Source: Defluviicoccus sp.
GTDB taxonomy: Bacteria; Pseudomonadota; Alphaproteobacteria; MPNO01
Assembly: GCA_028820505.1 (NCBI GenBank)
Contig: JAPPIT010000043.1
Coordinates: 1-64,000 of the forward strand
Length of the DNA: 64,000 nt
Reading direction: 5' to 3'
The notes beneath the pieces were generated by a model. That model saw only the letters and a program-made list of their open reading frames with translations, was not told the origin of the DNA and ran no database searches. The position numbers and the translations under genes were made by a program. Positions 1 through 64,000 of this stretch are shown piece after piece (the stretch's first letter is position 1; each line of letters starts with the position of its first letter).

Positions 1-983
1 CGGCGGCAGTTGTGTTCGGCCTTGGCGCCTGGCGCGTGATGTCCGGGGAAATGAGTATTGGCGCATTGATGGGATTCTATGTGCTGGCCGTCAACTTTCT
101 CCGCCCGGTATCCAGCATTGGCCAGTTTTCCGATCTGCTGGCGACATTGGAGGCAGATCTGACGAGAATGGATGATGTTTTCAACTCGCCGAAAGCCCCC
201 GCTCTGGCGAACCATGACGCAGAGCCGTACAGTCGGGTCCGGATGCTCAGCGGTCGCCTGCGGCTGGTCGGCCGACTGGAATTGCGTGCTGTCACCTTCG
301 GATTTCAGCGCAATCGCAAGCCCATTGTCGAAGACTTTAATTTGACGATCGAGCCCGGTCAACGCGTGGCGGTGGTGGGCGCCAGCGGTTCGGGAAAATC
401 CACTCTGGCGCTGCTCGCGGTCGGATTGCACCAGCCTTGGTCCGGCGAGATACTGTTTGACGGGTATTCACTGGCCGACATTCCCAGGGAAGTCTTCTGC
501 CGCTCGGTTTCCATTGTCAATCAGCAACCGATGCTGTTCGCCGCCAGCGTACGCGACAATCTGACAATGTGGGACACGACGACCCCGGAACGTCACATGA
601 TTGCTGCCGCCAGAGACGCGGCAATTCACGAGGAAATCATCAGACGGCCGGGTGGATACGGGTCGATGGTGGAAGAACGCGGACAAAATTTCAGCGGTGG
701 CCAGCGCATCCGGCTCGAGATCGCCCGGGCTCTGGTCAACAATCCGTCGCTGCTGATCCTTGATGAAGCGACCAGTTCGCTCGACCCTGCTACCGAGTTG
801 CAGATCGACGATCACATCCGCCGCCGGGGCTGCTCCTGTCTGGTCGTCGCCCATCGCCTCAGCACGATCCGCGACGCCGACCGTATCGTCGTCATGGACC
901 AGGGCCGCATCGTTGAGGAGGGAACCCACGACGATCTTTATGCCGACAACAGCTTCTATCGCAAGTTGATACATGGCGATTAA
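1..983 (+). CDS. NHLM/NHLP-type bacteriocin ABC exporter, ATPase end (5' truncated)
   Basis: This is the C-terminal part of an ABC exporter whose start lies left of the window; the frame is open from base 3. It retains the last membrane segments and a full nucleotide-binding domain: Walker A (GASGSGKST, near base 385), a Q-loop region (IVNQQPMLFAASV), the signature FSGGQ, and Walker B LLILDEATSSLD. It overlaps the next exporter gene by 11 bp. Such exporter pairs belong to NHLM/NHLP bacteriocin systems, where the first member usually carries an N-terminal C39 leader peptidase; that part is not visible here. Its inferred role is cleavage and export of a ribosomally made, post-translationally modified peptide through the inner membrane. 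Confidence 0.85.
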   Translation, partial: AAVVFGLGAWRVMSGEMSIGALMGFYVLAVNFLRPVSSIGQFSDLLATLEADLTRMDDVFNSPKAPALANHDAEPYSRVRMLSGRLRLVGRLELRAVTFGFQRNRKPIVEDFNLTIEPGQRVAVVGASGSGKSTLALLAVGLHQPWSGEILFDGYSLADIPREVFCRSVSIVNQQPMLFAASVRDNLTMWDTTTPERHMIAAARDAAIHEEIIRRPGGYGSMVEERGQNFSGGQRIRLEIARALVNNPSLLILDEATSSLDPATELQIDDHIRRRGCSCLVVAHRLSTIRDADRIVVMDQGRIVEEGTHDDLYADNSFYRKLIHGD

Positions 984-3882
984 GAACCGCCCGGACGGCG
1001 CATTGACCGCCTTCTTTTCAACGAGGGGTGAACACCGTGCCGTGGCGGGCAACCGCCCGATCCAGTTGAATGATTCCGGCCTCGTCTGGTTCGTCGAGGA
1101 GGGCGCGATCGACATTCTGGCGACGGAGCTTGCCGATGGCCGGATAGAAGCGCCATACCGGCACATCGCGCGCCTGGAAAAGGGCCGGCTGGCATTTGGC
1201 GTGGCCAATTCCGAGCATTCGATGCTGCTCGTCGCTAAGGGAGTTCAGGCGACAAGCCTGCGATGTCTTCCACTTGGGAGAGTGCTTGAAGAAACCGTCC
1301 GAGCGAGCGAAGCCAAGGGCGCCCTACCCGCCGCCGTCATCGCACAACTCGACGCGTGGGTCGAAGATCTCGCGCACGCGGTGGCGACTGAAGTCGAAAA
1401 TCCCCCCCGCATTGAGGGGTGGCTCGGTCCTGGCAGCGAGGCGGCACACGGCGTGTCGGCGGCCGAACGGGGTGTGGTATGGCTTTCCGCCGCTCGTCTT
1501 GATGCAACCTTCCTCGATGTGGTTGACTCCCGATCTGGATCGCCGGGCCTGATGCCCGTCACGCGAGACAGCTGGATCAAGCTGCATGCAACCAGCGGCG
1601 TAGCTTGCCGTTCTTCCCGGGAGCTGGGTGTCAAGGTGTTGCTTGACGCGGGCTTACCCGAGTTTCACCGCCTCGCTCTCGGGGCCGAATCAATTCATCG
1701 CCGTCTGCTGCTGGTGGACGACGCGAATCTGCAGGTGGCTCAGGCCGACCTGCGCCGCCGCGAAAAGTCGCTGGCAAGAAAAGGCCTGGCCGATCTGCTG
1801 GACTTCCGCACGCAGTCCAAAGGCCATACCGCGCTTGGCAAGGCCTTGCGGATCATCGGTGCGCGTGAAGGCCTTGAGATTCTCACGCCCGCCGTGTCTG
1901 GCGAAACCCAGGCGTCGCTGGATGATTATTGCGAAGCCTCCGGCCTGCGCCGGCGTGACGTGCGGCTGACGGTGGAAGACCGCTGGTGGCTGGGCGACAG
2001 CGGTGCGATGCTGGCGTTCCGCCGCCACAATGATCAGCCCGTGGTGCTGATGCCCGGACTTTTTGGGCGTTATCGGGTGATGGATCCGGAAACCGGCGAG
2101 GCCGTGCCGGCCAATGCCAGATCCGGCGCGGAGCTTCGAGACGCCTGTTTGCTGTATCCCGCGCTGTCCACCCACGGACCCGCCTCGATGGGCGCTCTGC
2201 TTCGCGTCGGAGCGGCCCCGATGACAGCCGAAATTCTCCGACTCACGGCCTTCGGTCTTGGTGCGGGATTGCTGGCCTTGGCACCCGCAATCGCGGTGAA
2301 TCTGCTTGTTGACCATGTAATTCCCGCCGGTGAGTCGATTGTCGTGTTCCAGTTCTCTGCGGTTCTGACCGGAATCGCGCTGACGGCAGCCTTGGCCCGG
2401 GTGCTGCGGGGCATAGCGCTGATGCGCCTCGAAGGGCGCCTTGCGGCGCGCATTGGCGCGGCTGTCCAGGACCGTCTGCTACGTATGCGGCTGCGGTTTT
2501 TCCGCCGCTTCAACACTGGCGAACTCGTGGCGAGATCGATGGTCTTTCAGGATGTCAGGGACAATGTCGCTGGGGTTACGGTCGATGCGGCTTTGTCGAC
2601 GATGTTCGCTTTGCCGGCTCTTGCCATGATTTTCCTGTACGATGCGGTTCTGGGCTGGACGGCGACCGCCCTGACCTTTGTCGTGCTCGCAGTCACCGCT
2701 GGCTACTGTGGCAGAATGGTTGAACACCATCGCCACTACCTGCGCTCATCGCGCCAGCTTCTGGGCGAATTGCATCAGTTTTTGAGTGGGATCGGGAAGC
2801 TGCGGACCACCGGGGCCGAGGACATGGCCTTTGCCGCCTGGGCTCGGCGCTATCGCGAGCAAAAGCACGAGGAAATCCGGCAGGCCGTCTTGAACGAGTG
2901 GATTGTCGCAATGGTCGCCGCGGTGCCTTTCCTCGGCAGCGCCGCGCTGTTTTCCGCGGTCGTTGCCCAGGGTGCGGACGGCCTTGCCACCGCCGACTTC
3001 CTCACGGTTCACACCGCGGCCATGTTCTTGTTCATGACCCTTGTCATGCTGGGCAATTCAGCCCGCTCGCTCGCTTTCGTCAAACCGGCCTGTGAGCAGG
3101 TGCAGCCAATTCTGGCCGCCGAGACGGACGTCAGCACGGCGCGGGGTGTGCGCAAGACGCTGCACGGGGAAATCCTGCTGGACAAGGTCAGTTTCGGCTA
3201 TTCGGAGAATGCCACAATCTTGCGGGACGTCAGCATCCACGCGAAACCTGGCGAATTCATTGCCATAGTTGGTGAATCCGGTGCCGGTAAAAGCACCTTG
3301 TTCCGGCTCGGCCTTGGCCTCGAAAGGCCAAATGCCGGGGCAGTATACTTCGACGGTCAGAGTCTCGATCAATTCGATATCGTCGCGGTGCGAAGGCAAA
3401 TCGGCGTCGTGACGCAGGATGTGCTCCTGCAAAGCGGCACCATTCTCGACAATATCATCGGCCACGACACTGAATTGAACGAAGAGGACGCCTGGCGCGC
3501 CGCCGGCCTCGCCGGAGTCGACGAAGATATCCGCGCCATGCCAATGGGCCTGCACACCCCGGTGGACGAGAACGCGACGACGTTCTCCGGCGGACAGAGT
3601 CAGCGAATCCGTATCGCCGCCGCGTTGATCCGCAACCCCCGCATCATCTTTCTCGACGAACCCACAAGTTGGCTCGACACTCGAAGCCAGACCCGAACGA
3701 TGCGGGCCATTGAGGAGTCCACAAGCACCCGCTTGGTCGTTGCACATCGGCTGTCCACCATACGCAGGGCGAACCGGATCTATGTGCTGCAGGCGGGCCA
3801 AGTGTCCCAAGTGGGAAGCTATGACGAGCTAGCTGCCGAAGAAGGCCTTTTTCGCGAACTGGTCCAGCGGCAGCAGGCGTAA
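973..3882 (+). CDS. NHLM/NHLP bacteriocin system ABC transporter, permease/ATP-binding protein
   Basis: A 969-residue exporter, much longer than a standard half-transporter. An N-terminal region of about 400 residues has no peptidase motif. It is followed by the membrane domain (about residues 420-700) and the ATPase: Walker A GESGAGKST near residue 766, signature FSGGQ near 870, and Walker B IIFLDEPTSWLD near 890. The length and order match the second member of NHLM bacteriocin exporter pairs, whose long N-terminus has no known catalytic role. The ATG lies inside the end of the preceding exporter gene, so the two are translationally coupled and probably work as a heterodimer. Its 3' end overlaps the convergent gene on the other strand by 54 bp. 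Confidence 0.85.
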   Translation: MAIKNRPDGALTAFFSTRGEHRAVAGNRPIQLNDSGLVWFVEEGAIDILATELADGRIEAPYRHIARLEKGRLAFGVANSEHSMLLVAKGVQATSLRCLPLGRVLEETVRASEAKGALPAAVIAQLDAWVEDLAHAVATEVENPPRIEGWLGPGSEAAHGVSAAERGVVWLSAARLDATFLDVVDSRSGSPGLMPVTRDSWIKLHATSGVACRSSRELGVKVLLDAGLPEFHRLALGAESIHRRLLLVDDANLQVAQADLRRREKSLARKGLADLLDFRTQSKGHTALGKALRIIGAREGLEILTPAVSGETQASLDDYCEASGLRRRDVRLTVEDRWWLGDSGAMLAFRRHNDQPVVLMPGLFGRYRVMDPETGEAVPANARSGAELRDACLLYPALSTHGPASMGALLRVGAAPMTAEILRLTAFGLGAGLLALAPAIAVNLLVDHVIPAGESIVVFQFSAVLTGIALTAALARVLRGIALMRLEGRLAARIGAAVQDRLLRMRLRFFRRFNTGELVARSMVFQDVRDNVAGVTVDAALSTMFALPALAMIFLYDAVLGWTATALTFVVLAVTAGYCGRMVEHHRHYLRSSRQLLGELHQFLSGIGKLRTTGAEDMAFAAWARRYREQKHEEIRQAVLNEWIVAMVAAVPFLGSAALFSAVVAQGADGLATADFLTVHTAAMFLFMTLVMLGNSARSLAFVKPACEQVQPILAAETDVSTARGVRKTLHGEILLDKVSFGYSENATILRDVSIHAKPGEFIAIVGESGAGKSTLFRLGLGLERPNAGAVYFDGQSLDQFDIVAVRRQIGVVTQDVLLQSGTILDNIIGHDTELNEEDAWRAAGLAGVDEDIRAMPMGLHTPVDENATTFSGGQSQRIRIAAALIRNPRIIFLDEPTSWLDTRSQTRTMRAIEESTSTRLVVAHRLSTIRRANRIYVLQAGQVSQVGSYDELAAEEGLFRELVQRQQA

Positions 3883-4899
3883 GCCTCCGTAGGCCTTGGC
3901 CCGTACGCCGTCTCCTTCGATCGATAACTTGATGTGGTTGAGTCCCATGTAGAGTTCAAACGCCCCGTCCGCGTCGAAGACCGTCCGCAGCCTGGGCCAC
4001 GAAAGCAGACCTTCGGCCTTGGCCGGGATGCACAACGACCGGTCCACCAAGCGCTGGATCACCGGTTTCCAGTCACGTTTCGAACTTATCAGCCAAGCGG
4101 CAAACAGGGCGCGGTAATTCATGATGTCTTCTGATATCGCATGCATCTCGAAGCCGAGCCTCGGCAATGCGCCGTTTTCATTGACATCAAGGAGGAGCAC
4201 AAAGTTCCGGCACAGATCCGCCATGCCGGACAGCAGGCAATCCACGGCGGTGATCGACCCCGGCCATTCCAGCTGCGTGAGCAAGGGTCCGACTTCTTGA
4301 GGTCCTATGTCCGCCACAAGCAACCGCACCGATCTGGGCTCACGGTTCGGAGTCGCACCGACATAGGCAAGCTTGGCACCCGTCGGCAAGGCGCCCAGCA
4401 CCCACGCCAGCGCGCGGTGCTCGGGTGCACTGCCAGTGCGCCCGGATGCCTGGGCAACGGTGTGCGCGATCGCCGCAGGGCCTGCGGCTATCCCGCCTTT
4501 GCCGCAACCGGACAGCAGCCGCAGGTAGGTCACCGGGGGCTCCGACCGCCCGGGAGGCACGCCGATGATGTCATAGGCCAGCAATACGGACTCGAGCCAA
4601 TGATCGGTGGCGGATGAGTTATTCAGGTGCGCGGCGAGCCAGGCGTCGACCGACCTCGGCTCCGCAGCTTCGCCCCTGACAATGTGGTGGCGCACAACCT
4701 TCTCCCTGGAAATCGGAGCCGAAAAGTCCGCCGACGGAGCCGACTCGTCTAGTCTGAACTCGAAGCCGCACAACGAGGACGCCGTGACGGCGGGAAGGTC
4801 TCCGACCCGTTCGAGCAGACGTCCCCAGCCTTCTCCGGCAAGCAGGGATAAAGGAATCTGGTGGCGTAATCCGTTCAATACATCCCCGAAACGCTCCAT
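3829..4899 (-). CDS. Unrecognised protein of the exporter/tailoring cluster
   Basis: A 356-residue protein I do not recognise. It has no signal peptide or clear membrane segment, and no classical nucleotide-binding or metal motif was found. The C-terminal third is the most distinctive, with GLNHIKLSIEGD followed by KAYGGLRL, which suggests a beta-rich end. An ATG with an AGGAG five bases upstream supports the start. It lies 21 bp downstream of the methyltransferase gene on the same strand, so the two form an operon, and it converges with the exporter gene. Its place among peptide-export and tailoring genes suggests a role in making or recognising the peptide, but this is inference only. Confidence 0.6.
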   Translation of the reverse strand: MERFGDVLNGLRHQIPLSLLAGEGWGRLLERVGDLPAVTASSLCGFEFRLDESAPSADFSAPISREKVVRHHIVRGEAAEPRSVDAWLAAHLNNSSATDHWLESVLLAYDIIGVPPGRSEPPVTYLRLLSGCGKGGIAAGPAAIAHTVAQASGRTGSAPEHRALAWVLGALPTGAKLAYVGATPNREPRSVRLLVADIGPQEVGPLLTQLEWPGSITAVDCLLSGMADLCRNFVLLLDVNENGALPRLGFEMHAISEDIMNYRALFAAWLISSKRDWKPVIQRLVDRSLCIPAKAEGLLSWPRLRTVFDADGAFELYMGLNHIKLSIEGDGVRAKAYGGLRLLPLDQFAKKAFFGS

Positions 4900-4904
4900 C
4901 GGCT

Positions 4905-4920
4905 CCTAGTCCCCACTAGG
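4905..4920. repeat. Small perfect hairpin between two minus-strand genes
   Basis: CCTAGT (4905-4910), a CCCC loop and ACTAGG (4915-4920) form a six-base-pair hairpin. On the minus strand it lies between the methyltransferase stop and the Shine-Dalgarno of the next gene. It may modulate translation of the downstream gene; it lacks the T-run of a terminator. Confidence 0.4.
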
Positions 4921-5706
4921 CTACGTCGCTGTCTTGATGGCGACGATTTCGCCCCAATGTACGGGCAAATCCGGCAACGGTCGAAATCGGGGAAGGCCGA
5001 ATTCGGGTTCCCTGGGTTTGTTAATGACCATCGAAGAAAGATCCAGCACTGACCTGACGGTAAAGCCGGTTGCCGAGAGCGCCGCCGCCATAACCTCCAT
5101 GGTTGGTGTGTGATGGACGTAAATCTGGCGAAACGCGGCGATCTGCTTCCATTCCTGTACGGTCATTTCTCCGGCCCTGCAAAACACATCCTTGATGTAG
5201 ACCCTCCCGTCATCGCGTAGCACTCTCGCCATTTCGCTGAAGAGTTCCTCAAGCTGAAAGGAATATCCGGCGGACTCGAGAAACAGTGCGCAGTCGAACT
5301 TCCGGTTAGGAAACGGTAGCTTGTGGTAGTCCCCCGCCTGCACATGGACCCGCCCGGCAGCCGGAGACTCGGTGATCATTTTTTGAGCAATCCCGGCCTG
5401 ATAGGGCGAGAGGGTTATTCCATGCACCTCGAGAGCCGGAAAATGCAGGGCCGCGCAAAGGCCGGGGCCGCCAACGCCGCAGCCGGCATCAAGCACCACT
5501 TGACCGTCGCGAACACCGGACCGCTTCAGGATGGCCCGATTGTTGTCCTCATAGGACTGACCTTCGATGTCTTCGTCGCAAATGATCCCGGCCTGCATGG
5601 TGGTGCCGAACTTCAGATAGTGGTCGGTCGTTTCGCGCCAGTAGCGAAGTTGCTCATCCTTCCACGACTGTGCAATTCCCGAGTTTTTCGCGGAACGAGT
5701 CTTCAT
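4921..5706 (-). CDS. Class I SAM-dependent methyltransferase
   Basis: A 261-residue cytosolic enzyme with a Rossmann methyltransferase fold. Motif I reads VVLDAGCGVGGPG near residue 75. An acidic position follows in EVHGITLSPYQ, and post-I motifs are visible in QAGDYHKLPFP and FDCALFLESAGYSF. The pattern resembles small-molecule C-, O- or N-methyltransferases of the cyclopropane-synthase/sterol type, so the substrate cannot be called. It is the first gene of a two-gene minus-strand operon with the unrecognised protein. A convincing promoter lies 27 bp upstream of its ATG. Context suggests a tailoring step on the exported peptide or an associated metabolite. Confidence 0.8.
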   Translation of the reverse strand: MKTRSAKNSGIAQSWKDEQLRYWRETTDHYLKFGTTMQAGIICDEDIEGQSYEDNNRAILKRSGVRDGQVVLDAGCGVGGPGLCAALHFPALEVHGITLSPYQAGIAQKMITESPAAGRVHVQAGDYHKLPFPNRKFDCALFLESAGYSFQLEELFSEMARVLRDDGRVYIKDVFCRAGEMTVQEWKQIAAFRQIYVHHTPTMEVMAAALSATGFTVRSVLDLSSMVINKPREPEFGLPRFRPLPDLPVHWGEIVAIKTAT

Positions 5707-5732
5707 TGTTTCCAGTTCCCTGTGCCGCGCGA

Positions 5733-5762
5733 ATTATATACAATGGAAGCATCGATGCGCAA
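5733..5762 (-). promoter_or_regulatory. Sigma-70-like promoter for the methyltransferase operon
   Basis: Reading the minus strand, TTGCGC (5757-5762) and a perfect TATAAT (5733-5738) are separated by 18 bp. Transcription would start near 5726, leaving a leader of about 20 nt with GGAAC before the ATG at 5706. The A+T-rich hexamer stands out in an otherwise G+C-rich region. Confidence 0.6.
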
Positions 5763-5916
5763 GATCGGGAAAGCAATCGGGCAAGGCGCATCTGTTCTTG
5801 GCGCTCTTGACGCCGATATCCGCCCGGAGCGCGGTCACGGGTCTCGCGTTTGTCAGCGTTCCGCACGATGAGCCGAAGCGAGGGGAAATCTTGGCCGACA
5901 TCAGGAGGAACCAGAC

Positions 5917-6009
5917 GTGAGGATGCGTTGCCAGGACGAGAACCATCGCTTGATGCATGTCGGTCCGGTCGATAGTCTGGACACGATCGCCACGTTGAAC
6001 AGGCATTGA
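5917..6009 (+). CDS. 30-residue ORF with a strong ribosome-binding site
   Basis: A short frame starts with GTG at 5917, seven bases after AGGAGGAAC, the best Shine-Dalgarno in this part of the cluster. It encodes a 30-residue, His- and Asp-containing peptide beginning VRMRCQDENH and ending with TLNRH. Its stop lies about a dozen bases before the ATG of the oxidoreductase gene, so it could serve as a coupled leader. A peptide precursor is another possibility, but it lacks the long NHLP or Nif11 leader expected for this exporter type. It may also be fortuitous. Confidence 0.35.
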   Translation: MRMRCQDENHRLMHVGPVDSLDTIATLNRH

Positions 6010-6020
6010 AAGATCGACAC

Positions 6021-6956
6021 ATGAGGGGACGATTGCCGACGCTCGTAGACGCGCCTTTTGTGATCTCGCATGGCATCTTCGTCAGCCCGCGGTATCGGTC
6101 TACGCGGCTGAATGCCAAGGAAGCGTTCGATCCGGATGGCGACCGGGACGCCCTTTGCCGCAAGATGATGCGAATTCATGACGCGCGGTCTCTTGCGCGG
6201 GCGCCGAGCATCGAACGCGAAGGTTTCAAGTTGGTCGAGGCGCCCGTTGATCTGGATTTCAGTAATCCTTCGCATGTGACCAGCCGCTATTTCAAACACT
6301 GCGAAGAACTGGTCAAGGCTGCCACGGGATGTCTGTCTGCCAAGGTTGTGCAGCACGGGTTTCGCGCCGGGAAAATCATCGGTCCCGCCCGCCAGGGTCT
6401 CTACGGGGTGGTCGTTCACGCAGACCATTCTCCCTTCATCGAGGATTTTCTCGGTGTGCAGGAGGGGCGGCACTTCGCCCTGTTCAACGTGTGGCGTGGA
6501 ACGAACCCTGATCGTGAAATCGAAATGGGGCCGCTGGCGCTATGCGATCTCGCCACGGTTTCCGCGGACGATATCGTTTACGCCGATTGCTTGCGGCGCT
6601 CCGAACCGCGAACCCGCGTTATCGATTGCCGCCTAGTTCACGATGCCGGTCAGGCTTGGTATTACTTCCCGCGAATGAAGCCGAGCGAGGCGCTGATCTT
6701 CAAGCAATACGACTCGCGCCGGGAAAACGCCGCTTCGCGCACGGTCTTTCATACCGCTTTCCAGGATCCGACCACCCGGGAAGATGCGCCCATGCGGGAG
6801 TCGTCCGAGGCTCGCGTCCTGGCGATTTTGCCCGAGGAGGATCCGGATCGCGAGCGCAGAAAGGCCAGATTCCAGGCCGAAGTGCCGAACACACGGTTGG
6901 ACGGCACGGTGTCGACGTGGCGTCAGGAGCCGGCGGTCGACTGGAGTATCACCTAG
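6021..6956 (+). CDS. CmcJ/NvfI family oxidoreductase
   Basis: A 311-residue protein with the hallmarks of the CmcJ/NvfI/AsaB family, which is related to cephamycin 7-alpha-methoxylation component CmcJ and to fungal isomerase/oxygenase NvfI. Visible features are FALFNVWRG in the centre, then WYYFPRMKPSEALIFKQYDS and RTVFHTAFQDP near the C-terminus. Family members act on secondary metabolites, some as 2-oxoglutarate/iron enzymes, others in partnership. The ATG at 6021 is preferred, and an in-frame TTG at 6006 is an alternative. It lies between two other tailoring-type genes and is read on the plus strand together with the following oxygenase, so a biosynthetic role is likely. Confidence 0.75.
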   Translation: MRGRLPTLVDAPFVISHGIFVSPRYRSTRLNAKEAFDPDGDRDALCRKMMRIHDARSLARAPSIEREGFKLVEAPVDLDFSNPSHVTSRYFKHCEELVKAATGCLSAKVVQHGFRAGKIIGPARQGLYGVVVHADHSPFIEDFLGVQEGRHFALFNVWRGTNPDREIEMGPLALCDLATVSADDIVYADCLRRSEPRTRVIDCRLVHDAGQAWYYFPRMKPSEALIFKQYDSRRENAASRTVFHTAFQDPTTREDAPMRESSEARVLAILPEEDPDRERRKARFQAEVPNTRLDGTVSTWRQEPAVDWSIT

Positions 6957-7023
6957 CGGCAGTTGCCAATGGTTGTCCCAGATTCGGCAAGAGAGCCGGC
7001 GCCCCACATCCTCCAGACTCCGG

Positions 7024-7629
7024 ATGACGTGCTCAATGGAAAAAGTTTCCTTCGATTACTCATGGACCAACCCGTATATTGTGCTCGATGACTTTTTTGA
7101 ACCTGATGAATTTGAAACCATAAAGGTGGGATTTGGCGATATTGACAGGAATTTCAATCCGAGAAGGCTGATTCTGGTTCTCAAATGCGCGTTCAGCTTG
7201 TCTGGGCGATGTGTCTACAATACCGCTCGTTGCAGCGAGGAAGAATTGCGGCCGATCAATGCACGATGCGTGACATTGCTATTGAACATGCTGGAGGAAC
7301 TGGCTCCGCATAAGTTGGATCAGGCCAAGTACATTGATTGGGGATTTCAGACAACACCCAAATCCTTGATTTACCCAATTCATCCGGATATTCCCGAGAA
7401 ACTGCTGTCGACAGTTGTCTATTGCAATCCCGAAGACAATTTTGGGACATTCCTGTTTTCCAACCAGGAAGGCGATGATCGTTTTGAGGTTCCCTGGAAG
7501 CAAAACCGGGCACTCGTATTCAGCAAGGCAGAAGATACGTGGCACAGTTATTCCTGTAACGACATTGAGCAAAGGTGTGCGTTGGTATTGAATGTCATGA
7601 GCAGTGTGGAGCCAATGCCGACGTCCTGA
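7024..7629 (+). CDS. 2-oxoglutarate/Fe(II)-type oxygenase
   Basis: A 201-residue (or 197, if the ATG at 7036 is used) small oxygenase-like protein. The iron-ligand set appears as His120-Pro-Asp122 in the IHPD segment and a distal His174 in DTWHSY. Arg184, ten residues later, would bind the 2-oxoglutarate carboxylate. The double-stranded beta-helix spacing fits prolyl-hydroxylase-like enzymes. Its base composition is clearly more A+T-rich than its neighbours, a sign of transfer. It follows the CmcJ-like gene by about 70 bp and converges with the halogenase. Its substrate is unknown; hydroxylation of a peptide or metabolite made by this cluster is inferred. Confidence 0.65.
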   Translation: MTCSMEKVSFDYSWTNPYIVLDDFFEPDEFETIKVGFGDIDRNFNPRRLILVLKCAFSLSGRCVYNTARCSEEELRPINARCVTLLLNMLEELAPHKLDQAKYIDWGFQTTPKSLIYPIHPDIPEKLLSTVVYCNPEDNFGTFLFSNQEGDDRFEVPWKQNRALVFSKAEDTWHSYSCNDIEQRCALVLNVMSSVEPMPTS

Positions 7630-7677
7630 CGCCCGCCGATAGACGATGATATGTTTCGGACAGGTGCGGGGGCGGGG

Positions 7678-9201
7678 TCACTCAACGGGTGCCTTGCAGT
7701 AGTCGTCAATGAAGGACTGGTGATCCGGAAGCTGCTCGACCAGATTGCTGACCTCACGACGGATTCCGTCGAGGAAGTCGCCAAGTTTCTCATCGCTCAT
7801 CGCGTTGACGGCGGGATGATGCTGTTCGGGCACCAACCCCTGACCGATCATTACCTGCAGCCAGGAGGTCTCGCCGAACAGTTCTTCCGACGTCTTGTAC
7901 ACCCGTCCCCCCTGTCTGAACAGTTCGATGCGATGCCTGAGAGAGTCCGGAATTTCCATCATGCGGCACTGCCGCCAAAACGGAGAATCCGTACGCTCCG
8001 TGACATGGTAGTGCAGGATGATGAAGTCCCGGATATTGTCGGCCTCGCGCAGCATCTGTTTGTTGAATTCGACGACAGTAGAATCCGGAATGCCGTTGTT
8101 CGGAAACATCTGCACCAGACGAGTGACGCTTTGCTGTATCAGGTGAATGCTGGTTGATTCCAGAGGTTCGATGAAACCGGACGCCAGCCCCACTGCCACG
8201 CAGTTCTTGTGCCAATGTCTGCGCCTCTGCCCGGCTCTGAAGCGAATGACACGGGGCTCTGTGAGCAGGCGCCCGGGAATGTTCTCGAGCAACCGGGCCC
8301 CGGCTTCGTCGTCTGACCAGTGCCGGCTGCTGAACACGATGCCGTTACCGACCCGATGCTGCAGAGGGATGCGCCACTGCCATCCCGCCTCTCGGGCGAT
8401 AGCACGCGTGTAGGGGCGCGGCGCCTCGGTTGACTCGGACTGAACGGTAATTGCGCTGTCGCAAGGCAGCCAGTGCCCCCAATCGTCGTAGCCGGCATTG
8501 AGCGTCTGTTCGATCAGAAGCCCGCGAAAGCCAGTGCAATCAATGAACAGGTCGCCTTCAATCAAGTGCCCGGACTGCAGGCGCAAGCCGGAAATGAAGC
8601 CGCTTTGCGGATCCTGTATCACCTGCTCGATACGCCCCTCGCGCCGAACAACGCCGTATTTTTCGGCGATGCCACGCAATAGCTTCGCATAGAGGGACGC
8701 ATCCAGGTGATAGGCATAGTCCAGAATGCAGTTCAGCATCAGTCCGAACCGCCTCTTTTGCGCCGCCGCCCACTCTTCGCAGTACTCTCCGAATTCTTTG
8801 GCGATGCCCAGAGTCCTGCCCCTGACCCAGAAATGCTGGAAATCGGCGACCCTGATGCTTCGTCCGGAATGGCCAAAGGTGTGGATGTAGCTCTTCTCGA
8901 GATCTCGCCAGTTCTCAAAGGAGATGCCCAGTTTGAACGTGCCCTGCACAGCACGTACGAACTCCGGCTCCCTGATCGCCAGGACACGGTGAATCCATTT
9001 CAGCGGGGGTATTGTCGCTTCCCCCACGCCCACCGTACTGATCTCCTCCGACTCGATCAGGGTGATATCAAGGGTCTTGCCGAGCAACTTTCCAAGCCCC
9101 GCCGCGGTCATCCACCCCGCAGTACCACCGCCAGCAATAACAACCTTGCGAATTTCTTTGTCGTTCAATGACCATCTCCGCGTGAGTGATGCACCGGACA
9201 T
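7678..9201 (-). CDS. Flavin-dependent tryptophan halogenase
   Basis: A 507-residue enzyme with all the marks of the PrnA/RebH family. It has the FAD-binding GGGTAGW at residues 24-30 and the catalytic-lysine position, Lys90 in GTFKLGISF. The WQWRIP motif (residues 274-279) blocks monooxygenase chemistry. EPLEST near residue 347 contains the conserved glutamate. The expected reaction is chlorination or bromination of an indole, using FADH2, O2 and halide, with a separate flavin reductase not present here. The substrate may be free tryptophan or a Trp residue in a peptide, as reported for some RiPP halogenases. The NHLM exporters and oxygenases nearby favour the second idea, which remains inference. 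Confidence 0.9.
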   Translation of the reverse strand: MSGASLTRRWSLNDKEIRKVVIAGGGTAGWMTAAGLGKLLGKTLDITLIESEEISTVGVGEATIPPLKWIHRVLAIREPEFVRAVQGTFKLGISFENWRDLEKSYIHTFGHSGRSIRVADFQHFWVRGRTLGIAKEFGEYCEEWAAAQKRRFGLMLNCILDYAYHLDASLYAKLLRGIAEKYGVVRREGRIEQVIQDPQSGFISGLRLQSGHLIEGDLFIDCTGFRGLLIEQTLNAGYDDWGHWLPCDSAITVQSESTEAPRPYTRAIAREAGWQWRIPLQHRVGNGIVFSSRHWSDDEAGARLLENIPGRLLTEPRVIRFRAGQRRRHWHKNCVAVGLASGFIEPLESTSIHLIQQSVTRLVQMFPNNGIPDSTVVEFNKQMLREADNIRDFIILHYHVTERTDSPFWRQCRMMEIPDSLRHRIELFRQGGRVYKTSEELFGETSWLQVMIGQGLVPEQHHPAVNAMSDEKLGDFLDGIRREVSNLVEQLPDHQSFIDDYCKAPVE

Positions 9202-9470
9202 CCGGCGAACTCACATTCAGTCGCGACGTGTATCCGGGGCGGACCCCCGATGTCTCTCGTCACGTCGGCGGACCACGCCGAACCGGTATCGCGAAACGTC
9301 CAGTGGCCCATCGGGGGACAACGTCACGCTACCACCAGCTACTGGCTGACCGCAATGCCGGAACCGGCTGGCATCGTTTCTCGGGGCGAATATGAAAACG
9401 GTGTTACATCACCTCCGACTCATGCGGCCGGTGAATGAACTGTTGACCCACCTCCCAAGTGGTCCACCGC

Positions 9471-9830
9471 TTAAGTTAGAGATTGGCGCGGTTTGAGTTG
9501 ATGATCCGACCGAAGCCATTGGCGAGCGTAAGCCGGATCGTCAAAGTTGGGCAAGACTATTTCCGGCGGGGGCGGTCTGTAGCCCGGTGAACTGTGGGGC
9601 CTGACCGTGTCGTCGTGGTTGCGCCAGATCTCGATCAGCACTTCAGCCTCCTTCAATGCGTAGATGACTTCGATGTTCGGCAGCTCACTCCTGAGCTTGC
9701 CGTTAAACGACTCGTTATAGCCGTTCTGCCAGAGCGATCCCGGCTCGATGTAGAGTGTATTGACGCCAGTGCGGGCAAGCCCGCTTCCGACCGCTTTGGC
9801 CGTGAACTCACCCCATCATCGGAGAGGATA
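9471..9830 (-). pseudogene. IS3-family transposase remnant (OrfB C-terminus)
   Basis: Translating the minus strand gives the end of an IS3-family integrase: EFTAKAV, then NTLYIEPGSLWQNGYNESFN, GKLRSELP, ALKEAEVLIEIWR and RPHSSPGYRPPPPE. The reading frame breaks near 9820, and the upstream DDE segments are missing, so this is a dead fragment. A sequence just past its stop (9441-9475, with TGGTCCACC) may be the element's terminal repeat, though the partner end is absent. The remnant separates the halogenase from the efflux genes and shows past insertion activity at the edge of the biosynthetic cluster. Confidence 0.75.
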
Positions 9831-10048
9831 TCCTTTCCGACGACACGCGGCGTTATCTGGCGAGCACCAAGGATTGCGGCGCCTGTCCGCTGATAGACCA
9901 ATGCTGCCCCAATACGACATTTCGCAAAATCCTCCGCAATATCAATGAAGACGCCCGCGACGACGTCAGATCGCTGGTCGGCATAGAGGCCTTCGAGCGG
10001 TCGCGCAAGGAGCGCAAAATTGTCCAGAGGCTGTGCGCACACAGGATG
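9821..10048 (+). pseudogene. IS1182-family transposase remnant (C-terminus)
   Basis: In plus frame 2 a start-less open stretch reads YLASTKDCGACPLIDQCCPN, then ILRNINEDARD and AFERSRKERKIVQRLCAH. The Cys-rich CxxC...CCP block followed by the RD and R-x-x-RKxVE-like segments is typical of the C-terminus of IS1182/IS5-group transposases. It abuts the IS3 remnant directly, implying one element inserted into or deleted against the other. There is no catalytic core and no start. Confidence 0.65.
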
Positions 10049-10078
10049 ATCCGGTCATCGAGTGGAGACGAACTTGCA

Positions 10079-13000
10079 TCATGTCTCGGCGGTCGTGTTG
10101 CCGCGCCGTCCGATGATGCGCCTGAACACGGAGCGGATGTCTTCGTCGACGACGAGAAGTGCAGGGATCAGAACGAGCACGATCAAAGTCGCCACTGCAA
10201 TTCCGAAAACGATTGTGATTGCCATGGGTACGAGGAACTGGGCCTGGAAGCTGCGCTCGAACATCAGAGGGATGAGACCGCCGATCGTCGTCAGCGAGGT
10301 GAGCAGCACGGGGCGCAGGCGATCCCGGCACGCCGCGACGATCGCCTCCGGCAGCGGCATGTCGTCGCCGATATACCCGTCCACGGTGCGGACGAGGATG
10401 ATCGAGTTGTTGACGAGAATTCCGGCCAGGCCCAGCAGGCCCAAGATGCTGAGGATCGTCAGGTCGAAGCCCAGGGCCAGGTGGCCCAGCACCGCCCCCA
10501 CGAAGCCGAACGGGATGATCGCCATGACGATCGCGGGCCGGCTGAAATTGGCGAACACCCAGGCGAGCACGATGTAGATGGCGAGAAGGGCGACGAGCGC
10601 ACCCGCGCGCATGTCGGCGGCGGATTGGGTCTGTTCCTCGGCCTTTCCCTTGAACCGGTAGCTCAGCCCGTAACGATTCGCGAGGTCGTCGAGCCCGCCG
10701 TCCACGACCGCGGGGAGCAGGGTGCCGAGGCTGGTGACGGTCTCGTCGATTTCCCCCGTGACGGCCACTTCCCGCGCCCCGTCCTCGCGGCGGAGGCGGG
10801 AGAACCCGCGCTCCTGACGCAGGGTGACGATTTCGCTCAGGGGCACTTCGGTCCCGTCCGGGGCGCGCAGGAACAGGTTGAGGAACGAGGCGCTGTCGGC
10901 GCTTCGGCGCGGATAGCGCACCTTGACGACGACTTCCTCGTCGCCGCGCGCGAAGCGCTGGGCGATCGCGCCCTGGAACGCGTTCCTCACCTGCAGCCCG
11001 GCGCTCTGGGTGGTGAACCCGAGGGCCCGGCCGCGCGGCGTCACTTCCAGAATCAGCTCCTGCTTGCCGTAGGGAAGATCGTCGTCGACCGAGCCGACGC
11101 CCGGAAAGCGCTCCAGCAGGCTCTTGACCTCCGTCGCGGCGGCCTTGAGGTCGTCGGCGGAGCCGCCGCGCAGGCGAATGTCGATTTCGCGCCCCGGGGG
11201 GCCGACCGCGCGCGCGTTGATATTGATCCGTTCGACGTTGGGCAGCGGCCGGATTTCCTCGCGCCATGCCTCGATGAACGCGTCGGTGCGCACCGAGCGC
11301 CGGTCCGAAGGCACCAGCTCGACCGTCAGGTCGCCATGTTCATTGCCCCAAGTCGAGCCGACTCTGCCGAAGCTCATGGCGACGAGGCCGGTGCCGTCCC
11401 CGGCAAGCCTCGCGGCCGTCCTGTCGGCGGCATCGGACAGTTCCTGCACCATGGCGGCGGTGTCGCGGCGCGGCGTGCCGGGAGCCATCACGACGTTCCC
11501 GATAACGACATCGGCCTCCGGCGAAGGAAAGAAGTGAAACCCCACGCGCCCGCCCAGCACCAGACCCGCCGAGACCAGGAAAAGCGCCAGGGCCGTGGCG
11601 ACCGTCGCGTAGCGCCAGCGCACGCAGAACCCGACCGTCCGCCGGAACGGGCCGGCCCGAAACCGGTCGAAGCCCGCGTCGAACCGCCGCATGACGAAGT
11701 TGCGCTGTCCGCCGTGCTTCTTCAGCGACTCCCTCAGATGACCCGGCAGCACCAGAAAGCATTCCACCAGGCTGGCGAGAATGACCGCGACCACCACCAG
11801 CGGGATGGCGCCCACGATCTGGCCGATGATGCCGCCCATCGCGACCAGCGGAAGGAACGCGGCGACCGTGGTCAGCGAGGCGGCCATCACCGGCGCCAGC
11901 ATGCGAAGCGCTCCCGCTTCCGCCGCCTGGCGCGGCGCGAGGCCGGCCTCGCGCCGCGCCGCGGCGTGCTCGCCGACCACGATCGTGTCGTCGACGATGA
12001 GCCCCAGGGTCATGATCAGCGCGAACAGGGTGACCATGTTGATGCTCTCGCCGAGCGCCATCATCGTCGCCAGCGCGGCCATGAACGCCGTCGGAATGCC
12101 GGCCGCCACCCAGAAGGCGGTTCGGCCGTTGAGGAAGACGAGAAGCACCACGGCGACCAGAACCAGGCCGGTCAGCCCGTTGTCCAGCAGAACGTCGACG
12201 CGCTGCTCGATCAGGTCGGCCTGGGCGTCGTATTGCTCGATGCGGAGCTGCGGCGGGTAGTTGCCGCGGGCCCGGGCGAGATAGCGGTCCACGATCTTTC
12301 CGACTTCGAGCGCGTCCGCCGTCGCCGAGCGCTGCACATGGAGCTCGATCGCCGGCCGGCCGTTGCGGAGCCCGATGGGAGTCTCTTCGTCGAACGCCTC
12401 CGTCAGGGACGCGATGTCGCGCAGAAAGATCTTCTGGCCGTCGTCGAGCGACCGGATCTCGAGGCTCCCGAGATCCCGCGAAGTGGTCTGCAGCCCCACG
12501 CTTCGCAGCTGCTTTTCGACCGACCCTTCGAGGTTGCCCGACGGAATATCCCGGTTGCTGGCTTCGATGCGCGCGGCGACCGCCGCCGGCGTAAGATCGA
12601 GCTGCCGCAGGACCCTGGGCTCGATCTCGACCAGGATTTCCTCGTCGCGCGCGCCGAAGAACGTCACCCGGTCGATCCCGGCGGCCAGCAATTCGTCGCG
12701 CATCCGCTTCGCCTGGCGCTTCAGCACGGCTTCCGAATAGGGGCCCGACAGGACCAGTCGCACGATCGTGTCGTAACGCATGATGCGGCGCACCACGGGC
12801 CGCTCGCTGTCGTCGGGCAGGGTGCCGATCTGCCGCACGGCGGATTCGACGTCCGACAGCGCCGATTGCATGTCGGCGCCCGCCTCGTATTCGACGACCA
12901 GCCACCCCACGCCCTCCGTCGCGTAGGAGGTGACCTTGTCGACGCGATCGAGGAAACGCACTCCCGGATCGATCGCCTCCAGGATATTGGCTTCGACGTC

Positions 13001-13180
13001 GCCGGCGCTCGCGCCCGGCCAGCTCACCTGGATCGAAATCACGTCGATGCCGAAATCGGGGAAGATCTGGGTGTTCAGCTTCAACAGCGAATAGGCGCCC
13101 GCGATGAAGATCAGCGCCATCAGCAGGTTGGCCGCGTTGCGGTGCCGTACGAACAGCCGGATCAGGCCCTTGCCGAACAT
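10079..13180 (-). CDS. RND efflux transporter permease
   Basis: A 1033-residue inner-membrane proton antiporter of the AcrB/HAE-like RND superfamily. The N-terminus has one transmembrane segment, then a large periplasmic porter domain (SWPGASAGDVE, SYATEGVGWLVVEY). A membrane block with GLIVDDTIVVGEH holds the family's acidic relay residues. A second porter domain and a final membrane block (GLAGILVNNSIILVRT) follow. The length is standard. It is downstream of its adaptor gene with a 20 bp gap, so they form an operon; no outer-membrane factor is encoded here. The substrate is unknown, and a protective role for nearby natural-product genes is possible but unproven. Confidence 0.92.
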   Translation of the reverse strand: MFGKGLIRLFVRHRNAANLLMALIFIAGAYSLLKLNTQIFPDFGIDVISIQVSWPGASAGDVEANILEAIDPGVRFLDRVDKVTSYATEGVGWLVVEYEAGADMQSALSDVESAVRQIGTLPDDSERPVVRRIMRYDTIVRLVLSGPYSEAVLKRQAKRMRDELLAAGIDRVTFFGARDEEILVEIEPRVLRQLDLTPAAVAARIEASNRDIPSGNLEGSVEKQLRSVGLQTTSRDLGSLEIRSLDDGQKIFLRDIASLTEAFDEETPIGLRNGRPAIELHVQRSATADALEVGKIVDRYLARARGNYPPQLRIEQYDAQADLIEQRVDVLLDNGLTGLVLVAVVLLVFLNGRTAFWVAAGIPTAFMAALATMMALGESINMVTLFALIMTLGLIVDDTIVVGEHAAARREAGLAPRQAAEAGALRMLAPVMAASLTTVAAFLPLVAMGGIIGQIVGAIPLVVVAVILASLVECFLVLPGHLRESLKKHGGQRNFVMRRFDAGFDRFRAGPFRRTVGFCVRWRYATVATALALFLVSAGLVLGGRVGFHFFPSPEADVVIGNVVMAPGTPRRDTAAMVQELSDAADRTAARLAGDGTGLVAMSFGRVGSTWGNEHGDLTVELVPSDRRSVRTDAFIEAWREEIRPLPNVERININARAVGPPGREIDIRLRGGSADDLKAAATEVKSLLERFPGVGSVDDDLPYGKQELILEVTPRGRALGFTTQSAGLQVRNAFQGAIAQRFARGDEEVVVKVRYPRRSADSASFLNLFLRAPDGTEVPLSEIVTLRQERGFSRLRREDGAREVAVTGEIDETVTSLGTLLPAVVDGGLDDLANRYGLSYRFKGKAEEQTQSAADMRAGALVALLAIYIVLAWVFANFSRPAIVMAIIPFGFVGAVLGHLALGFDLTILSILGLLGLAGILVNNSIILVRTVDGYIGDDMPLPEAIVAACRDRLRPVLLTSLTTIGGLIPLMFERSFQAQFLVPMAITIVFGIAVATLIVLVLIPALLVVDEDIRSVFRRIIGRRGNTTAET

Positions 13181-13200
13181 CTGTGCGTTTGCCCGCCGCG

Positions 13201-14442
13201 CTAGCGGAGCTCGACCCGCAAGCCGGGCGCCATCGCCACCGACTGGGTCGTCACCAGCCGCTCGCCATTCGACAACCCGCCGCGCAGGAGAACGTCATTG
13301 CCGACCCGGCCGACAACTTTCGACTGCCGCGCCACCAGCCGCCCGTCCTCCACTCCGTAGACGACATTGCCCGGATGCAGGACGGTCTCGGGAACTCTCG
13401 CGACATTGGCGTAAATCCGGTCCGGTACGTGAACCTCGACGAAGGCGCCGGGTCGCAGGGACGAGGCCGCTTCCCGGTTCTCGATCCGGGCGAACAGCTC
13501 GACGCCGCCGCTGGCGGTATCGATCTGCGCGCCCACCCGCGCGACCACCGCCTTCAGGTCGAGCCTCCGCTGTCCGACCCGCCATACGACCCGCGCCTTC
13601 CGCCCGATCACGCCCCGCTCCGTGCTGGTGAGCCGTCCGTACTGCGCGTCCGACAGGTGGAACCGCGCCTCGAGACGACCCGTCGCGATGAGGCTGCCCA
13701 CGCTCTCAGCGGTGTCCAGCCGCTGGCCCGCCTGCGCGGTGACATTCAGAAATACCCCGTCGAACGGGGCGCGCACCCTGGTCCGTTCGAGATCGTAGCG
13801 GGCCCGCTGCACCGCCACGTCGAGACGCTCGATGGTCGCTTTCTCCTGCTTCAGCCGCGCCGTCTCCGCGTCGATCCCGTTCTGCCGCAGCACGATCGCC
13901 CGTTGCTGGCGGCTCATCTCCAGTCGTTTCTTGTCCAGGGACTGGATCGAGATGTTCCCGCGTTTCCTCAGTTGAGTGGCGCGCTTCAGATCGCGGGCCA
14001 GCACGGCGAGGATTTCCCGGTCGCGCTTGAGGGCCTCGGTCTCGGCGCGCCGCTTCGCCTCCCGCTCGACGATCCGGGCCCTGGCCTCCGCCAGCCGGGC
14101 CTCGCTCTCCTTCAGTGCCGAACGGTATTCGAACTCGTCGATCGCGAGGATCACCTCGCCGCGGCGGATGAGCCCGCCCTCCACGAGATTGGGATGGATC
14201 TCGACGATCTGACCCGTCACGAGCGCCCGTATCTGGATCTGGCGGGCCGCGAATATCTTTCCGAAGAGCTGGATTTCCGGCTGTATGTCGGTCAGGCGCA
14301 CGGGCACGGAATCCACCGTCCAGACCCGTTCCGTCGGCGGAGACGGCTCGACGCTCGGCTTCGTGCGGATGAAATACAACGCTCCGACGGCGCCCGCGGC
14401 CAGCAGAACGATCGGCACCAGGACCAAGAGCACTTTTCTCAT
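13201..14442 (-). CDS. RND efflux periplasmic adaptor (HlyD/MFP family)
   Basis: A 413-residue membrane-fusion protein. The N-terminus has a single hydrophobic anchor (residues 4-26). A split biotinyl-lipoyl domain is seen in ALVTGQIVEIHPN and RVRAPFDGVFLN. It flanks a long alpha-helical hairpin (about residues 95-190, rich in Lys, Arg, Glu and Ala). Beta-barrel and membrane-proximal domains follow. It would link the permease encoded just downstream to an outer-membrane channel. It is the first gene of the two-gene operon; no promoter was identified with confidence. Confidence 0.88.
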   Translation of the reverse strand: MRKVLLVLVPIVLLAAGAVGALYFIRTKPSVEPSPPTERVWTVDSVPVRLTDIQPEIQLFGKIFAARQIQIRALVTGQIVEIHPNLVEGGLIRRGEVILAIDEFEYRSALKESEARLAEARARIVEREAKRRAETEALKRDREILAVLARDLKRATQLRKRGNISIQSLDKKRLEMSRQQRAIVLRQNGIDAETARLKQEKATIERLDVAVQRARYDLERTRVRAPFDGVFLNVTAQAGQRLDTAESVGSLIATGRLEARFHLSDAQYGRLTSTERGVIGRKARVVWRVGQRRLDLKAVVARVGAQIDTASGGVELFARIENREAASSLRPGAFVEVHVPDRIYANVARVPETVLHPGNVVYGVEDGRLVARQSKVVGRVGNDVLLRGGLSNGERLVTTQSVAMAPGLRVELR

Positions 14443-15029
14443 GGGTCGCCAATATGAAAGGGTGGGAAATCCCTACCAACTGTGCAGGGTACAGGGTACC
14501 CGGAACCGGTCCCCCAAGAAACAGCGCGGCCCGGTGGCTGAGGTCCTGCACGACCATCAATAGGGAACCTGCTTATCCATATGGCGCACGGGCTCGCCCA
14601 CATTAGGAACCACGACACGCTCACCAAGACGATCATCGCGACAATCGCGGGCGCCGTCTCCGCGCTCGCCAACGTCGACATGTTCACCTGCATGTTCGGG
14701 TCCGAGTGACGCGCTCGTTTCATCCTCTTCACGGTCGTGAGTTCCAACTGGTGGAGATCGAGTCGACGATGGGAGTGCAGTCATCTGAACTCTATATGGT
14801 GCGAAAAATTCTGCGCAATCCGGGTGCACGGGCCGGGCAGTTCCGCCTGGTTGCGATTTTCCGTCGTTCTTTCGGATCGACCGTGGGCCTGCAACGCCCG
14901 CCTCGACCTGACGAAACCGTGGCGGCGCGCGGAAAATTCCGCCAATGTCGGGATCTTGCGAAGCGCGGCGCGGTTCGTGGGGCGCCCGGCGCCGTGCTTC
15001 GTGCGAAGCCGGAAGGAGGAGGAATCTCG
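14443..15029. other. 587-bp region at the left edge of the mobilization segment
   Basis: No convincing gene was seen. A short plus-strand frame (14581-14709, 42 codons, starting [10 protein letters not shown]) has no good ribosome-binding site. A minus-strand frame through the same bases has one hydrophobic stretch. Composition is ordinary until about 14700. The left boundary of the mobile element probably lies here, but no direct repeat matching the right end was found by eye. A strong AGGAGGA immediately precedes the next gene. Confidence 0.4.
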
Positions 15030-16139
15030 ATGGCGTCTCGACCCACACGCGGCGGCGGGTCCGCCCCACCGGACGACGATTTCGACATCCTGCGCGGCAC
15101 GCCGCGGGAGGGCGAGGGGCCGCCGGCGGCGAAGGCCGGCCCGGCCCCACGATCCGCGTCCGCCGGACCGCCTGTCCCTTCCGTGGATTCCCCGCCGTCC
15201 GGCCGGTCCCCCGCCGACCTTGCGGCGGCGCTGGAGTCGGTCGCGGCGGCGGATCGGCGGCTGGAGGAGCGGCTGGCCGAGGCGACCCGGGTTCTGGCGG
15301 AGATCCGCGAGTTCGCGGCCGGGATCGAGGCGCTGCGCCGGTCGGTGACGGAGGCGGCGGAGTTCACCGGCAATACCAGGGCGGCGACCGCGGTGCTCCA
15401 GGCGGAGGCCGGCAATCAGGCCGAGCGGCTGAAGGACGGAAGGGCCGCTCTCGACAGGGCGGTGGCGGCGCTCGGGACCCGGGCGGAGGATCTGAAGGCG
15501 CGGGAGGAGGCGCTGGGCAAGGGGATCGAGGAGCTCCGCGCGCTGTGGAAGGAGGCGGACGAGCGCTCGAAGCAGCTCAAGTCAGAGATCGCGGCGCTCG
15601 CCAACCATTACGGCGAGTGGAAGACCGAGGCGGCGGCGCACCGGAAGGACATGGCGGCCCTGGCCCGGGTTATCCGGGATGGCGACGCCGGGATGCGGGA
15701 GAGCGTCGCGAACAACGCGGAGGCGCAGCTGGAACTCTCCCTCAAGACCCTGGCGAACGTCGAGAAGTTCGGCAACGAGAACGACCGGTTCCTGAAGCGT
15801 TTCCAGGCGGGCGGGGAGGAGCTCCTCGAAGCGCTGCGCGGGGAGGCGGCGGGCATTCGGCGCTGGGTCGCGCCGTCGCTGTCGGCGGCGCTGGTGGCGG
15901 TGGGGCTGTCGTTTCCGGTGCTGGGCGCGTGGACGCAGAGCCGGCTCGGCATGTTCGAGGCCTACGACGGCACGGGCGGGCTGAAGCGGCAAGTGTGGGA
16001 CCGCCACGGCGCGTTTATCGAGGAGTGCATCGACGCATCCCGCGACGACGGGAAGCCGGTCCGCTGCCAGCTGCACATCGACGCAAGGGTCTACGGCGCG
16101 GCGCCGGCGCGGCTTCCGCCGGTCCCGGGCGGGGGGTAG
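15030..16139 (+). CDS. Coiled-coil membrane-anchored protein upstream of relaxase
   Basis: A 369-residue protein of unknown function. Residues 1-70 are Pro/Gly/Ala-rich and probably disordered. Residues 70-260 are heptad-like with many Glu, Arg and Ala, predicted to be a long coiled coil. A hydrophobic segment at about 285-305 (ALVAVGLSFPVLGAW) should cross the membrane, leaving about 65 residues outside, with two cysteines and a Pro-rich tail. An ATG preceded by GGAGGAGG fixes the start. It ends 2 bp before the relaxase gene, so the two are co-transcribed. It could tether the relaxosome to the membrane, an inference from context; no mobilization family was recognised. Confidence 0.6.
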   Translation: MASRPTRGGGSAPPDDDFDILRGTPREGEGPPAAKAGPAPRSASAGPPVPSVDSPPSGRSPADLAAALESVAAADRRLEERLAEATRVLAEIREFAAGIEALRRSVTEAAEFTGNTRAATAVLQAEAGNQAERLKDGRAALDRAVAALGTRAEDLKAREEALGKGIEELRALWKEADERSKQLKSEIAALANHYGEWKTEAAAHRKDMAALARVIRDGDAGMRESVANNAEAQLELSLKTLANVEKFGNENDRFLKRFQAGGEELLEALRGEAAGIRRWVAPSLSAALVAVGLSFPVLGAWTQSRLGMFEAYDGTGGLKRQVWDRHGAFIEECIDASRDDGKPVRCQLHIDARVYGAAPARLPPVPGGG

Positions 16140-16141
16140 CG

Positions 16142-19100
16142 TTGGTCGCCAGTCTGAGCGAGGTGGGTTCGGCGTCGGCGACGGTGGGGTATTTCGCGCG
16201 CGAGGGATATTACGCGCAGGGCGACCGGCGTTCGTACATGTCGAGCTTCTGGCACGGCAAGGGCGCACGGGCGCTGCGTCTGCCGAAGCACGTCTCCTCG
16301 AAGCCGTTCGCGAAGATCCTGGCGGGCTTCGTTCCGGGGACGGAGATCCGTCTCGGCCGCGCGCGGGACGGCGAGCACCAGCACCGTCCGGGACTCGACC
16401 TGACCCTGTCGGCGCCCAAGTCCGTCTCGCTTGAGGCGCTGCTCCATGGCGACCGGCGGGTGACGGGCGCCCACGACGCGGCGGTGCGGGCGACACTCGA
16501 CTGGGTCGAGGCGGAGCTGTTGCAGACGCGCGGCTACGATCCCGCGACGGGGCGGCGTCCCCGGGTGGCGGCGGACGGTCTGGTGGCGGCGACGTTCCGG
16601 CATCTCACCAGCCGGGACCAGGACCCGCAGCTCCACACCCACTGCATCCTCGCCAACATGACGCGGAACCGGGCCGGCGATTGGCGCAGCATGGAGCCCA
16701 CGCAGATCCGCCGCAGCGTGAAGCTGATCGGGGCGTACTACCGCCAGGAGCTGGCGCGCCGGCTGATGGATATGGGCTTCCGGATCGAGACGACGATGAT
16801 CGGGGGCGTTCCGGGCTTCGAGATCGCGGGCTATCCGCGGCCGCTGCTGGACGAGTTCTCGTCGCGGCGGCGCGAGATCCTGTCGTGGCTGGAGAAGCAC
16901 GGGCTCCCCTACAGCAAGGCGCTGACCCAGCAGGCGGCGCTGATCACGCGCGCGCGCAAGACGGAGCGCGGCCTCGACGAGCTCAAGGCGGAGTGGACCG
17001 CGCGGGCCGGGAAGCTCGGGGTCGCGCGCGACAAGGGTATCGCCAAGCCGGGAAGGGGAAGGAAGTCCTCGAAGAAACCCGTCCTGAAGGCGGGCCGGCC
17101 CTACGTGCGGACGGACGAGGAGCTGGCTCCCGACCCGCCCGGCCTCAGCGCGCGCGAGATCGTCTGGCGGGCGGTGGAGCATCTGGCGGAGCGCGCCTCG
17201 GTGTTCCGCGAGAGCGACGTGCGGGCGATGGCGCTGAGCCACGCGCCGGGGCGGTACGCACTGGCCGAGATCGACGCCGCGGTGACGGACCTGCTCGGCG
17301 ACGGCCACCTCGTCGAGGCAACCGTGCGGGGCGGGCGCGCGTTCGTGACCGGCGACGCGCTGCGCTCGGAGCGCGAGATCCTGTCCCGCATGCGGGAGGG
17401 CAAGGGCGCGGCCAGGGCGCTGGCTCCGGAGGCGCGCGTCTCGGAGCGTATGGAGCGGACCACCCTCACCGCCGGGCAGAAGGAGGCGGTGCGGACGATC
17501 GTTCTCTCCGAGGATCGCATCGTCGCGGTGCAGGGCGCGGCGGGGACGGGGAAGACGACGATGCTGCGCGAGGCGCTGGGGCTGATCGGCGAGCGGCCGG
17601 CGATCCTGCTCGCGCCCTCGGCGGCGGCGGCGCGGGTGCTGGCGGACGAGACCGGCGCCCGCGCGCGCACCCTGCAATGGTTCCTGACGCGCCATGGCGA
17701 CCTCGGCAGCGCGGAGAAGATGAAGAGCGCGCGGCGGGAACACGAGGGCGCGGTTCTGGTGCTGGACGAGTCCTCGATGGTGTCGACGGCGCAGATGGAG
17801 CTTCTGATGCGGATCGCCGAGCGGCTCCGCATCGCGCGGCTGGCGCTGGTGGGCGACCGCGGCCAGCTGCGCGCGGTGACGGCGGGGGAGCCGTTCCGGG
17901 CGCTTCAGGAGGCGGGGATCGCGACCGCCGAGATGGACGAGATCATGCGCCAGCGCGACCCGGCGCTGAAGCAGGCGGTGGAGCGGCTCCAGGCGGGCCG
18001 GCCCTCCGAAGCGCTGGCGGGGATGACCGACATCTGCGAGGTGCCGCAGGACGCGCTCGGGGCGACGGCGGCGCGGCTCTGGCTCGAGTTGGACCCGGAG
18101 AAGCGCTCGGGCACCGCGATCCTGGCGCCCACCCACTTCATCCGCGCGGAGATCCACCGCATCGTGCGCGACGGGCTCGCGAGCGAGGGCGTGCTCCACG
18201 GGCGCGAGCTGGAGATCGAGCGCTTCGTGAACCGGCATCTGACGGCATCGCAGCGGGCGGACGTGAGGAACCACGAGCCGGGCGACTACGTCATCTTCCA
18301 CTCCCGCGTGCCGCCGCTCCGGGTCCTGGAGGGCGAGGCCTGCCGCATCGAGCGCGTCGAGGGGGAATATGTCCATCTCTCCCACCCGTCCGGGCGGACG
18401 ATCCGCATCCGGCCGGGGGACAGCTGGGTGCGCTACCGCTTCGCGATCCACGAGACGGCGCGCATCCATATCCGGGCGGGCGACCGGATCCGCTGGACCG
18501 CCAACGACAAGGTGCGCGGGCTGGTCAACGGCGGCGAGGCAACGGTGAGGGAGATCGGCTCCCGCCGGGTGCGCTTCGACCTCGCCAACGGCGAGACGCT
18601 GACGCTGCGCCGGGACGATCCGCAGCTGCGCCATATCGACCATGCGTGGAGCTCGACGGTGCACGCCGCGCAGGGGATGACGCGGGACGCGGCGATCGCG
18701 GTGCTGGATACCGGGCACGGCGAGCTTGGCGGCCAGGCGGCGCTCTATGTGGAGGCGAGCCGGGCGCGCGACCGGTTCGTGCTGGTGACCGACAACCGGG
18801 AGACGCTGGCCGAGGCGCTGGAGGAGAACGACGGGGCCGGCATGACGGCGCGCGAGGCGGTGGGCGAGGACGACGACCCGCCGCCCACCGCGCCGCCGCC
18901 CGCGGCGGTGGGGATGATGCGGGAGTTCAGGGACGACTGGCGGGCGCTCGCGGCCACGGCCGAGGCGGAGAACCTTGAGCTCAACCGCATGGACGATTAC
19001 GCCCGGATCGTGACCGGGGTGGCGGCGCTCGCCGAGGGGATCGACCTGCCCGCCGATCTCGCCGCGTTCGCGGCCGAGGTGCGCGACCGCGACGCGGCGA

Positions 19101-21397
19101 TCGCCGCGCGGCGACGCGACGAGATCGCGTTCGTTCAGAAGGCGGACATGCACTGCCGCAACCGGCCCCTCCTCAACTGGGCCGCCGAGGAGCAGGGCAA
19201 GGCGGTGTCGGAGCTGCCCGAACACGCGGCATGGCGCGCCGAGGGCGAGGCGCTGGCGGAGACCGGACGCGCGTTGCGGGAAGAGCACGGGATCCCCCGC
19301 CTTCGCGGGGGCGGGCTCGGCCGCATTGCCGCCGCGCTCGGGCGCATCGTCGGGAGCTTCCGCTTCGACGAGGCGGAGCGGTTCCGCGATGCGGCGGCCG
19401 CCCACGAGGCGGAGGCCAGCGCGCTGGACGTCGACCCGCGCTACATGGCGGGGGCCGACGCGCTCGCCGAACGGGCGGCGTCGCTGGAAACCGGCGGCCT
19501 TCCCGACGATCTCCGCCGGACGGTCGAGGCATGGACCGCCGAACCGCCCGGTCGGGAGGTCGCGCGTCGAGATGTCGCGCAGCATCCCCGGCACGCGGAG
19601 GCGGGCCGCCGGATCGCGGGGTTCCTGCGCGACTGCCGCGATCATCTGGACCGCGCCGCCGGCAAGGGTCTCCCCATGGACGGCGCTTCCGAGGACGCGA
19701 CCCTCGACGGGTGGCTGGAGCGGGCGGAGACGCTGCGGGGCGACGGGCTCCGGATGCTGGGCGAGGCGGAGGGCGCGAGGCTCGACGACCCGGCCCGCAT
19801 CCGGCTCGCCGGGGCGGAGAACGAGCGCGGCCGGGTGCGCGATGCCGTCGACGGGCTGGCGGACGCGGCGCTGCGGCTCAGGACCGCCGCGTTCGCCGGC
19901 GCGCGTGAGGCGGTCGACATGCAGGCCGCGGCGGCCAGATGCGATCCGGCCGACCTGCCGGCGTGGGACGCGCTCCGGACCCTGGCGGAAGAGCTCCGCG
20001 ACGAGCCGGACCTCGCGCCCGAGGCGAAGGAGACCGTCGACGCGGCGCTCGCCCACGATCTGCGCGTCCGGGTCGAGACCGCCCCCGTCGCGGCCTTCCT
20101 CGAGGCGGCGGGCCGGCACATCCACGCGCGCGCCCGGATCGACGAAGGCGCACATGCACCCGGTATGTCCGAACCCGATCCTCTGTCCGCCTGGCGTGAG
20201 GCCTCGCGCGATCTGCGCGACACCGCCCGCAACCTGCTCGGAGAACCCACCCCGGATCGGAGTCCGGGGCAGGCCCCTGATCGAGGTCCGGGGCGGGCGG
20301 GCGACGTCGAAGAATCCCGCGCCGCCTCCCGGCTCGAAATAATGCCGAGCCTGCGGGAGCAGGTCGAGACAGCTCTCGACCGGCTGGAAGCGATCGATCT
20401 GCGCAACGAAATCGCGGCGTTCCAGGCGGCCGCGGCGTCGGTCGAGGAACGCGCCCGCGAGGAAAACACCCTGCCGCTCCATGCCGAGGGGTACGGACGC
20501 GTGACCGAAATGGCACAGGGGCTCATCGACCGCCAGGTTCTCCCCGACATGGCGCGCGATGAGGCGGGCGCGTGGCTCGACCGCGATCGCGACTGGCAGG
20601 CCCAGCTGGAGACGGCGCGTGACCTCGCCGGACAGGGCGCCGAGCCGGCCGGCCTCCGAGAGGCCGCGCGGCTGCCCGCGGTCGCCGCGGCGGTCCGCCG
20701 CGAGACCGACCGACTCGCCCAATTGCCGGTGCTGGAGCGCGGCATCGCCTGGACCGGCGACGCGCCGCTGATCGCCGGCGACCGCATCGCCTGGCAGATG
20801 AAGGACAGGGTCGTGGAGGCGGCGGTGGTCTCCCCCGGGGCGGCCAACGGCATGCGCGCGGACGACACGCTGGTGCTCAGGATCGCGGACCCGACGAAGG
20901 GGCAGGCGCCCGCCCAGGGCCAGTTGTTCAAGGTGAGCGCGCAGACCCTCCTCGACGGCGGCTGCATCCGCGCCCCCTGGCAGGACGCGGCGCTGCGGGC
21001 GCTGGAACTCGCCCGGCAGCGATCCGTGCCCGACGGCGCCTGCCGCATGCCCTGCCGAGAGCCGGTCCCCGGCGACCGCATCGTCTGGACCGAGGCCGCC
21101 GGCCAGCAAGGCGGCGTGCGTACGATCGAGGCCAGGGTCGAGGCCCACACCGAAACCGATAACGGCCGTATGCTCGATCTCAGGGTCATCCGCGCGGCCG
21201 GCCCCAACGCGCCGGAGCCCGGCAGCGTCATCCAACGCACCGCCGAGGCGGTCACCGCGCGCGGCTGCCACCGCGCCCCGTGGCGGGACGAGGCCCGTCG
21301 CGAACGGATGCTGGATCCGCCGAGGCAGGAGCAGGAACAATCCCGGGAGCAGGACCGGAGCCAGGAGCGCTCCAGAGGCCGGGGGATGAGCATGTGA
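16142..21397 (+). CDS. MobF-family relaxase-helicase (TrwC/TraI type)
   Basis: A 1751-residue conjugative relaxase starting at TTG, 2 bp after the upstream stop. The N-terminal TrwC domain has tyrosines in GYFAREGYYAQGD for nicking and the metal-binding His motif HTHCILAN near residue 165. A RecD/Pif1-type helicase follows, with Walker A GAAGTGKTT near residue 464, VLDESSM near 540, and VHAAQGMT and EASRARDRF near 840-870. The last ~850 residues are Glu/Arg/Ala-rich with no recognised domain, and the tail is Gln/Glu/Arg-rich. It would nick the transfer origin, stay covalently bound to the 5' end and unwind the strand. No coupling protein or type IV secretion genes lie nearby, suggesting a mobilizable or decayed element. 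Confidence 0.88.
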   Translation: MVASLSEVGSASATVGYFAREGYYAQGDRRSYMSSFWHGKGARALRLPKHVSSKPFAKILAGFVPGTEIRLGRARDGEHQHRPGLDLTLSAPKSVSLEALLHGDRRVTGAHDAAVRATLDWVEAELLQTRGYDPATGRRPRVAADGLVAATFRHLTSRDQDPQLHTHCILANMTRNRAGDWRSMEPTQIRRSVKLIGAYYRQELARRLMDMGFRIETTMIGGVPGFEIAGYPRPLLDEFSSRRREILSWLEKHGLPYSKALTQQAALITRARKTERGLDELKAEWTARAGKLGVARDKGIAKPGRGRKSSKKPVLKAGRPYVRTDEELAPDPPGLSAREIVWRAVEHLAERASVFRESDVRAMALSHAPGRYALAEIDAAVTDLLGDGHLVEATVRGGRAFVTGDALRSEREILSRMREGKGAARALAPEARVSERMERTTLTAGQKEAVRTIVLSEDRIVAVQGAAGTGKTTMLREALGLIGERPAILLAPSAAAARVLADETGARARTLQWFLTRHGDLGSAEKMKSARREHEGAVLVLDESSMVSTAQMELLMRIAERLRIARLALVGDRGQLRAVTAGEPFRALQEAGIATAEMDEIMRQRDPALKQAVERLQAGRPSEALAGMTDICEVPQDALGATAARLWLELDPEKRSGTAILAPTHFIRAEIHRIVRDGLASEGVLHGRELEIERFVNRHLTASQRADVRNHEPGDYVIFHSRVPPLRVLEGEACRIERVEGEYVHLSHPSGRTIRIRPGDSWVRYRFAIHETARIHIRAGDRIRWTANDKVRGLVNGGEATVREIGSRRVRFDLANGETLTLRRDDPQLRHIDHAWSSTVHAAQGMTRDAAIAVLDTGHGELGGQAALYVEASRARDRFVLVTDNRETLAEALEENDGAGMTAREAVGEDDDPPPTAPPPAAVGMMREFRDDWRALAATAEAENLELNRMDDYARIVTGVAALAEGIDLPADLAAFAAEVRDRDAAIAARRRDEIAFVQKADMHCRNRPLLNWAAEEQGKAVSELPEHAAWRAEGEALAETGRALREEHGIPRLRGGGLGRIAAALGRIVGSFRFDEAERFRDAAAAHEAEASALDVDPRYMAGADALAERAASLETGGLPDDLRRTVEAWTAEPPGREVARRDVAQHPRHAEAGRRIAGFLRDCRDHLDRAAGKGLPMDGASEDATLDGWLERAETLRGDGLRMLGEAEGARLDDPARIRLAGAENERGRVRDAVDGLADAALRLRTAAFAGAREAVDMQAAAARCDPADLPAWDALRTLAEELRDEPDLAPEAKETVDAALAHDLRVRVETAPVAAFLEAAGRHIHARARIDEGAHAPGMSEPDPLSAWREASRDLRDTARNLLGEPTPDRSPGQAPDRGPGRAGDVEESRAASRLEIMPSLREQVETALDRLEAIDLRNEIAAFQAAAASVEERAREENTLPLHAEGYGRVTEMAQGLIDRQVLPDMARDEAGAWLDRDRDWQAQLETARDLAGQGAEPAGLREAARLPAVAAAVRRETDRLAQLPVLERGIAWTGDAPLIAGDRIAWQMKDRVVEAAVVSPGAANGMRADDTLVLRIADPTKGQAPAQGQLFKVSAQTLLDGGCIRAPWQDAALRALELARQRSVPDGACRMPCREPVPGDRIVWTEAAGQQGGVRTIEARVEAHTETDNGRMLDLRVIRAAGPNAPEPGSVIQRTAEAVTARGCHRAPWRDEARRERMLDPPRQEQEQSREQDRSQERSRGRGMSM

Positions 21398-21438
21398 CGG
21401 ATCGCCGGCGGCGCCCGATCGCGCGACGCGCAGGCCGG

Positions 21439-21882
21439 TCATTCCGCCGGCGGGCCGCGCTCCATCCACGCCCGGAACTGGCGTTCGACCTCCGGCCCGT
21501 GCTCGGGGCCGAACGCATCCGCCAACAGCGGTCCGATCTCATGCTCTCGGTCTTGGCGGACCATGTCGCGCAGCGTGGCCGCGAGCACCAGCTCGACCGC
21601 CTGGCGCAGCCGCGCGATCGCGCCCGCGCCATGGCCCGCCTCGGCCAGCATGCTCTCGGCCAGCAGGTCCACCCGCCGCACAACCCGGCGCCGCTCCGCG
21701 CCGCTCAGCGGCCGCGCCTCCGGCTCCTCCGCCCGGGGCTCCGCCGTCAGCCCGGCGGATACGATGTGGTCGTTGATCGAAACCCCGCGCCGCGCCGCGA
21801 TCTCGCGGATCCGCTCCCAGTCCGACTCCCGGCACGAGATCGAGAACCGCGCCCGCGGGATATTGCCCCGCTTCGCCATCAC
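21439..21882 (-). CDS. Mobilization-associated RHH-like protein 3
   Basis: A 147-residue protein. Residues 10-50 contain RFSISCRESDWERIREIA followed by a GVSINDHIV segment, the beta-strand/helix/helix pattern of ribbon-helix-helix proteins such as MobC/TraY-like relaxosome factors. The rest is charged and helical. It is the third of three tandem minus-strand genes, each with the same core, and its ATG overlaps the stop of the second gene by 4 bp. It converges on the relaxase gene. It probably binds the transfer origin and/or represses the operon; this is inferred from fold-like pattern and context. Confidence 0.6.
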   Translation of the reverse strand: MMAKRGNIPRARFSISCRESDWERIREIAARRGVSINDHIVSAGLTAEPRAEEPEARPLSGAERRRVVRRVDLLAESMLAEAGHGAGAIARLRQAVELVLAATLRDMVRQDREHEIGPLLADAFGPEHGPEVERQFRAWMERGPPAE

Positions 21883-22187
21883 CCATCCAGTCCGCGGTCG
21901 CCGAGCGCGCGCTCAATGAAGGCGAGCGCCCCGAACACCGACACGTCGGAGCCCGGCAGCCGCTCGAACAGCATCCGACGAAGCCGGTCCAGCTCCGCCA
22001 CCCGGTCGAACAGAAGCCGCTCCTCCGCGTCCGTCAGCGCCAGCCGGGGCTCATCCGCGCCGGCATCCTCGACGTTCAGCGCGCACGCCACCAGGAAGGC
22101 CGAAACCGACATCCCGTGCCCGGCCGCGCGCTCCCTGATCCGGGCCCGCTCCAGCGGGGTGCAGCGCAGCGCGCATTTGAGCCCCAT
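21879..22187 (-). CDS. Mobilization-associated RHH-like protein 2
   Basis: A 102-residue protein with the core CALRCTPLERARIRERA and GMSVSAFLV near the N-terminus, the same strand-helix-helix plan as its two neighbours. A helical C-terminal half follows. The start is an ATG 4 bp downstream of the previous gene's stop, and its own stop overlaps the following start. A dimeric DNA-binding accessory of the relaxosome is the best guess; no specific family is claimed. Confidence 0.6.
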   Translation of the reverse strand: MGLKCALRCTPLERARIRERAAGHGMSVSAFLVACALNVEDAGADEPRLALTDAEERLLFDRVAELDRLRRMLFERLPGSDVSVFGALAFIERALGDRGLDG

Positions 22188-22191
22188 CGGC

Positions 22192-22575
22192 TCAGCGCCC
22201 CGCCACCGGGCCGCCCTCGGGATCGGCGCCCGCCGATACCGCCCGCCAGCGCTCCGCCGCGCCCGGATCGGTCAGCCGGTCGAGCTCGCCCTCGCGCTCG
22301 AGCCACGCATCGACGGCATCGCCCATCGCCGCCCAGCGCTCGCCGAGCCCCATGTCCGCCATGCGCGCCTCCTCCAGCTTCGCCAGCAGCAGCAGCTCGC
22401 GCACCGCGCGGCGAAGCGCCGCGGGCGGCACCGCGTCCGCGCCCGTCGCCCGGTGCACGATGAAGCGCGACAGGTCCATGCCGGCCTCGGCCGCGAGCTC
22501 CCTGATGCGCGCCCACTCGCTGGCGGTGGCCATCACCGCGTGCTGGGTGCGGCGCTCCGCCCCAGCCCGGCTCAC
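22192..22575 (-). CDS. Mobilization-associated RHH-like protein 1
   Basis: A 127-residue protein with the shared core, TQHAVMATASEWARIRELA then AGMDLSRFIV. I chose the GTG at 22575 because homology to the two paralogues starts just after it; a later ATG at 22533 is possible. Further upstream extension would run into the G-poor tract, which does not look coding. It is the first gene of the three-gene operon, transcribed from the skewed region that may hold its promoter and the transfer origin. Confidence 0.55.
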   Translation of the reverse strand: MSRAGAERRTQHAVMATASEWARIRELAAEAGMDLSRFIVHRATGADAVPPAALRRAVRELLLLAKLEEARMADMGLGERWAAMGDAVDAWLEREGELDRLTDPGAAERWRAVSAGADPEGGPVAGR

Positions 22576-22939
22576 GGCGCGGCCTGTATCGGGATTGTGT
22601 ACCCCGGAGAGGGCACGAACATATCCGAAACCCCTACAGCGATCCTTATAAAGGGAAACCCTTCCCCTTCCCAGGTAGGTCGCGCCAAGGAACCCACGCA
22701 ACCCCCAGAACCCTTCATCCTTCCCCTCCTCCCCCAATCACACGACATCCCAAACACCCACGACATACCCAATCACTTCCCACAACGCAACCAGAACCCC
22801 CAACCCTCCCAGAAGTATGACCACCCAAAGAACAACAAACCCCTCGACAATCCTCCTAACCTCAAGTAATATAACAACGAAATGGAGAGAGAACGACCCT
22901 CAACTCAAACGACCCACCAACCCGCAACGTTCAGTAATC
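22576..22939. other. G-depleted, C/A-rich strand-skewed tract, candidate origin/leading region
   Basis: From about 22640 to 22939 the plus strand is almost pyrimidine-plus-A: a hand count of 22681-22920 gives about 24 G in 240 bases, while one line counted for C gave 29 of 60. Flanking DNA has no such skew. There is no credible gene. Upstream of the mobilization operon, and next to a broken chromosomal gene, such a tract could be a transfer or replication origin, a single-stranded entry region, or the operon's promoter zone. No exact inverted repeat or nic-like site was recognised by eye. Confidence 0.5.
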
Positions 22940-23116
22940 CTACACCCTGGAATTGGTCTCCATCTGCGAGCGCAGGAGTTCGCTGACCACCTTGTGCTCG
23001 CCCGCCCGTTCGCTGGCCTGGGCCAGGATCCGTTCGTCGGGATCGGGGACGACTTCACGCGATCCCGGATCGACGACCATCAGTTCTTCTTCGATGCCCA
23101 AGGTAATGTCGGTCAT
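22940..23116 (-). pseudogene. Carboxylate-amine ligase (YbdK/GCS2 family), N-terminal fragment
   Basis: The minus strand from an ATG at 23116 encodes 58 residues. It begins MTDITLGIEEELMVVDPGSR and ends HKVVSELLRSQMETNSRV before a stop at 22940. This is the characteristic N-terminus of the YbdK glutamate-cysteine-ligase-like family (GIEEE and LxxQxETN motifs), whose members are about 370 residues long. The remaining four fifths are missing: the frame ends where the G-poor tract begins. The missing part was not found at the left end of the element. It is therefore a gene cut by insertion or deletion at the boundary of the mobile segment. Confidence 0.8.
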
Positions 23117-23197
23117 CGCGTTGTCCGCACCTTCCCAATGGGCCGCGCCGCGCCGCGACAGTTTACCCGATACGCGCGGGGGCTGAACCGCCTCGCG

Positions 23198-23839
23198 CTA
23201 CTCGCGGCGGAGCGTGAGATCGCCGTACCAGGCCCGGGCCCTGCGCCTGCTGTTGTCGGAATCGGTCATGATCGCGACCCCTTCGAGCCGGTCGACCTTG
23301 CGCCCGAAGAGGCGGAGGAAATCGGCCCGTACGTCCCTCCTGTGGCTCCGCCACGTGCCGGCCGCCCCGTTCCCCGAATCGAGGGCGAACATCATCACCC
23401 GCGAGGTGAACGGGTTGGGCCAGAATTCGCCGACCCTGGCTTGCCCCGCCCACACATAGCTGATGCCCAGAGGCAATCCGAAAATTCCCTCGCCGGGCGC
23501 CACCACATAGACCCGGGCGGCGAAGTCGTCGCCGTCCTTGGTCCTTTCGTCGGTCACGCCGGTCGGCTTCTCGACCCGCCAGCTCCATTCGAGAACGGGC
23601 GTCTCGGAAAGGTCGATCTCGCGTTCCAGATAAAGGCTGGACGCCGAGGAATCGCTGTCGGCCTCAAGCACCTTGCGACCGTCGAGCTCGACGATGCGGT
23701 AGCGGGTCTCGCCCTCGAACTCGCGCACCTGCCAACCGCCGATGTCGCCGGCGGAGAACCGGCCCAGTACGAGCGGGTCGGCCACCGCCGGCAGCGAAAT
23801 CAGGACCGCCGCAAGAACGATGGAAACACAACGCTTCAC
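23198..23839 (-). CDS. DUF3047 secreted protein
   Basis: A 213-residue protein with an N-terminal signal peptide (residues 1-20, VLAAVLISLPAVADP). The rest has a beta-sandwich-like pattern with alternating aromatic residues: FSAGDIGGWQVREFEGE, EWSWRVEK, DDFAARVYV, and a final MTDSDNSRRRARAWYGD. This matches DUF3047, proteins of unknown function predicted in the periplasm. A GTG at 23839 overlaps the stop of the preceding gene, so it is in an operon with the MetE-like gene. No function is assigned. Confidence 0.75.
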   Translation of the reverse strand: MKRCVSIVLAAVLISLPAVADPLVLGRFSAGDIGGWQVREFEGETRYRIVELDGRKVLEADSDSSASSLYLEREIDLSETPVLEWSWRVEKPTGVTDERTKDGDDFAARVYVVAPGEGIFGLPLGISYVWAGQARVGEFWPNPFTSRVMMFALDSGNGAAGTWRSHRRDVRADFLRLFGRKVDRLEGVAIMTDSDNSRRRARAWYGDLTLRRE

Positions 23840-24894
23840 GTGGCTCGAACGCCCGCTATCTCGGCGTGGATGTCGAGCAGCGGGCCGACCGTTTCCGCCG
23901 GCCGGCGGCCGAAGCCGCATTCGGTCGCGATACCGTATCCGCCGACGTATTTGCCGGCCGTCGCCATCCGCCGGCGGGTCCCCTCGACGCCGTCGGTATC
24001 GTGGACGAGGCCGAGAAAGAGCTTCGTATCGGGCTTCAAGGCGAGGTCGCGCAGCGGCTCGAAATAGGCGTGGTCGTCCCGTTCGACGGGCACCGGCATG
24101 TGGATCCAGTCGATCGAACGCGCGACACCGGCAGAAAGCCGGTTGGCCAGATCCACCATGGGCCCCATATCGCGCGGCTCGACAAAGTGCCGGCCGCCGA
24201 ACGAGCCGTAGCAGAAGTGGTAGCCCATCTCGATGCGGGCCGGGATCGCGTCGCCGCATTCGATCAGGCGCTCCGCGATGCCGTCCCAATGGAACGGAAA
24301 ATAGCTTTGTCGCGCGCCGTCGAATGCCTGCATGTCGTGCGCGTTGTCCCACTGCCAGGCGATCCGGTCGTGCGGGAGAGCGGCGGCGACCTCCTCGATC
24401 TCCCGCATCATACGCGCGATGTATGACGGCTCCACCCGTATCCGGTCGCGCGGCGCGATCGCCGAGTTCAGGACGTTGAACGGGCTCGGCACCGCGATCA
24501 GGAACCGGGCGTCGGGGGTTATTCTCCCCGAGTCCTGCAGGCTTTCGAAGGTCGCGAAGCTTTCGATGGCGCATCGGGCGTACCCGAGCGGCCGCATTTC
24601 CAGCGCGTCGGGCGAAACGCCCTCCCTGACCCGCCACCACGTCGTGTGCGCGATGCTCTTGCCGCCGAGAACCGCGGTGGCGTTCCGGTAGTCGCCTTCG
24701 GACGCGATGGGTTCGAGCTGGGGATGGTCCCTGAACACATGATCCTGCCAGCGAATCCAGGTCAGGCGTTCGCCGGTCTCCCCGTCGGGGATGCGCTTCA
24801 CCGCACCGCCGAGCTTCTCCGAAACGGTCACGAAAACCGATTCGGCGTCCGCCAGGGGAATACTGCCGCAGAGGTGAATCTCATGCTCGCTCAA
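23836..24894 (-). CDS. MetE-like (UROD/MetE superfamily) protein
   Basis: A 352-residue TIM-barrel-like protein. It shows HLCGSIPLADAE near the start, RIPDGETGERLTW, WQWDNAHDMQAF, HFCYGSFGGRH and the C-terminal KLFLGLVHDTDGVEGT, features shared with cobalamin-independent methionine synthase C-terminal domains and uroporphyrinogen-decarboxylase-like enzymes. It is half the size of MetE, so it is not a standard methionine synthase. A demethylase or methyltransferase for a small substrate is plausible. A TTG at 24894 after GGGGGATT is the likely start; an ATG at 25002 would run into the divergent sulfatase promoter. It overlaps the DUF3047 gene by 4 bp and is divergent from the sulfatase. Confidence 0.65.
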   Translation of the reverse strand: MSEHEIHLCGSIPLADAESVFVTVSEKLGGAVKRIPDGETGERLTWIRWQDHVFRDHPQLEPIASEGDYRNATAVLGGKSIAHTTWWRVREGVSPDALEMRPLGYARCAIESFATFESLQDSGRITPDARFLIAVPSPFNVLNSAIAPRDRIRVEPSYIARMMREIEEVAAALPHDRIAWQWDNAHDMQAFDGARQSYFPFHWDGIAERLIECGDAIPARIEMGYHFCYGSFGGRHFVEPRDMGPMVDLANRLSAGVARSIDWIHMPVPVERDDHAYFEPLRDLALKPDTKLFLGLVHDTDGVEGTRRRMATAGKYVGGYGIATECGFGRRPAETVGPLLDIHAEIAGVRAT

Positions 24895-25045
24895 GACAGG
24901 AATCCCCCGTTTGTCCCGGTGGGTTCGATCTTGAGGGAAAGTGGGATGTCGGACAACCGGCGGAAGGCGCTGTATCCTTCCGTTGTTTGGTTGCTTCGGC
25001 AACTATTTTGCAGCAACCTGTACTCTTTCGCATAGGAACAGCGTC

Positions 25046-26578
25046 GTGCCGCGTTCGCCGAACATCGTGCTCATCACCTCGGACCAGCACCGCTGGGATT
25101 GTTTCGGGTTCGAAGGACGGCGCATCAGGACACCCTGGCTCGACCGGATGGCGAAGGCGGGAACGCGATTTTCGGCTGCGGTCACGCCCAACCTGGTGTG
25201 CCAGCCGGCGCGCGCGTCGATTCTTACCGGCATGCTGCCGCTGACCCACGGCGCCTACGATAATTTTGTCGACCTCGACGCACGCACCGCCGAGCGCGGC
25301 TGGGCAGGGCGGCTGGCGGATGCCGGCTATGTCAGCAAGTTCATCGGCAAGGGCCATTTCGGCGAGGACCCGGCCGCGACCCCCTACGGCGCGCCGGAGA
25401 GCCGCGAGCAGTCGGCCGGATTTCCGGAGGACTGGTCGGGACCCTATATGGGCTTCGACGATGTCGAGCTGATGATCCTCGGCCACTGGCACGAGTTCCT
25501 CCCCTGCGAGAAACCGCCGCGCGGCCACCATTTCGAGCGCTGGTTCTGGAACCATGGCGGCGACGGCGAGGCATGGTCTCTCTGGGCGCAGGATTTCGGC
25601 CCCCCGCCCGAGGCGGCGCAGACCTGGTTCTCGAAGCTTCCGGCGCCATGGCATTCGACGACCTGGGTGACGGACCGCGCGCTGGCCTTCCTCGACGGTC
25701 GCGACCCGGACGAGCCCTTCTGTCTCTGGGTCTCCTACCCCGACCCCCATCATCCGTTCGACTGTCCGGAGCCGTGGAGCCGGTTTCACCACGCCGACGA
25801 TGTCGACATCTCCCCGACCCATGTCCGGGATCTCGACCGGCGGCCGTGGTGGCACCGCGCCGCGCTGGAAAACGAACCGCAGGGACGGACCGAGCGCTCC
25901 CGCATCCTGCGTCGCGAATACAGCCGGATCGAACCGCAGACCGAGCGGCAACTCGCGGAGATGACCGCCAACTACTATGGCGAGATCGCGTTCATCGACC
26001 ACGGCGTCGGCCGCATCCTGAGCCGGCTGGACGAGCTTGGCCTCGCCGCAAATACGCTCGCGGTGTTTACCGCCGACCACGGCGAATTGCTGGGCGATCA
26101 CGGGCTCTACCTGAAAGGGCCGACGCCTTACGAGGGTTTGCTCAAGGTGGGGTTGATCGTACAGGGACCCGGCGTCGAGGCGGGCCGCGTCGTGCCGGAC
26201 CCGGTATCGACCGTCGATCTCGCCGCGACGTTTTACGACTACGCCGGGATCGACTGCCCGGACGACATCCAGAGCCGGTCGCTGAAACCGGTCATGCAAG
26301 GCAGCGAAGGCCGCGACGTGGCCTACAGCGAATGGAACCTTCACCCAAGCCGAGCCGGGGTGGAACTGCAGCTTCGCACGGTTCGTACGGCGGCGGCGAA
26401 ACTGACCGTCGACCTGCTGTCGGGGGCCGGCGAGATGTACGACCTCGCCAACGACCCGGACGAGATGGATAATTTGTTCGACGACGCGGGCCACCGGGGT
26501 CTTCGTCGTGAGTTGACGGATATGATCCGAGCCCGGCCGGGTACCGTCCTTTCCGAGTTCCCCGAGCATCGGGAATAG
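25046..26578 (+). CDS. Sulfatase (formylglycine type)
   Basis: A 510-residue sulfatase of the alkaline-phosphatase superfamily. It has the metal-binding SDQHR near residue 10 and the C-x-P-x-R active-site motif CQPAR, with Cys52 converted to formylglycine. Later come GKGHFGE, a central FCLWVSYPDPHHPFD, and FTADHGELLGDHGLYLKG near residue 350, which completes the metal site. No signal peptide is obvious, so it may be cytosolic. It would hydrolyse a sulfate ester or act on a phosphonate-like ester; the substrate is unknown. A GTG start at 25046 is chosen from homology to MPRSPNIVLI-like N-termini. MarR and hydrolase genes follow closely on the same strand. Confidence 0.85.
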   Translation: MPRSPNIVLITSDQHRWDCFGFEGRRIRTPWLDRMAKAGTRFSAAVTPNLVCQPARASILTGMLPLTHGAYDNFVDLDARTAERGWAGRLADAGYVSKFIGKGHFGEDPAATPYGAPESREQSAGFPEDWSGPYMGFDDVELMILGHWHEFLPCEKPPRGHHFERWFWNHGGDGEAWSLWAQDFGPPPEAAQTWFSKLPAPWHSTTWVTDRALAFLDGRDPDEPFCLWVSYPDPHHPFDCPEPWSRFHHADDVDISPTHVRDLDRRPWWHRAALENEPQGRTERSRILRREYSRIEPQTERQLAEMTANYYGEIAFIDHGVGRILSRLDELGLAANTLAVFTADHGELLGDHGLYLKGPTPYEGLLKVGLIVQGPGVEAGRVVPDPVSTVDLAATFYDYAGIDCPDDIQSRSLKPVMQGSEGRDVAYSEWNLHPSRAGVELQLRTVRTAAAKLTVDLLSGAGEMYDLANDPDEMDNLFDDAGHRGLRRELTDMIRARPGTVLSEFPEHRE

Positions 26579-26584
26579 CCCGGC

Positions 26585-27067
26585 ATGGCAAACCGGAAAC
26601 AAACGCCCGACGCGTCCGACTTCGATCTGAACCGCATCGCGGGTTACAGGCTCTCCGCGTTGTCGAATCGACTGACGCTCTGGTCCGCGCGGGTCTACCG
26701 GCGCGAGTTCGGGGTGAGCTCGCTCGAATGGCGGGTTCTCGCGAGCCTCGCCGCACTGGGTCCTGTCACGGCGCGCGATGTCGCCGAGTTCGCGGTGCTC
26801 GACAAGAGCAATGTCAGCCGGGCGGTTCACCGGCTGACCCATCGCGGGTTCGTCGAGCAAGCCGGCCACCCGGTCGACGGACGAAGCAGAATCCTGGCCC
26901 TGACGAGAGTGGGCCGGACATTGCACGGAAAGATCGCCGCCCACTCCCGCCGGCGCGACGCGGATTTGTTTCGGGGCTTCACGGAATCCGAACGCGAGAG
27001 CTTCACGGCGTTCCTGACCAGGCTGGACGAACGCGCCCGGCTGCTGCTCGAAGCCACGGAGAGATAG
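26585..27067 (+). CDS. MarR family transcriptional regulator
   Basis: A 160-residue winged-helix regulator. The N-terminal dimerisation helix precedes the DNA-binding region around residues 55-105, with SLEWRVLASLA, ARDVAEFAVLDKSNVSRAV, the recognition segment LTHRGFVEQ and the wing GRSRILALT. It starts 7 bp after the sulfatase stop and ends 7 bp before the MBL-fold hydrolase, so it belongs to the operon it probably controls in response to a small aromatic or carboxylate ligand. The ligand is not known. Confidence 0.88.
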   Translation: MANRKQTPDASDFDLNRIAGYRLSALSNRLTLWSARVYRREFGVSSLEWRVLASLAALGPVTARDVAEFAVLDKSNVSRAVHRLTHRGFVEQAGHPVDGRSRILALTRVGRTLHGKIAAHSRRRDADLFRGFTESERESFTAFLTRLDERARLLLEATER

Positions 27068-27073
27068 CGCGCG

Positions 27074-27961
27074 ATGAAGATCGTCCTCCTCGGCACCGGA
27101 ACTCCCGCGCCGTCGCTCGAGCGGGCGAGTTCGAGCTATCTGGTCGAGCTGGACGGCAGCGTGATCCTGTTCGACTGCGGGCCCGGCGCCTACCACCGGA
27201 TGATGGAGGCGGGATACCGGGCCACCGACATCACCGACCTGGTGTTTTCCCATCTGCACTACGACCACTGCCTCGACTATGCGCGGCTGGTGATGACGCG
27301 CTGGGACCAGGGCGCGGGGCAGATTCCCGAGCTCAACGTCTATGGACCGGCGCATACCGCGCGCATGACCCGTCTCCTGTTCGCCGCCGACGGCGTGTTC
27401 GGACCGGACATCGAGGCGCGCACGACGCTGGAGCCGAGCGTGCAGGTCTTCGAGTCGCGCGGCGGCACCCGCCCCCGGAAGCGGCCCGATCCGCTCGTAC
27501 GGGAACTTGCGAGCGGCGATGTCGTCGAAGGCCGCGGCTGGACCTTGAAGACCGTAAGCGTGCCCCACGCCCAGCCGGCGCTCGAATGCCTCGGGTTCCG
27601 CTTCGACGCACCCGGCGGCTCGTTCGCCTATTCGGGCGACGCGGGCCCCTCCGGCGCCTTCGCGCGGCTCGCCGCGGGATCGGACGTGCTGGTTCACATG
27701 ACATACCAGATCTCGGGCACCGCGCCCGGTCCGGAATGGACCCGCGGCGCGGCCGGACACCTGGAGGCGGCGCGGGTCGCGGCGGACGCGAAAGTCCGCA
27801 CCCTGGTCGTGAGCCACGTTTCCAACCAGATGGACGTGCCGGGCGTGCGGGAACGCCTGATCGCGGAGATGGCGGAAGTCTTCGAGGGCAACATCGTCTG
27901 GGGCGAGGATTTGATGCATGTCCCCGTGGACGATCCGCAAGCCGAGCGTCACACCGGCTAG
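27074..27961 (+). CDS. MBL-fold metallo-hydrolase (RNase Z/arylsulfatase-like)
   Basis: A 295-residue metallo-beta-lactamase-fold hydrolase. It has the zinc motif HLHYDHCLDY near residue 60 and the later Asp/His ligands in YSGDAGPSGAF and VVSHVSN. The N-terminus MKIVLLGTGTPAP is typical of the RNase Z/ElaC-like branch, which also holds arylsulfatase-type and lactonase-type enzymes. Genomic position between a sulfatase, a MarR regulator and a Tct transporter makes a catabolic hydrolase more likely than tRNA 3' processing. Confidence 0.8.
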   Translation: MKIVLLGTGTPAPSLERASSSYLVELDGSVILFDCGPGAYHRMMEAGYRATDITDLVFSHLHYDHCLDYARLVMTRWDQGAGQIPELNVYGPAHTARMTRLLFAADGVFGPDIEARTTLEPSVQVFESRGGTRPRKRPDPLVRELASGDVVEGRGWTLKTVSVPHAQPALECLGFRFDAPGGSFAYSGDAGPSGAFARLAAGSDVLVHMTYQISGTAPGPEWTRGAAGHLEAARVAADAKVRTLVVSHVSNQMDVPGVRERLIAEMAEVFEGNIVWGEDLMHVPVDDPQAERHTG

Positions 27962-28046
27962 GTCAAGCGCGTTGCCGGGTGCCGTCGGAGGGTGATAAAG
28001 TTGCTATGACAACTAAAATGAGCGTTGGCTCGACAGGAGGCAGGAA

Positions 28047-29009
28047 ATGACGTTCGAATCTTTTCGCAGTTGCGCGGTCGCGGCCGGGATGGCCGGTGCG
28101 CTGGCTTTGTCCGCCGGTTCGGCGGCCGCGGCATGGAAACCGAGCGGTCCGATCAATCTGATGATTGCGTTCGCGGCGGGCGGCGGCGCGGACACCCAGG
28201 CGCGGCTGATCGCGACCGAGCTGGAGAAGACCAAAGGCTGGAAGATCATTCCGCAGAACGTCACCGGCAAGGGCGGAGCGGTGATGGCGCGCAAGCTGAA
28301 GAGCCAGCCGAATGACGGGCTCACCATCGGCATCGCGGTCACCGAGACCTTCGGCTACAACATGCTCGCGGTGAAGAAGGCGGGGTACTCGGCCGACGAC
28401 TTCACTTATGTCACGACCACGGCCGGCTCGCAGATGGGGATCGTCGCGAAGACGAGCCGCGGCTGGAAATCGATCCAGGACGTGATCGCGGCGGCGAAGG
28501 GCGGCGCGACCGTAAAACTCGGCGCCATGAGCGCGAAGCTCGCCGACATCGCCTACACCATCGAGCAGAAATACGGCGTAAAGTTCAACACCGTCGTGTT
28601 CAGGGGCGGCCGCAAGGTGCTGAACGCGATCACCGCCGGCGATGTCGATGTCGGATGGGTCGCGGGCATCCAGGCGAAGGGCGTGCGGGCGGGCGACCTC
28701 GTCAACCTGATGTCGGGCGAGACCACCCGGCTCAAGATCTCCCCGGACGTGCCGACCCTCGGCGAACTCGGCATCCCCTACGACGCGGGCGCCAAGTTCC
28801 TCATCGTGGCGCCCAAGGGCATTCCAGCGGACGCCCGCAAAGGGATCGCCGGTGCAGTCGCCTCGGTGCTGACCGATAAGTCCACCAAGGCGGCGCAGTT
28901 CGTACAGCGCGCCTTCGGGGGTCCGCAGCTCATTTCCGGCACGGCGCTCGAGAAATTGATCTCGGACGGCATCGCCGGGTCGAAGAAGCTGATGATGGCC
29001 ACGAAATAG
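28047..29009 (+). CDS. tctC: Tripartite tricarboxylate transporter substrate-binding protein
   Basis: A 320-residue periplasmic binding protein of the Bug/TctC family. It has a cleavable signal peptide (residues 1-28, ending SAAAAW) and then INLMIAFAAGGGADTQARL, GGAVMARKL and a TctC-type fold to the end. AGGAGG lies 7-12 bases before the ATG. It captures an organic acid or similar small anion and passes it to the TctA/TctB membrane complex encoded next. The ligand cannot be told from the sequence; the adjacent sulfatases suggest a sulfated or aromatic acid. Confidence 0.9.
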   Translation: MTFESFRSCAVAAGMAGALALSAGSAAAAWKPSGPINLMIAFAAGGGADTQARLIATELEKTKGWKIIPQNVTGKGGAVMARKLKSQPNDGLTIGIAVTETFGYNMLAVKKAGYSADDFTYVTTTAGSQMGIVAKTSRGWKSIQDVIAAAKGGATVKLGAMSAKLADIAYTIEQKYGVKFNTVVFRGGRKVLNAITAGDVDVGWVAGIQAKGVRAGDLVNLMSGETTRLKISPDVPTLGELGIPYDAGAKFLIVAPKGIPADARKGIAGAVASVLTDKSTKAAQFVQRAFGGPQLISGTALEKLISDGIAGSKKLMMATK

Positions 29010-29048
29010 GCAGACTCCTCGGAGCCGGATCCGGCTTCGGGGACCGAT

Positions 29049-29618
29049 ATGCGTTTCGATCCCCGGTCGCTGGGCGTCGCGGCGGCGGTCGCCGCGTTCG
29101 CCCTGTTGACCCTGGGGATATGGATTCCTGCCGACGTGGAGAGCGGTGTCGTCGAGACGTTTCGGCGGCGCACCGTTATCGGCGACGCCATGGCACCGAC
29201 CGTCGTCGCTATCGGCATGGTCGGGGCGGCGGCTCTGCTCGCGGCTTCCGAAATCCTGAACCGCCGCGGGTCCGGGGCGACGCTGGACCGACATAGCCTG
29301 GCGTTTATCGCCCGCTTCGCGGCCGTGATTGCCGTCGGGCTCGCGTTGATGAGCCACACGGGACCGCTTGTCGTCGACGCGATCAACGCGCTCGGCGGCG
29401 CCATCGGCACCTATCGCGAGCTGAGGGACACCGTCCCCTACAAGTATCTCGGCTATCTGCTGGGCGGCACGGTCCTGGTCGGCGGCGCGATCGCGGTCGT
29501 CGAGCAGCGTCTGACGCGCGGCGTAGCGTTGACCGGCGTCGTTGCCGCGCTGGTACTTACCGGCCTCTACGACCTGCCGTTCGACGACCTGCTGTTGCCG
29601 CCGAACGGCGATCAGTGA
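29049..29618 (+). CDS. tctB: Tripartite tricarboxylate transporter small membrane subunit
   Basis: A 189-residue integral membrane protein with four hydrophobic segments (near residues 10-30, 53-70, 80-100, 130-155 plus a further short one), the size and position of TctB. It overlaps the next gene at TGATG. With TctA it forms the sodium- or proton-driven permease that accepts solute from TctC. The sequence is poorly conserved in this family, so the call relies on size, membrane pattern and gene order. Confidence 0.82.
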   Translation: MRFDPRSLGVAAAVAAFALLTLGIWIPADVESGVVETFRRRTVIGDAMAPTVVAIGMVGAAALLAASEILNRRGSGATLDRHSLAFIARFAAVIAVGLALMSHTGPLVVDAINALGGAIGTYRELRDTVPYKYLGYLLGGTVLVGGAIAVVEQRLTRGVALTGVVAALVLTGLYDLPFDDLLLPPNGDQ

Positions 29619-31189
29619 TGGGCGTCCTCGACCATGTCTGGCTCGGGGTCGTCACGGTGTTTACCCAGGCGCCGGTCGCGACGGTGTTCGGCCTGCCGAT
29701 CTCGATCGTGGTCCTCATGGTGGTTCTGGGTTTCCTCGGGGGAATCGTCGTGGGCGCGACGCCGGGCCTCGGCGGGCCCTTCGCCATGGCGATCTCGCTG
29801 CCGATCCTGATCACCATCTTCGGTTTTAATCCCGACGCGCTCCTTCCGGTCCTCGGTTTCCTGATCGGCATCATGAAGGGGGCGACGGTGGGCGGCGCGG
29901 TGCCGGCGATCCTGTTCAATACCCCCGGCACGCCGGATTCGCTGATGACCACGCTCGACGGGTTTCCGATGACGCGGAAGGGCGAGGCCGGCAAGGCGCT
30001 CAGGATCGCCCATTTTTCCTCCGCCTCGGGCGACACGTTTTCCGATCTCGTCCTGTTCACCTGCGCGCCGTTCCTTGCGATCACGGTGGAGGTCTATCTC
30101 GACTTCCCGGAGAAGGCGGCGTTGATCGTCCTGTCGCTCGCCTTCATCTCCGCGGTGGTGGGCGACTCGGTCTGGAAGGGCATCCTCGCCGCTTTGTTCG
30201 GCATGTTCGTCGCCTTCATCGGCACAGGAGAGGACCACCATCCGCGGCTTTCGCTCGGCACCGATGCGCTGGCCGGCGGTTTGCCGCTCATCAGCGTCGT
30301 TCTCGGCGTGCTGATCCTCGGCGAGGTGTTCGCGGCGCTCGAGGACATGTGGCGGGAGAAGCGCGCGACCGACTCGATCTCGACCCCGCCGGCCACCGGC
30401 GACAACCGGCTCCGGCTCCGCGACATAAGGCGGATCCTGCCGTTCGTCGGGATGTCCGCCGGTATCGGCACCATGGTGGGCGCCCTGCCCGGCATCGGCT
30501 CCACGCTCGCGGCGACGCTCGGCTATGCGACGGGGCGTAGGCTCCACAAAGGCGACGTGCCGTTCGGAGAAGGCGCGCCCCAGGGTGTCGCGGCGACGGA
30601 GGCCGCCAATAGCGCTGTCGCGGGCGCCAACCTGATCCCTGTCCTATCGCTCGGCATTCCGGGCAACGTCGCGGCGGTGTTCATCATTCTCGCGACCGAG
30701 ACCATCAGCGGCTTCAACCCCGGCCCCGCGGTGTTCCGCCTGACCCCGGACCAGATCAACAGCGAGATGGTCGTCGCTTTCGGCCTGTTTACCGCGATGG
30801 TCTTCGCCAACCTGCTCAACTGGACCGTCGGCGGCGTTTTCATGCGCTCGATGGGGATCATGGTGCGGATTCCGAAGCAGCGCCTCTTGCCGATCGTGCT
30901 GCTGCTGACCTTGACCGCGATCTACGCGCAGCGCCCCGAAATGCTGTCGATCTACGTGACGCTGTTTTTCGGCCTGGTGGGCTATCTGATGCGCAGGCTC
31001 CGGTTCTCGGTGCTTCCCTTCGTCATCGCCTTCATCCTCGCCAACAACCTGGAGGACGCCGTGCGCCAGGCGTTTTCCGCGACCGGCGCCGATCCGTGGT
31101 TCCTCTTCTCGAGCCCGATCTCGATCGGCTTCATGGCGCTCGCCGTGCTGGTCGTCGTTTTCTTCGCCCGCGGCCGCGGTGGACAGTAA
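29618..31189 (+). CDS. tctA: Tripartite tricarboxylate transporter large membrane subunit
   Basis: A 523-residue protein with about 10-12 membrane segments. The family's conserved region reads GATPGLGGPFAMAISLP near residue 48 and GGAVPAILFNTPGTPDS near 95, with a second half of similar motif (GALPGIGSTLAATLGY and GIPGNVAAVF). It completes tctCBA. Start ATG overlaps the tctB stop; an in-frame GTG lies one codon upstream. A sulfatase gene follows 16 bp later, so uptake and hydrolysis appear coupled. Confidence 0.93.
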   Translation: MGVLDHVWLGVVTVFTQAPVATVFGLPISIVVLMVVLGFLGGIVVGATPGLGGPFAMAISLPILITIFGFNPDALLPVLGFLIGIMKGATVGGAVPAILFNTPGTPDSLMTTLDGFPMTRKGEAGKALRIAHFSSASGDTFSDLVLFTCAPFLAITVEVYLDFPEKAALIVLSLAFISAVVGDSVWKGILAALFGMFVAFIGTGEDHHPRLSLGTDALAGGLPLISVVLGVLILGEVFAALEDMWREKRATDSISTPPATGDNRLRLRDIRRILPFVGMSAGIGTMVGALPGIGSTLAATLGYATGRRLHKGDVPFGEGAPQGVAATEAANSAVAGANLIPVLSLGIPGNVAAVFIILATETISGFNPGPAVFRLTPDQINSEMVVAFGLFTAMVFANLLNWTVGGVFMRSMGIMVRIPKQRLLPIVLLLTLTAIYAQRPEMLSIYVTLFFGLVGYLMRRLRFSVLPFVIAFILANNLEDAVRQAFSATGADPWFLFSSPISIGFMALAVLVVVFFARGRGGQ

Positions 31190-31205
31190 AGGAAAGGAAA
31201 CCGGT

Positions 31206-32648
31206 ATGACGCCGGACGGTCGGAACCTCCTCTTCATCATGTCGGACGAGCACAACCCGAAGATGCTCGGCTGCTACGGCCACGACACGGTGCGGACGCC
31301 CCATCTCGACCGGCTGGCCGAGCGCGGCACCCGGTTCTCCGCCGCCTATACCAATTCGCCGATCTGCATACCGGCGCGCGCGGCCTTCGCGACCGGGCGC
31401 CATGTCCATGAGACGCGGTACTGGGACAACGCCCATCCCTATGACGGGGCCGTTTCGAGCTGGGGGCATCGCCTGCAGCGCGAGGGGCATCGCGTCGAGG
31501 CCATCGGCAAGCTGCACTATCGCGGCGGCGACATCGATTCCGGGTTCGACCGCGAGATCGAGGCGATGCACGTCATGGACGGCATCGGCCAGGTCTGGGG
31601 CTCGGTCCGCGATCCGTTGCCGCCTTCGCGGCCGGCGAAAATGCTGAACCGCATCGGGCCGGGGGAATCGAACTACAACCGCTACGACCGGCTGATCGCG
31701 GACCGGGCCAAGGCCTGGCTGGCCGACGCGGCGAAGCGGGACGAGAAACCCTGGGTGCTCTATGTCGGGTTCGTCGCGCCCCACTTCCCGCTGGTCGTGC
31801 CGCAGGAATATTACGACCTCTACCCGCTGGACCGCCTGCCGGAACGCAAGCTGGACCCGGAAAAGGGCTATGCGCGCCATCCCTGGCTGCAGCGGATGGA
31901 CGATTTCCAGCAGGTCGACCGCAACCTCTCGGCGGAAGAGCGCCTGAAGGCGGTGGCGGCCTATTTCGGGCTCTGCACCTATGTCGACTCGCTGATCGGC
32001 GAGGTACTGGAGAGGCTGGAGGCGGTCGGTCTCGGCGAGACGACCCGCGTGGTCTATACCAGCGATCACGGCGACAATGTGGGTGCGCGCGGCCTCTGGG
32101 GCAAATCCAACATGTACGAGGAATCGGCGGGAATTCCGCTGATCCTCGCCGGTCCGGACGTTGCCGCGGGCGCGGTGTGCGACACGCCCGTCTCGCTGCT
32201 CGACGCCTATCCCACGATCCTATGCGGCGCGGGGCTCGCACCGACCGATTATGAGGAGGCGTTGCCCGGCCGGTCGTGGCTCGACATCGCCGCCACGCCC
32301 TACGATGCCGGGCGCGTCGCGTTCGGCGAATACCACGCCGCCGCCTCGGCGAGCGCCGCCTTCATGGTGCGGCGGGGGAGCAGGAAGCTCATCCATTACG
32401 TCGGCTACGAGCCGGAGCTGTTCGATCTCGCGGCCGATCCGGAGGAAACCCTGAATCTCGCCGCCTCCGATCCTGTGACGGTCGCCGAATACGAGGCGAT
32501 CCTGCGCACGATCTGCGATCCCGAGCGCGTCGACCGCCAAGCGAAGGACGACCAGAACGCGCTCACCGCCCGCTTCGGCGGGCCTGAAGCCGCCTTCAAG
32601 ACCGGCACACCGGGGGCGACGCCGGTTCCGGGACAGGGGCATGAGTAG
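31206..32648 (+). CDS. Sulfatase (formylglycine type), choline-sulfatase-like
   Basis: A 480-residue sulfatase. It shows FIMSDEHNPKMLGCYG near the start and CIPARAAFATG with Cys54 as the formylglycine site. Further conserved parts are GKLHYRG, YVGFVAPHFPLVVP and the metal-site YTSDHGDNVGARGLWGK near residue 290. No signal peptide is visible. Architecture resembles choline-sulfatase and related cytosolic enzymes. It is the last gene of the sulfatase-MarR-MBL-tctCBA run. A sulfatase-modifying enzyme is not encoded here and must act from elsewhere. Confidence 0.88.
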   Translation: MTPDGRNLLFIMSDEHNPKMLGCYGHDTVRTPHLDRLAERGTRFSAAYTNSPICIPARAAFATGRHVHETRYWDNAHPYDGAVSSWGHRLQREGHRVEAIGKLHYRGGDIDSGFDREIEAMHVMDGIGQVWGSVRDPLPPSRPAKMLNRIGPGESNYNRYDRLIADRAKAWLADAAKRDEKPWVLYVGFVAPHFPLVVPQEYYDLYPLDRLPERKLDPEKGYARHPWLQRMDDFQQVDRNLSAEERLKAVAAYFGLCTYVDSLIGEVLERLEAVGLGETTRVVYTSDHGDNVGARGLWGKSNMYEESAGIPLILAGPDVAAGAVCDTPVSLLDAYPTILCGAGLAPTDYEEALPGRSWLDIAATPYDAGRVAFGEYHAAASASAAFMVRRGSRKLIHYVGYEPELFDLAADPEETLNLAASDPVTVAEYEAILRTICDPERVDRQAKDDQNALTARFGGPEAAFKTGTPGATPVPGQGHE

Positions 32649-32778
32649 CGAATGTCGACCGCTCGCATAGGGAGTACCTGCGTCAGGTCGGTGCGGCGGC
32701 GTCCTTCGGAGCGGCGAAGTTGACTCGCGCCGGGCGCCGCCCGACGCTGTACCCGGCCGGGCGGGGAGAAAAGCGCGC

Positions 32779-33258
32779 ATGGCGGCGAAGAAGACTCTCT
32801 ATCTCGCGAACCCCTACGGGTTCTCGGCGCAGCAGAACCGGGGACCCCTGCGCGAGCTGAAGGCAGCCCTGGAGGCCCTGGGTGCCGAGGTCTGGGAGCC
32901 GTTCGAGCGCAACAACCAGATCGACCGCGCGAGCTCCGGCTGGGCCTACCGGATCGGCCAGGCCGACCTCAGCGACGTGCGGGACTCGGACGGGCTGTTC
33001 GCCGTGGTCAACGGCTGCCCGCCGGACGAGGGCGTGATGGTGGAGCTCGGCATGGCGATCGCCTGGGACAAGCCGGTATTCCTGTTCCGCGACGACTTCC
33101 GCCGCTGCACCGACAGCGACGCCTATCCGCTCAACCTGATGCTGTTCGCCGGCCTGCCCGAAACGGGGTGGGAAGCCTGGTGGTACGGCTCTGTCGAGGA
33201 GATCGCCGATCCCGGCAAGGCTCTGGTGCGCTGGTTGAAGGGCGATCTCCCTGGCTGA
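32779..33258 (+). CDS. Nucleoside 2-deoxyribosyltransferase-like protein
   Basis: A 159-residue protein with the Nuc_deoxyrib_tr fold: YLANPYGFS near the start, a WEPFERN segment, DSDGLFAVVNG with the conserved Asp, and PPDEGVMVELGMA, where the Glu fits the nucleophile of the family. These enzymes move or hydrolyse N-glycosidic bonds of (deoxy)nucleosides and some nucleotides. The gene directly precedes cobT, only 5 bp away, so the two are probably translated from one transcript. A link to benzimidazole or nucleotide metabolism feeding cobT is possible but unproven. Upstream 130 bp has no visible riboswitch. Confidence 0.75.
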   Translation: MAAKKTLYLANPYGFSAQQNRGPLRELKAALEALGAEVWEPFERNNQIDRASSGWAYRIGQADLSDVRDSDGLFAVVNGCPPDEGVMVELGMAIAWDKPVFLFRDDFRRCTDSDAYPLNLMLFAGLPETGWEAWWYGSVEEIADPGKALVRWLKGDLPG

Positions 33259-33263
33259 GCGCC

Positions 33264-34277
33264 ATGACGAACCGCCCGCCCGATCTGGACAGAACCGTCC
33301 TGGACCTCATCGACAGCAAAACCAAGCCGGTGGGCGCTCTCGGACAGGTGGAATCCGTCGCACTGCAGCTGGCGCGGGCGACAGGGCGGCCGGCGCCGCG
33401 CCTGGAGACATGCGAGTTGACCGTCTTCGCCGCCGATCACGGTATTGCGGCCGACGGAGTTTCCGCCTACCCGCAGGAAGTAACCCGGCAAATGGTGCTG
33501 AATTTCCTGCATGGCGGGGCGGCGGCCAATGTCTTCGCGAACGCGGTCGGCGCTTCGGTCCGGGTCGTCGACGCGGGCGTGGCGGGAGACCCCATAGAGC
33601 ATTCGGATCTTTTGCCGCGCCGCATCGCGGCGGGCACCCGAAATTTCCGCGTCGAGCCCGCGATGACGGAGGCGCAGCGCGACGACGCCCTTCGGGCGGG
33701 TCGCGCGTTGGCCGAGAACAGCCCGGCCGATGTCTTGTGTTTCGGCGAAATGGGGATCGGCAACACGTCGGCGGCGACGCTGATCGCGCACAAGGTCCTC
33801 GGCCTGCCGCTCGCGGGCTTGACCGGGCGCGGCACGGGTCTGGACGACGCCGGTCTGGCGCGCAAGAGCGCCGTCCTCGGGGCCGCATCGGAACGGACCG
33901 CAACGACCCTCGACGCCGAAGCGGCGCTCGCCGAGTACGGCGGCTTCGAAATCGCGACGATGGCGGGCGCCATGCTGGGCGGGGCGCTGACGAACCGCCC
34001 GGTCCTGGTGGACGGGTTCATTTCGACCGCGGCGGCGCTGGTGGCGATCCGCATCGAGCCAAAGGCGGAGCGCGGCCTGATCTTCGCACACCGCTCGGCG
34101 GAGCCCGGACACTCGGAAATGCTGGAAGCGTTGACCGCCCGGCCGATCCTCGATCTGCAGATGCGCCTCGGCGAGGGCACGGGTGCGCTGCTGGCCTGGC
34201 CGGTGGTGCGCGCGGCGTCCGCCATGCTGACGGACATGGCGAGCTTCGATAGCGCCGGCGTCAGCGGGCCAGCCTGA
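33264..34277 (+). CDS. cobT: Nicotinate-nucleotide--dimethylbenzimidazole phosphoribosyltransferase
   Basis: A 337-residue cytosolic enzyme of the CobT/CobU lower-ligand activation step, forming alpha-ribazole phosphate from dimethylbenzimidazole and nicotinate mononucleotide. It shows the N-terminal KTKPVGALGQVESVA, VFAADHGIAADGVSAYP, FLHGGAAANVFAN and GEMGIGNTSAATLIAH, which match the family. The late EPGHSEML segment contains the catalytic glutamate region. The ATG at 33264 is 5 bp after the deoxyribosyltransferase stop. CobS follows after 15 bp. In Pseudomonas nomenclature this protein is CobU. Confidence 0.95.
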   Translation: MTNRPPDLDRTVLDLIDSKTKPVGALGQVESVALQLARATGRPAPRLETCELTVFAADHGIAADGVSAYPQEVTRQMVLNFLHGGAAANVFANAVGASVRVVDAGVAGDPIEHSDLLPRRIAAGTRNFRVEPAMTEAQRDDALRAGRALAENSPADVLCFGEMGIGNTSAATLIAHKVLGLPLAGLTGRGTGLDDAGLARKSAVLGAASERTATTLDAEAALAEYGGFEIATMAGAMLGGALTNRPVLVDGFISTAAALVAIRIEPKAERGLIFAHRSAEPGHSEMLEALTARPILDLQMRLGEGTGALLAWPVVRAASAMLTDMASFDSAGVSGPA

Positions 34278-34292
34278 CGGCGGGCTCGCGGG

Positions 34293-35063
34293 ATGGCGCG
34301 CGCGTTCGCCCACGAGTGGATATTGTTCCGGCTGGCGTGCCAGATGCTGACCCGGTTTCCGGCGGCGCGCGGGATCGATTACGCTCCCGCGCTCGATGCC
34401 GCGGCCGTTCGGTACTATCCCGCCGCCGGAATTCTGGTGGGTCTGGCCGGCGGCGCGGTATTCGCCGCGGCCTTCAGCCCGTTCGGCCCTTCGCCGGCGG
34501 CGGTTCTGGCGATCGCGGCCTCCGTCCTCCTCACCGGTGCAATGCACGAGGACGGCCTCGCGGATACCGCGGACGGCATCGGGGGAGGACAATCGGCAGA
34601 ACGTGCGCTCGAAATCATGCGCGACAGCCGCATCGGCGTATACGGCGTGCTCGCCCTCGTCCTCGTCATCGTCGCCAAGGCGTTCGCCCTGGCAACGCTT
34701 TCGCCATGGCTGGGACTGGCGGTCCTCGTCGCCGCGCACGGGCTCAGCCGGTGGAGCGTCGTTCTCGTCATCGCGACCGCGCGCTACGTCCGCCCATCCG
34801 GTACGGCCAGCCCGGTCGCGGGCGCGGTCTCCCCCGTCTCCCACGTGATCGCGGCGGTCACGGCCGTCGCATGCCTGCTCCTCGCGGGATACGCGGCATC
34901 GCCTCAGGCGGCCGCCGGGCTCCTCGTCGGGCTCGCCTGCGGGCATGTCGCGGTCCGTGCCGCCTATCAGGCGAAGCTGAAAGGCTACACGGGCGATTGC
35001 CTGGGAGCGACTCAGCAGGTGAGCGAGCTGGGCGCCTATCTCGGCCTGCTGGCCTGCCTCTAA
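34293..35063 (+). CDS. cobS: Adenosylcobinamide-GDP ribazoletransferase
   Basis: A 256-residue inner-membrane protein with about six hydrophobic segments and the conserved MHEDGLADTADGIGGG near residue 87, a Mg-binding Asp-rich motif. RALEIMRDSRIGVYG follows. It joins alpha-ribazole (phosphate) to GDP-cobinamide, the last assembly step (also called CobV). It overlaps the stop of cobC on the opposite strand by 4 bp. It is the downstream partner of cobT in one transcript. Confidence 0.93.
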   Translation: MARAFAHEWILFRLACQMLTRFPAARGIDYAPALDAAAVRYYPAAGILVGLAGGAVFAAAFSPFGPSPAAVLAIAASVLLTGAMHEDGLADTADGIGGGQSAERALEIMRDSRIGVYGVLALVLVIVAKAFALATLSPWLGLAVLVAAHGLSRWSVVLVIATARYVRPSGTASPVAGAVSPVSHVIAAVTAVACLLLAGYAASPQAAAGLLVGLACGHVAVRAAYQAKLKGYTGDCLGATQQVSELGAYLGLLACL

Positions 35064-36058
35064 CCCGAGGTGGCGGCGGCAAGGGCGGCTTCGAGCCGCT
35101 GCCACGCGGGTCCATCCGGCGGTATGCCGAATCTCAGCCAATCGGACCGTCCGGGAAAATCGCGCACCAGAATACCCGCGCGGCCCAGCGCCGCGGCGAT
35201 GGCCGGCGCGTTATCGTGCCTGACCAGGCGGAACAGCGAGGTTCCTCCGACCGCCTCCAGCCCGTGCGAGGAAAGGAGCGAATCGAGCCGTTCGCCCGTC
35301 CGCGCCAGCCGGTCCGCCGTCTCTTGCCGCCAGGCCTCGTCTCCGAGCGCCTTGACGGCGGCATGGATCGCAATTCCGGAAACCGGCCACGGCCCCAGCG
35401 CCTTTTCGACCCGCGTGGCAATCTCCGGTTCCGCGATCAGGAAACCGAGTCGCAGCCCGGCCAGCCCATAGGCCTTTCCGAACGAGCGCAGGACGATCAA
35501 GCCCTGCCGCGGTAGCGCGGGCACGACGCTTCGATTCGCCTCGGAAAATTCGGCGAAGGCCTCGTCGACGATCAGGCACCCCCCCGCACGCGCCCTGCGG
35601 GCCTGCAATTCCAGCACCTGCCCGGGGTCCAGCCCGCGGCCGTCGGGGTTGTTGGGATTGCAAAGGATTGCGACATCGCCCTCCTCCAGCACTTCGGTGC
35701 CGGCCCCTTCGACGACATTGGCGCCGGCGGCGTCCCAGGCGGGGGCGAACTCGCCGTAGGTCGGCGAATGGATGGCGACGCGCCGGGCCGGAAAGAGCCG
35801 GGGCAGAGAGGAAATCAGGATCTGGGTGCCGGGCGCGACGGCGACCAGTTCCGCATCGCGCGCGCCGTAGGCCGCCGCCGCGGCTTTCTTGAGCGCCCGG
35901 ATGTGTACCGCTTCGGGCAGCCGCGTATACGCTGTCTCCGGGATCGGCGGCACGGGATAGGGAAACGGGTTGATGCCCGTCGACAGATCGACAAGCGGCT
36001 CGGGCGCGTCGGGGTATCTTTGCCGGAGGAAGGAAAGCTCGCCGCCGTGGTGGATCAT
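35060..36058 (-). CDS. cobC: Threonine-phosphate decarboxylase-like aminotransferase
   Basis: A 332-residue PLP-dependent class I/II enzyme. It has DLSTGINPFPYP near the start (a CobC/CobD signature), PTYGEFAPAW, CNPNNPDGR and the PLP-lysine region RSFGKAYGLAGLRLG. CobC-type proteins supply or attach the (R)-1-amino-2-propanol O-2-phosphate side chain of cobinamide. The start MIHHGGEL is chosen because upstream extension runs into cobD on the other strand. Its first bases overlap or abut the divergent cobD start. Confidence 0.9.
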   Translation of the reverse strand: MIHHGGELSFLRQRYPDAPEPLVDLSTGINPFPYPVPPIPETAYTRLPEAVHIRALKKAAAAAYGARDAELVAVAPGTQILISSLPRLFPARRVAIHSPTYGEFAPAWDAAGANVVEGAGTEVLEEGDVAILCNPNNPDGRGLDPGQVLELQARRARAGGCLIVDEAFAEFSEANRSVVPALPRQGLIVLRSFGKAYGLAGLRLGFLIAEPEIATRVEKALGPWPVSGIAIHAAVKALGDEAWRQETADRLARTGERLDSLLSSHGLEAVGGTSLFRLVRHDNAPAIAAALGRAGILVRDFPGRSDWLRFGIPPDGPAWQRLEAALAAATSG

Positions 36059-36073
36059 GCGCCGGTGCCGATC

Positions 36074-37072
36074 GTGACATTCGCGGTGTGGTTCGAGACC
36101 GACCTGCTCATCCTCGTCGCCGCTCTCGCGCTCGAAGCGGCCTTCGGATATCCCAAGCCGCTCTTCGCCCGCCTCGCCCATCCCGTGGTCTGGATCGGCA
36201 ACCTCCTGGACCGGATGGAACGCCGCTGGAACGGGCAGACCTTGCCCGAACGCCGCCGCCGCCTCAACGGTACTTGGTGCGTTCTCCTCCTCCTGATCCT
36301 CTCGGCCACCGCCGGCGCCGCCCTCCAGGCTGCCGCCCTCTCGTTCGTGTCCTGGTGGCTCGCGGGGCTGGCGCTCGCCGTCCTCGCATCGTCCCTGTTC
36401 GCGCAGCGCAGCCTTCACGAGCACGTCGCGGCGGTACGGGACGGTCTGGCGGCGGGCGGGCCGGTCGAGGGCAGGGTCCAGCTGCGCCATATCGTCGGCC
36501 GCGACACCGGGACCCTGGACGAAGCCGGCGTGGCCCGTGCCGCGATCGAGAGCCTCGCCGAGAATTTTTCCGATGGCGTCGTCGCGCCCGCCGTCTGGTG
36601 CGCCGTCCTGGGACTGCCGGGCGCAGCCGTATACAAGGCGATCAACACGGCGGACAGCATGATCGGTCACGACAACGCGCGTTTTCGGCATTTCGGCCGG
36701 TTCGCCGCGCGCCTAGACGATGTCGTCAACCTGCCGGCATCGCGGCTCAGCGCCCTCTGGATCGTTCTCGCGTCCATCGCGACACGCGATGCTTCTCCCC
36801 TCGGCGCGCTGCACGCCGTCAGGCGGGACGCTTCCCGTCACCGCTCGCCCAACGCCGGATGGCCGGAAGCCGCGATGGCGGGCGCGCTGGGACTGGGCCT
36901 GGGCGGACCGCGGCAGTATCCGGATGCCTTCGTCGACGACGCATGGATGGGCGGGGGGCGGGCGGAAGCGACGCCGGAAGACATCGGGCGCGCCCTCCGC
37001 CTCTACCGCCGCGCCTGCGCAATCCAGATCGCGGCGGCCGCGCTCCTGTTTCTCTCTATCGTGCGAGGCTGA
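36074..37072 (+). CDS. cobD: Adenosylcobinamide-phosphate synthase (CbiB)
   Basis: A membrane enzyme of about 332 residues with an N-terminal hydrophobic stretch, [20 protein letters not shown], and the family's [33 protein letters not shown] and [12 protein letters not shown]. It condenses cobyrate with the aminopropanol (phosphate) arm. The exact start is uncertain: GTG codons at 36047, 36050, 36065 and 36074 are in frame, some inside the divergent cobC start. The 3' end overlaps cobQ by 17 bp on the other strand. Confidence 0.9.
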
Positions 37073-38534
37073 TCAGGCGGTCGATATCGAGATGCGTCTC
37101 CAGATGGTCGGCCAGCTCATCGAGCGTCCGGTCGACCAGCCCGTCGTGATCGCCGATACCGGCTTCTACCCCGAACGCGCGCAACCATTCCGCGCGATAC
37201 CGGTCGCTCGCGAAGATCCCGTGCACGTAGCTGCCGGCGACCCGGCCGTCGATGGATTGGGCGCCGTCCGTCCGGCCGTCCGCGAGGCGGTGAAGCGGCC
37301 TCTCCGCGTCGGGCCCCGACGTTCTTCCCATGTGAATCTCATAACCCGAAAACCCGACGCCGCCGCGCACGGTCTCGCCCGCGACTTCCCGGACCGTCTT
37401 CGGATCGGCCAATACGGTGTCGACCTCGAGGAATCCCAGACCTGCAACCGTTCCGGGCGGACCCTCGAGGCCTTGCGGGTCCGAAATCGTCCGCCCCAGC
37501 ATCTGGAAGCCGCCGCAAACGCCGAGAACGCGTCCGCCGCGACGCCGGTGCGCAAGGATGTCGATGTCCCACCCCTCCTCCCGCAACGCCGTCAGATCCG
37601 CGACGGTCGCCTTGCTGCCGGGAAGGATGACGAGATCGGCGTCCGCCGGCAGAGGCATGCCGCGCTCGATCATGGTCAGATCGACCGACGGTTCGGCGCT
37701 CAGCGGGTCGAGGTCGTCGAAATTCGCGATCCTGGGGAGATGGGGCACGGCGATCCGCGCACGCCGGTCGCGCCTGCCCGGGGGTGGCCCCTGGGGACGT
37801 CTTTCGGACAAATCGTAAGCGTCCTCCGCCGGAAGCAGTCTCACGCGGTCGAAGAAGGGCACCAGGCCCAGCGCCGGCCACCCGGTCCGCGCGGCAATGT
37901 CCGCCATTCCGTCTTCGAACAGGGCCGGGTCGCCCCGCATCTTGTTCACCACGAAGCCGACGACCAGCGCCGAGTCCGAGGGCGCAACGACCGCCCTGGT
38001 TCCGACCAGCGCGGCAATCACCCCGCCCCGGTCGATGTCCCCGATCAGTACCACGGGAATATCGGCGGCGGCGGCGAAACCCATATTCGCGATATCCGCT
38101 TTCCGCAGGTTGGTTTCCGATGCGCTGCCGGCACCTTCGACGACTACGAAATCCGCTGTCTCGCTCACTCTCCCGAAACTCTCCAGCACCCGCGGCATCA
38201 ACCCGCGCTTGGCGTCCTGAAACTCGCGCGCGCGGGCGGCCCCCTCGACCCGTCCCTGGACGACGATCTGCGCGCCGACATCGGAGCTGGGCTTCAGCAG
38301 GACCGGGTTCATGTGCACGCTGGGCGCAACCCGCGCCGCACGCGCCTGGAGCGCCTGCGCCCGGCCGATTTCGCCGCCATCGGCCGCGACCGCGGCGTTG
38401 TTCGACATGTTCTGGGGCTTGAAGGGGCAGACGGCGTGTCCGCGGTTGGCCAGCGCTCTCAGGAGCCCGGCGGCGAGGACGGACTTGCCGACATTCGAGC
38501 CCGTCCCCTGCAGCATGATCGCCTTTCCGGGCAT
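37056..38534 (-). CDS. cobQ: Cobyric acid synthase
   Basis: A 492-residue glutamine-dependent amidase. The N-terminal ATP domain begins [15 protein letters not shown] (P-loop-like), followed by [11 protein letters not shown] and [12 protein letters not shown]-terminal glutaminase domain has [11 protein letters not shown] near residue 345, with the catalytic Cys, and GSYVHGIF near the end with its His. It amidates positions b, d, e and g of adenosylcobyrinate diamide. Its ATG directly abuts the stop of cobO, so cobU-cobO-cobQ form one minus-strand operon. Confidence 0.95.
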
Positions 38535-39148
38535 CAGTATTCGATGCCCTCCTGGGTTTTCACGCCCGCCTTGAAGTGGTGCTTGACGAGGGTCATCTCG
38601 GTGACCAGATCGGCCGCCTCCACCAGCGGCGCCTTGGCGTTCCGGCCTGTGACCACGACGTGAAGGTCTTTCGGCCTGGCATCCAGCCGGGTGAGGACCT
38701 CGTCGAGCGAGAGATAGTCGTAGCGCAGCGCGATGTTGAGCTCGTCCAAGACGACGAGACCGAAATCCGGGTTCGCCATCATCGCGACGGCCGTGTCCCA
38801 GGCCTTCCTGCACGCCGCGATGTCGCGTTCCTTGTCCTGGGTTTCCCAAGTGAATCCCTCGCCGAGCGCGTGCCACTCGACCATGTCCGGCGCCATCGAT
38901 TCGAGTGCGATCTTCTCCCCGGTCGACCAGGCGCCCTTGATGAACTGCACCACGCCCACCTTGCGGCCGCGGCCGATCATCCTGAGGGCGAGCCCGAACG
39001 CGGCCGTCGACTTGCCCTTGCCGGTGCCGGTGTGAACCATCAGAAGGCCCTTCTCGATGGTCTTCGAGGCGACCTCGGCATCCTGAACGGCCTTTCGATG
39101 GGCCATTTTCGTCTTGTGGCGCGCGGTTTCGTCTTTCCTCTCGGTCAT
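38534..39148 (-). CDS. cobO: Cob(I)yrinic acid a,c-diamide adenosyltransferase
   Basis: A 204-residue BtuR/CobO-type enzyme that adds the upper adenosyl ligand. The Walker [17 protein letters not shown] starts near residue 37, followed by [21 protein letters not shown] and [11 protein letters not shown]. The ATG at 39148 overlaps the upstream cobU stop by 4 bp. The stop and the cobQ start share bases. Confidence 0.95.
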
Positions 39149-39666
39149 CCTGTTCCTTTGACGATCGTGGGGATCCCGGCCACCATGAAGTGCACATGTT
39201 CCGCGTGCGCGGCAACCTCGGCATGAAGGCTCCCGGCCGCGTCCCGGAAATCGCGCGCCAGCGCGTTCTCCGGAACGATCCCCGAGCCGACCTCGCTGGA
39301 AACCAGCACGGTCGGACCGTGCCGCCTCCCGAGCGCCGCCAGCAAACCGTTTACGGCCTCGTCCACCCGGTGGCCGTTCAGCATCAGATTGCTCAGCCAC
39401 AGCGTCAGGCAGTCGACCAGCACGGGCGTTCCGCCCGCACATTCATCGATGGCGGATGCCAGCGCCAGCGGCGCCTCCACGGTGTGCCAGCCGCTCCCCC
39501 GGCGGGCCTTGTGCGCGGCGATGCGCCGGCGCATTTCCTCGTCCAGGGGTTCGGCCGTCGCGATGTATCGCCAGGGCGGCGGGCGGGCCTCGACGAGGGA
39601 TTCGGCGTGCCGGCTCTTGCCCGAGCGGGCGCCTCCCAGGACCAGATAGAGCTTATCGACCGGCAT
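39145..39666 (-). CDS. cobU: Adenosylcobinamide kinase/guanylyltransferase
   Basis: A 173-residue bifunctional enzyme (CobP in aerobic nomenclature). It has [12 protein letters not shown] (P-loop) near the start, an [14 protein letters not shown] region, [10 protein letters not shown], and [13 protein letters not shown] with the conserved Asp. [11 protein letters not shown] follows and marks the family. It phosphorylates and guanylates adenosylcobinamide. The start at 39666 ([12 protein letters not shown]) is preferred over an upstream ATG at 39714, because homology begins here. It is first in the cobU-cobO-cobQ operon. Confidence 0.94.
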
Positions 39667-39781
39667 TCGGTTCCCTGCGGATGCATGGACCGCCGCAGCG
39701 GCGCCTTGTAACATGGCGCCGAGGAGAATGCAGGGGTTTCGGCCCTAAGCCGCGACTGTCCTCGCCGCCGCGGGAAAGATC

Positions 39782-40231
39782 TTGGTCGACCCAGAAAACC
39801 GCACGAACGGAGAGTCCGAACCGCGCGACCGGCGGCCGGTTCTGCATATCTGCATGACCTGCCGCCCTGCCGGCGCGGCGCCGGACGCGCCGAACGACCC
39901 TGCCGCGGGATCGGAATTCCACGATGCGATACAGCGACGCCTGAGCGCCCGACGACTGGAATCGTCGATCCGGGTCAACCCGATAAACTGCATGGCGAAT
40001 TGCGAGCAGGGTTGCAGCGCCGCTCTCTCCTCCCCCGGAAAATGGTCCTATATCGCGGGGTTCCTCCGCGCCGAACTGGCCGACGACGTGATCGATTACG
40101 CGCTGGTCTACGGCGCTTCCCGGACGGGCGTCGTCATGCCGTCGAAGCGCGCGCCCTCGCTGCGCGACGCGGTCGTCGCCCGCGTGCCCGCCCATCCCGA
40201 CGATCTCCTGGAACAGCGAGACGGCGCATGA
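39782..40231 (+). CDS. DUF1636 metal-binding protein of cobalamin clusters
   Basis: A 149-residue protein. From residue 20 it shows VLHICMTCR, then PINCMANCEQGCSAAL and GKWSYIAGFL: four cysteines in a thioredoxin-like ferredoxin pattern that defines DUF1636. Members are regularly found beside cobW and cobN. A TTG start at 39782 is assigned after a weak ribosome-binding site. The stop overlaps cobW by 4 bp, so it heads the long cobW-cobN-cobG operon. It may carry a [2Fe-2S] cluster or bind a metal. The function is unknown. Confidence 0.75.
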   Translation: MVDPENRTNGESEPRDRRPVLHICMTCRPAGAAPDAPNDPAAGSEFHDAIQRRLSARRLESSIRVNPINCMANCEQGCSAALSSPGKWSYIAGFLRAELADDVIDYALVYGASRTGVVMPSKRAPSLRDAVVARVPAHPDDLLEQRDGA

Positions 40232-41265
40232 GTTTTTCTGCCGAAAAGATACCGGCGACGATCATCACCGGCTTCCTCGGCGCCGGAAAGACCACGATGG
40301 TCCGCCATCTCCTGAACAATGCGAACGGCAGGCGTCTCGCCGTCATCGTTAACGAGTTCGGCTCCGAAGGCGTCGACGGCGACACGCTCAGGAACTGCGG
40401 CATCGAGGACTGTCCGGAAGAGAACATCGTCGAGCTCGCCAACGGGTGCCTGTGCTGCACCGTAGCCGACGACTTCGTGCCCACCATGCGGACGCTGATC
40501 GACCGCGACGAGCCGCCGGACCATATCGTCATCGAAACCTCCGGCCTCGCGCTGCCGAAGCCGCTGATCAAGGCCTTCGAATGGCCGGAAATCCGCTCCC
40601 GCATGACGGTCGACGGCGTCATCGCCGTGATCGACGGGCCGGCCGTCGCGGAGGGCCGGTTCGCGGACGATCTCGACGCGGTGAACGCCATGCGGGAGGA
40701 GGACCCGTCGATCGACCACGACAACCCGTTGCAGGAGCTGTACGAAGACCAGCTGATGGCCGCGGACATCGTGGTGCTCAACAAGACCGACCTCCTGGAG
40801 GCGGATCGGCTGCCGGAGCTGCGCGACGAGATCGCCGCCTCCGCGGGACGGTCGCTGAGGATGATCGCGGCGAAGGGCGGGGCGGTGGACCCGGCGATCC
40901 TGCTCGGGCTGGGCGCCGCGGCGGAAGACGATCTCGAGGCCCGCCCGTCGCATCACGACGGCGAGGACGACCACGAACACGACGATTTCGAGTCCTTCGA
41001 CATCGCGCTTGGCGAGATCGCATCGCCCGCGGCCTTTGCCGAACGCCTGGTCCGCGTCGCGGACGAGCACGACATCCTCCGCGTCAAGGGGTTCGCCGCG
41101 GTTTCGGGCAAGCCGATGCGCCTTGCGATCCAGGGCGTGGGACGTCGCATCGATCGTCATTTCGACCGCCCGTGGGCGGCGGGCGAGAGGCGCGAGACCC
41201 GCCTGGTGGTGATCGGGCAGACCGGTCTCGACCGCGCGGCCATCACGGAGGCGCTTGCGTCCTGA
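40228..41265 (+). CDS. cobW: CobW, COG0523-family GTPase metallochaperone
   Basis: A 345-residue G3E GTPase. The P-loop GFLGAGKTTM is near residue 15. NGCLCCTV holds the Cys metal-binding motif (Cys74, Cys76, Cys77), and VVLNKTDLLE supplies NKxD. An insertion near residues 235-255 is rich in His and Asp (HHDGEDDHEHDD), a plausible extra metal site. A C-terminal CobW domain follows. It is thought to deliver cobalt for CobN-dependent insertion. It starts within the stop of the DUF1636 gene and is 3 bp from cobN. Confidence 0.95.
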   Translation: MSFSAEKIPATIITGFLGAGKTTMVRHLLNNANGRRLAVIVNEFGSEGVDGDTLRNCGIEDCPEENIVELANGCLCCTVADDFVPTMRTLIDRDEPPDHIVIETSGLALPKPLIKAFEWPEIRSRMTVDGVIAVIDGPAVAEGRFADDLDAVNAMREEDPSIDHDNPLQELYEDQLMAADIVVLNKTDLLEADRLPELRDEIAASAGRSLRMIAAKGGAVDPAILLGLGAAAEDDLEARPSHHDGEDDHEHDDFESFDIALGEIASPAAFAERLVRVADEHDILRVKGFAAVSGKPMRLAIQGVGRRIDRHFDRPWAAGERRETRLVVIGQTGLDRAAITEALAS

Positions 41266-41268
41266 GCC

Positions 41269-44200
41269 ATGCACCTTCTGTTCCGCGAAGCGCATAGCCT
41301 CGACGAAATCGACGCCGCCGTCGATCTGGGTCAGAGCCCGGCGGACATGGTGTTCCTGTCCTTCGCGGACACCGATCTGGCCGCGGCGACCGTGGCGTGC
41401 CGCGAACGGGGCGAAACGCTCCCCTCGCTCCGGCTCGCCAATATCGGCAAGCTTCGCCATCCCCTGTCCGTGGATGTCTATGTCGACGAGGTGATCGCCC
41501 GGTCGCGCATCGTCGTGGCGCGCCTCCTGGGCGGGCTCGAATACTGGCGCTACGGCATCGAGGAGATCGCGCGGGTTTGCGCGGAGTCGGACATCCGGCT
41601 GGCCTTCGTGCCGGGGGACAGCCGGCCGGACCCACGGCTTGCCGAATTGTCGACCGTCCCCGCCGGGGATCTCGACCGCCTCGACCGCTGCTTGGCCGAA
41701 GGCGGACCGTACAATGTCGGCCTCGCGCTGGAGCACATGGCGTATTTTGCCAATCTCGGGCCGCGGCCGACCGCCTCCCTCCAGCCCGTCCCACAGTTCG
41801 GCGAGCATGCGCTGGCCGCGGACCCGGAGCCCGGCGCGGCGACCGCGGTCATCGTCTTTTACCGCGCCTATCTTCTGGCAGGCGATATCGCGCCGCTCGA
41901 AGAGCTGGCCGCGCGCCTTTCCGAGCGCGGCGTGCGGACGGTCGGCCTTTACGTGGGGAGCCTGAAGGAATCCGGGACCGCCGAGTATATCGCCCGCCGC
42001 CTGCGCGAAATCCGCCCCGACCTGGTGCTCAACGCCACGGCGTTTTCGGCGCGCCGGAACGATGGCGGATCGCCGCTCGACGCCGCCGGCGTCCCGGTGC
42101 TTCAGCTGATGCTCGCGGGATCGTCCTGCGACGCCTGGGCCGAGTCGGCCCGCGGGCTCTCGCAATCCGACCTCGCGATGCAGGTCGTCCTGCCGGAACT
42201 CGACGGCCGGCTCTCCTCGACGGCGATCTCCTTCAAGTCGGAGGACGCGCGGGAGGACCGGCTGGAATATGCCCGGACGAGCCACGCGCCCCATCCGCGG
42301 GGCGTCGATCTGGCGGCGGAGCAGGCGGCGCGCTGGATCCGGCTCGCGCGGTGTCCGCGCGGCGAACGGCGGATCGGGATGGTGTTTTCGGATTACCCGG
42401 CGGCGGGCCAGCTTGCCCACGCGATCGGCCTCGACACGATCGAGAGCGGCGTCGAGATCCTTTCCCTGTTGCGGGAAGCCGGTTACGACGCGGGGCCGGA
42501 AATCTCCTCGCTGGACCTCGTAGGCCCCCTTTGCGACGAGCCGCTGCGCCCGGTTCTGGATATCGCGGCCTATCGCCGGCTGTTCCGGACGCTGCCGGAA
42601 GCGGCCCGGGCGCGGATTACCGAGGTCTGGGGACCGCCGGAAGACGATCCCGCGGTCGAGGACGGAACGTTCTTCCTTCGCTACGGCCGTTTCGGCCGCC
42701 TCATCGCCGCGATCCAGCCGGATCGCGGCAAGGTCCTCGAGCGCAAGATCCTCTATCACGACCCCGACGTGCCGCCGCGTCATGCCTACGTCGCCTTCTA
42801 CCTGTGGCTCCGCCGCGTCGAGGAGATCGACGCGATGATCCACCTCGGCGCCCACGGGACGCTCGAATGGCTGCCGGGCAAGGCGGTCGCTGTTTCGGAG
42901 GCGTGCTTCCCGGCGGCGCTGCTGGGCGGCATCCCCGTGGCCTATCCCTTCATCGTCAACAATCCGGGCGAGGCGGCGGCCGCCAAGCGCCGGCTGGGCG
43001 CAGTCGCCATCGGGCACCTGACCCCGCCGCTGAAAGCCGCCGGATCGCACGGCGCCGCGCTGGAGCTGGAGCGGCTGATCGACGAGTACGCGGGCGCCGA
43101 CGGCCTCGACAAGCGGCGCACCGCGTTGCTCCGCGCCGATATCCTGGACCGCGCCGACGCGCTCGGCCTGCTGGAAGAATGCGGGGCGGGCCCAGGGATG
43201 TCGGAAGACGACCGGCTCGCGCGGCTCGACACCTATCTTTGCGACGTCAAGGACCTCCAGATCCGGGACGGGCTGCACGTGTTCGGCCGCATCCCGTCGG
43301 CGGGACGGCGCGCGGCGCTGCTGAACGCGCTGCTGAGAAACGCCCCGGACGGCCTCGCAGCCGATCTGGAAGCCCGGCTCGACGCCTGCGCGGCCTCGGA
43401 GCGGCGGGCGCTGGTCGATGCGCTCGACGGCAGGTTCGTCGAGCCGGGGCCCGCCGGCGCGCCGACCCGCGGCCGCGGCGACGTGCTGCCGACGGGCCGC
43501 AACATGTTCACCGTCGATCCGCGTGCGGTGCCGACCCGTTCGGCCATGGTTCTCGCAAGGCGCACCGCCGACGAGATCGTCCGTCGCCATCTTCAGGAAA
43601 AGGGCGACTGGCCAAGATCGCTGATGATCGATTTGTGGGGCAGCGCCACGATGCGCACCGGCGGCGAGGACCTCGCGCTAGCGCTGGTGCTGGCGGGCGC
43701 GGAGCCGGTATGGAGCGAAGGCTCCAGCCGCGTGACCGGCTTCGAGATCGTTCCCGTGGACCGGCTGGGCCGCCCCCGCGTGGACGTGACGCTCCGCATT
43801 TCCGGCCTGTTCCGCGACGCCTTCGAGGCGCAGATCGCGATGTTCGACGCGGTTGTCCGGACGATCGGCAGGCGCCAGGAACCGGACGATCTCAACCCGC
43901 TCGCGGGACTCGCGGGGAACCTCGGCGACGAGGCCTTTCGCCGGGCGACGACCCGAATTTACGGCGCCGCCCCGGGATCGTACGGGGCGGGCGTTTCCGC
44001 CCTGATCGAGGCCGGCGCGTGGTCGGCGCGGGACGATCTCGGCAACAGCTACCTGGCGGCATCGGCCAACGCCTACGGGAAGGGGTTGGACGGCCGCGCG
44101 GATCCGGAAGGCTTCTCCCTTCGCGTGCAGGGCGTTGACGCGCTCGTCCATGCCCAGGACCATCGCGAGGTCGACCTGCTGGATTCGACCGATTTCGCCG

Positions 44201-44640
44201 CGCATGAGGGGGGATTCGTGGCGGCGGCGAACAGGCTGGGCAACGAACCGGAGGTGTATCACGTCGATACCGCCCGGCCGGAGCAACCGCGGGCACGCAC
44301 GCTCACCGAGGAAATCGCCCGGATCGTCCGCGGCCGTGCGTCCAACCCGGCCTGGATCGCCGGCATGATGCGCCACGGCTATCGCGGCGGGGCCGAGATC
44401 GCGCGCTCTGTCGAGGGGGTGTTCGCTTTCGCGGCGACCCTGCCGGACCGGCTCGACCGCCAGTTCGACGCGATCTTCGATGCGACGCTGGGCGACGGCG
44501 AGGTCGACAGGTTCCTCAGAGAGAACAATCCGGCCGCGCGCGGCGCGATGATCGACCGGTTCAACGAAGCCCTGGACCGCGACCTGTGGCGGCCGCGCCG
44601 GAACTCGACCGCGGCCTTTCTGCGCGGGGAGTCCGGATGA
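41269..44640 (+). CDS. cobN: Cobaltochelatase large subunit CobN
   Basis: A 1123-residue protein of the magnesium/cobalt chelatase H-subunit family that inserts Co into hydrogenobyrinic acid a,c-diamide. Conserved parts include HLGAHGTLEWLPGKAVAVSE near residue 530, GGIPVAYPFIVNNPGEAAAA, and later PTGRNMFTVDP and GSATMRTGGEDLALAL. The length is slightly below the usual ~1270, without an obvious break. The partner ATPase subunits (CobS/CobT of the chelatase) are not in this window. It overlaps cobG by 4 bp. Confidence 0.95.
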   Translation: MHLLFREAHSLDEIDAAVDLGQSPADMVFLSFADTDLAAATVACRERGETLPSLRLANIGKLRHPLSVDVYVDEVIARSRIVVARLLGGLEYWRYGIEEIARVCAESDIRLAFVPGDSRPDPRLAELSTVPAGDLDRLDRCLAEGGPYNVGLALEHMAYFANLGPRPTASLQPVPQFGEHALAADPEPGAATAVIVFYRAYLLAGDIAPLEELAARLSERGVRTVGLYVGSLKESGTAEYIARRLREIRPDLVLNATAFSARRNDGGSPLDAAGVPVLQLMLAGSSCDAWAESARGLSQSDLAMQVVLPELDGRLSSTAISFKSEDAREDRLEYARTSHAPHPRGVDLAAEQAARWIRLARCPRGERRIGMVFSDYPAAGQLAHAIGLDTIESGVEILSLLREAGYDAGPEISSLDLVGPLCDEPLRPVLDIAAYRRLFRTLPEAARARITEVWGPPEDDPAVEDGTFFLRYGRFGRLIAAIQPDRGKVLERKILYHDPDVPPRHAYVAFYLWLRRVEEIDAMIHLGAHGTLEWLPGKAVAVSEACFPAALLGGIPVAYPFIVNNPGEAAAAKRRLGAVAIGHLTPPLKAAGSHGAALELERLIDEYAGADGLDKRRTALLRADILDRADALGLLEECGAGPGMSEDDRLARLDTYLCDVKDLQIRDGLHVFGRIPSAGRRAALLNALLRNAPDGLAADLEARLDACAASERRALVDALDGRFVEPGPAGAPTRGRGDVLPTGRNMFTVDPRAVPTRSAMVLARRTADEIVRRHLQEKGDWPRSLMIDLWGSATMRTGGEDLALALVLAGAEPVWSEGSSRVTGFEIVPVDRLGRPRVDVTLRISGLFRDAFEAQIAMFDAVVRTIGRRQEPDDLNPLAGLAGNLGDEAFRRATTRIYGAAPGSYGAGVSALIEAGAWSARDDLGNSYLAASANAYGKGLDGRADPEGFSLRVQGVDALVHAQDHREVDLLDSTDFAAHEGGFVAAANRLGNEPEVYHVDTARPEQPRARTLTEEIARIVRGRASNPAWIAGMMRHGYRGGAEIARSVEGVFAFAATLPDRLDRQFDAIFDATLGDGEVDRFLRENNPAARGAMIDRFNEALDRDLWRPRRNSTAAFLRGESG

Positions 44641-45917
44641 ACGCTCCGACGGTCAAGGGCCGGTGCCCGTCGCTGATGTCGCCAATGGAAGCGGGCGACG
44701 GATTGCTGGTCCGCGTCAAGCCGCGCGCCGCGACGCTCGCCGCCGAACAGGCGGATGCGGTCGCCGAAGCCGCCGGCCGGTACGGCAACGGCATCGTCGA
44801 ATTGACCAACCGGGGACACCTTCAGATCCGCGGCCTGTCCCATGCCGGGATCGAAGGTCTGTGCCGGTCGATGGCGGAATCCGGGCTGGCCGGGGCGTCG
44901 CCCCGCGCGGAAGCGGTGAGGAACGTTCTGGCCGACCCGCTCGGACCGGACGACCCTCGTACCCGCTTCGATTCGCATGATCTGGCGCGCCGTCTGAGCC
45001 TCGTTCTGGAAGACGATCCGGCGTTGCACGCCCTGCCGGACAAGTTCGGCATTCTGGTCGACGCCGGGATCGCGCTGCCGCTGGCGGGCTGCACCGCCGA
45101 CATCGCGGTCCGGTCGGAAGGCGGCGGCGCGACCTTATCCCTCGGCGGCGGGGACCGGTCGTTGCCGCTCGTCGTCGAGGCCGTGGAAGATGCGGTCCGC
45201 CGCTTGCTGTCGGCGTTCTTGTCCTGGTTGGAGGATGGGGACCGGCACGACGCGTCGCGGCCTCCGCGCATGAGGACCATGGTTGCGGCCTGCGGCGCAG
45301 GCGGCGTTTTCCGGGCGGCGGGACTGCACGGGGAGACCCGACCGGACGAGCGCGCCGGCGGACCGGCGACACGTCCTCTGCCCGGTTTCGTGCAGGTGGC
45401 GGACGGACCGCGCGGTTGTTTCCTGCTGGGCGCGCCGTTCGGAGGCATCGAAGCCGAGAAGCTTGCCGAACTCGCGGAGATGGCGCGGCTCTTCTCGGAC
45501 GGGACGATCCGGATTTCCCCCTGGAGGGCCGCCGTGCTGTGCGGCGTTTCGCGGGCGGACACCCCGGCCCTTCGCGGCCGGGCCGCGAAAGCGGGATTCG
45601 TCGTGGAACCGGACGATCCTCGGGTCCGGATCGTCGCCTGCGCCGGACGCCCGCGCTGCGCCTCGGCCGAGGCCGATACGAGGGCGGACGCCGCCCTTGT
45701 CGCCGCGTCAGGTCGCATGCCGGAGGGTATCGTGCACGTTTCCGGCTGCGCCAAGGGATGCGCCCACCCCTCGCCCGCCGCGGTCGTTCTCCTCGCGACG
45801 CCGCGAGGTTACGACCTCATCCGGAACGGCGGGCCGGTCGATACGCCGGAGCGCACCGGGTTGACGCCGGAGGAAGCGGTGCACGCCCTCGCCTCGCCTC
45901 CCGGCACCGCAAGCTGA
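44637..45917 (+). CDS. cobG: Precorrin-3B synthase
   Basis: A 426-residue oxygen-dependent enzyme related to sulfite/nitrite reductases. Two ferredoxin-like halves are visible (GNGIVELTNRGHLQIRGLS and the later ISPWRAAVLCGV). A [4Fe-4S] cluster is bound by CAGRPRCASAEADTR and CAKGCAHPS near the end. It forms the ring-contraction precursor from precorrin-3A. Its presence marks the aerobic pathway. The ATG at 44637 overlaps the cobN stop. Confidence 0.93.
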   Translation: MNAPTVKGRCPSLMSPMEAGDGLLVRVKPRAATLAAEQADAVAEAAGRYGNGIVELTNRGHLQIRGLSHAGIEGLCRSMAESGLAGASPRAEAVRNVLADPLGPDDPRTRFDSHDLARRLSLVLEDDPALHALPDKFGILVDAGIALPLAGCTADIAVRSEGGGATLSLGGGDRSLPLVVEAVEDAVRRLLSAFLSWLEDGDRHDASRPPRMRTMVAACGAGGVFRAAGLHGETRPDERAGGPATRPLPGFVQVADGPRGCFLLGAPFGGIEAEKLAELAEMARLFSDGTIRISPWRAAVLCGVSRADTPALRGRAAKAGFVVEPDDPRVRIVACAGRPRCASAEADTRADAALVAASGRMPEGIVHVSGCAKGCAHPSPAAVVLLATPRGYDLIRNGGPVDTPERTGLTPEEAVHALASPPGTAS

Positions 45918-45928
45918 GCGGCGAAACG

Positions 45929-46561
45929 ATGACGGGCCGCTACGATTACGTCCGCGACGGAGCGGCGATCTACGAAAAATCCTTCGCGGCCATCCGTTCG
46001 GAAGCCGATCTTTCCGGCCTGTCCGCCTCCGAATCCCGGGTGGCGGTCCGGATGATCCACGCCTGCGGCATGGTCGATCTGACCGACGACATCCTGTTCT
46101 CGCCGGGCTTCGCGGACGTAGCGCGCAAGGCTCTGAAAGCGGGCGCGCCGATCCTGTGCGACGCGAAGATGGTCGCGAGCGGGATTACCCGGCCGCGCCT
46201 TCCGTCGGACAATGCGGTGATCTGCACACTGGGCGACGACACCGTTCCCGACCTCGCCCGGCGCCTGGGTACGACCCGGTCCGCGGCGGCGCTGGAACTG
46301 TGGCGGGACCGGCTGGGCGGCGCGGTGGTCGCGATCGGAAACGCGCCGACGGCCCTGTTCCGGCTGCTGGAGCTGCTGGACGAGGGAGCGCCTTCCCCGG
46401 CGGCGGTGATCGGCGTGCCGGTGGGTTTCGTCGGAGCGGCGGAGTCGAAGGACGCGCTGGCGGCGAGGCACGACCTGCCCTATCTCACGGTGCGCGGCCG
46501 GCGCGGCGGCAGCGCGATGGCGACGGCCGCCGTCAACGCGCTGGCGAGCGAGCGCGAATGA
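45929..46561 (+). CDS. cobH: Precorrin-8X methylmutase
   Basis: A 210-residue CobH/CbiC protein moving a methyl group from C-11 to C-12 to make hydrogenobyrinate. It shows MIHACGMVDL with the catalytic His, GAPILCDAKMVASGI, AVVAIGNAPTALF and PVGFVGAAESK. An ATG follows cobG by 11 bp; its stop overlaps cobI. Confidence 0.95.
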   Translation: MTGRYDYVRDGAAIYEKSFAAIRSEADLSGLSASESRVAVRMIHACGMVDLTDDILFSPGFADVARKALKAGAPILCDAKMVASGITRPRLPSDNAVICTLGDDTVPDLARRLGTTRSAAALELWRDRLGGAVVAIGNAPTALFRLLELLDEGAPSPAAVIGVPVGFVGAAESKDALAARHDLPYLTVRGRRGGSAMATAAVNALASERE

Positions 46562-47289
46562 GCGGCGCGGGAAAACTCTTCGGCGTCGGAGTCGGGCCGG
46601 GCGATCCCGAGTTGCTGACGCTCAAGGCGGCGCGCGTCCTGCAGGAAGCCCCGGTCGTCGCCTATTTCGCCAAGACGGGCGAGACCGGTCACGCGCGGCG
46701 GATCGCCGACGCCTGCCTGGGGCGGGACACGGAGGAACTCCGCTTCGACTACCCCTACACCACGGAAATCCCGAAACGCTCCGCCTCGTATCGCGATGCC
46801 TTGAGATCCCTTTACGACCGGGCGGCGGAGGAAGTGGGCGCAGTGCTCGAAGACGGGCGGGACGTGGCGCTGCTCTGCGAGGGAGACCCGCTGTTCTACG
46901 GTTCGTTCATGTATGTGAACGACCGGCTGGCATTCCGGTTCGACATCGAGGTGGTGCCGGGCGTGACGGCGATGTCCGCCTGCTGGAGCCGGGCGGGCGT
47001 GTCGATGGCACGGGGCGACGATTGCGTCTCGGTCCTCGCCGGCACGATGGAGGAAGGTGCGCTGCTGCAGCGCCTCCGGGCGGCGGATGCGGCCGTCGTC
47101 ATGAAGGTCGGGCGGCATTTGCCGAAAATCCGCCGAGCGCTGGACCGGGCCGGTCTGCTGGACCGCGCGGTGCTGGTGGAGCGCGGTTCGATGCCGGAAG
47201 AACGGATCGTCCCGGTCTCCGACTGCCGGGGCGGAGAGGCGCCCTATTTCTCCCTGGTCCTCGTGCCGACCGCGAGGACCGCGTCATGA
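46558..47289 (+). CDS. cobI: Precorrin-2 C20-methyltransferase
   Basis: A 243-residue SAM-dependent tetrapyrrole methyltransferase. It has FGVGVGPGDPELLTLKA at the start, LCEGDPLFYGSFMYV, EVVPGVTAM and VVMKVGRHLPK, which match CobI/CbiL. It converts precorrin-2 to precorrin-3A, feeding CobG. It overlaps neighbours at both ends by 4 bp. Confidence 0.95.
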   Translation: MSGAGKLFGVGVGPGDPELLTLKAARVLQEAPVVAYFAKTGETGHARRIADACLGRDTEELRFDYPYTTEIPKRSASYRDALRSLYDRAAEEVGAVLEDGRDVALLCEGDPLFYGSFMYVNDRLAFRFDIEVVPGVTAMSACWSRAGVSMARGDDCVSVLAGTMEEGALLQRLRAADAAVVMKVGRHLPKIRRALDRAGLLDRAVLVERGSMPEERIVPVSDCRGGEAPYFSLVLVPTARTAS

Positions 47290-48041
47290 GCGGCCGCATC
47301 CACGTCGTCGGTCTGGGGCCGGGCGACGATCGCCACCGCACGCCGGCCGCGGAAGACGCGCTGCGCGAGGCCCGCCATCTGGTGGGTTACGGGCCGTATC
47401 TCGCACGGATCGCGTTGCGCGACGGCCAGACCGCCCACGCGTCCGACAACCGGGAAGAGCTCGACCGTGCACGCCGCGCCCTGCGGCTGGCGGCGGAAGG
47501 CGAGACGGTCGCGCTGGTGTCCTCGGGCGATGCCGGCGTGTTCGCAATGGCCGCAACCCTGTTCGAGGCAATCGAGGTGGAGGGCGCTGCCGATGTCGAA
47601 ATTACGGTCGTTCCCGGCGTCACCGCAATGATCGCGGCGGCGGCCCGGACCGGCGCGCCTCTGGGCCACGATTTCTGCGCGATTTCGCTCTCCGACAATC
47701 TGAAGCCTTGGGACACCGTCCTCGCGCGGGTTCGCGCCGCCGCCGAGGCCGACTTCGTGATGGCCCTCTACAACCCGATTTCGAAGGCGCGTCCGTGGCA
47801 ATTGGGAAAGGCGCTCGAGACGTTGCGCGGCCTTCGCGCGCCGGACACGCCGGTCATCTTCGCGACGGCGGTAAGCCGGCCGGACGAGGACATCGCGGTG
47901 ACGCCGCTGTCCGACGCCCGGCCGGAGATGGCGGACATGCGGACGCTGGTGATCGTGGGCTCCAGCGAGACCCGTTGCGTTCCGCGCGGCGATGACGGCG
48001 TCTGGGTCTACACGCCGCGCAAGGCGCCGGTTCCGGCATGA
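47286..48041 (+). CDS. cobJ: Precorrin-3B C17-methyltransferase
   Basis: A 251-residue methyltransferase with IHVVGLGPGDDRHRT, VSSGDAGVFAMA, VVPGVTAMIAAAARTGAPLGHDFC and ALYNPISKARPWQL, all marks of CobJ/CbiH. It catalyses ring contraction at C-17. Its last 34 bases overlap the convergent cobK gene. Confidence 0.95.
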   Translation: MSGRIHVVGLGPGDDRHRTPAAEDALREARHLVGYGPYLARIALRDGQTAHASDNREELDRARRALRLAAEGETVALVSSGDAGVFAMAATLFEAIEVEGAADVEITVVPGVTAMIAAAARTGAPLGHDFCAISLSDNLKPWDTVLARVRAAAEADFVMALYNPISKARPWQLGKALETLRGLRAPDTPVIFATAVSRPDEDIAVTPLSDARPEMADMRTLVIVGSSETRCVPRGDDGVWVYTPRKAPVPA

Positions 48042-48778
48042 TGCGCCACCAGCCGGCGCCAGGCGTCCTCGACCGTCGGCAGGGCGGGCCCGGCCGGCGG
48101 CGGCCGGTCGACCATGACGACGGGAATCCCCAGATTTCGCGCGGCGGCGAGCTTGGCGGCCGTCGCCGGGCCGCCGGAATTCTTTGTCACGATCGTGTCG
48201 ATCCGGTGGTCCCGGAAAAGGCGCTCCTCGTCCGCCAGCGCGAACGGACCGCGCGCCGCGATGACGGTCGCGTTCGGAGGCAGGAGATCGGACGGCGGGG
48301 GATCGACGCTGCGGACGACATAGCTGTGCCGCGCCCCGTCGCGGAACGGGGCGAGGTCCTTGCGGCCGATGGTGAGGAACACGCGCCGCGGCTCCTTTCC
48401 CAACGCGTCCGCCGCGGACCCGATGTCCGGCACGTGGACCCAGCGGTCGCCCGGAACCTCCTCCCAGGCCGGACGCAGCACGGCGATACAGGGAATTCCC
48501 GCGGCGGCGGCGGCCGCGACAGCGTTGGCGGAGATCGTCGACGCAAAGGGATGGGTTGCATCCACCAGCACGTCGATCCCGTTTCGCCGGAGATAGTCCG
48601 CGAGCCCGTCCGCGCCGCCGAACCCGCCGATCCGGTTCTCCAGCGGCGAGGGCGCGGGCGACCGCGTCATGCCGGCGAGCGACAGGGTTCCCTCGAAGCG
48701 GTCGTCCCCGGCGGCCAGCCGGGCCAGTTCGCGGGCCTCGGTCGTCCCGCCGAGCAAGAGGAGTTTCAGTCGTGACAC
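48008..48778 (-). CDS. cobK: Precorrin-6A reductase
   Basis: A 256-residue NADPH-dependent reductase (CbiJ/CobK). It has LLLGGTTEARELARLAA near the start, VLVDATHPFASTISANA and VTKNSGGPATAAKLAAAR, the conserved cofactor and substrate parts. It starts at GTG 48778, and that start overlaps the divergent cobL start (GTG 48772) by 7 bp. It is the only minus-strand gene inside a plus-strand methyltransferase run. Confidence 0.93.
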   Translation of the reverse strand: MSRLKLLLLGGTTEARELARLAAGDDRFEGTLSLAGMTRSPAPSPLENRIGGFGGADGLADYLRRNGIDVLVDATHPFASTISANAVAAAAAAGIPCIAVLRPAWEEVPGDRWVHVPDIGSAADALGKEPRRVFLTIGRKDLAPFRDGARHSYVVRSVDPPPSDLLPPNATVIAARGPFALADEERLFRDHRIDTIVTKNSGGPATAAKLAAARNLGIPVVMVDRPPPAGPALPTVEDAWRRLVAHHAGTGALRGV

Positions 48779-50025
48779 CGTCCGGCTCTCCCGCGCCGAC
48801 GGAAAGCGCCGGTCCCGTCCGGCGATGGCTGTCGATTATCGGGGTCGGCGAGGACGGCGTCGAGGGACTGTCCGCCGCGGCCAGGCGCGCGGTCGAAGAC
48901 GCCGAGATGGTCTTCGGCGGGCAACGCCATCTGCGCTTGCTGTCGAACCTGATCCGGGGGGAAGCGGTCGCATGGCCGAGCCCGATCCGCTCCGCCATCC
49001 CGGAGATCGAGGCGCTGAGAGGAACACGGGTCGCCGTGTTGGCATCCGGCGACCCCTTCCACCACGGAATCGGCTCGCTGCTCACCGAGGCGGTGGCAAC
49101 GGACGAAACCGCCGTGTTCGCGGCGCCGTCCTCGTTCAGCCTCACGGCAGGCCGCATGGGCTGGGCGGTCCAGGATGCGGAGCTGGTATCGCTCTGCGGT
49201 CATCCCATCGAGACGATTCTTCCCCATCTACAGCCCTCGCGGCGCCTGCTCGTTCTCTCGGCGGACGAGACGACGCCGTGCGCGGTCGCGCACTTGCTGA
49301 GCCGGCACGGGTTCGGCGCCAGCCGGATCGCCGTACTGGAAGCGTTGGGCGGGCCGTCGGAGCGGGTGCGGGCGTGCCGTGCCGACGCGTTCGATCTCGC
49401 GGACGTCGCGCGGCTGAACACGATGGCGATCGCCGTCGAGGCGGAGAACGAAGCACGGGTCATCCCGTTGGGCGCTGGTCTGGACGACGCGCTGTTCGAG
49501 ACCGACGGCATGCTGACCAAGCGCGAAATCCGGGCGGTGACGCTCTCCAGCCTCGCCCCCCGCGCGGGCGATCTCCTCTGGGACATCGGCACGGGCTCGG
49601 GCTCGGTCGCGATCGAGTGGCTTCTCGCCCATCCGGCCAACCGGGCGATCGGCGTGGAGCGGCGCGAGGACAGGGCCGCGCGGGCGAGAGAGAACGCCGC
49701 CGCGCTCGGCGTGCCCCGCCTTCGGGTCATCGTCGGCGAAGCGCCCGGCGCGCTCGCCTCCCTGCCGGCGCCCGACGCGGTCTTCGTCGGCGGCGGAGTC
49801 GCCCGGGACGGCACGCTGGAGGCCGCCTGGGACACGCTCTCTTCGGGCGGCCGCCTGGTGGCGAACAGCGTCACACTGGAAAGCGACATGGTCCTCGGCG
49901 GGTTCGTCGGAAAGGCAGGCGGCACGCTCACGCGGCTCTCGGTCGAACGTCTCGACCGGATCGGCGGGGTGCGGGGGTTCCGCCCGGCGATGACGGTTAC
50001 GCAACTGCGGGCGACGAAGCCGTGA
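48772..50025 (+). CDS. cobL: Precorrin-6Y C5,15-methyltransferase (decarboxylating)
   Basis: A 417-residue fused CbiE-CbiT protein. The N-terminal CbiE-like methyltransferase has [15 protein letters not shown] and [14 protein letters not shown]. The C-terminal CbiT-like domain, from about residue 225, has [18 protein letters not shown] and IVGEAPGAL. It methylates C-5 and C-15 and decarboxylates. GTG at 48772 is preceded by GAGGAG. Its stop overlaps the next gene by 4 bp. Confidence 0.94.
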
Positions 50026-50405
50026 TCGTCGTCGGGATCGGGTGCCGCCGGGGCAGCCCCGCGGCCCGGATCGCCGAGGCGGTCGGCGACGCGCTCGCGA
50101 AGGCGGGAATACCGGTCGACCGCGTCGACGCCCTCGCGACCCCCGAATTCAAGGAGCAGGAGGCCGGGATCGTGGATGCCGCCGCACGGTTGGGCCTGCC
50201 GCTCCGGCCGGTCGACCGATCGCGGCTGGACGCGGTTCAGCCGCTTTGCGCCACCCGCTCGGAGAGAGTCGAGGCGGCGACCGGGCTGGGCGCGGTCTCC
50301 GAAGCCGCCGCCCTCGCCGCCGCGGGTCGCAACGCCACGCTGGTGCTGACCCGGATCGCGCGCGGTGGGGTCACCTGCGCCGTGGCGCGCGGAGACGGCG
50401 CGTGA
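50022..50405 (+). CDS. cobE: Cobalamin biosynthesis protein CobE
   Basis: A 127-residue protein resembling the C-terminal domain of CbiG. It has [11 protein letters not shown] at the start, [12 protein letters not shown], and [15 protein letters not shown] near residue 87. The role in the aerobic pathway is not fully settled; it may bind or pass an intermediate. GTG start overlapping cobL, and a stop overlapping cobM. Confidence 0.88.
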
Positions 50406-51166
50406 CGGCCCATTTCATCGGCGCCGGACCGGGAGCCCCGGACCTGATCACCCTTCGAGGCCGCGAATTGCTGAGCCGCTGTCCGGTGTGCCTCTACGCG
50501 GGATCGCTGGTGCATCGCGGCATCCTTGCCCACTGTCCGGCGGGGGCGAAGATCGTCGATACCGCGCCGATGAGCCTCGACGAGATCGTCGGGGAGATCC
50601 GCGCCGCCCACGAATCGGGAGTGGACGTCGCCCGGCTGCACTCGGGCGACCTCTCGGTCTGGAGCGCGGTGGGCGAACAGTTCCGCCGGCTCGACCGGCT
50701 CGGCATTCCCTATACGATGACGCCGGGCGTTCCCGCATTCGCCGCCTCGGCCGCGGCGCTGCGGCGCGAGCTCACCCTTCCGGGAATCGCGCAATCGCTG
50801 GTGCTCACCCGTACGTCCGGCCGCGCCTCGAAGATGCCGGAGCGCGAGACCCTCGAAACGTTCGCGGCCTCGGGCGCCACGCTCGCGCTGCACCTCTCGG
50901 TTCATGCGCTGGACAGGGTCGTGGCGGCACTCCTTCCCCATTACGGTGCGGACTGTCCGGTCGCGATCGTCTGCCGCGCGAGCTGGCCGGAGGAGCAGAT
51001 CGTCCGCGGGACGCTTCGCACCATCGAGGCGGCGGTTGCCGCGACGCCCATCGAGCGGACGGCGACCATACTGGTCGGACCCGTGCTGGCGGCCGAGGAT
51101 TTCGGAGAGAGCGCGCTCTACGACCCGGACTACCGCCGGCGTTTCCGGCAGGGTCCGACCGGATGA
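50402..51166 (+). CDS. cobM: Precorrin-4 C11-methyltransferase
   Basis: A 254-residue methyltransferase with [43 protein letters not shown] and [17 protein letters not shown], the CobM/CbiF pattern. It adds the C-11 methyl. GTG start at 50402. It converges with cbiD, 2 bp apart. Confidence 0.95.
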
Positions 51167-51168
51167 CG

Positions 51169-52281
51169 CTAGCCGGGAGCCTCTCCGGCGAGCCTGCCGT
51201 CCCGGTCGAAGATCAGGACATCGATCTCGATCTCGGTTCCGGCGACCGTCGCCTCGGCGGTGCGCCGGGCGGCGCGCGCGATTTCGTCGCCGAGCGCCAG
51301 CCCCTCCCCCTCCGCGATCCGGAAGGCGAGCGCCGTCGTGTTCGCTTCCGCGATCGCCTTGGCGGCCGACTCGCTCGCGCCCACCTCCCGCGCCACGGCG
51401 GCAAGCGCCGGCAGATCGACGGCGCCCTTGCGCGAATGGAGATCGAGCCGGCCCTGGGCGAGCTTCGTCATCTTCGCCACGCCGCCGGCGACGGTCACGC
51501 GCGGCACGGGGTGCCTGCGCAGGTATTTGAGCATCCCGCCGACGAAATCGCCCATGTCGATCAGCGCGGATTCGGGAAGATCGTAGTGGCGCTGAACCGC
51601 CGCTTCGGAGGTCGAGCCCGTCGCGCCGGCGATATGGGTCAGGCCGGTCGCGCGGGCAACGTCTATTCCGCTGTAGATCGAGTGGATCCACGCGGCGCAG
51701 GAGTAGGGAACGACGATCCCGGTCGTCCCGAGGATGGAGAGACCGCCCACGATCCCGAGACGCGGGTTCATCGTTTTCCCGGCCAGCTCCTCGCCGCCCG
51801 GAATGGAGACCTCGACCTCCGCGTCGCCCGGCACGCCATGGGCTTCGGCGACCTCGGCGATGGCGGCGGCGATCATCTGCCGCGGCACCGGGTTGATCGC
51901 GGGCTCGCCCGGTTCGACCGGCAATCCGGGCTTGGTCACCGTGCCGACACCGGGCCCCGCCCGGAATTGCACGCCGCCCCGGGATTTCCGCACCGTGACC
52001 TCGACCAAGGCGCCGTGGGTCACGTCGGGATCGTCTCCGGCATCCTTGACCACCGCCGCCGTCGCCGCCCCCGGCGCGAGCTCATGGCGCGCCAGCACGA
52101 AGTCGGCCCGGCCGCCGCGCGGCAGGGTAACCGTCACCGGATCCTCGAACGTGCCGGTCAGCAGGGCGCCGAAGGCCGATTTCGCGGCCGCGGTGGCGCA
52201 GGCCCCCGTGGTCCAGCCCCGCCGCAGCGATCGTTCGCGTACCATCGCACTGGAGATAGAGGTTTGCCGCGCGGCTGTCAT
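51169..52281 (-). CDS. cbiD: Cobalt-precorrin-5B C1-methyltransferase (CbiD type)
   Basis: A 370-residue protein with the CbiD opening RRGWTTGACATAAAKSAFGA and later FRAGPGVGTVTKPGL, GEPAINPVPRQMI and GLSILGTTGIVVP. In the anaerobic pathway it methylates C-1. Here it sits among aerobic genes, and no cobF (precorrin-6A synthase) is present in the window; it is therefore the likely substitute. It diverges from cobA with an 17 bp gap. Confidence 0.93.
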   Translation of the reverse strand: MTAARQTSISSAMVRERSLRRGWTTGACATAAAKSAFGALLTGTFEDPVTVTLPRGGRADFVLARHELAPGAATAAVVKDAGDDPDVTHGALVEVTVRKSRGGVQFRAGPGVGTVTKPGLPVEPGEPAINPVPRQMIAAAIAEVAEAHGVPGDAEVEVSIPGGEELAGKTMNPRLGIVGGLSILGTTGIVVPYSCAAWIHSIYSGIDVARATGLTHIAGATGSTSEAAVQRHYDLPESALIDMGDFVGGMLKYLRRHPVPRVTVAGGVAKMTKLAQGRLDLHSRKGAVDLPALAAVAREVGASESAAKAIAEANTTALAFRIAEGEGLALGDEIARAARRTAEATVAGTEIEIDVLIFDRDGRLAGEAPG

Positions 52282-52298
52282 CGGGCTATGGCATCCCG

Positions 52299-53108
52299 AT
52301 GATCGGCGAAAAGCTGGAAAGCATGCTGGACGGCAGCCCGGCGTTCGAGCCCGGCACCGTGTGGCTGGTCGGCGCCGGGCCGGGCGATCCGGGCTACCTC
52401 ACCGTGAACGCGCTGCGCGCCCTCCAGCAGGCGGACACGATCCTGCACGATGCGCTCATCGACGACCGCATCCTCGACCTCGCGCGGCCGGAGGCCGCGA
52501 GAGTCTATTCCGGGAAGCGGGCGGGCGAACATTCGATCGACCGGACGGCCCTTTGCGCCCGCATGGTCGAACTCGCGCGGTCGGGCCAGAGGGTGCTCCG
52601 GCTGAAGGGCGGCGATCCGATGATCTTCGGGCGCGGCGGCGAGGAAATCCTGAAGCTCGCCGAAGCCGGGATCCCGTTCCGGATCGTCCCGGGTGTCACC
52701 GCGGGACTCGCGGCCATGGCGGTGGCGACGATCCCCGCCACCCAGCGCGACGTCAACCGCGCGGTGGTGCTGGCGACCGGACACGCGGCGTCCGACGCCG
52801 ACGAGACGGACTGGGCGGCGCTCGCCCGGCTGGGACAGCCCTTGGTCCTCTACATGGCGCTGCGGCGGCTCGACCGGATCGCCGGGGAACTCATCGCGGG
52901 CGGCATGGTCCGGGAAACGCCGCTCGCGGTGATCGCGTCGGCGACGCGGTCGGACGAGGACATTCTGGTGTCCACGCTCGGCACCGTCTCCGAGGACAGG
53001 AAACGCCATCCGATCGAACCGCCGGCAGTGGTCGTCATCGGGGAGATCGTGACCATGCGCGAACGGTTGCTGCGCATCGCGCCGGCCTTCGCGGGGGCGC
53101 TTGCTTGA
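52299..53108 (+). CDS. cobA: Uroporphyrinogen-III C-methyltransferase
   Basis: A 269-residue SUMT enzyme: VWLVGAGPGDPGYLTVNAL, ADTILHDALI, LRLKGGDPMIFGRGGEE and VTAGLAAMAVATIP, ending IGEIV. It makes precorrin-2, the entry point to the corrin branch. It overlaps cobB by 4 bp (TTGA). Confidence 0.95.
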   Translation: MIGEKLESMLDGSPAFEPGTVWLVGAGPGDPGYLTVNALRALQQADTILHDALIDDRILDLARPEAARVYSGKRAGEHSIDRTALCARMVELARSGQRVLRLKGGDPMIFGRGGEEILKLAEAGIPFRIVPGVTAGLAAMAVATIPATQRDVNRAVVLATGHAASDADETDWAALARLGQPLVLYMALRRLDRIAGELIAGGMVRETPLAVIASATRSDEDILVSTLGTVSEDRKRHPIEPPAVVVIGEIVTMRERLLRIAPAFAGALA

Positions 53109-54439
53109 CGGCCTCGGCGTTGCTGATCGGCGCGCCCCGTTCGGGGGCCGGCAAAACGACGCTGGCGATCGGCATTATCGCCGCGCTTTCCCGGCGCGGA
53201 CGGCGGGTGCGCGCGCTGAAATGCGGACCGGACTACATCGACTCGGCATTTCATGCCGCCGCCAGCGGCGCGGACTGCGCGAATGTCGACAGTTGGGCGA
53301 TGTCGCCCGGTCACATGTCGGCAATTCTGCATTCGACGGCGGCGGAAAACGACATTCTGGTCGTCGAATCGGCGATGGGCCTGTTCGACGGCATCGCCGG
53401 CAATCGCGGGCGCTCCGGCGCGGCATCCGATATCGCCATCCGTTTCGGCATTCCCGTCATCCTCGCGATCGACATTGCGGGACAGGCGCAGTCGGCGGGC
53501 GCGGTCGCCAGGGGATTCGCGACGTTCGATGCCGGCCTGGAGGTGGCGGGCGCGATCCTGAACGGGGTCGCCAGCGAGCGTCACCTCCGGACCGCCTCCG
53601 AAGGGCTGGAAGCGGCCGGAATTGCGCGCCTGGGCTGGCTGCCGCGAGAGGAGCGCCTCGCGTTCCCGGATCGGCATCTGGGCCTCGTCCAGGCGCGGGA
53701 GCGGCACGATCTGGCGGGCGAGATCGAAGCCCTTGCCGATCGGGTTGCCGACACCGTCGATCTCGACCGGGTGGAAGCCCTCGCCCGACCGCCGCTGGAC
53801 GCGGGCGAGTCCGACGCGGCGGCTCGCTTCGCCACATGCGCGCTCGACCCGCCCGGCCAGCGTATCGCGCTCGCGGAAGACGACGCGTTCTCGTTCTTTT
53901 ACGCCCACATGGCGGCGGCGTGGCGCGAACGGGGCGCGGACATCGTCCGCTTCTCCCCGCTCGCCGACGAGCCGCCGCCCGAGGATTGCGACTGCTGCTG
54001 GCTGCCGGGCGGGTACCCGGAGCTTCACGCGAGCCGGATCGCGGCCGCGCGGCGGTTCCTGGAGGGGCTGAAAGCCTTCGCCGATACCCGTCCCGTGCAC
54101 GGCGAATGCGGCGGCTACATGGTCCTCGGCAGGACGCTGGAAGATGCGGACGGCGAGGTCCACGAAATGGCGGGCCTGATGGGGCATCGCACGAGCTTCA
54201 GGGACCGGAAGCTGCATCTCGGATACCGGCGCGCGGCGATCGGCCGGGATTGCGTGCTGGGGCGCGCGGGGACGGCCTTGCGCGGCCACGAGTTCCACTA
54301 TGCGACGCCGCTGGACGAGGGGGTGGACGAAGCCTTCCTGACCGTCTTCGACGGCGAAGGCAGGAAACTCGCGAGCGGCGGCGGACGGCGCGGCAACGTG
54401 ACGGGGACGTTCTTTCACGCCATCTCACGGGAGACCTGA
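53105..54439 (+). CDS. cobB: Hydrogenobyrinate (cobyrinate) a,c-diamide synthase
   Basis: A 444-residue glutamine amidotransferase. It opens with LLIGAPRSGAGKTTLAIG (P-loop) and KCGPDYIDSAFH, then VESAMGLFDGIAG. The glutaminase domain contains HGECGGYMVLG near residue 340 with its Cys, and ends RGHEFHYATP and ASGGGRRGNVTGTFFH. A TTG at 53105, overlapping the cobA stop, is the best start; TTG 53117 is an alternative. It is the last biosynthetic gene before the first cbtB. Confidence 0.93.
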   Translation: MTASALLIGAPRSGAGKTTLAIGIIAALSRRGRRVRALKCGPDYIDSAFHAAASGADCANVDSWAMSPGHMSAILHSTAAENDILVVESAMGLFDGIAGNRGRSGAASDIAIRFGIPVILAIDIAGQAQSAGAVARGFATFDAGLEVAGAILNGVASERHLRTASEGLEAAGIARLGWLPREERLAFPDRHLGLVQARERHDLAGEIEALADRVADTVDLDRVEALARPPLDAGESDAAARFATCALDPPGQRIALAEDDAFSFFYAHMAAAWRERGADIVRFSPLADEPPPEDCDCCWLPGGYPELHASRIAAARRFLEGLKAFADTRPVHGECGGYMVLGRTLEDADGEVHEMAGLMGHRTSFRDRKLHLGYRRAAIGRDCVLGRAGTALRGHEFHYATPLDEGVDEAFLTVFDGEGRKLASGGGRRGNVTGTFFHAISRET

Positions 54440-54509
54440 ACCGCCCTCGCGGCTTGACCGCATTCGGGGCGAAGGGCTATTGCTTGAGGGTGCGGCCAGG
54501 GTAACGCGC

Positions 54510-54705
54510 GCCGGGCGACAGGACGGAGAAACGCATGACCGCTCAAACGCAAAGCCGGGTGTCGATCCCGACGAATCTTGTCGCCATCGCCCTCTGCGCC
54601 TTCATCGGGCTCGCGATCGTCGGAATCGCCGGTCATGCGCAGACTTCCGCGCTGCATGACGCCGCGCACGACACGCGCCACGCAGCGGGCTTCCCCTGCC
54701 ACTAG
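54510..54705. repeat. Direct repeat copy A containing cbtB
   Basis: These 196 bases match 58382-58577 with three mismatches, all in the leader at 54521, 54523 and 54524. Bases 54525-54705, covering the ribosome-binding site and all of cbtB, are identical in both copies. The match ends exactly at the stop codon. The copies are 3872 bp apart and flank the nitrile hydratase-amidase genes. Confidence 0.97.
54535..54705 (+). CDS. cbtB: CbtB-type cobalt transporter subunit, copy 1
   Basis: A 56-residue membrane protein with one transmembrane helix (about residues 15-33, VAIALCAFIGLAIVGIA) and a His-rich tail containing HDAAHDTRHAAGFPCH. This is the CbtB domain, normally paired with CbtA in cobalt uptake in B12-linked loci. 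This copy has no cbtA next to it and is followed by nitrile hydratase genes. GGAG lies 7-10 bases upstream of the ATG. Confidence 0.85.
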   Translation: MTAQTQSRVSIPTNLVAIALCAFIGLAIVGIAGHAQTSALHDAAHDTRHAAGFPCH

Positions 54706-54814
54706 AGTCTATCCGTCCTGGTTCCGAACCGTTGCCGCCGTCGTGAATCCCGTTGAAGGGGTTTCTGTCAGGGGATAACATCGACCTGGGATAGCGAATG
54801 AGGGATCTTCGACG

Positions 54815-55423
54815 ATGGCACACGATCACGCTCATAACGCTCCTCCATCCGACACGGCGATGCGTGTGAAGGCTCTGGAGACACTGCTCACCGAAAAAGG
54901 TCTGCTCGACCCGGCCGCCATCGACGCCTTGGTGGACACCTACGAGAACCGGATCGGTCCGCGCAACGGCGCCAAGGTCGTCGCCCGGGCGTGGACGGAT
55001 CCGGAGTACAAGAAACGTCTGCTCGAGAACGGAACGGACGCCATCGCGGAGTTCGGCTTCAGCGGCGTGCAGGGCGAGGACATGGTGGTCGTCGAGAACA
55101 CCGAGGACGTGCACAACATCGTCGTGTGCACGCTTTGCTCCTGCTATCCGTGGCCGACGCTCGGGCTGCCACCCATCTGGTTCAAGAGCGCGCCCTACCG
55201 GGCTCGCACGGTCATCGATCCGCGCGGCGTTCTCGAGGAGTTCGGCGTCGAGCTGTCGGAGGACATCGAGGTACGGGTCTGGGACAGCAACGCCGAGCTT
55301 CGTTACCTGGTGCTGCCGCAGCGCCCGGCGGGCACGGAAGGGATGAGCGAGGACGAGTTGGCGGGGCTGGTGAGCCGCGACTCGATGATCGGCACGGCGC
55401 TGGCCGACGCGCCCGCCGGCTGA
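54815..55423 (+). CDS. nthA: Cobalt-type nitrile hydratase alpha subunit
   Basis: A 202-residue metalloenzyme subunit. The active-site loop reads [11 protein letters not shown], with Cys105, Cys108 and Cys110; Thr after the first Cys marks the cobalt form. Downstream [20 protein letters not shown] is conserved. The N-terminal half contains [12 protein letters not shown] and [15 protein letters not shown]. It hydrates nitriles to amides with the beta-type chains encoded next. It is followed after 23 bp by the split beta genes. The alternative is thiocyanate hydrolase gamma subunit, which has the same loop. Confidence 0.9.
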
Positions 55424-55446
55424 CCGATCCCCAGGGGAGCAAAGCG

Positions 55447-55758
55447 ATGAACGGCATACACGACATGGGCGGCATGCAGTGCATGGGTCCGATCGAGCGC
55501 GAGGAGAACGAGCCGGCATTCCACGAGGAATGGGAAGGCCGGGTGTTCGGAATGTTCTTCACCAACTTCGCGGAAGGTCATTTCAACGTCGACATGTTCC
55601 GCCACGGCATTGAGCGGATGGGACCGGCGGAGTATCTGGAGACCTCGTATTACGAGCACTGGCTGCACTCTTTCGAGACGCTGCTGGTGGAACGCGGCGT
55701 GCTGGCCGAGGGCGAGCTTGAAGAAAAGATCGCAAGCCTTCGCGAAGCGGGAGGTTGA
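55447..55758 (+). CDS. Nitrile hydratase beta subunit, N-terminal part (separate gene)
   Basis: A 103-residue protein equivalent to the front half of NHase beta: MNGIHDMGGMQCMGP, then EPAFHEEWEGRVFGMFF, MFRHGIERM and YYEHWLHSFETLLVERG. It ends at a genuine TGA, two bases before the next ATG, so the beta subunit is made as two polypeptides. Split chains occur in thiocyanate hydrolase and toyocamycin nitrile hydratase. A good ribosome-binding site AGGGGAGC precedes the start. Confidence 0.88.
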   Translation: MNGIHDMGGMQCMGPIEREENEPAFHEEWEGRVFGMFFTNFAEGHFNVDMFRHGIERMGPAEYLETSYYEHWLHSFETLLVERGVLAEGELEEKIASLREAGG

Positions 55759-55760
55759 CT

Positions 55761-56111
55761 ATGCCAGCCCTGACACCGGACATCGTACCGGGTCTCGTCG
55801 CCGGCGGCGCGTCGTGCCGGATGGATGCGGACGTCGCGCCCAGGTTCAAGGTGGGGGACAGGGTCACGGCGCGCAACGTGAACCCGCTGTCGCACACAAG
55901 GCTGCCGCGCTATATCCGGGGCAAGACCGGAATTGTCGCGCGCGACCACGGCGTCTTCGCCTTCCCGGACACGTCGGTATGCGGCGTCCACAGTGATCCG
56001 CAGCACGTCTACAGCGTGCGCTTCGAGGCGGACCATCTCTGGGGCGAGCACGCGAACGCGAATTCGAGCCTGTATATCGACCTGTTCGACGACTATCTCG
56101 ACCTTGCATGA
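55761..56111 (+). CDS. Nitrile hydratase beta subunit, C-terminal part (separate gene)
   Basis: A 116-residue protein equal to the C-terminal barrel of NHase beta. It has RFKVGDRVTARNVNP, TRLPRYIRGKTGIV and YSVRFEADHLWGEHAN, ending with SLYIDLFDDYLDLA. It starts after the N-part gene with a 2 bp gap and overlaps the following activator by 4 bp. Its own start codon and intact frame argue against a simple frameshift. Confidence 0.9.
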   Translation: MPALTPDIVPGLVAGGASCRMDADVAPRFKVGDRVTARNVNPLSHTRLPRYIRGKTGIVARDHGVFAFPDTSVCGVHSDPQHVYSVRFEADHLWGEHANANSSLYIDLFDDYLDLA

Positions 56112-56482
56112 GCGACGCAGGCTCGCCTGACGATTTGCCGGAGCTTCCCTGGGACGCCGAAGACGGGCCGGTCTTCAGGGAGCCTTGGGAGGCGACCGCG
56201 TTCGCCATGGCGGTCCGGCTGTCGGAAGCCGGGAAGTTCACCTGGGCCGAGTGGGTAGAATACCTGTCGACCGAGATCGCGGCGGCGAAGCAGCGGGGCG
56301 ATCCCGACCTCGGGGATCGCTATTACGAACACTGGCTGGCCGCCCTTGAGAAACTGGTGATCGACAAGGGGCTGGGTTCGGAGACCGAGCTTGCCGCGCT
56401 GAAGCGGGACTGGACCGAGGCGACCGTCCACACCCCGCACGGCCAGCCGATCGAGCTGAAGAAGCGCACGCCGGCGGGCTGA
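56108..56482 (+). CDS. Nitrile hydratase accessory/activator protein
   Basis: A 124-residue protein related to the beta-subunit N-terminus, typical of the activator that inserts cobalt into the alpha subunit: PVFREPWEATAFAMAVRLSE, FTWAEWVEYLSTEIA and YYEHWLAALEKLVIDKG. It begins inside the stop of the beta C-part gene. It converges with the amidase, 4 bp away. Cobalt delivery from the alpha-activator complex is the known family mechanism. Confidence 0.87.
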   Translation: MSDAGSPDDLPELPWDAEDGPVFREPWEATAFAMAVRLSEAGKFTWAEWVEYLSTEIAAAKQRGDPDLGDRYYEHWLAALEKLVIDKGLGSETELAALKRDWTEATVHTPHGQPIELKKRTPAG

Positions 56483-56486
56483 CCGC

Positions 56487-58001
56487 CTACATTTCCCGCC
56501 AGTCGCCGGCCCCCTCGAAGGCGGCGGCGGCGCGGTAGATCGTCGCCTCGCGCCATTTCCCGGCGACCAGCATCATCCCGACTGGCAACCCGCCGCTCAT
56601 ACCGCAGGGAATGGACATGGCGGGATGCCCGGTCACGTCGAACGGCGACGTGTTGGGCAGCATCTCGAAGGCGCGCTGGCAGTAGAGGGCGAGCGGCGCA
56701 TCGGCGGGCGGCAGCGGGGTCGCCTTCATCGGCAGGGTCGGCATGAGCAGGAGATCGCAGCTCTCGAACGCCGCGTCGTAGTCGGCCTGGAGCTTGCGGG
56801 CGAGGTTCTGCGCCTTGGCATAGTAATGCCCGCCGGAATGCCTGAGGTAGTACTGGCCGATCAGCATGCAGATCTTGAGCGTGTCGGAGAGATCGTCCGC
56901 GCCGCGCCGCCAGCCCGCGTGGTAGTCGAGGAGGGACGTGGTGTACATCCCCTTCCAGCCGGTCCCCATGCCGTTGCCGAGCATCATCTGGTTGGTGAGC
57001 CCCTCGATGGCGATCGGCGTCCAGATCGCGGGGCCGTCGAGATGGGCCGGGATGGAGACTTCCTCGACCGAAGCGCCGAGGCGGTCGAAGACCTCGGAAG
57101 CGGCCCGCACGCCGGCGTCCACGTCGGGTTCGGAGGACGTATGTCCGAACCCCTCCCTCACGACGCCGATCCGCAAGCCTTCCGCGCCCTGTCCGACGGC
57201 GGCGACATAGTCGTCGACCTGCGGATCGTATTGCCGCGGGTCGAGGCCATCGGCCCCGGCGATCGCCTGCAGCATGGCTGCGTTGTCGCGCACGTTCCCG
57301 GTCATCGGCCCGGTGTGGTCGATGGTGGTCTCGATCGGCATCACGCCGGTATAGGGGACCAGGCCGTGGGTCGGCTTCAGACCGTAGCAACCGCTATAGG
57401 AGGACGGGATCCTGATCGAGCCGCCTTGATCGCCGCCGATGGCCATGTCGACCTCGCCGCCCGCCACCAGAGCCGCCGAGCCCGACGAGGAACCGCCGGC
57501 GGAGTAGCCGGGCTTGTGCGGGTTTTCCACCTGACCGTGAGCGCTGGTATGGCTGCCGCCGGACAGACAGAAATACTCGCAATGCGCTTTGCCGACGATG
57601 GTCGCGCCGGCGTCGAGCAGGCGGGTGGCGATGGTCGCGTCGACATCGGGTGTGTACCCCTGGAGCGTGGACGCGCCGTTCATCATCGGCACACCGGCGA
57701 GGCAGACATTGTCCTTGAGGGCGACCGTCCGGCCCGACAGGGGCCCGTCCGCCGCGCCGCGAATCTCCGTCCTCACATACCAGGCGTTGTAGGGGTTGTC
57801 GTCGGCCGGGGGGTGGCTGAAGTCGCCGCGGGGATACTTCACCGGCGGGAGGTTGTCCGGCATCGCATCGACCGCGTCGTAGGCGTCGAGCGTGCCCTGC
57901 ATCACGTCGAGGAAGTCCTGGATACGGTCGTCGGTCATGCTCATGCTCAGCTCCGCGACGACTTCCTTGAGCTGGGCGTGTGTCGGTCTCTGCGCTGTCA
58001 T
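56487..58001 (-). CDS. Amidase (amidase signature family)
   Basis: A 504-residue amidase. It has the Ser-cisSer-Lys catalytic set: Lys96 in TVALKDN, the cis-Ser in AGGSSSGSAALVAGG near residue 172, and Ser195 in GGDQGGSIRIPS. The region to GLVPYTGVMP is conserved. It would hydrolyse the amide made by the nitrile hydratase to acid and ammonia. It is on the opposite strand and convergent with the NHase genes, separated by only 4 bp. The N-terminal ~70 residues (TDDRIQDFLDVMQGT) match long amidases of nitrile pathways. Confidence 0.92.
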   Translation of the reverse strand: MTAQRPTHAQLKEVVAELSMSMTDDRIQDFLDVMQGTLDAYDAVDAMPDNLPPVKYPRGDFSHPPADDNPYNAWYVRTEIRGAADGPLSGRTVALKDNVCLAGVPMMNGASTLQGYTPDVDATIATRLLDAGATIVGKAHCEYFCLSGGSHTSAHGQVENPHKPGYSAGGSSSGSAALVAGGEVDMAIGGDQGGSIRIPSSYSGCYGLKPTHGLVPYTGVMPIETTIDHTGPMTGNVRDNAAMLQAIAGADGLDPRQYDPQVDDYVAAVGQGAEGLRIGVVREGFGHTSSEPDVDAGVRAASEVFDRLGASVEEVSIPAHLDGPAIWTPIAIEGLTNQMMLGNGMGTGWKGMYTTSLLDYHAGWRRGADDLSDTLKICMLIGQYYLRHSGGHYYAKAQNLARKLQADYDAAFESCDLLLMPTLPMKATPLPPADAPLALYCQRAFEMLPNTSPFDVTGHPAMSIPCGMSGGLPVGMMLVAGKWREATIYRAAAAFEGAGDWREM

Positions 58002-58406
58002 GTCCGCAACCCTCCCGTTGAGAACGAACTCCGGGCGGCGTGGGGACGCCGGACGGTCGGTTCTCCAGTCACACTATCCAGCGAAGTTTCGGGTGTGAAG
58101 GCAAATCGCGGTGTAGCGGACCGGCGGCCGACGGGAGCCTACGAGCCGTTCCCGCCACCTTCTCTCATACCGGCCTTTCGTCGTTTCGACCGGAGGGGCG
58201 CTTGACGGGCTCCAATGGGCAGGGATAGTGTTTCGTGGCTTGGCGCGTGGGTCTGTGGGTTTGAAGGGTGAGAGGACCGACCGGGACTCGCTGCGATCGG
58301 CAGAACGATTTCGGGAGGACGAGCGCTCGGACCGGCGGTCGCGAGCCGGAGAGCCTCCCATGACAGTCGAAAACGAAGGTTGCCGGGCGACACGGGGGAG
58401 AAACGC
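58002..58406. other. 405-bp divergent intergenic region between amidase and cbtB copy 2
   Basis: No gene was recognised. The region separates the amidase, read leftward, from cbtB and cbtA, read rightward, so it should hold both promoters. Near 58172 the bases TTTCGACCGGAGGGGCGC look like a fragment of a dispersed palindromic repeat. A B12-box-like sequence lies at 58341-58359. The last 25 bases belong to the repeat that also occurs at 54510. Confidence 0.5.
58341..58359 (+). promoter_or_regulatory. Weak B12-box-like sequence upstream of cbtB copy 2
   Basis: GCGAGCCGGAGAGCCTCCC resembles the B12 box GAGCCAGGAGACCTGCC of cobalamin riboswitches, with about four differences if a one-base shift is allowed. 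It is 47 bases upstream of the ATG. A GGGAGG motif 28 bases earlier is a poor match to the GGGAAGGC element. The conserved CACTG and GCAACTGT parts were not found, so a complete riboswitch is not demonstrated. Confidence 0.25.
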
Positions 58407-58577
58407 ATGACCGCTCAAACGCAAAGCCGGGTGTCGATCCCGACGAATCTTGTCGCCATCGCCCTCTGCGCCTTCATCGGGCTCGCGATCGTCGGAATCG
58501 CCGGTCATGCGCAGACTTCCGCGCTGCATGACGCCGCGCACGACACGCGCCACGCAGCGGGCTTCCCCTGCCACTAG
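58382..58577. repeat. Direct repeat copy B containing cbtB
   Basis: Second copy of the 196-base repeat; identical to copy A over 181 bases (58397-58577) and ending exactly at the cbtB stop. This copy is directly followed by cbtA, the normal arrangement, so it is probably the original. Confidence 0.97.
58407..58577 (+). CDS. cbtB: CbtB-type cobalt transporter subunit, copy 2
   Basis: Identical in protein and DNA to the copy at 54535-54705: one membrane helix and the HDTRHAAGFPCH tail. It is followed two bases later by cbtA, as in typical cbtBA loci, so this is likely the functional unit. Confidence 0.88.
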   Translation: MTAQTQSRVSIPTNLVAIALCAFIGLAIVGIAGHAQTSALHDAAHDTRHAAGFPCH

Positions 58578-58579
58578 GC

Positions 58580-59281
58580 ATGTTCTCCCGCATTCTGGTC
58601 AGCGGGCTCTTCGCTGGCTTCGCGGCTGGGCTGATCGCGGCCCTGCTTCAGCTCGCTTTCGTTCAGCCGATCCTGCTCCACGCCGAGCTCTATGAAAGCG
58701 GCCAGCTCACCCATTTCGGCGGGGCGAAGGCCAGCACCGCGGCTGCGGCAGGCGGCATCGATCTCGTCCGCGACGGGTTGAGCATCCTGTTCACCACCCT
58801 GATCTACACCGGCTACGCCCTGATCCTGGTCGCGGCGATGGCGCTGGCCGAGCATCGCGGGGTCCGGATCGCCGTCCGGCAGGGTCTCCTCTGGGGCCTC
58901 GCCGGGTTCGTGTCGGTGCAGTTCGCCCCCGCCGTGGGCCTACCGCCGGAGCTGCCGGGCTCCGCCGCCGCGGAGATGGGCCTCCGCCAAGCCTGGTGGT
59001 TCGGCACCGTCGGCGCCACCGCGGCCGGTATCGCCCTGATCGCGTTCGGAAAGGGCTGGACCGCCCGGGCCATCGCCGCGGTCCTGATCCTTGCGCCCCA
59101 CGTCATCGGCGCGCCGCATCCCGAGGCCTTCGCCGGACCCGTGCCGCCGGAGCTCGCCGGCATGTTCGCGGGGCGGGCGCTCGGCGTCGGGCTGGTCGCG
59201 TGGGTGCTGCTCGGCCTCTTCGCCGCATGGTTCTGGATCCGCGAGGGCGAGCGAGCCGAGGACACGCCGCGCACCGCCTGA
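58580..59281 (+). CDS. cbtA: CbtA family cobalt transporter
   Basis: A 233-residue inner-membrane protein with five to six hydrophobic segments. It opens MFSRILVSGLFAGFAAGLIA, followed by QLAFVQPILLHAELYE with a conserved acidic/His site, a large cytoplasmic or periplasmic loop, then GLPPELPGSAAAEMG and a terminal segment. This is the predicted cobalt transporter CbtA, often B12-riboswitch controlled. Starts 2 bp after cbtB. The next gene, a small His-containing periplasmic protein, follows after 6 bp. Confidence 0.9.
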   Translation: MFSRILVSGLFAGFAAGLIAALLQLAFVQPILLHAELYESGQLTHFGGAKASTAAAAGGIDLVRDGLSILFTTLIYTGYALILVAAMALAEHRGVRIAVRQGLLWGLAGFVSVQFAPAVGLPPELPGSAAAEMGLRQAWWFGTVGATAAGIALIAFGKGWTARAIAAVLILAPHVIGAPHPEAFAGPVPPELAGMFAGRALGVGLVAWVLLGLFAAWFWIREGERAEDTPRTA

Positions 59282-59287
59282 CCGACG

Positions 59288-59752
59288 ATGCCGCGCTCGC
59301 TCGGGCTCCTCCTGATCGGCCTGTTGCTGGGCGGCGGAACGGGGTTCTTCCTCGCCGCCGCGAACAACGTCGCCCTCGACGGACACCATCACCCTGCGGC
59401 GCAAGATGCCGGCCACGGCGGGACCGTCGACCTGCCCGCCGGCCCTGAGGCGCCGACGCTCGATTTCCGCGCGGTCAGGGACGCGGCATCGGGCTGGAAC
59501 CTGCACGTCGTGACGACCGGCTTCCGGTTCGCCCCGGAGCGGGTAAACGCGCCCCACCGTCCCGGAGAAGGCCATGCCCATGTCTATGTGGACGGAAAGA
59601 AGGTCGCCCGGATCTACGGGCCCTGGTTCCACCTCGGCGCGCTGCCGCGGGGCAGGGTCACGCTGGCCGTGACGCTCAACGCGAACGACCACAGCGCCCT
59701 CACGATAGCGGGCCGCCCGCTAAAGGCGGAAAAGACGATAACCGTCGAGTGA
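59288..59752 (+). CDS. Membrane-anchored/periplasmic His-containing protein downstream of cbtA
   Basis: A 154-residue protein with an N-terminal hydrophobic segment (residues 4-24, signal anchor or signal peptide). A His cluster GHHHPAAQDAGHGG (residues 32-45) follows. The folded part contains WNLHVVTTGFRFAPERV and HAHVYVDGKKVARIYG, then PWFHLGALPRG, suggesting a beta-sandwich. I do not recognise a family with a named function. The histidines and the cbtA neighbour suggest binding of cobalt or another metal outside the membrane. Confidence 0.6.
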   Translation: MPRSLGLLLIGLLLGGGTGFFLAAANNVALDGHHHPAAQDAGHGGTVDLPAGPEAPTLDFRAVRDAASGWNLHVVTTGFRFAPERVNAPHRPGEGHAHVYVDGKKVARIYGPWFHLGALPRGRVTLAVTLNANDHSALTIAGRPLKAEKTITVE

Positions 59753-59912
59753 GTTCCGGCGGTCAGTCCTGCCCGGGTTCGAGCAGGATCGCCGCGCTTT
59801 CGGTTCGCCTGTCCCCGCGCGTCCACCGCCCGCCAGCCGTATTCGCTTGCGAACGTTGCCGCCCGTGGCAACATATCCGGTCAAAGGATTGGAAATTTCC
59901 CGGTCGACAGAA

Positions 59913-59945
59913 GGGTCCTGGAGCTTCCAGGGCCCTTTGTTTTTA
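59913..59945 (+). terminator. Rho-independent terminator
   Basis: GGGTCCTGGA and TTCCAGGGCCC form a G+C-rich stem with a very short loop, followed by TTTGTTTTT. It is 160 bases beyond the last cbt-locus gene, so it may end that transcript or a small RNA starting near 59840. Confidence 0.75.
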
Positions 59946-59967
59946 GGGAGGTTCGCGGCAATTCTTG

Positions 59968-60080
59968 CGTCATGCCCGGACTTGTTCCGGGCGTCCACGT
60001 CTTGCGGCATCGCGGTGCGGGCCGGACAGGGGCGAGGCGGCGGAGGGACGTGGATGCCCGGAACGAGTCCGGGCATGACG
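59968..60080. repeat. Long imperfect inverted repeat (REP/BIME-like)
   Basis: Arms of 34 bases (59968-60001 and 60047-60080) are complementary with two mismatches. Each arm contains its own CCCGGACTTGTTCCGGG palindrome. The sequence CGTCATGCCCGG...CGGGCATGACG is a well-known kind of dispersed intergenic repeat in alphaproteobacteria. The spacer is G+C-rich and has no gene. Confidence 0.85.
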
Positions 60081-60150
60081 ACGGGGGCGGGAAGCGCCGA
60101 AGAAGGCCCGCCTGACATTGGCTCCGCCCATCGGAGCGGGCGTCGCCCTC

Positions 60151-60195
60151 TCGTCATTTCGACGGGAGCCGGCCCGAAGGGTCGGCGCTCCCGTC
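60151..60195. repeat. Second dispersed palindromic repeat
   Basis: GACGGGAGC (60161-60169) and GCTCCCGTC (60187-60195) are perfect complements around a CCCGAAGGG core, preceded by TCGTCATTTC. This resembles another alphaproteobacterial intergenic repeat. It lacks a T-run. Confidence 0.7.
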
Positions 60196-60439
60196 CCCGA
60201 GCCGGGCCAGCCGACCCCCCGTCAAGTTATCTCTATAAGCCACTTTGTTTTTCCCCGCCCCGGGCATTCTCGGAGGTCGAGCCAATCCGCCGCGGACTTT
60301 CCACACGTTCGCTTCCGCGACGACAGAACGACCGTTTACACTGTTTCCCGAAAGGGCATGCGATCCACGGCCTCTGTCACTCCTTGCTGCGGGCAGTAGC
60401 GCCGGGCTCTACTGCGCATCGGCAAACGGGGAGGACGAC

Positions 60440-61108
60440 ATGGCGGGGCAGACCGAAAAAAGCGACGAGGAATTCTTCGCCGAACGGGGGTTCGGGCTCA
60501 AGATCGGCTTCGGCGAACGCCCGGCGCTGATCGTGATCGACATGCTGAAGGCGTTTACCGATCCGGACCGGATGCTGGGCGCGGATCTGGACGCCGAGAT
60601 CGAGGCGATCGTGCCGCTGCTCGATGCCGCGCACGAGCGCGACATCCCGGTTGTCTTCTCGACGGTGATCTACGAGGACGACGACCTCAGGGACGCCGGC
60701 ATCTGGGCGCTCAAGCAGAAGGGCGTGGTCACGCTCAAGGCCGGCGACGACGGGGTGGAGGTCGATTCGCGGCTCGACTTCCGGCCGGGCGACACGCTGC
60801 TGGTCAAGAAATACGCGTCCTGCTTCTACGGCACCGACATCGTCTCGCGGCTGATGGCGCACGGCGTGGACACGCTGATCATCACCGGCTGCACGACCTC
60901 GGGCTGCGTCCGCGCGACTGCCGTCGATGCCTGCCAGGTCGGTTTCCGGCCGATGGTCGTGCGCGAGGCCGTCGGCGACCGCTCGCAGGCGGCGCACGAC
61001 CAGAGCCTGTTCGACCTCAACGCCAAATACGCCGACGTGGTGTCGCTCGACGAGGCGCTGCAATATTTGTCCACGATCGGCCACAACAGGCCTGCCGCAT
61101 CCGGCTAG
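60440..61108 (+). CDS. Cysteine hydrolase (isochorismatase/N-carbamoylsarcosine amidase-like)
   Basis: A 222-residue alpha/beta enzyme. It shows ALIVIDMLKAFTD near residue 33 with the catalytic Asp, KYASCFYGTDI with the Lys, and ITGCTTSGCVRATAVDA with the nucleophilic Cys and the cis-peptide site. It probably hydrolyses an N-carbamoyl or amide substrate. GGAGGACGAC precedes the ATG. The deacetylase-like gene follows after 16 bp and a Dpp-type transporter is encoded convergently, indicating a catabolic set for a ureide or amide. Confidence 0.86.
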   Translation: MAGQTEKSDEEFFAERGFGLKIGFGERPALIVIDMLKAFTDPDRMLGADLDAEIEAIVPLLDAAHERDIPVVFSTVIYEDDDLRDAGIWALKQKGVVTLKAGDDGVEVDSRLDFRPGDTLLVKKYASCFYGTDIVSRLMAHGVDTLIITGCTTSGCVRATAVDACQVGFRPMVVREAVGDRSQAAHDQSLFDLNAKYADVVSLDEALQYLSTIGHNRPAASG

Positions 61109-61124
61109 GCCAAGGGAGGCAGCC

Positions 61125-61997
61125 ATGGAACATGGACGCTTCGACTATTCGGCGATTGCCGATCGGGAGCCGTTGCGCTTCCCCGACGGCGCGCGCGTCG
61201 CGGTGTGGGTGATCCCCAATATCGAGCATTTCCACTGGGACAAGCCCTCGACCTCGGTCACCGCGGTAACCGTGCATCTCAAGCCCGACGTGCTGAACTA
61301 CTCGTGGCGCGATTTCGGCGTGCGCGTCGGCATCTGGCGAATGATGGAGGTGATGGAGCGCCACGGGGTCAAGGGCACGGTCGCGCTCAACTCGGAGGTC
61401 TGCGGACAGTACCCGCGCATCGTCGAGGCCGGCAACGAGCTCGGCTGGGAGTGGATGGGCCACGGCAGCACCAACTCGGTGCTGTTCAACGACCAGCCGG
61501 AAGACGAGGAGCGCCGGCTGATCGGCGACATCGTCTCGACCATCGCGGACGGCACCGGAACCGCGCCCAAGGGCTGGCTCGGCCCGGCGCTGAGCGAGAG
61601 CTTCAACACGCCCGACATCCTCGCCGAGAACGGCATCGAATATGTCTGCGACTGGGTCAACGACGAGCAGCCCTATCCGATGAACGTCAGGACGGGCTCG
61701 CTGATCTCGATGCCCTATTCGATCGAGATCAACGACATCCCGGCTTTCCTCGACCGCGGGTTGGGGGCGGAGGAGTTCTACCGGATGATCGTCGACCAGT
61801 TCGACGTGCTCTACGAGGACGGCGCCGCCTCGGGCCGGGTCATGGCGATCTGCCTGCACCCGTTCCTGATCGGCCACGCCTTCAGAGCCAAGTATTTCGA
61901 CCGGGCGCTCCGCCACATCACGCAGCGCGAAGAGGTCTGGGTTACCCGGGGCGGCGAGATCAACGACTGGTACCGGGCGAACTATATGGAGTCCTGA
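61125..61997 (+). CDS. Polysaccharide deacetylase family hydrolase (allantoinase/PuuE-like)
   Basis: A 290-residue NodB-homology enzyme. Conserved parts include VWVIPNIEHFHWD, RVGIWRMMEVMERHGV, ALNSEVCGQYP, WEWMGHGSTNSV with metal-binding His, and GWLGPALSES. CLHPFLIGH near residue 245 carries the second His set. It resembles allantoinase PuuE and related amide hydrolases more than true chitin deacetylases. AGGGAGGCAGCC lies before the ATG. Its 3' end overlaps the convergent ABC gene by 38 bp. Confidence 0.8.
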   Translation: MEHGRFDYSAIADREPLRFPDGARVAVWVIPNIEHFHWDKPSTSVTAVTVHLKPDVLNYSWRDFGVRVGIWRMMEVMERHGVKGTVALNSEVCGQYPRIVEAGNELGWEWMGHGSTNSVLFNDQPEDEERRLIGDIVSTIADGTGTAPKGWLGPALSESFNTPDILAENGIEYVCDWVNDEQPYPMNVRTGSLISMPYSIEINDIPAFLDRGLGAEEFYRMIVDQFDVLYEDGAASGRVMAICLHPFLIGHAFRAKYFDRALRHITQREEVWVTRGGEINDWYRANYMES

Positions 61998-62988
61998 GCT
62001 CGCCCTCCCCCGCATGGGGGCAGGCGGCGAAGTGGCGCTCCCCGTACCGCCGCATCGCGGGCTCCTCGCCGGCGCAGGATTCCCGGGCGATGGGACAGCG
62101 GGTGCGGAACACGCAGCCGGAAGGCGGCGCGAGCGGCGACGGCAGCTCGCCCTCCAGAGACGCGCCGCGGCGGCGGCGCTCCACCGCCGGATCCGGTACC
62201 GGCGCGGCGGAGATCAGGGCCCGTGTGTAGGGATGGCGGGGACCGCGGACGAGACCGCCGGCAGGCCCGTGCTCCATCGCCCGGCCGAGGTAGAACACCA
62301 TGATCCGGTCGGAGATGTGCTTCACCACGCCGAGATCGTGGGAGATGAAGATCAGCGACAGGCCGAGCTCGCGCTTGAGCTCGCCCAGCAGGTTGACGAT
62401 CTGCGCCTGCACGCTGACGTCGAGCGCCGAGACCGGTTCGTCGCAGATCACCAGCCTGGGCCGCGAGATCAGCGCCCGGGCGATGGCGATGCGCTGGCAC
62501 TGGCCGCCGGAGAACTCGTGCGGGTAGCGGTCGATGTGCTCGGGCAGAAGCCCGACCTGTTCCATCGTCTCCGCCACCCGGGCCCGCGCCTCGCCCCGCG
62601 CCAGGCCGGGCTCGTGGACGGCGAGCGGCTCAGCGACGATCTCGCCCGCCGTCATCCTGGGGTCGAGGGCCGCCAGCGGGTCCTGGAAGATCATCTGGAT
62701 GTCGCGGCGATGGCGGTGGCGCTCTTCCGCCCCCATGGCGAGAAGGTCCCTGCCCTCCCACAGCGCCTGCCCGCCCGAAACGGGGACGGTGCCTATCAGG
62801 GCGCGCGCGAGGGTGGATTTTCCCGATCCGCTCTCACCCACGATCCCGAGGGTCTCGCGCGAATCCAGGTCGAAGCTCACGCTCCGGACCGCCTGCAGTT
62901 CCCGGCGGCGCGCCCAGAGGGCGGCCCCTTCCGATCGGACCGGGAAGGAGACGGACAGGTCGCGAACGGAAAGGAGCGGCGCGCTCAC
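61960..62988 (-). CDS. Dipeptide/oligopeptide ABC transporter ATP-binding protein (DppF/OppF type)
   Basis: A 342-residue ATPase: Walker [10 protein letters not shown] near residue 46, Q-loop [13 protein letters not shown], signature [15 protein letters not shown], Walker [13 protein letters not shown] and the H-loop. The C-terminal oligopeptide/dipeptide extension has [18 protein letters not shown] at 62988 overlaps the preceding ATPase gene by 4 bp. With DppD it energises uptake of a peptide-like or other small solute. Confidence 0.92.
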
Positions 62989-63953
62989 GGCGCAGCCTCC
63001 ATCGGGAAGTGGCAGGCGGCCAGCCGGCCCGGCGCGAGCGGCGCGGCCTCGGGCCGTTCGCCGCGGCAGCGGTCCCCGACCCGCGGGCAGCGCGGCGCGA
63101 ACGGGCATCCGGCGGGCAACAGGGTCGCGCTGAGCGGATCGCCCGGGATCGCCGGCAGCCGCTCGTCGTCGCGGTCCATCCGCGGCACCGCGTCGAGCAG
63201 CCCCCGCGTATAGGGGTGGAAGGGCGCGGCGAAGACGCTCTCGACCGGGCCGCTCTCCATCACCCGGCCGCCATAGAGGACGACCATCTCGTCGCAGCTC
63301 CCCGCCACCACCCCGACATCGTGGGTCACGAGCAGGATCGCGGTGCCGAGATCGGAGCGAAGCTCGGCGAGAAGGCGCACGATCTGGGACTGCACGGTGA
63401 CGTCGAGCGCGGTGGTCGGCTCGTCGGCGATCAGGAGCCGCGGGCGGCAGAGCAGCGCCATCGCGATCAGCACCCGCTGGCGCATGCCGCCGGAGAACTC
63501 GTGCGGGTACATCCGGATCCGCGCACGGGCGTCCGGCACCTCCATCGCATCGAGCAGGCGCACCGCCTCGTCGAGCGCCTCGCGCCTCCCCATGCCCCGG
63601 TGCAGGGTCAGCGCCTCGATCATCTGGTCCGAGATCCGCATATAGGGGTTGAGCGCCGTCATCGGGTCCTGGAAGACCATGGCGATCTCGCGCGCGCGGA
63701 ACCGGTTGAAGGCGGCCTCGTCGAGCCCGAGGAGCTCGGTGCCGTCGAACGTCACGGAGCCGGCGGCGGTCCCGTTGCGCGCGAGCAGGCCCATGACGGC
63801 GAGCATGATCTGGCTCTTGCCCGATCCGCTCTCCCCCACCACGGCAAGGGCCCGCCCGGCCTCGACGGAGAGATCGACCCCGTTGACCGCGTTGACCGTG
63901 CCGTCGGGCGTTTCGAACGACACGAGGAGGTCGCGCACTTCCAGCAGCGCCAT
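62985..63953 (-). CDS. Dipeptide/oligopeptide ABC transporter ATP-binding protein (DppD/OppD type)
   Basis: A 322-residue ATPase with GESGSGKSQ as Walker [31 protein letters not shown] and [12 protein letters not shown]. The C-terminal extension contains [14 protein letters not shown]. An ATG at 63953 follows the permease stop by 3 bases. It pairs with DppF encoded next. Confidence 0.93.
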
Positions 63954-63956
63954 CGC

Positions 63957-64000
63957 TCAGCGGTCCTTCGGGTCGAGCGCGTCGCGCAGCCCGTCGCCCA
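63957..64000 (-). CDS. ABC transporter permease, C-terminal end (DppC type, partial)
   Basis: Only the last 13 residues are visible, GDGLRDALDPKDR followed by TGA. That ending is typical of DppC/OppC permeases, and the gene continues past the right edge of the window. It is upstream of the two ATPase genes, as expected for a Dpp operon. Confidence 0.7.
   Translation of the reverse strand, partial: GDGLRDALDPKDR

Follow-up and report, generated by a model that had tools for sequence, protein, structure and literature searches.

What does a run of genes that sets two peptide exporters beside a halogenase, oxygenases and a methyltransferase produce, and how much of the original cluster is present at the end of a contig? 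The window analyzed here, 64,000 nucleotides from a Defluviicoccus genome, opens with such a run: seven genes fill positions 3-9201, and the window begins at the first base of contig C147 (in an assembly of 5.49 Mb and 228 contigs). The initial annotation had named exporter, halogenase, oxidoreductase, oxygenase and methyltransferase genes and an unrecognized 356-residue protein, all of which we find where it had placed them. It had suggested that they form a RiPP cluster whose precursor and core modifying enzyme lie outside the window. We think that the segment is probably the distal two-thirds of a proteusin cluster (a RiPP cluster with an NHLP leader) on a mobile island, whose enzymes, judging by their genes, would prenylate, halogenate, oxidize and methylate the product. 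The features on which this reading draws are the following.

3-983, + strand: 3' part of an NHLM ABC1 exporter (permease/ATPase; its C39 peptidase half lies beyond the contig end); TIGR03796, 448 bits, profile positions 392-710
973-3882, + strand: NHLM ABC2 exporter, 969 aa; TIGR03797, 649 bits, slightly below the cut-off of 709
3829-4899, - strand: 356-aa protein, predicted ABBA-fold peptide prenyltransferase from fold and context; no Pfam or NCBIfam match
4921-5706, - strand: class I SAM methyltransferase; Methyltransf_25, 8e-15
6021-6956 (start at 6006 or 6021), + strand: CmcJ/NvfI-family non-haem Fe/2OG oxygenase; NF041278, 172 bits, cut-off 80
7036-7629, + strand: putative second Fe(II)/2OG oxygenase, 197 aa; sub-threshold 2OG-FeII_Oxy_3, E 0.014
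7678-9201, - strand: flavin-dependent tryptophan halogenase, 507 aa; PF04820, 625 bits
9471-9656, - strand: transposase remnant (rve_3) at the right edge of the island; PF13683, E 7e-5, below cut-off
16184-21397, + strand: TrwC-type relaxase/helicase; TrwC, 253 bits

The cluster is cut inside its first exporter by the contig end, and its own precursor is off the contig. The ABC1 fragment is 83% identical to residues 394-719 of the ABC1 of a related locus (L069), and ABC2 is 77-78% identical to its counterparts in L066-L069. An ABC1 search of the whole assembly placed the missing N-terminal half on no contig, matching the half in the window and the ABC1 of contig C159; NHLP-leader searches of the same genome found no second intact NHLP precursor in the assembly. 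The latter matched the C159 precursor, a C159 leader fused to a cyclase-like protein, ordinary nitrile hydratases and a decayed copy on contig C6. This copy (L051:3654-3923, ending LCSCW) and one in genome G003 (L056:2565-2837, ending LCCCW) are orphan or decayed NHLP precursors away from clusters. The window itself carries, at 54860-55758, a nitrile hydratase alpha subunit gene and the beginning of a beta subunit gene, the family after which NHLP leaders are named.

The relatives indicate what the left end may have held. We scanned 84,980 species genomes for the 356-aa protein. Four MAG contigs emerged, of which three bear the name Boseongicola and the fourth is gammaproteobacterial; we take them to be from sponge (Ircinia) metagenomes. 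They keep the gene order and strands of the window at 73-83% protein identity. We call this window-like arrangement "W-type"; its conserved unit runs precursor, ABC1, ABC2, prenyltransferase-like gene, methyltransferase and CmcJ/NvfI oxygenase, followed variably by the 2OG gene, which is missing in the Boseongicola copies, and the halogenase. A phylum-wide sample of 398 genomes contained hardly any additional copies. In L066-L069 an 87-aa NHLP precursor adjoins ABC1, its leader ending GAAGG and its core reading WAPTSSSY in L066-L068 and FAPTNDSY in L069; the ABC1 of L066 begins with the C39-type sequence QLEATDCGAAC. Gene order is thus kept in relatives of two proteobacterial classes, with an NHLP-leader precursor beside ABC1. 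These were the two points on which the initial annotation had said that it could be refuted, and both results support it in reading these genes as one RiPP cluster. Two loci show local peculiarities. In Boseongicola, the halogenase is separated from an MMPL transporter by a row of small related proteins, perhaps for mobilization (L068:3854-5700), one of them weakly resembling a gene of L093. In G410, a broken second prenyltransferase homologue lies beside the 2OG and CmcJ genes (L110:39-1029), a sign of repeated rearrangement.

NHLP-leader precursors are present in L066-L069, L091, L093 and L131. Their leaders match NHLP/nitrile-hydratase alpha models, not Nif11, and retain a motif of the L(X)4L type, here LSDEEL; in SrpE such a motif is the SrpI docking site (PMC10858898). 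Further W-type cores are FAPGGDSW (G210, L091), IAPTDDSY (G389 and G410, L093 and L110) and IGDIDTW, which is found with an adjoining halogenase in L069b, L131 and L133 and spans both classes. All these W-type cores have 7-8 residues, follow GG and end in Trp or Tyr. Which enzyme, then, would modify the core? At the W-type loci that were checked for a YcaO, none lies nearby, and the W-type cores are devoid of Cys; no LanM-like gene was recognized among the W-type cluster genes, and no YcaO, LanM or rSAM enzyme among the genes of the fetched relatives. The initial annotation was right to place the precursor outside the window, but of core modifying enzymes none need be missing.

What is the 356-aa protein? 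It has no match in Pfam or NCBIfam, and a profile of its family found no prenyltransferase among PDB sequences. Its AlphaFold2 model, made from nine sequences (pLDDT 67, pTM 0.71), consists of repeated helix-helix-strand-strand units. A Foldseek comparison with the PDB returned ABBA-fold aromatic prenyltransferases at nearly all of ranks 1-34, with CloQ at probability 1.00 and E 5e-4 for a model of moderate confidence, and with NphB/Orf2, EpzP, AmbP3, FamD1, DMATS1, FgaPT2 and AnaPT among the other matches. The superposition is loose (rmsd 7-13 A) and supports the fold class, not the detail. Seven residues (R186, R192, D238, H322, K324, K335 and Y337) are invariant across nine W-type homologues. 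We predict that the protein is an ABBA-fold prenyltransferase, an assignment that rests on fold and context because sequence profiles gave nothing; prenylation would then have to be added to the product. Alternatively, in a cluster that still makes a halogenated proteusin, the protein might bind the leader or serve as a scaffold, its fold resembling ABBA. This would agree with the absence of prenyltransferase matches at the sequence level, with the moderate model and with the occurrence of homologues alongside very different cores. Such a role is nevertheless unlikely in view of the fold matches, of the conservation of basic residues and tyrosines in the strands of the barrel and of homologues adjacent or fused to squalene-hopene-cyclase-like domains, the fusions occurring in three other genomes. 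The latter architecture is published for the RiPP enzyme NctPC, as far as it is outlined in PMC13290415, citing Hubrich 2024. The fusions that we found (L081, L082 and L083; 686-735 aa) combine the prenyltransferase-like domain with a toroid resembling squalene-hopene cyclase, and in L082 and L083 a possible HPr-kinase-like gene, recognized by eye, lies immediately upstream.

If the protein is a prenyltransferase, which residue would it modify? In G285, 11 tandem NHLP precursors surround one prenyltransferase homologue (L094:9334-14893); most of their cores are wholly different. Because all 11 end in Trp in a genome where the halogenase has no match, residue conservation suggests that prenylation would take place at the C-terminal aromatic residue. 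There is a precedent for prenylation of a C-terminal Trp on an NHLP precursor in PalX/PalQ, where the enzyme fold is unrelated (PMC10853753).

The halogenase carries GGGTAGW at 24, K90, WQWRIP at 274 and EPLEST at 345, the motifs of flavin-dependent tryptophan halogenases. Its PF04820 score is 625 bits, that of the SrpI-type enzyme of contig C159 is 155, and the two types match each other only weakly; it is not SrpI-like. Its best solved relatives are 6y1w, 9luq and 6frl, the last presumably BrvH. That such relatives (6frl, for example) have no known peptide substrate, that the gene is transcribed apart from ABC1/ABC2 and that it is missing in some relatives could suggest a separate small-molecule pathway, acting on free Trp or indole, that happens to adjoin the peptide cluster. 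We regard this as improbable given how the gene is placed and how it is related. In Boseongicola its neighbour is CmcJ; in L131 and L069b, where the IGDIDTW precursor, halogenase, prenyltransferase and CmcJ genes are grouped, it lies between the first and the third of these. There are thus two arrangements in two classes. Its identity is 82% to the L066 enzyme and 66% to those of L069b and L131, whereas other full-length halogenases of the same order are only 31-35% identical.

The distribution of tryptophan in the cores bears on the substrate of a halogenase within the peptide cluster. Both distinct cores that occur with a W-type halogenase (WAPTSSSY and IGDIDTW) contain Trp, and the genomes with the Trp-free core IAPTDDSY (G389 and G410) have no W-type halogenase, their SrpI-type enzymes serving srp clusters. 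FAPGGDSW contains Trp, yet its genome lacks a W-type halogenase; together with the 11 Trp-ending cores of L094, also without this halogenase, it refutes a strict rule by which Trp is in the core if and only if the halogenase is there. We also dropped the notion that L069a has no halogenase, since that of the sister cluster lies about 1.3 kb from the L069a precursor (FAPTNDSY, no Trp); of the two adjacent precursors at L069, either may be its substrate. In the srp-type family, LCCCW accompanies the SrpI-type enzyme at most fetched loci, and the genomes with LCCCGF (G002), LCCCF (G310) and RCCC (G312) have no SrpI-type halogenase. A rule by which the halogenase implies Trp fits the data, in which independent cases are few. 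On the evidence of the genes, the product would be halogenated, and bromine is more likely than chlorine only by analogy with SrpI and MppI.

One or two oxygenases may also take part. The CmcJ/NvfI protein belongs to its family above the curated cut-off and matches the NvfI structure 7de2 at E 1.5e-12. The 197-aa protein reaches 16.8 bits to 2OG-FeII_Oxy_3, below the cut-off of 27, and its residues H116, D118, H170 and R180 are invariant in four homologues, giving an HxD...H...R pattern. Its structure model is poor (pLDDT 46), and a fold search without matches is uninformative at that quality. A PHROG match to "DNA endonuclease V" was not accepted as its function.

The methyltransferase gene shares its strand with the prenyltransferase gene and lies about 20 bases from it in the window (20-28 bases across the window and L066-L069a), a place held by a cyclase-like gene in L091, L093 and L110. 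A count of loci by cyclase or METHYLTRANSFERASE, taken up to 6 kb from a prenyltransferase homologue, gave 14 with the cyclase-like gene but no related methyltransferase, eight with a methyltransferase but no cyclase, four with neither and none with both; the counted loci are related, so these numbers overstate independence, and L054, cut between both genes, was left out. We infer that the methyltransferase and the cyclase-like protein would share the prenyl unit as their target.

The same genome holds a sister cluster, which lies outside the window that the initial annotation covered. Contig C159 encodes an NHLP precursor with the core LCCCW, a YcaO, RND and HlyD-like proteins, ABC1, ABC2, a cyclase-like protein and an SrpI-type halogenase; beside the cyclodehydratase gene stands a 372-aa homologue of the 356-aa protein (28% identical). 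The YcaO is the only one of the genome. This cluster is complete and of srp type (L017:8766-9080 and L018:764-4206), and its cyclase-like protein starts with an NHLP leader-like domain. Four further genomes of the genus, and members of other families, carry the gene set or a variant of it. In sponge srp clusters the core of SrpE is LCCCW; its three Cys become thiazolines and its Trp is brominated by SrpI (PMC10858898).

How does the W-type arrangement compare with published systems? It shares with srp the NHLP leader, ABC1/ABC2, a flavin halogenase, a related prenyltransferase-like protein and sponge symbionts as hosts. The srp clusters combine an LCCCW core with the YcaO SrpC, whereas we saw no YcaO with the window type and no CCC in the cores of its relatives; their halogenase is a divergent enzyme of about 424 aa against the full-length enzyme here, which comes with a CmcJ/NvfI oxygenase in addition and with a methyltransferase where srp has the cyclase-like gene. 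In Moorena producens, the mpp cluster for a lanthipeptide (PMC11791876) also encodes halogenase along with prenyltransferase and oxygenase and has a GG site as well as a Trp-containing core of 7 residues, but its single leader peptide is Nif11-like and occurs with LanM, a terpene synthase and arginases; here the leader is NHLP, no LanM was seen and there is a methyltransferase. NctPC and similar enzymes, as PMC13290415 presents them from Hubrich 2024, share a prenyltransferase of the ABBA fold whose target is Trp in a ribosomal peptide, and a cyclase partner in related loci; NctPC is fused, whereas the prenyltransferase of the window stands alone with no adjoining cyclase. PalX/PalQ of Paenibacillus alvei (PMC10853753) has an NHLP-type precursor with a conserved, prenylated C-terminal Trp, but PalQ has an isoprenoid-synthase fold, not ABBA, and the Pal system has no halogenase or oxygenases.

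The island appears to be mobile. The block is GC-poor (GC3 of 0.55-0.75 against 0.86-0.93 in flanking genes), and the relaxase gene lies 7 kb beyond the transposase remnant. Relaxase homologues, 42-46% identical, occur next to W-type clusters or within about 10 kb of them in L068 (Boseongicola), L091 (G210) and L109 (G389). In L068 and L091 the relaxase gene stands immediately before that of the precursor and has the same orientation. A total of 370 kb surrounding clusters of srp type contained no such homologue. In the prenyltransferase tree, gammaproteobacterial copies are nested within alphaproteobacterial groups twice. Directly adjoining the island, at 10079-14442, are an AcrB-type RND efflux pump and a HlyD-type partner with host-like GC3. 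The transposase fragment, the left end missing from the assembly and the decayed LCSCW precursor on C6 might suggest a decayed, non-functional remnant on a mobile island, which is very improbable because the six complete genes are all open, 73-84% identical to full-length homologues and intact in their catalytic motifs, and because the cut is a contig end, not a demonstrated genomic break.

For a functional proteusin cluster, we propose the following course. An NHLP leader of about 80 residues, ending in GG, would carry a linear core of 7-8 residues. The ABBA-fold enzyme would transfer a prenyl group to the C-terminal Trp or Tyr, and a core Trp would be halogenated by the flavin enzyme, bromide being the probable halide. 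The CmcJ/NvfI enzyme, and with it perhaps the putative 2OG enzyme, may oxidize the core or the prenyl chain, and the methyltransferase, in place of the terpene-cyclase-like gene of sister clusters, may add its methyl group to the prenyl unit or to the peptide itself. With its C39 peptidase, ABC1 would cleave after GG, and the ABC1/ABC2 pair would export the product. With no YcaO, LanM or rSAM enzyme recognized, tailoring of side chains may be the whole modification.

Halogenated proteusins (srp), a RiPP cluster with halogenase, prenyltransferase and oxygenase (mpp, PMC11791876) and ABBA prenyltransferase-cyclase RiPP enzymes have already been published, and a 2022 sponge survey describes many modified proteusin families, its text not naming the gene set of the window (PMC9426513). 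Relative to the papers compared here, it is new that these genes are combined, that the linear cores are short with Trp or Tyr at the end, that the halogenase is of the full-length tryptophan-halogenase kind and that the setting is mobile; new as well is the predicted identity of the prenyltransferase, which touches srp too. Tentatively, and with slightly less than even confidence, we suggest a subclass: mobile proteusins of sponge symbionts that have no backbone- or ring-forming enzyme, in which a stand-alone ABBA enzyme prenylates the C-terminal aromatic residue of a linear core of 7-8 residues, Trp is halogenated and the prenyl group is cyclized or methylated, never both, the srp bromopeptides being likewise prenylated and of terpene type.

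These predictions could have consequences for the search for sponge products. If the 356-aa protein is correctly assigned, prenylation probably extends to srp products; the srp clusters are widespread in sponges, and their products are apparently still cryptic. Should this protein and its srp homologue be peptide prenyltransferases, the mass of one prenyl unit would enter the search of sponge extracts, and the two families of products would be directly testable. If our reading is true, it would also provide a substrate for full-length "tryptophan" halogenases that lack clear natural targets, and it would mean that proteusin clusters move between proteobacterial classes within the sponge.
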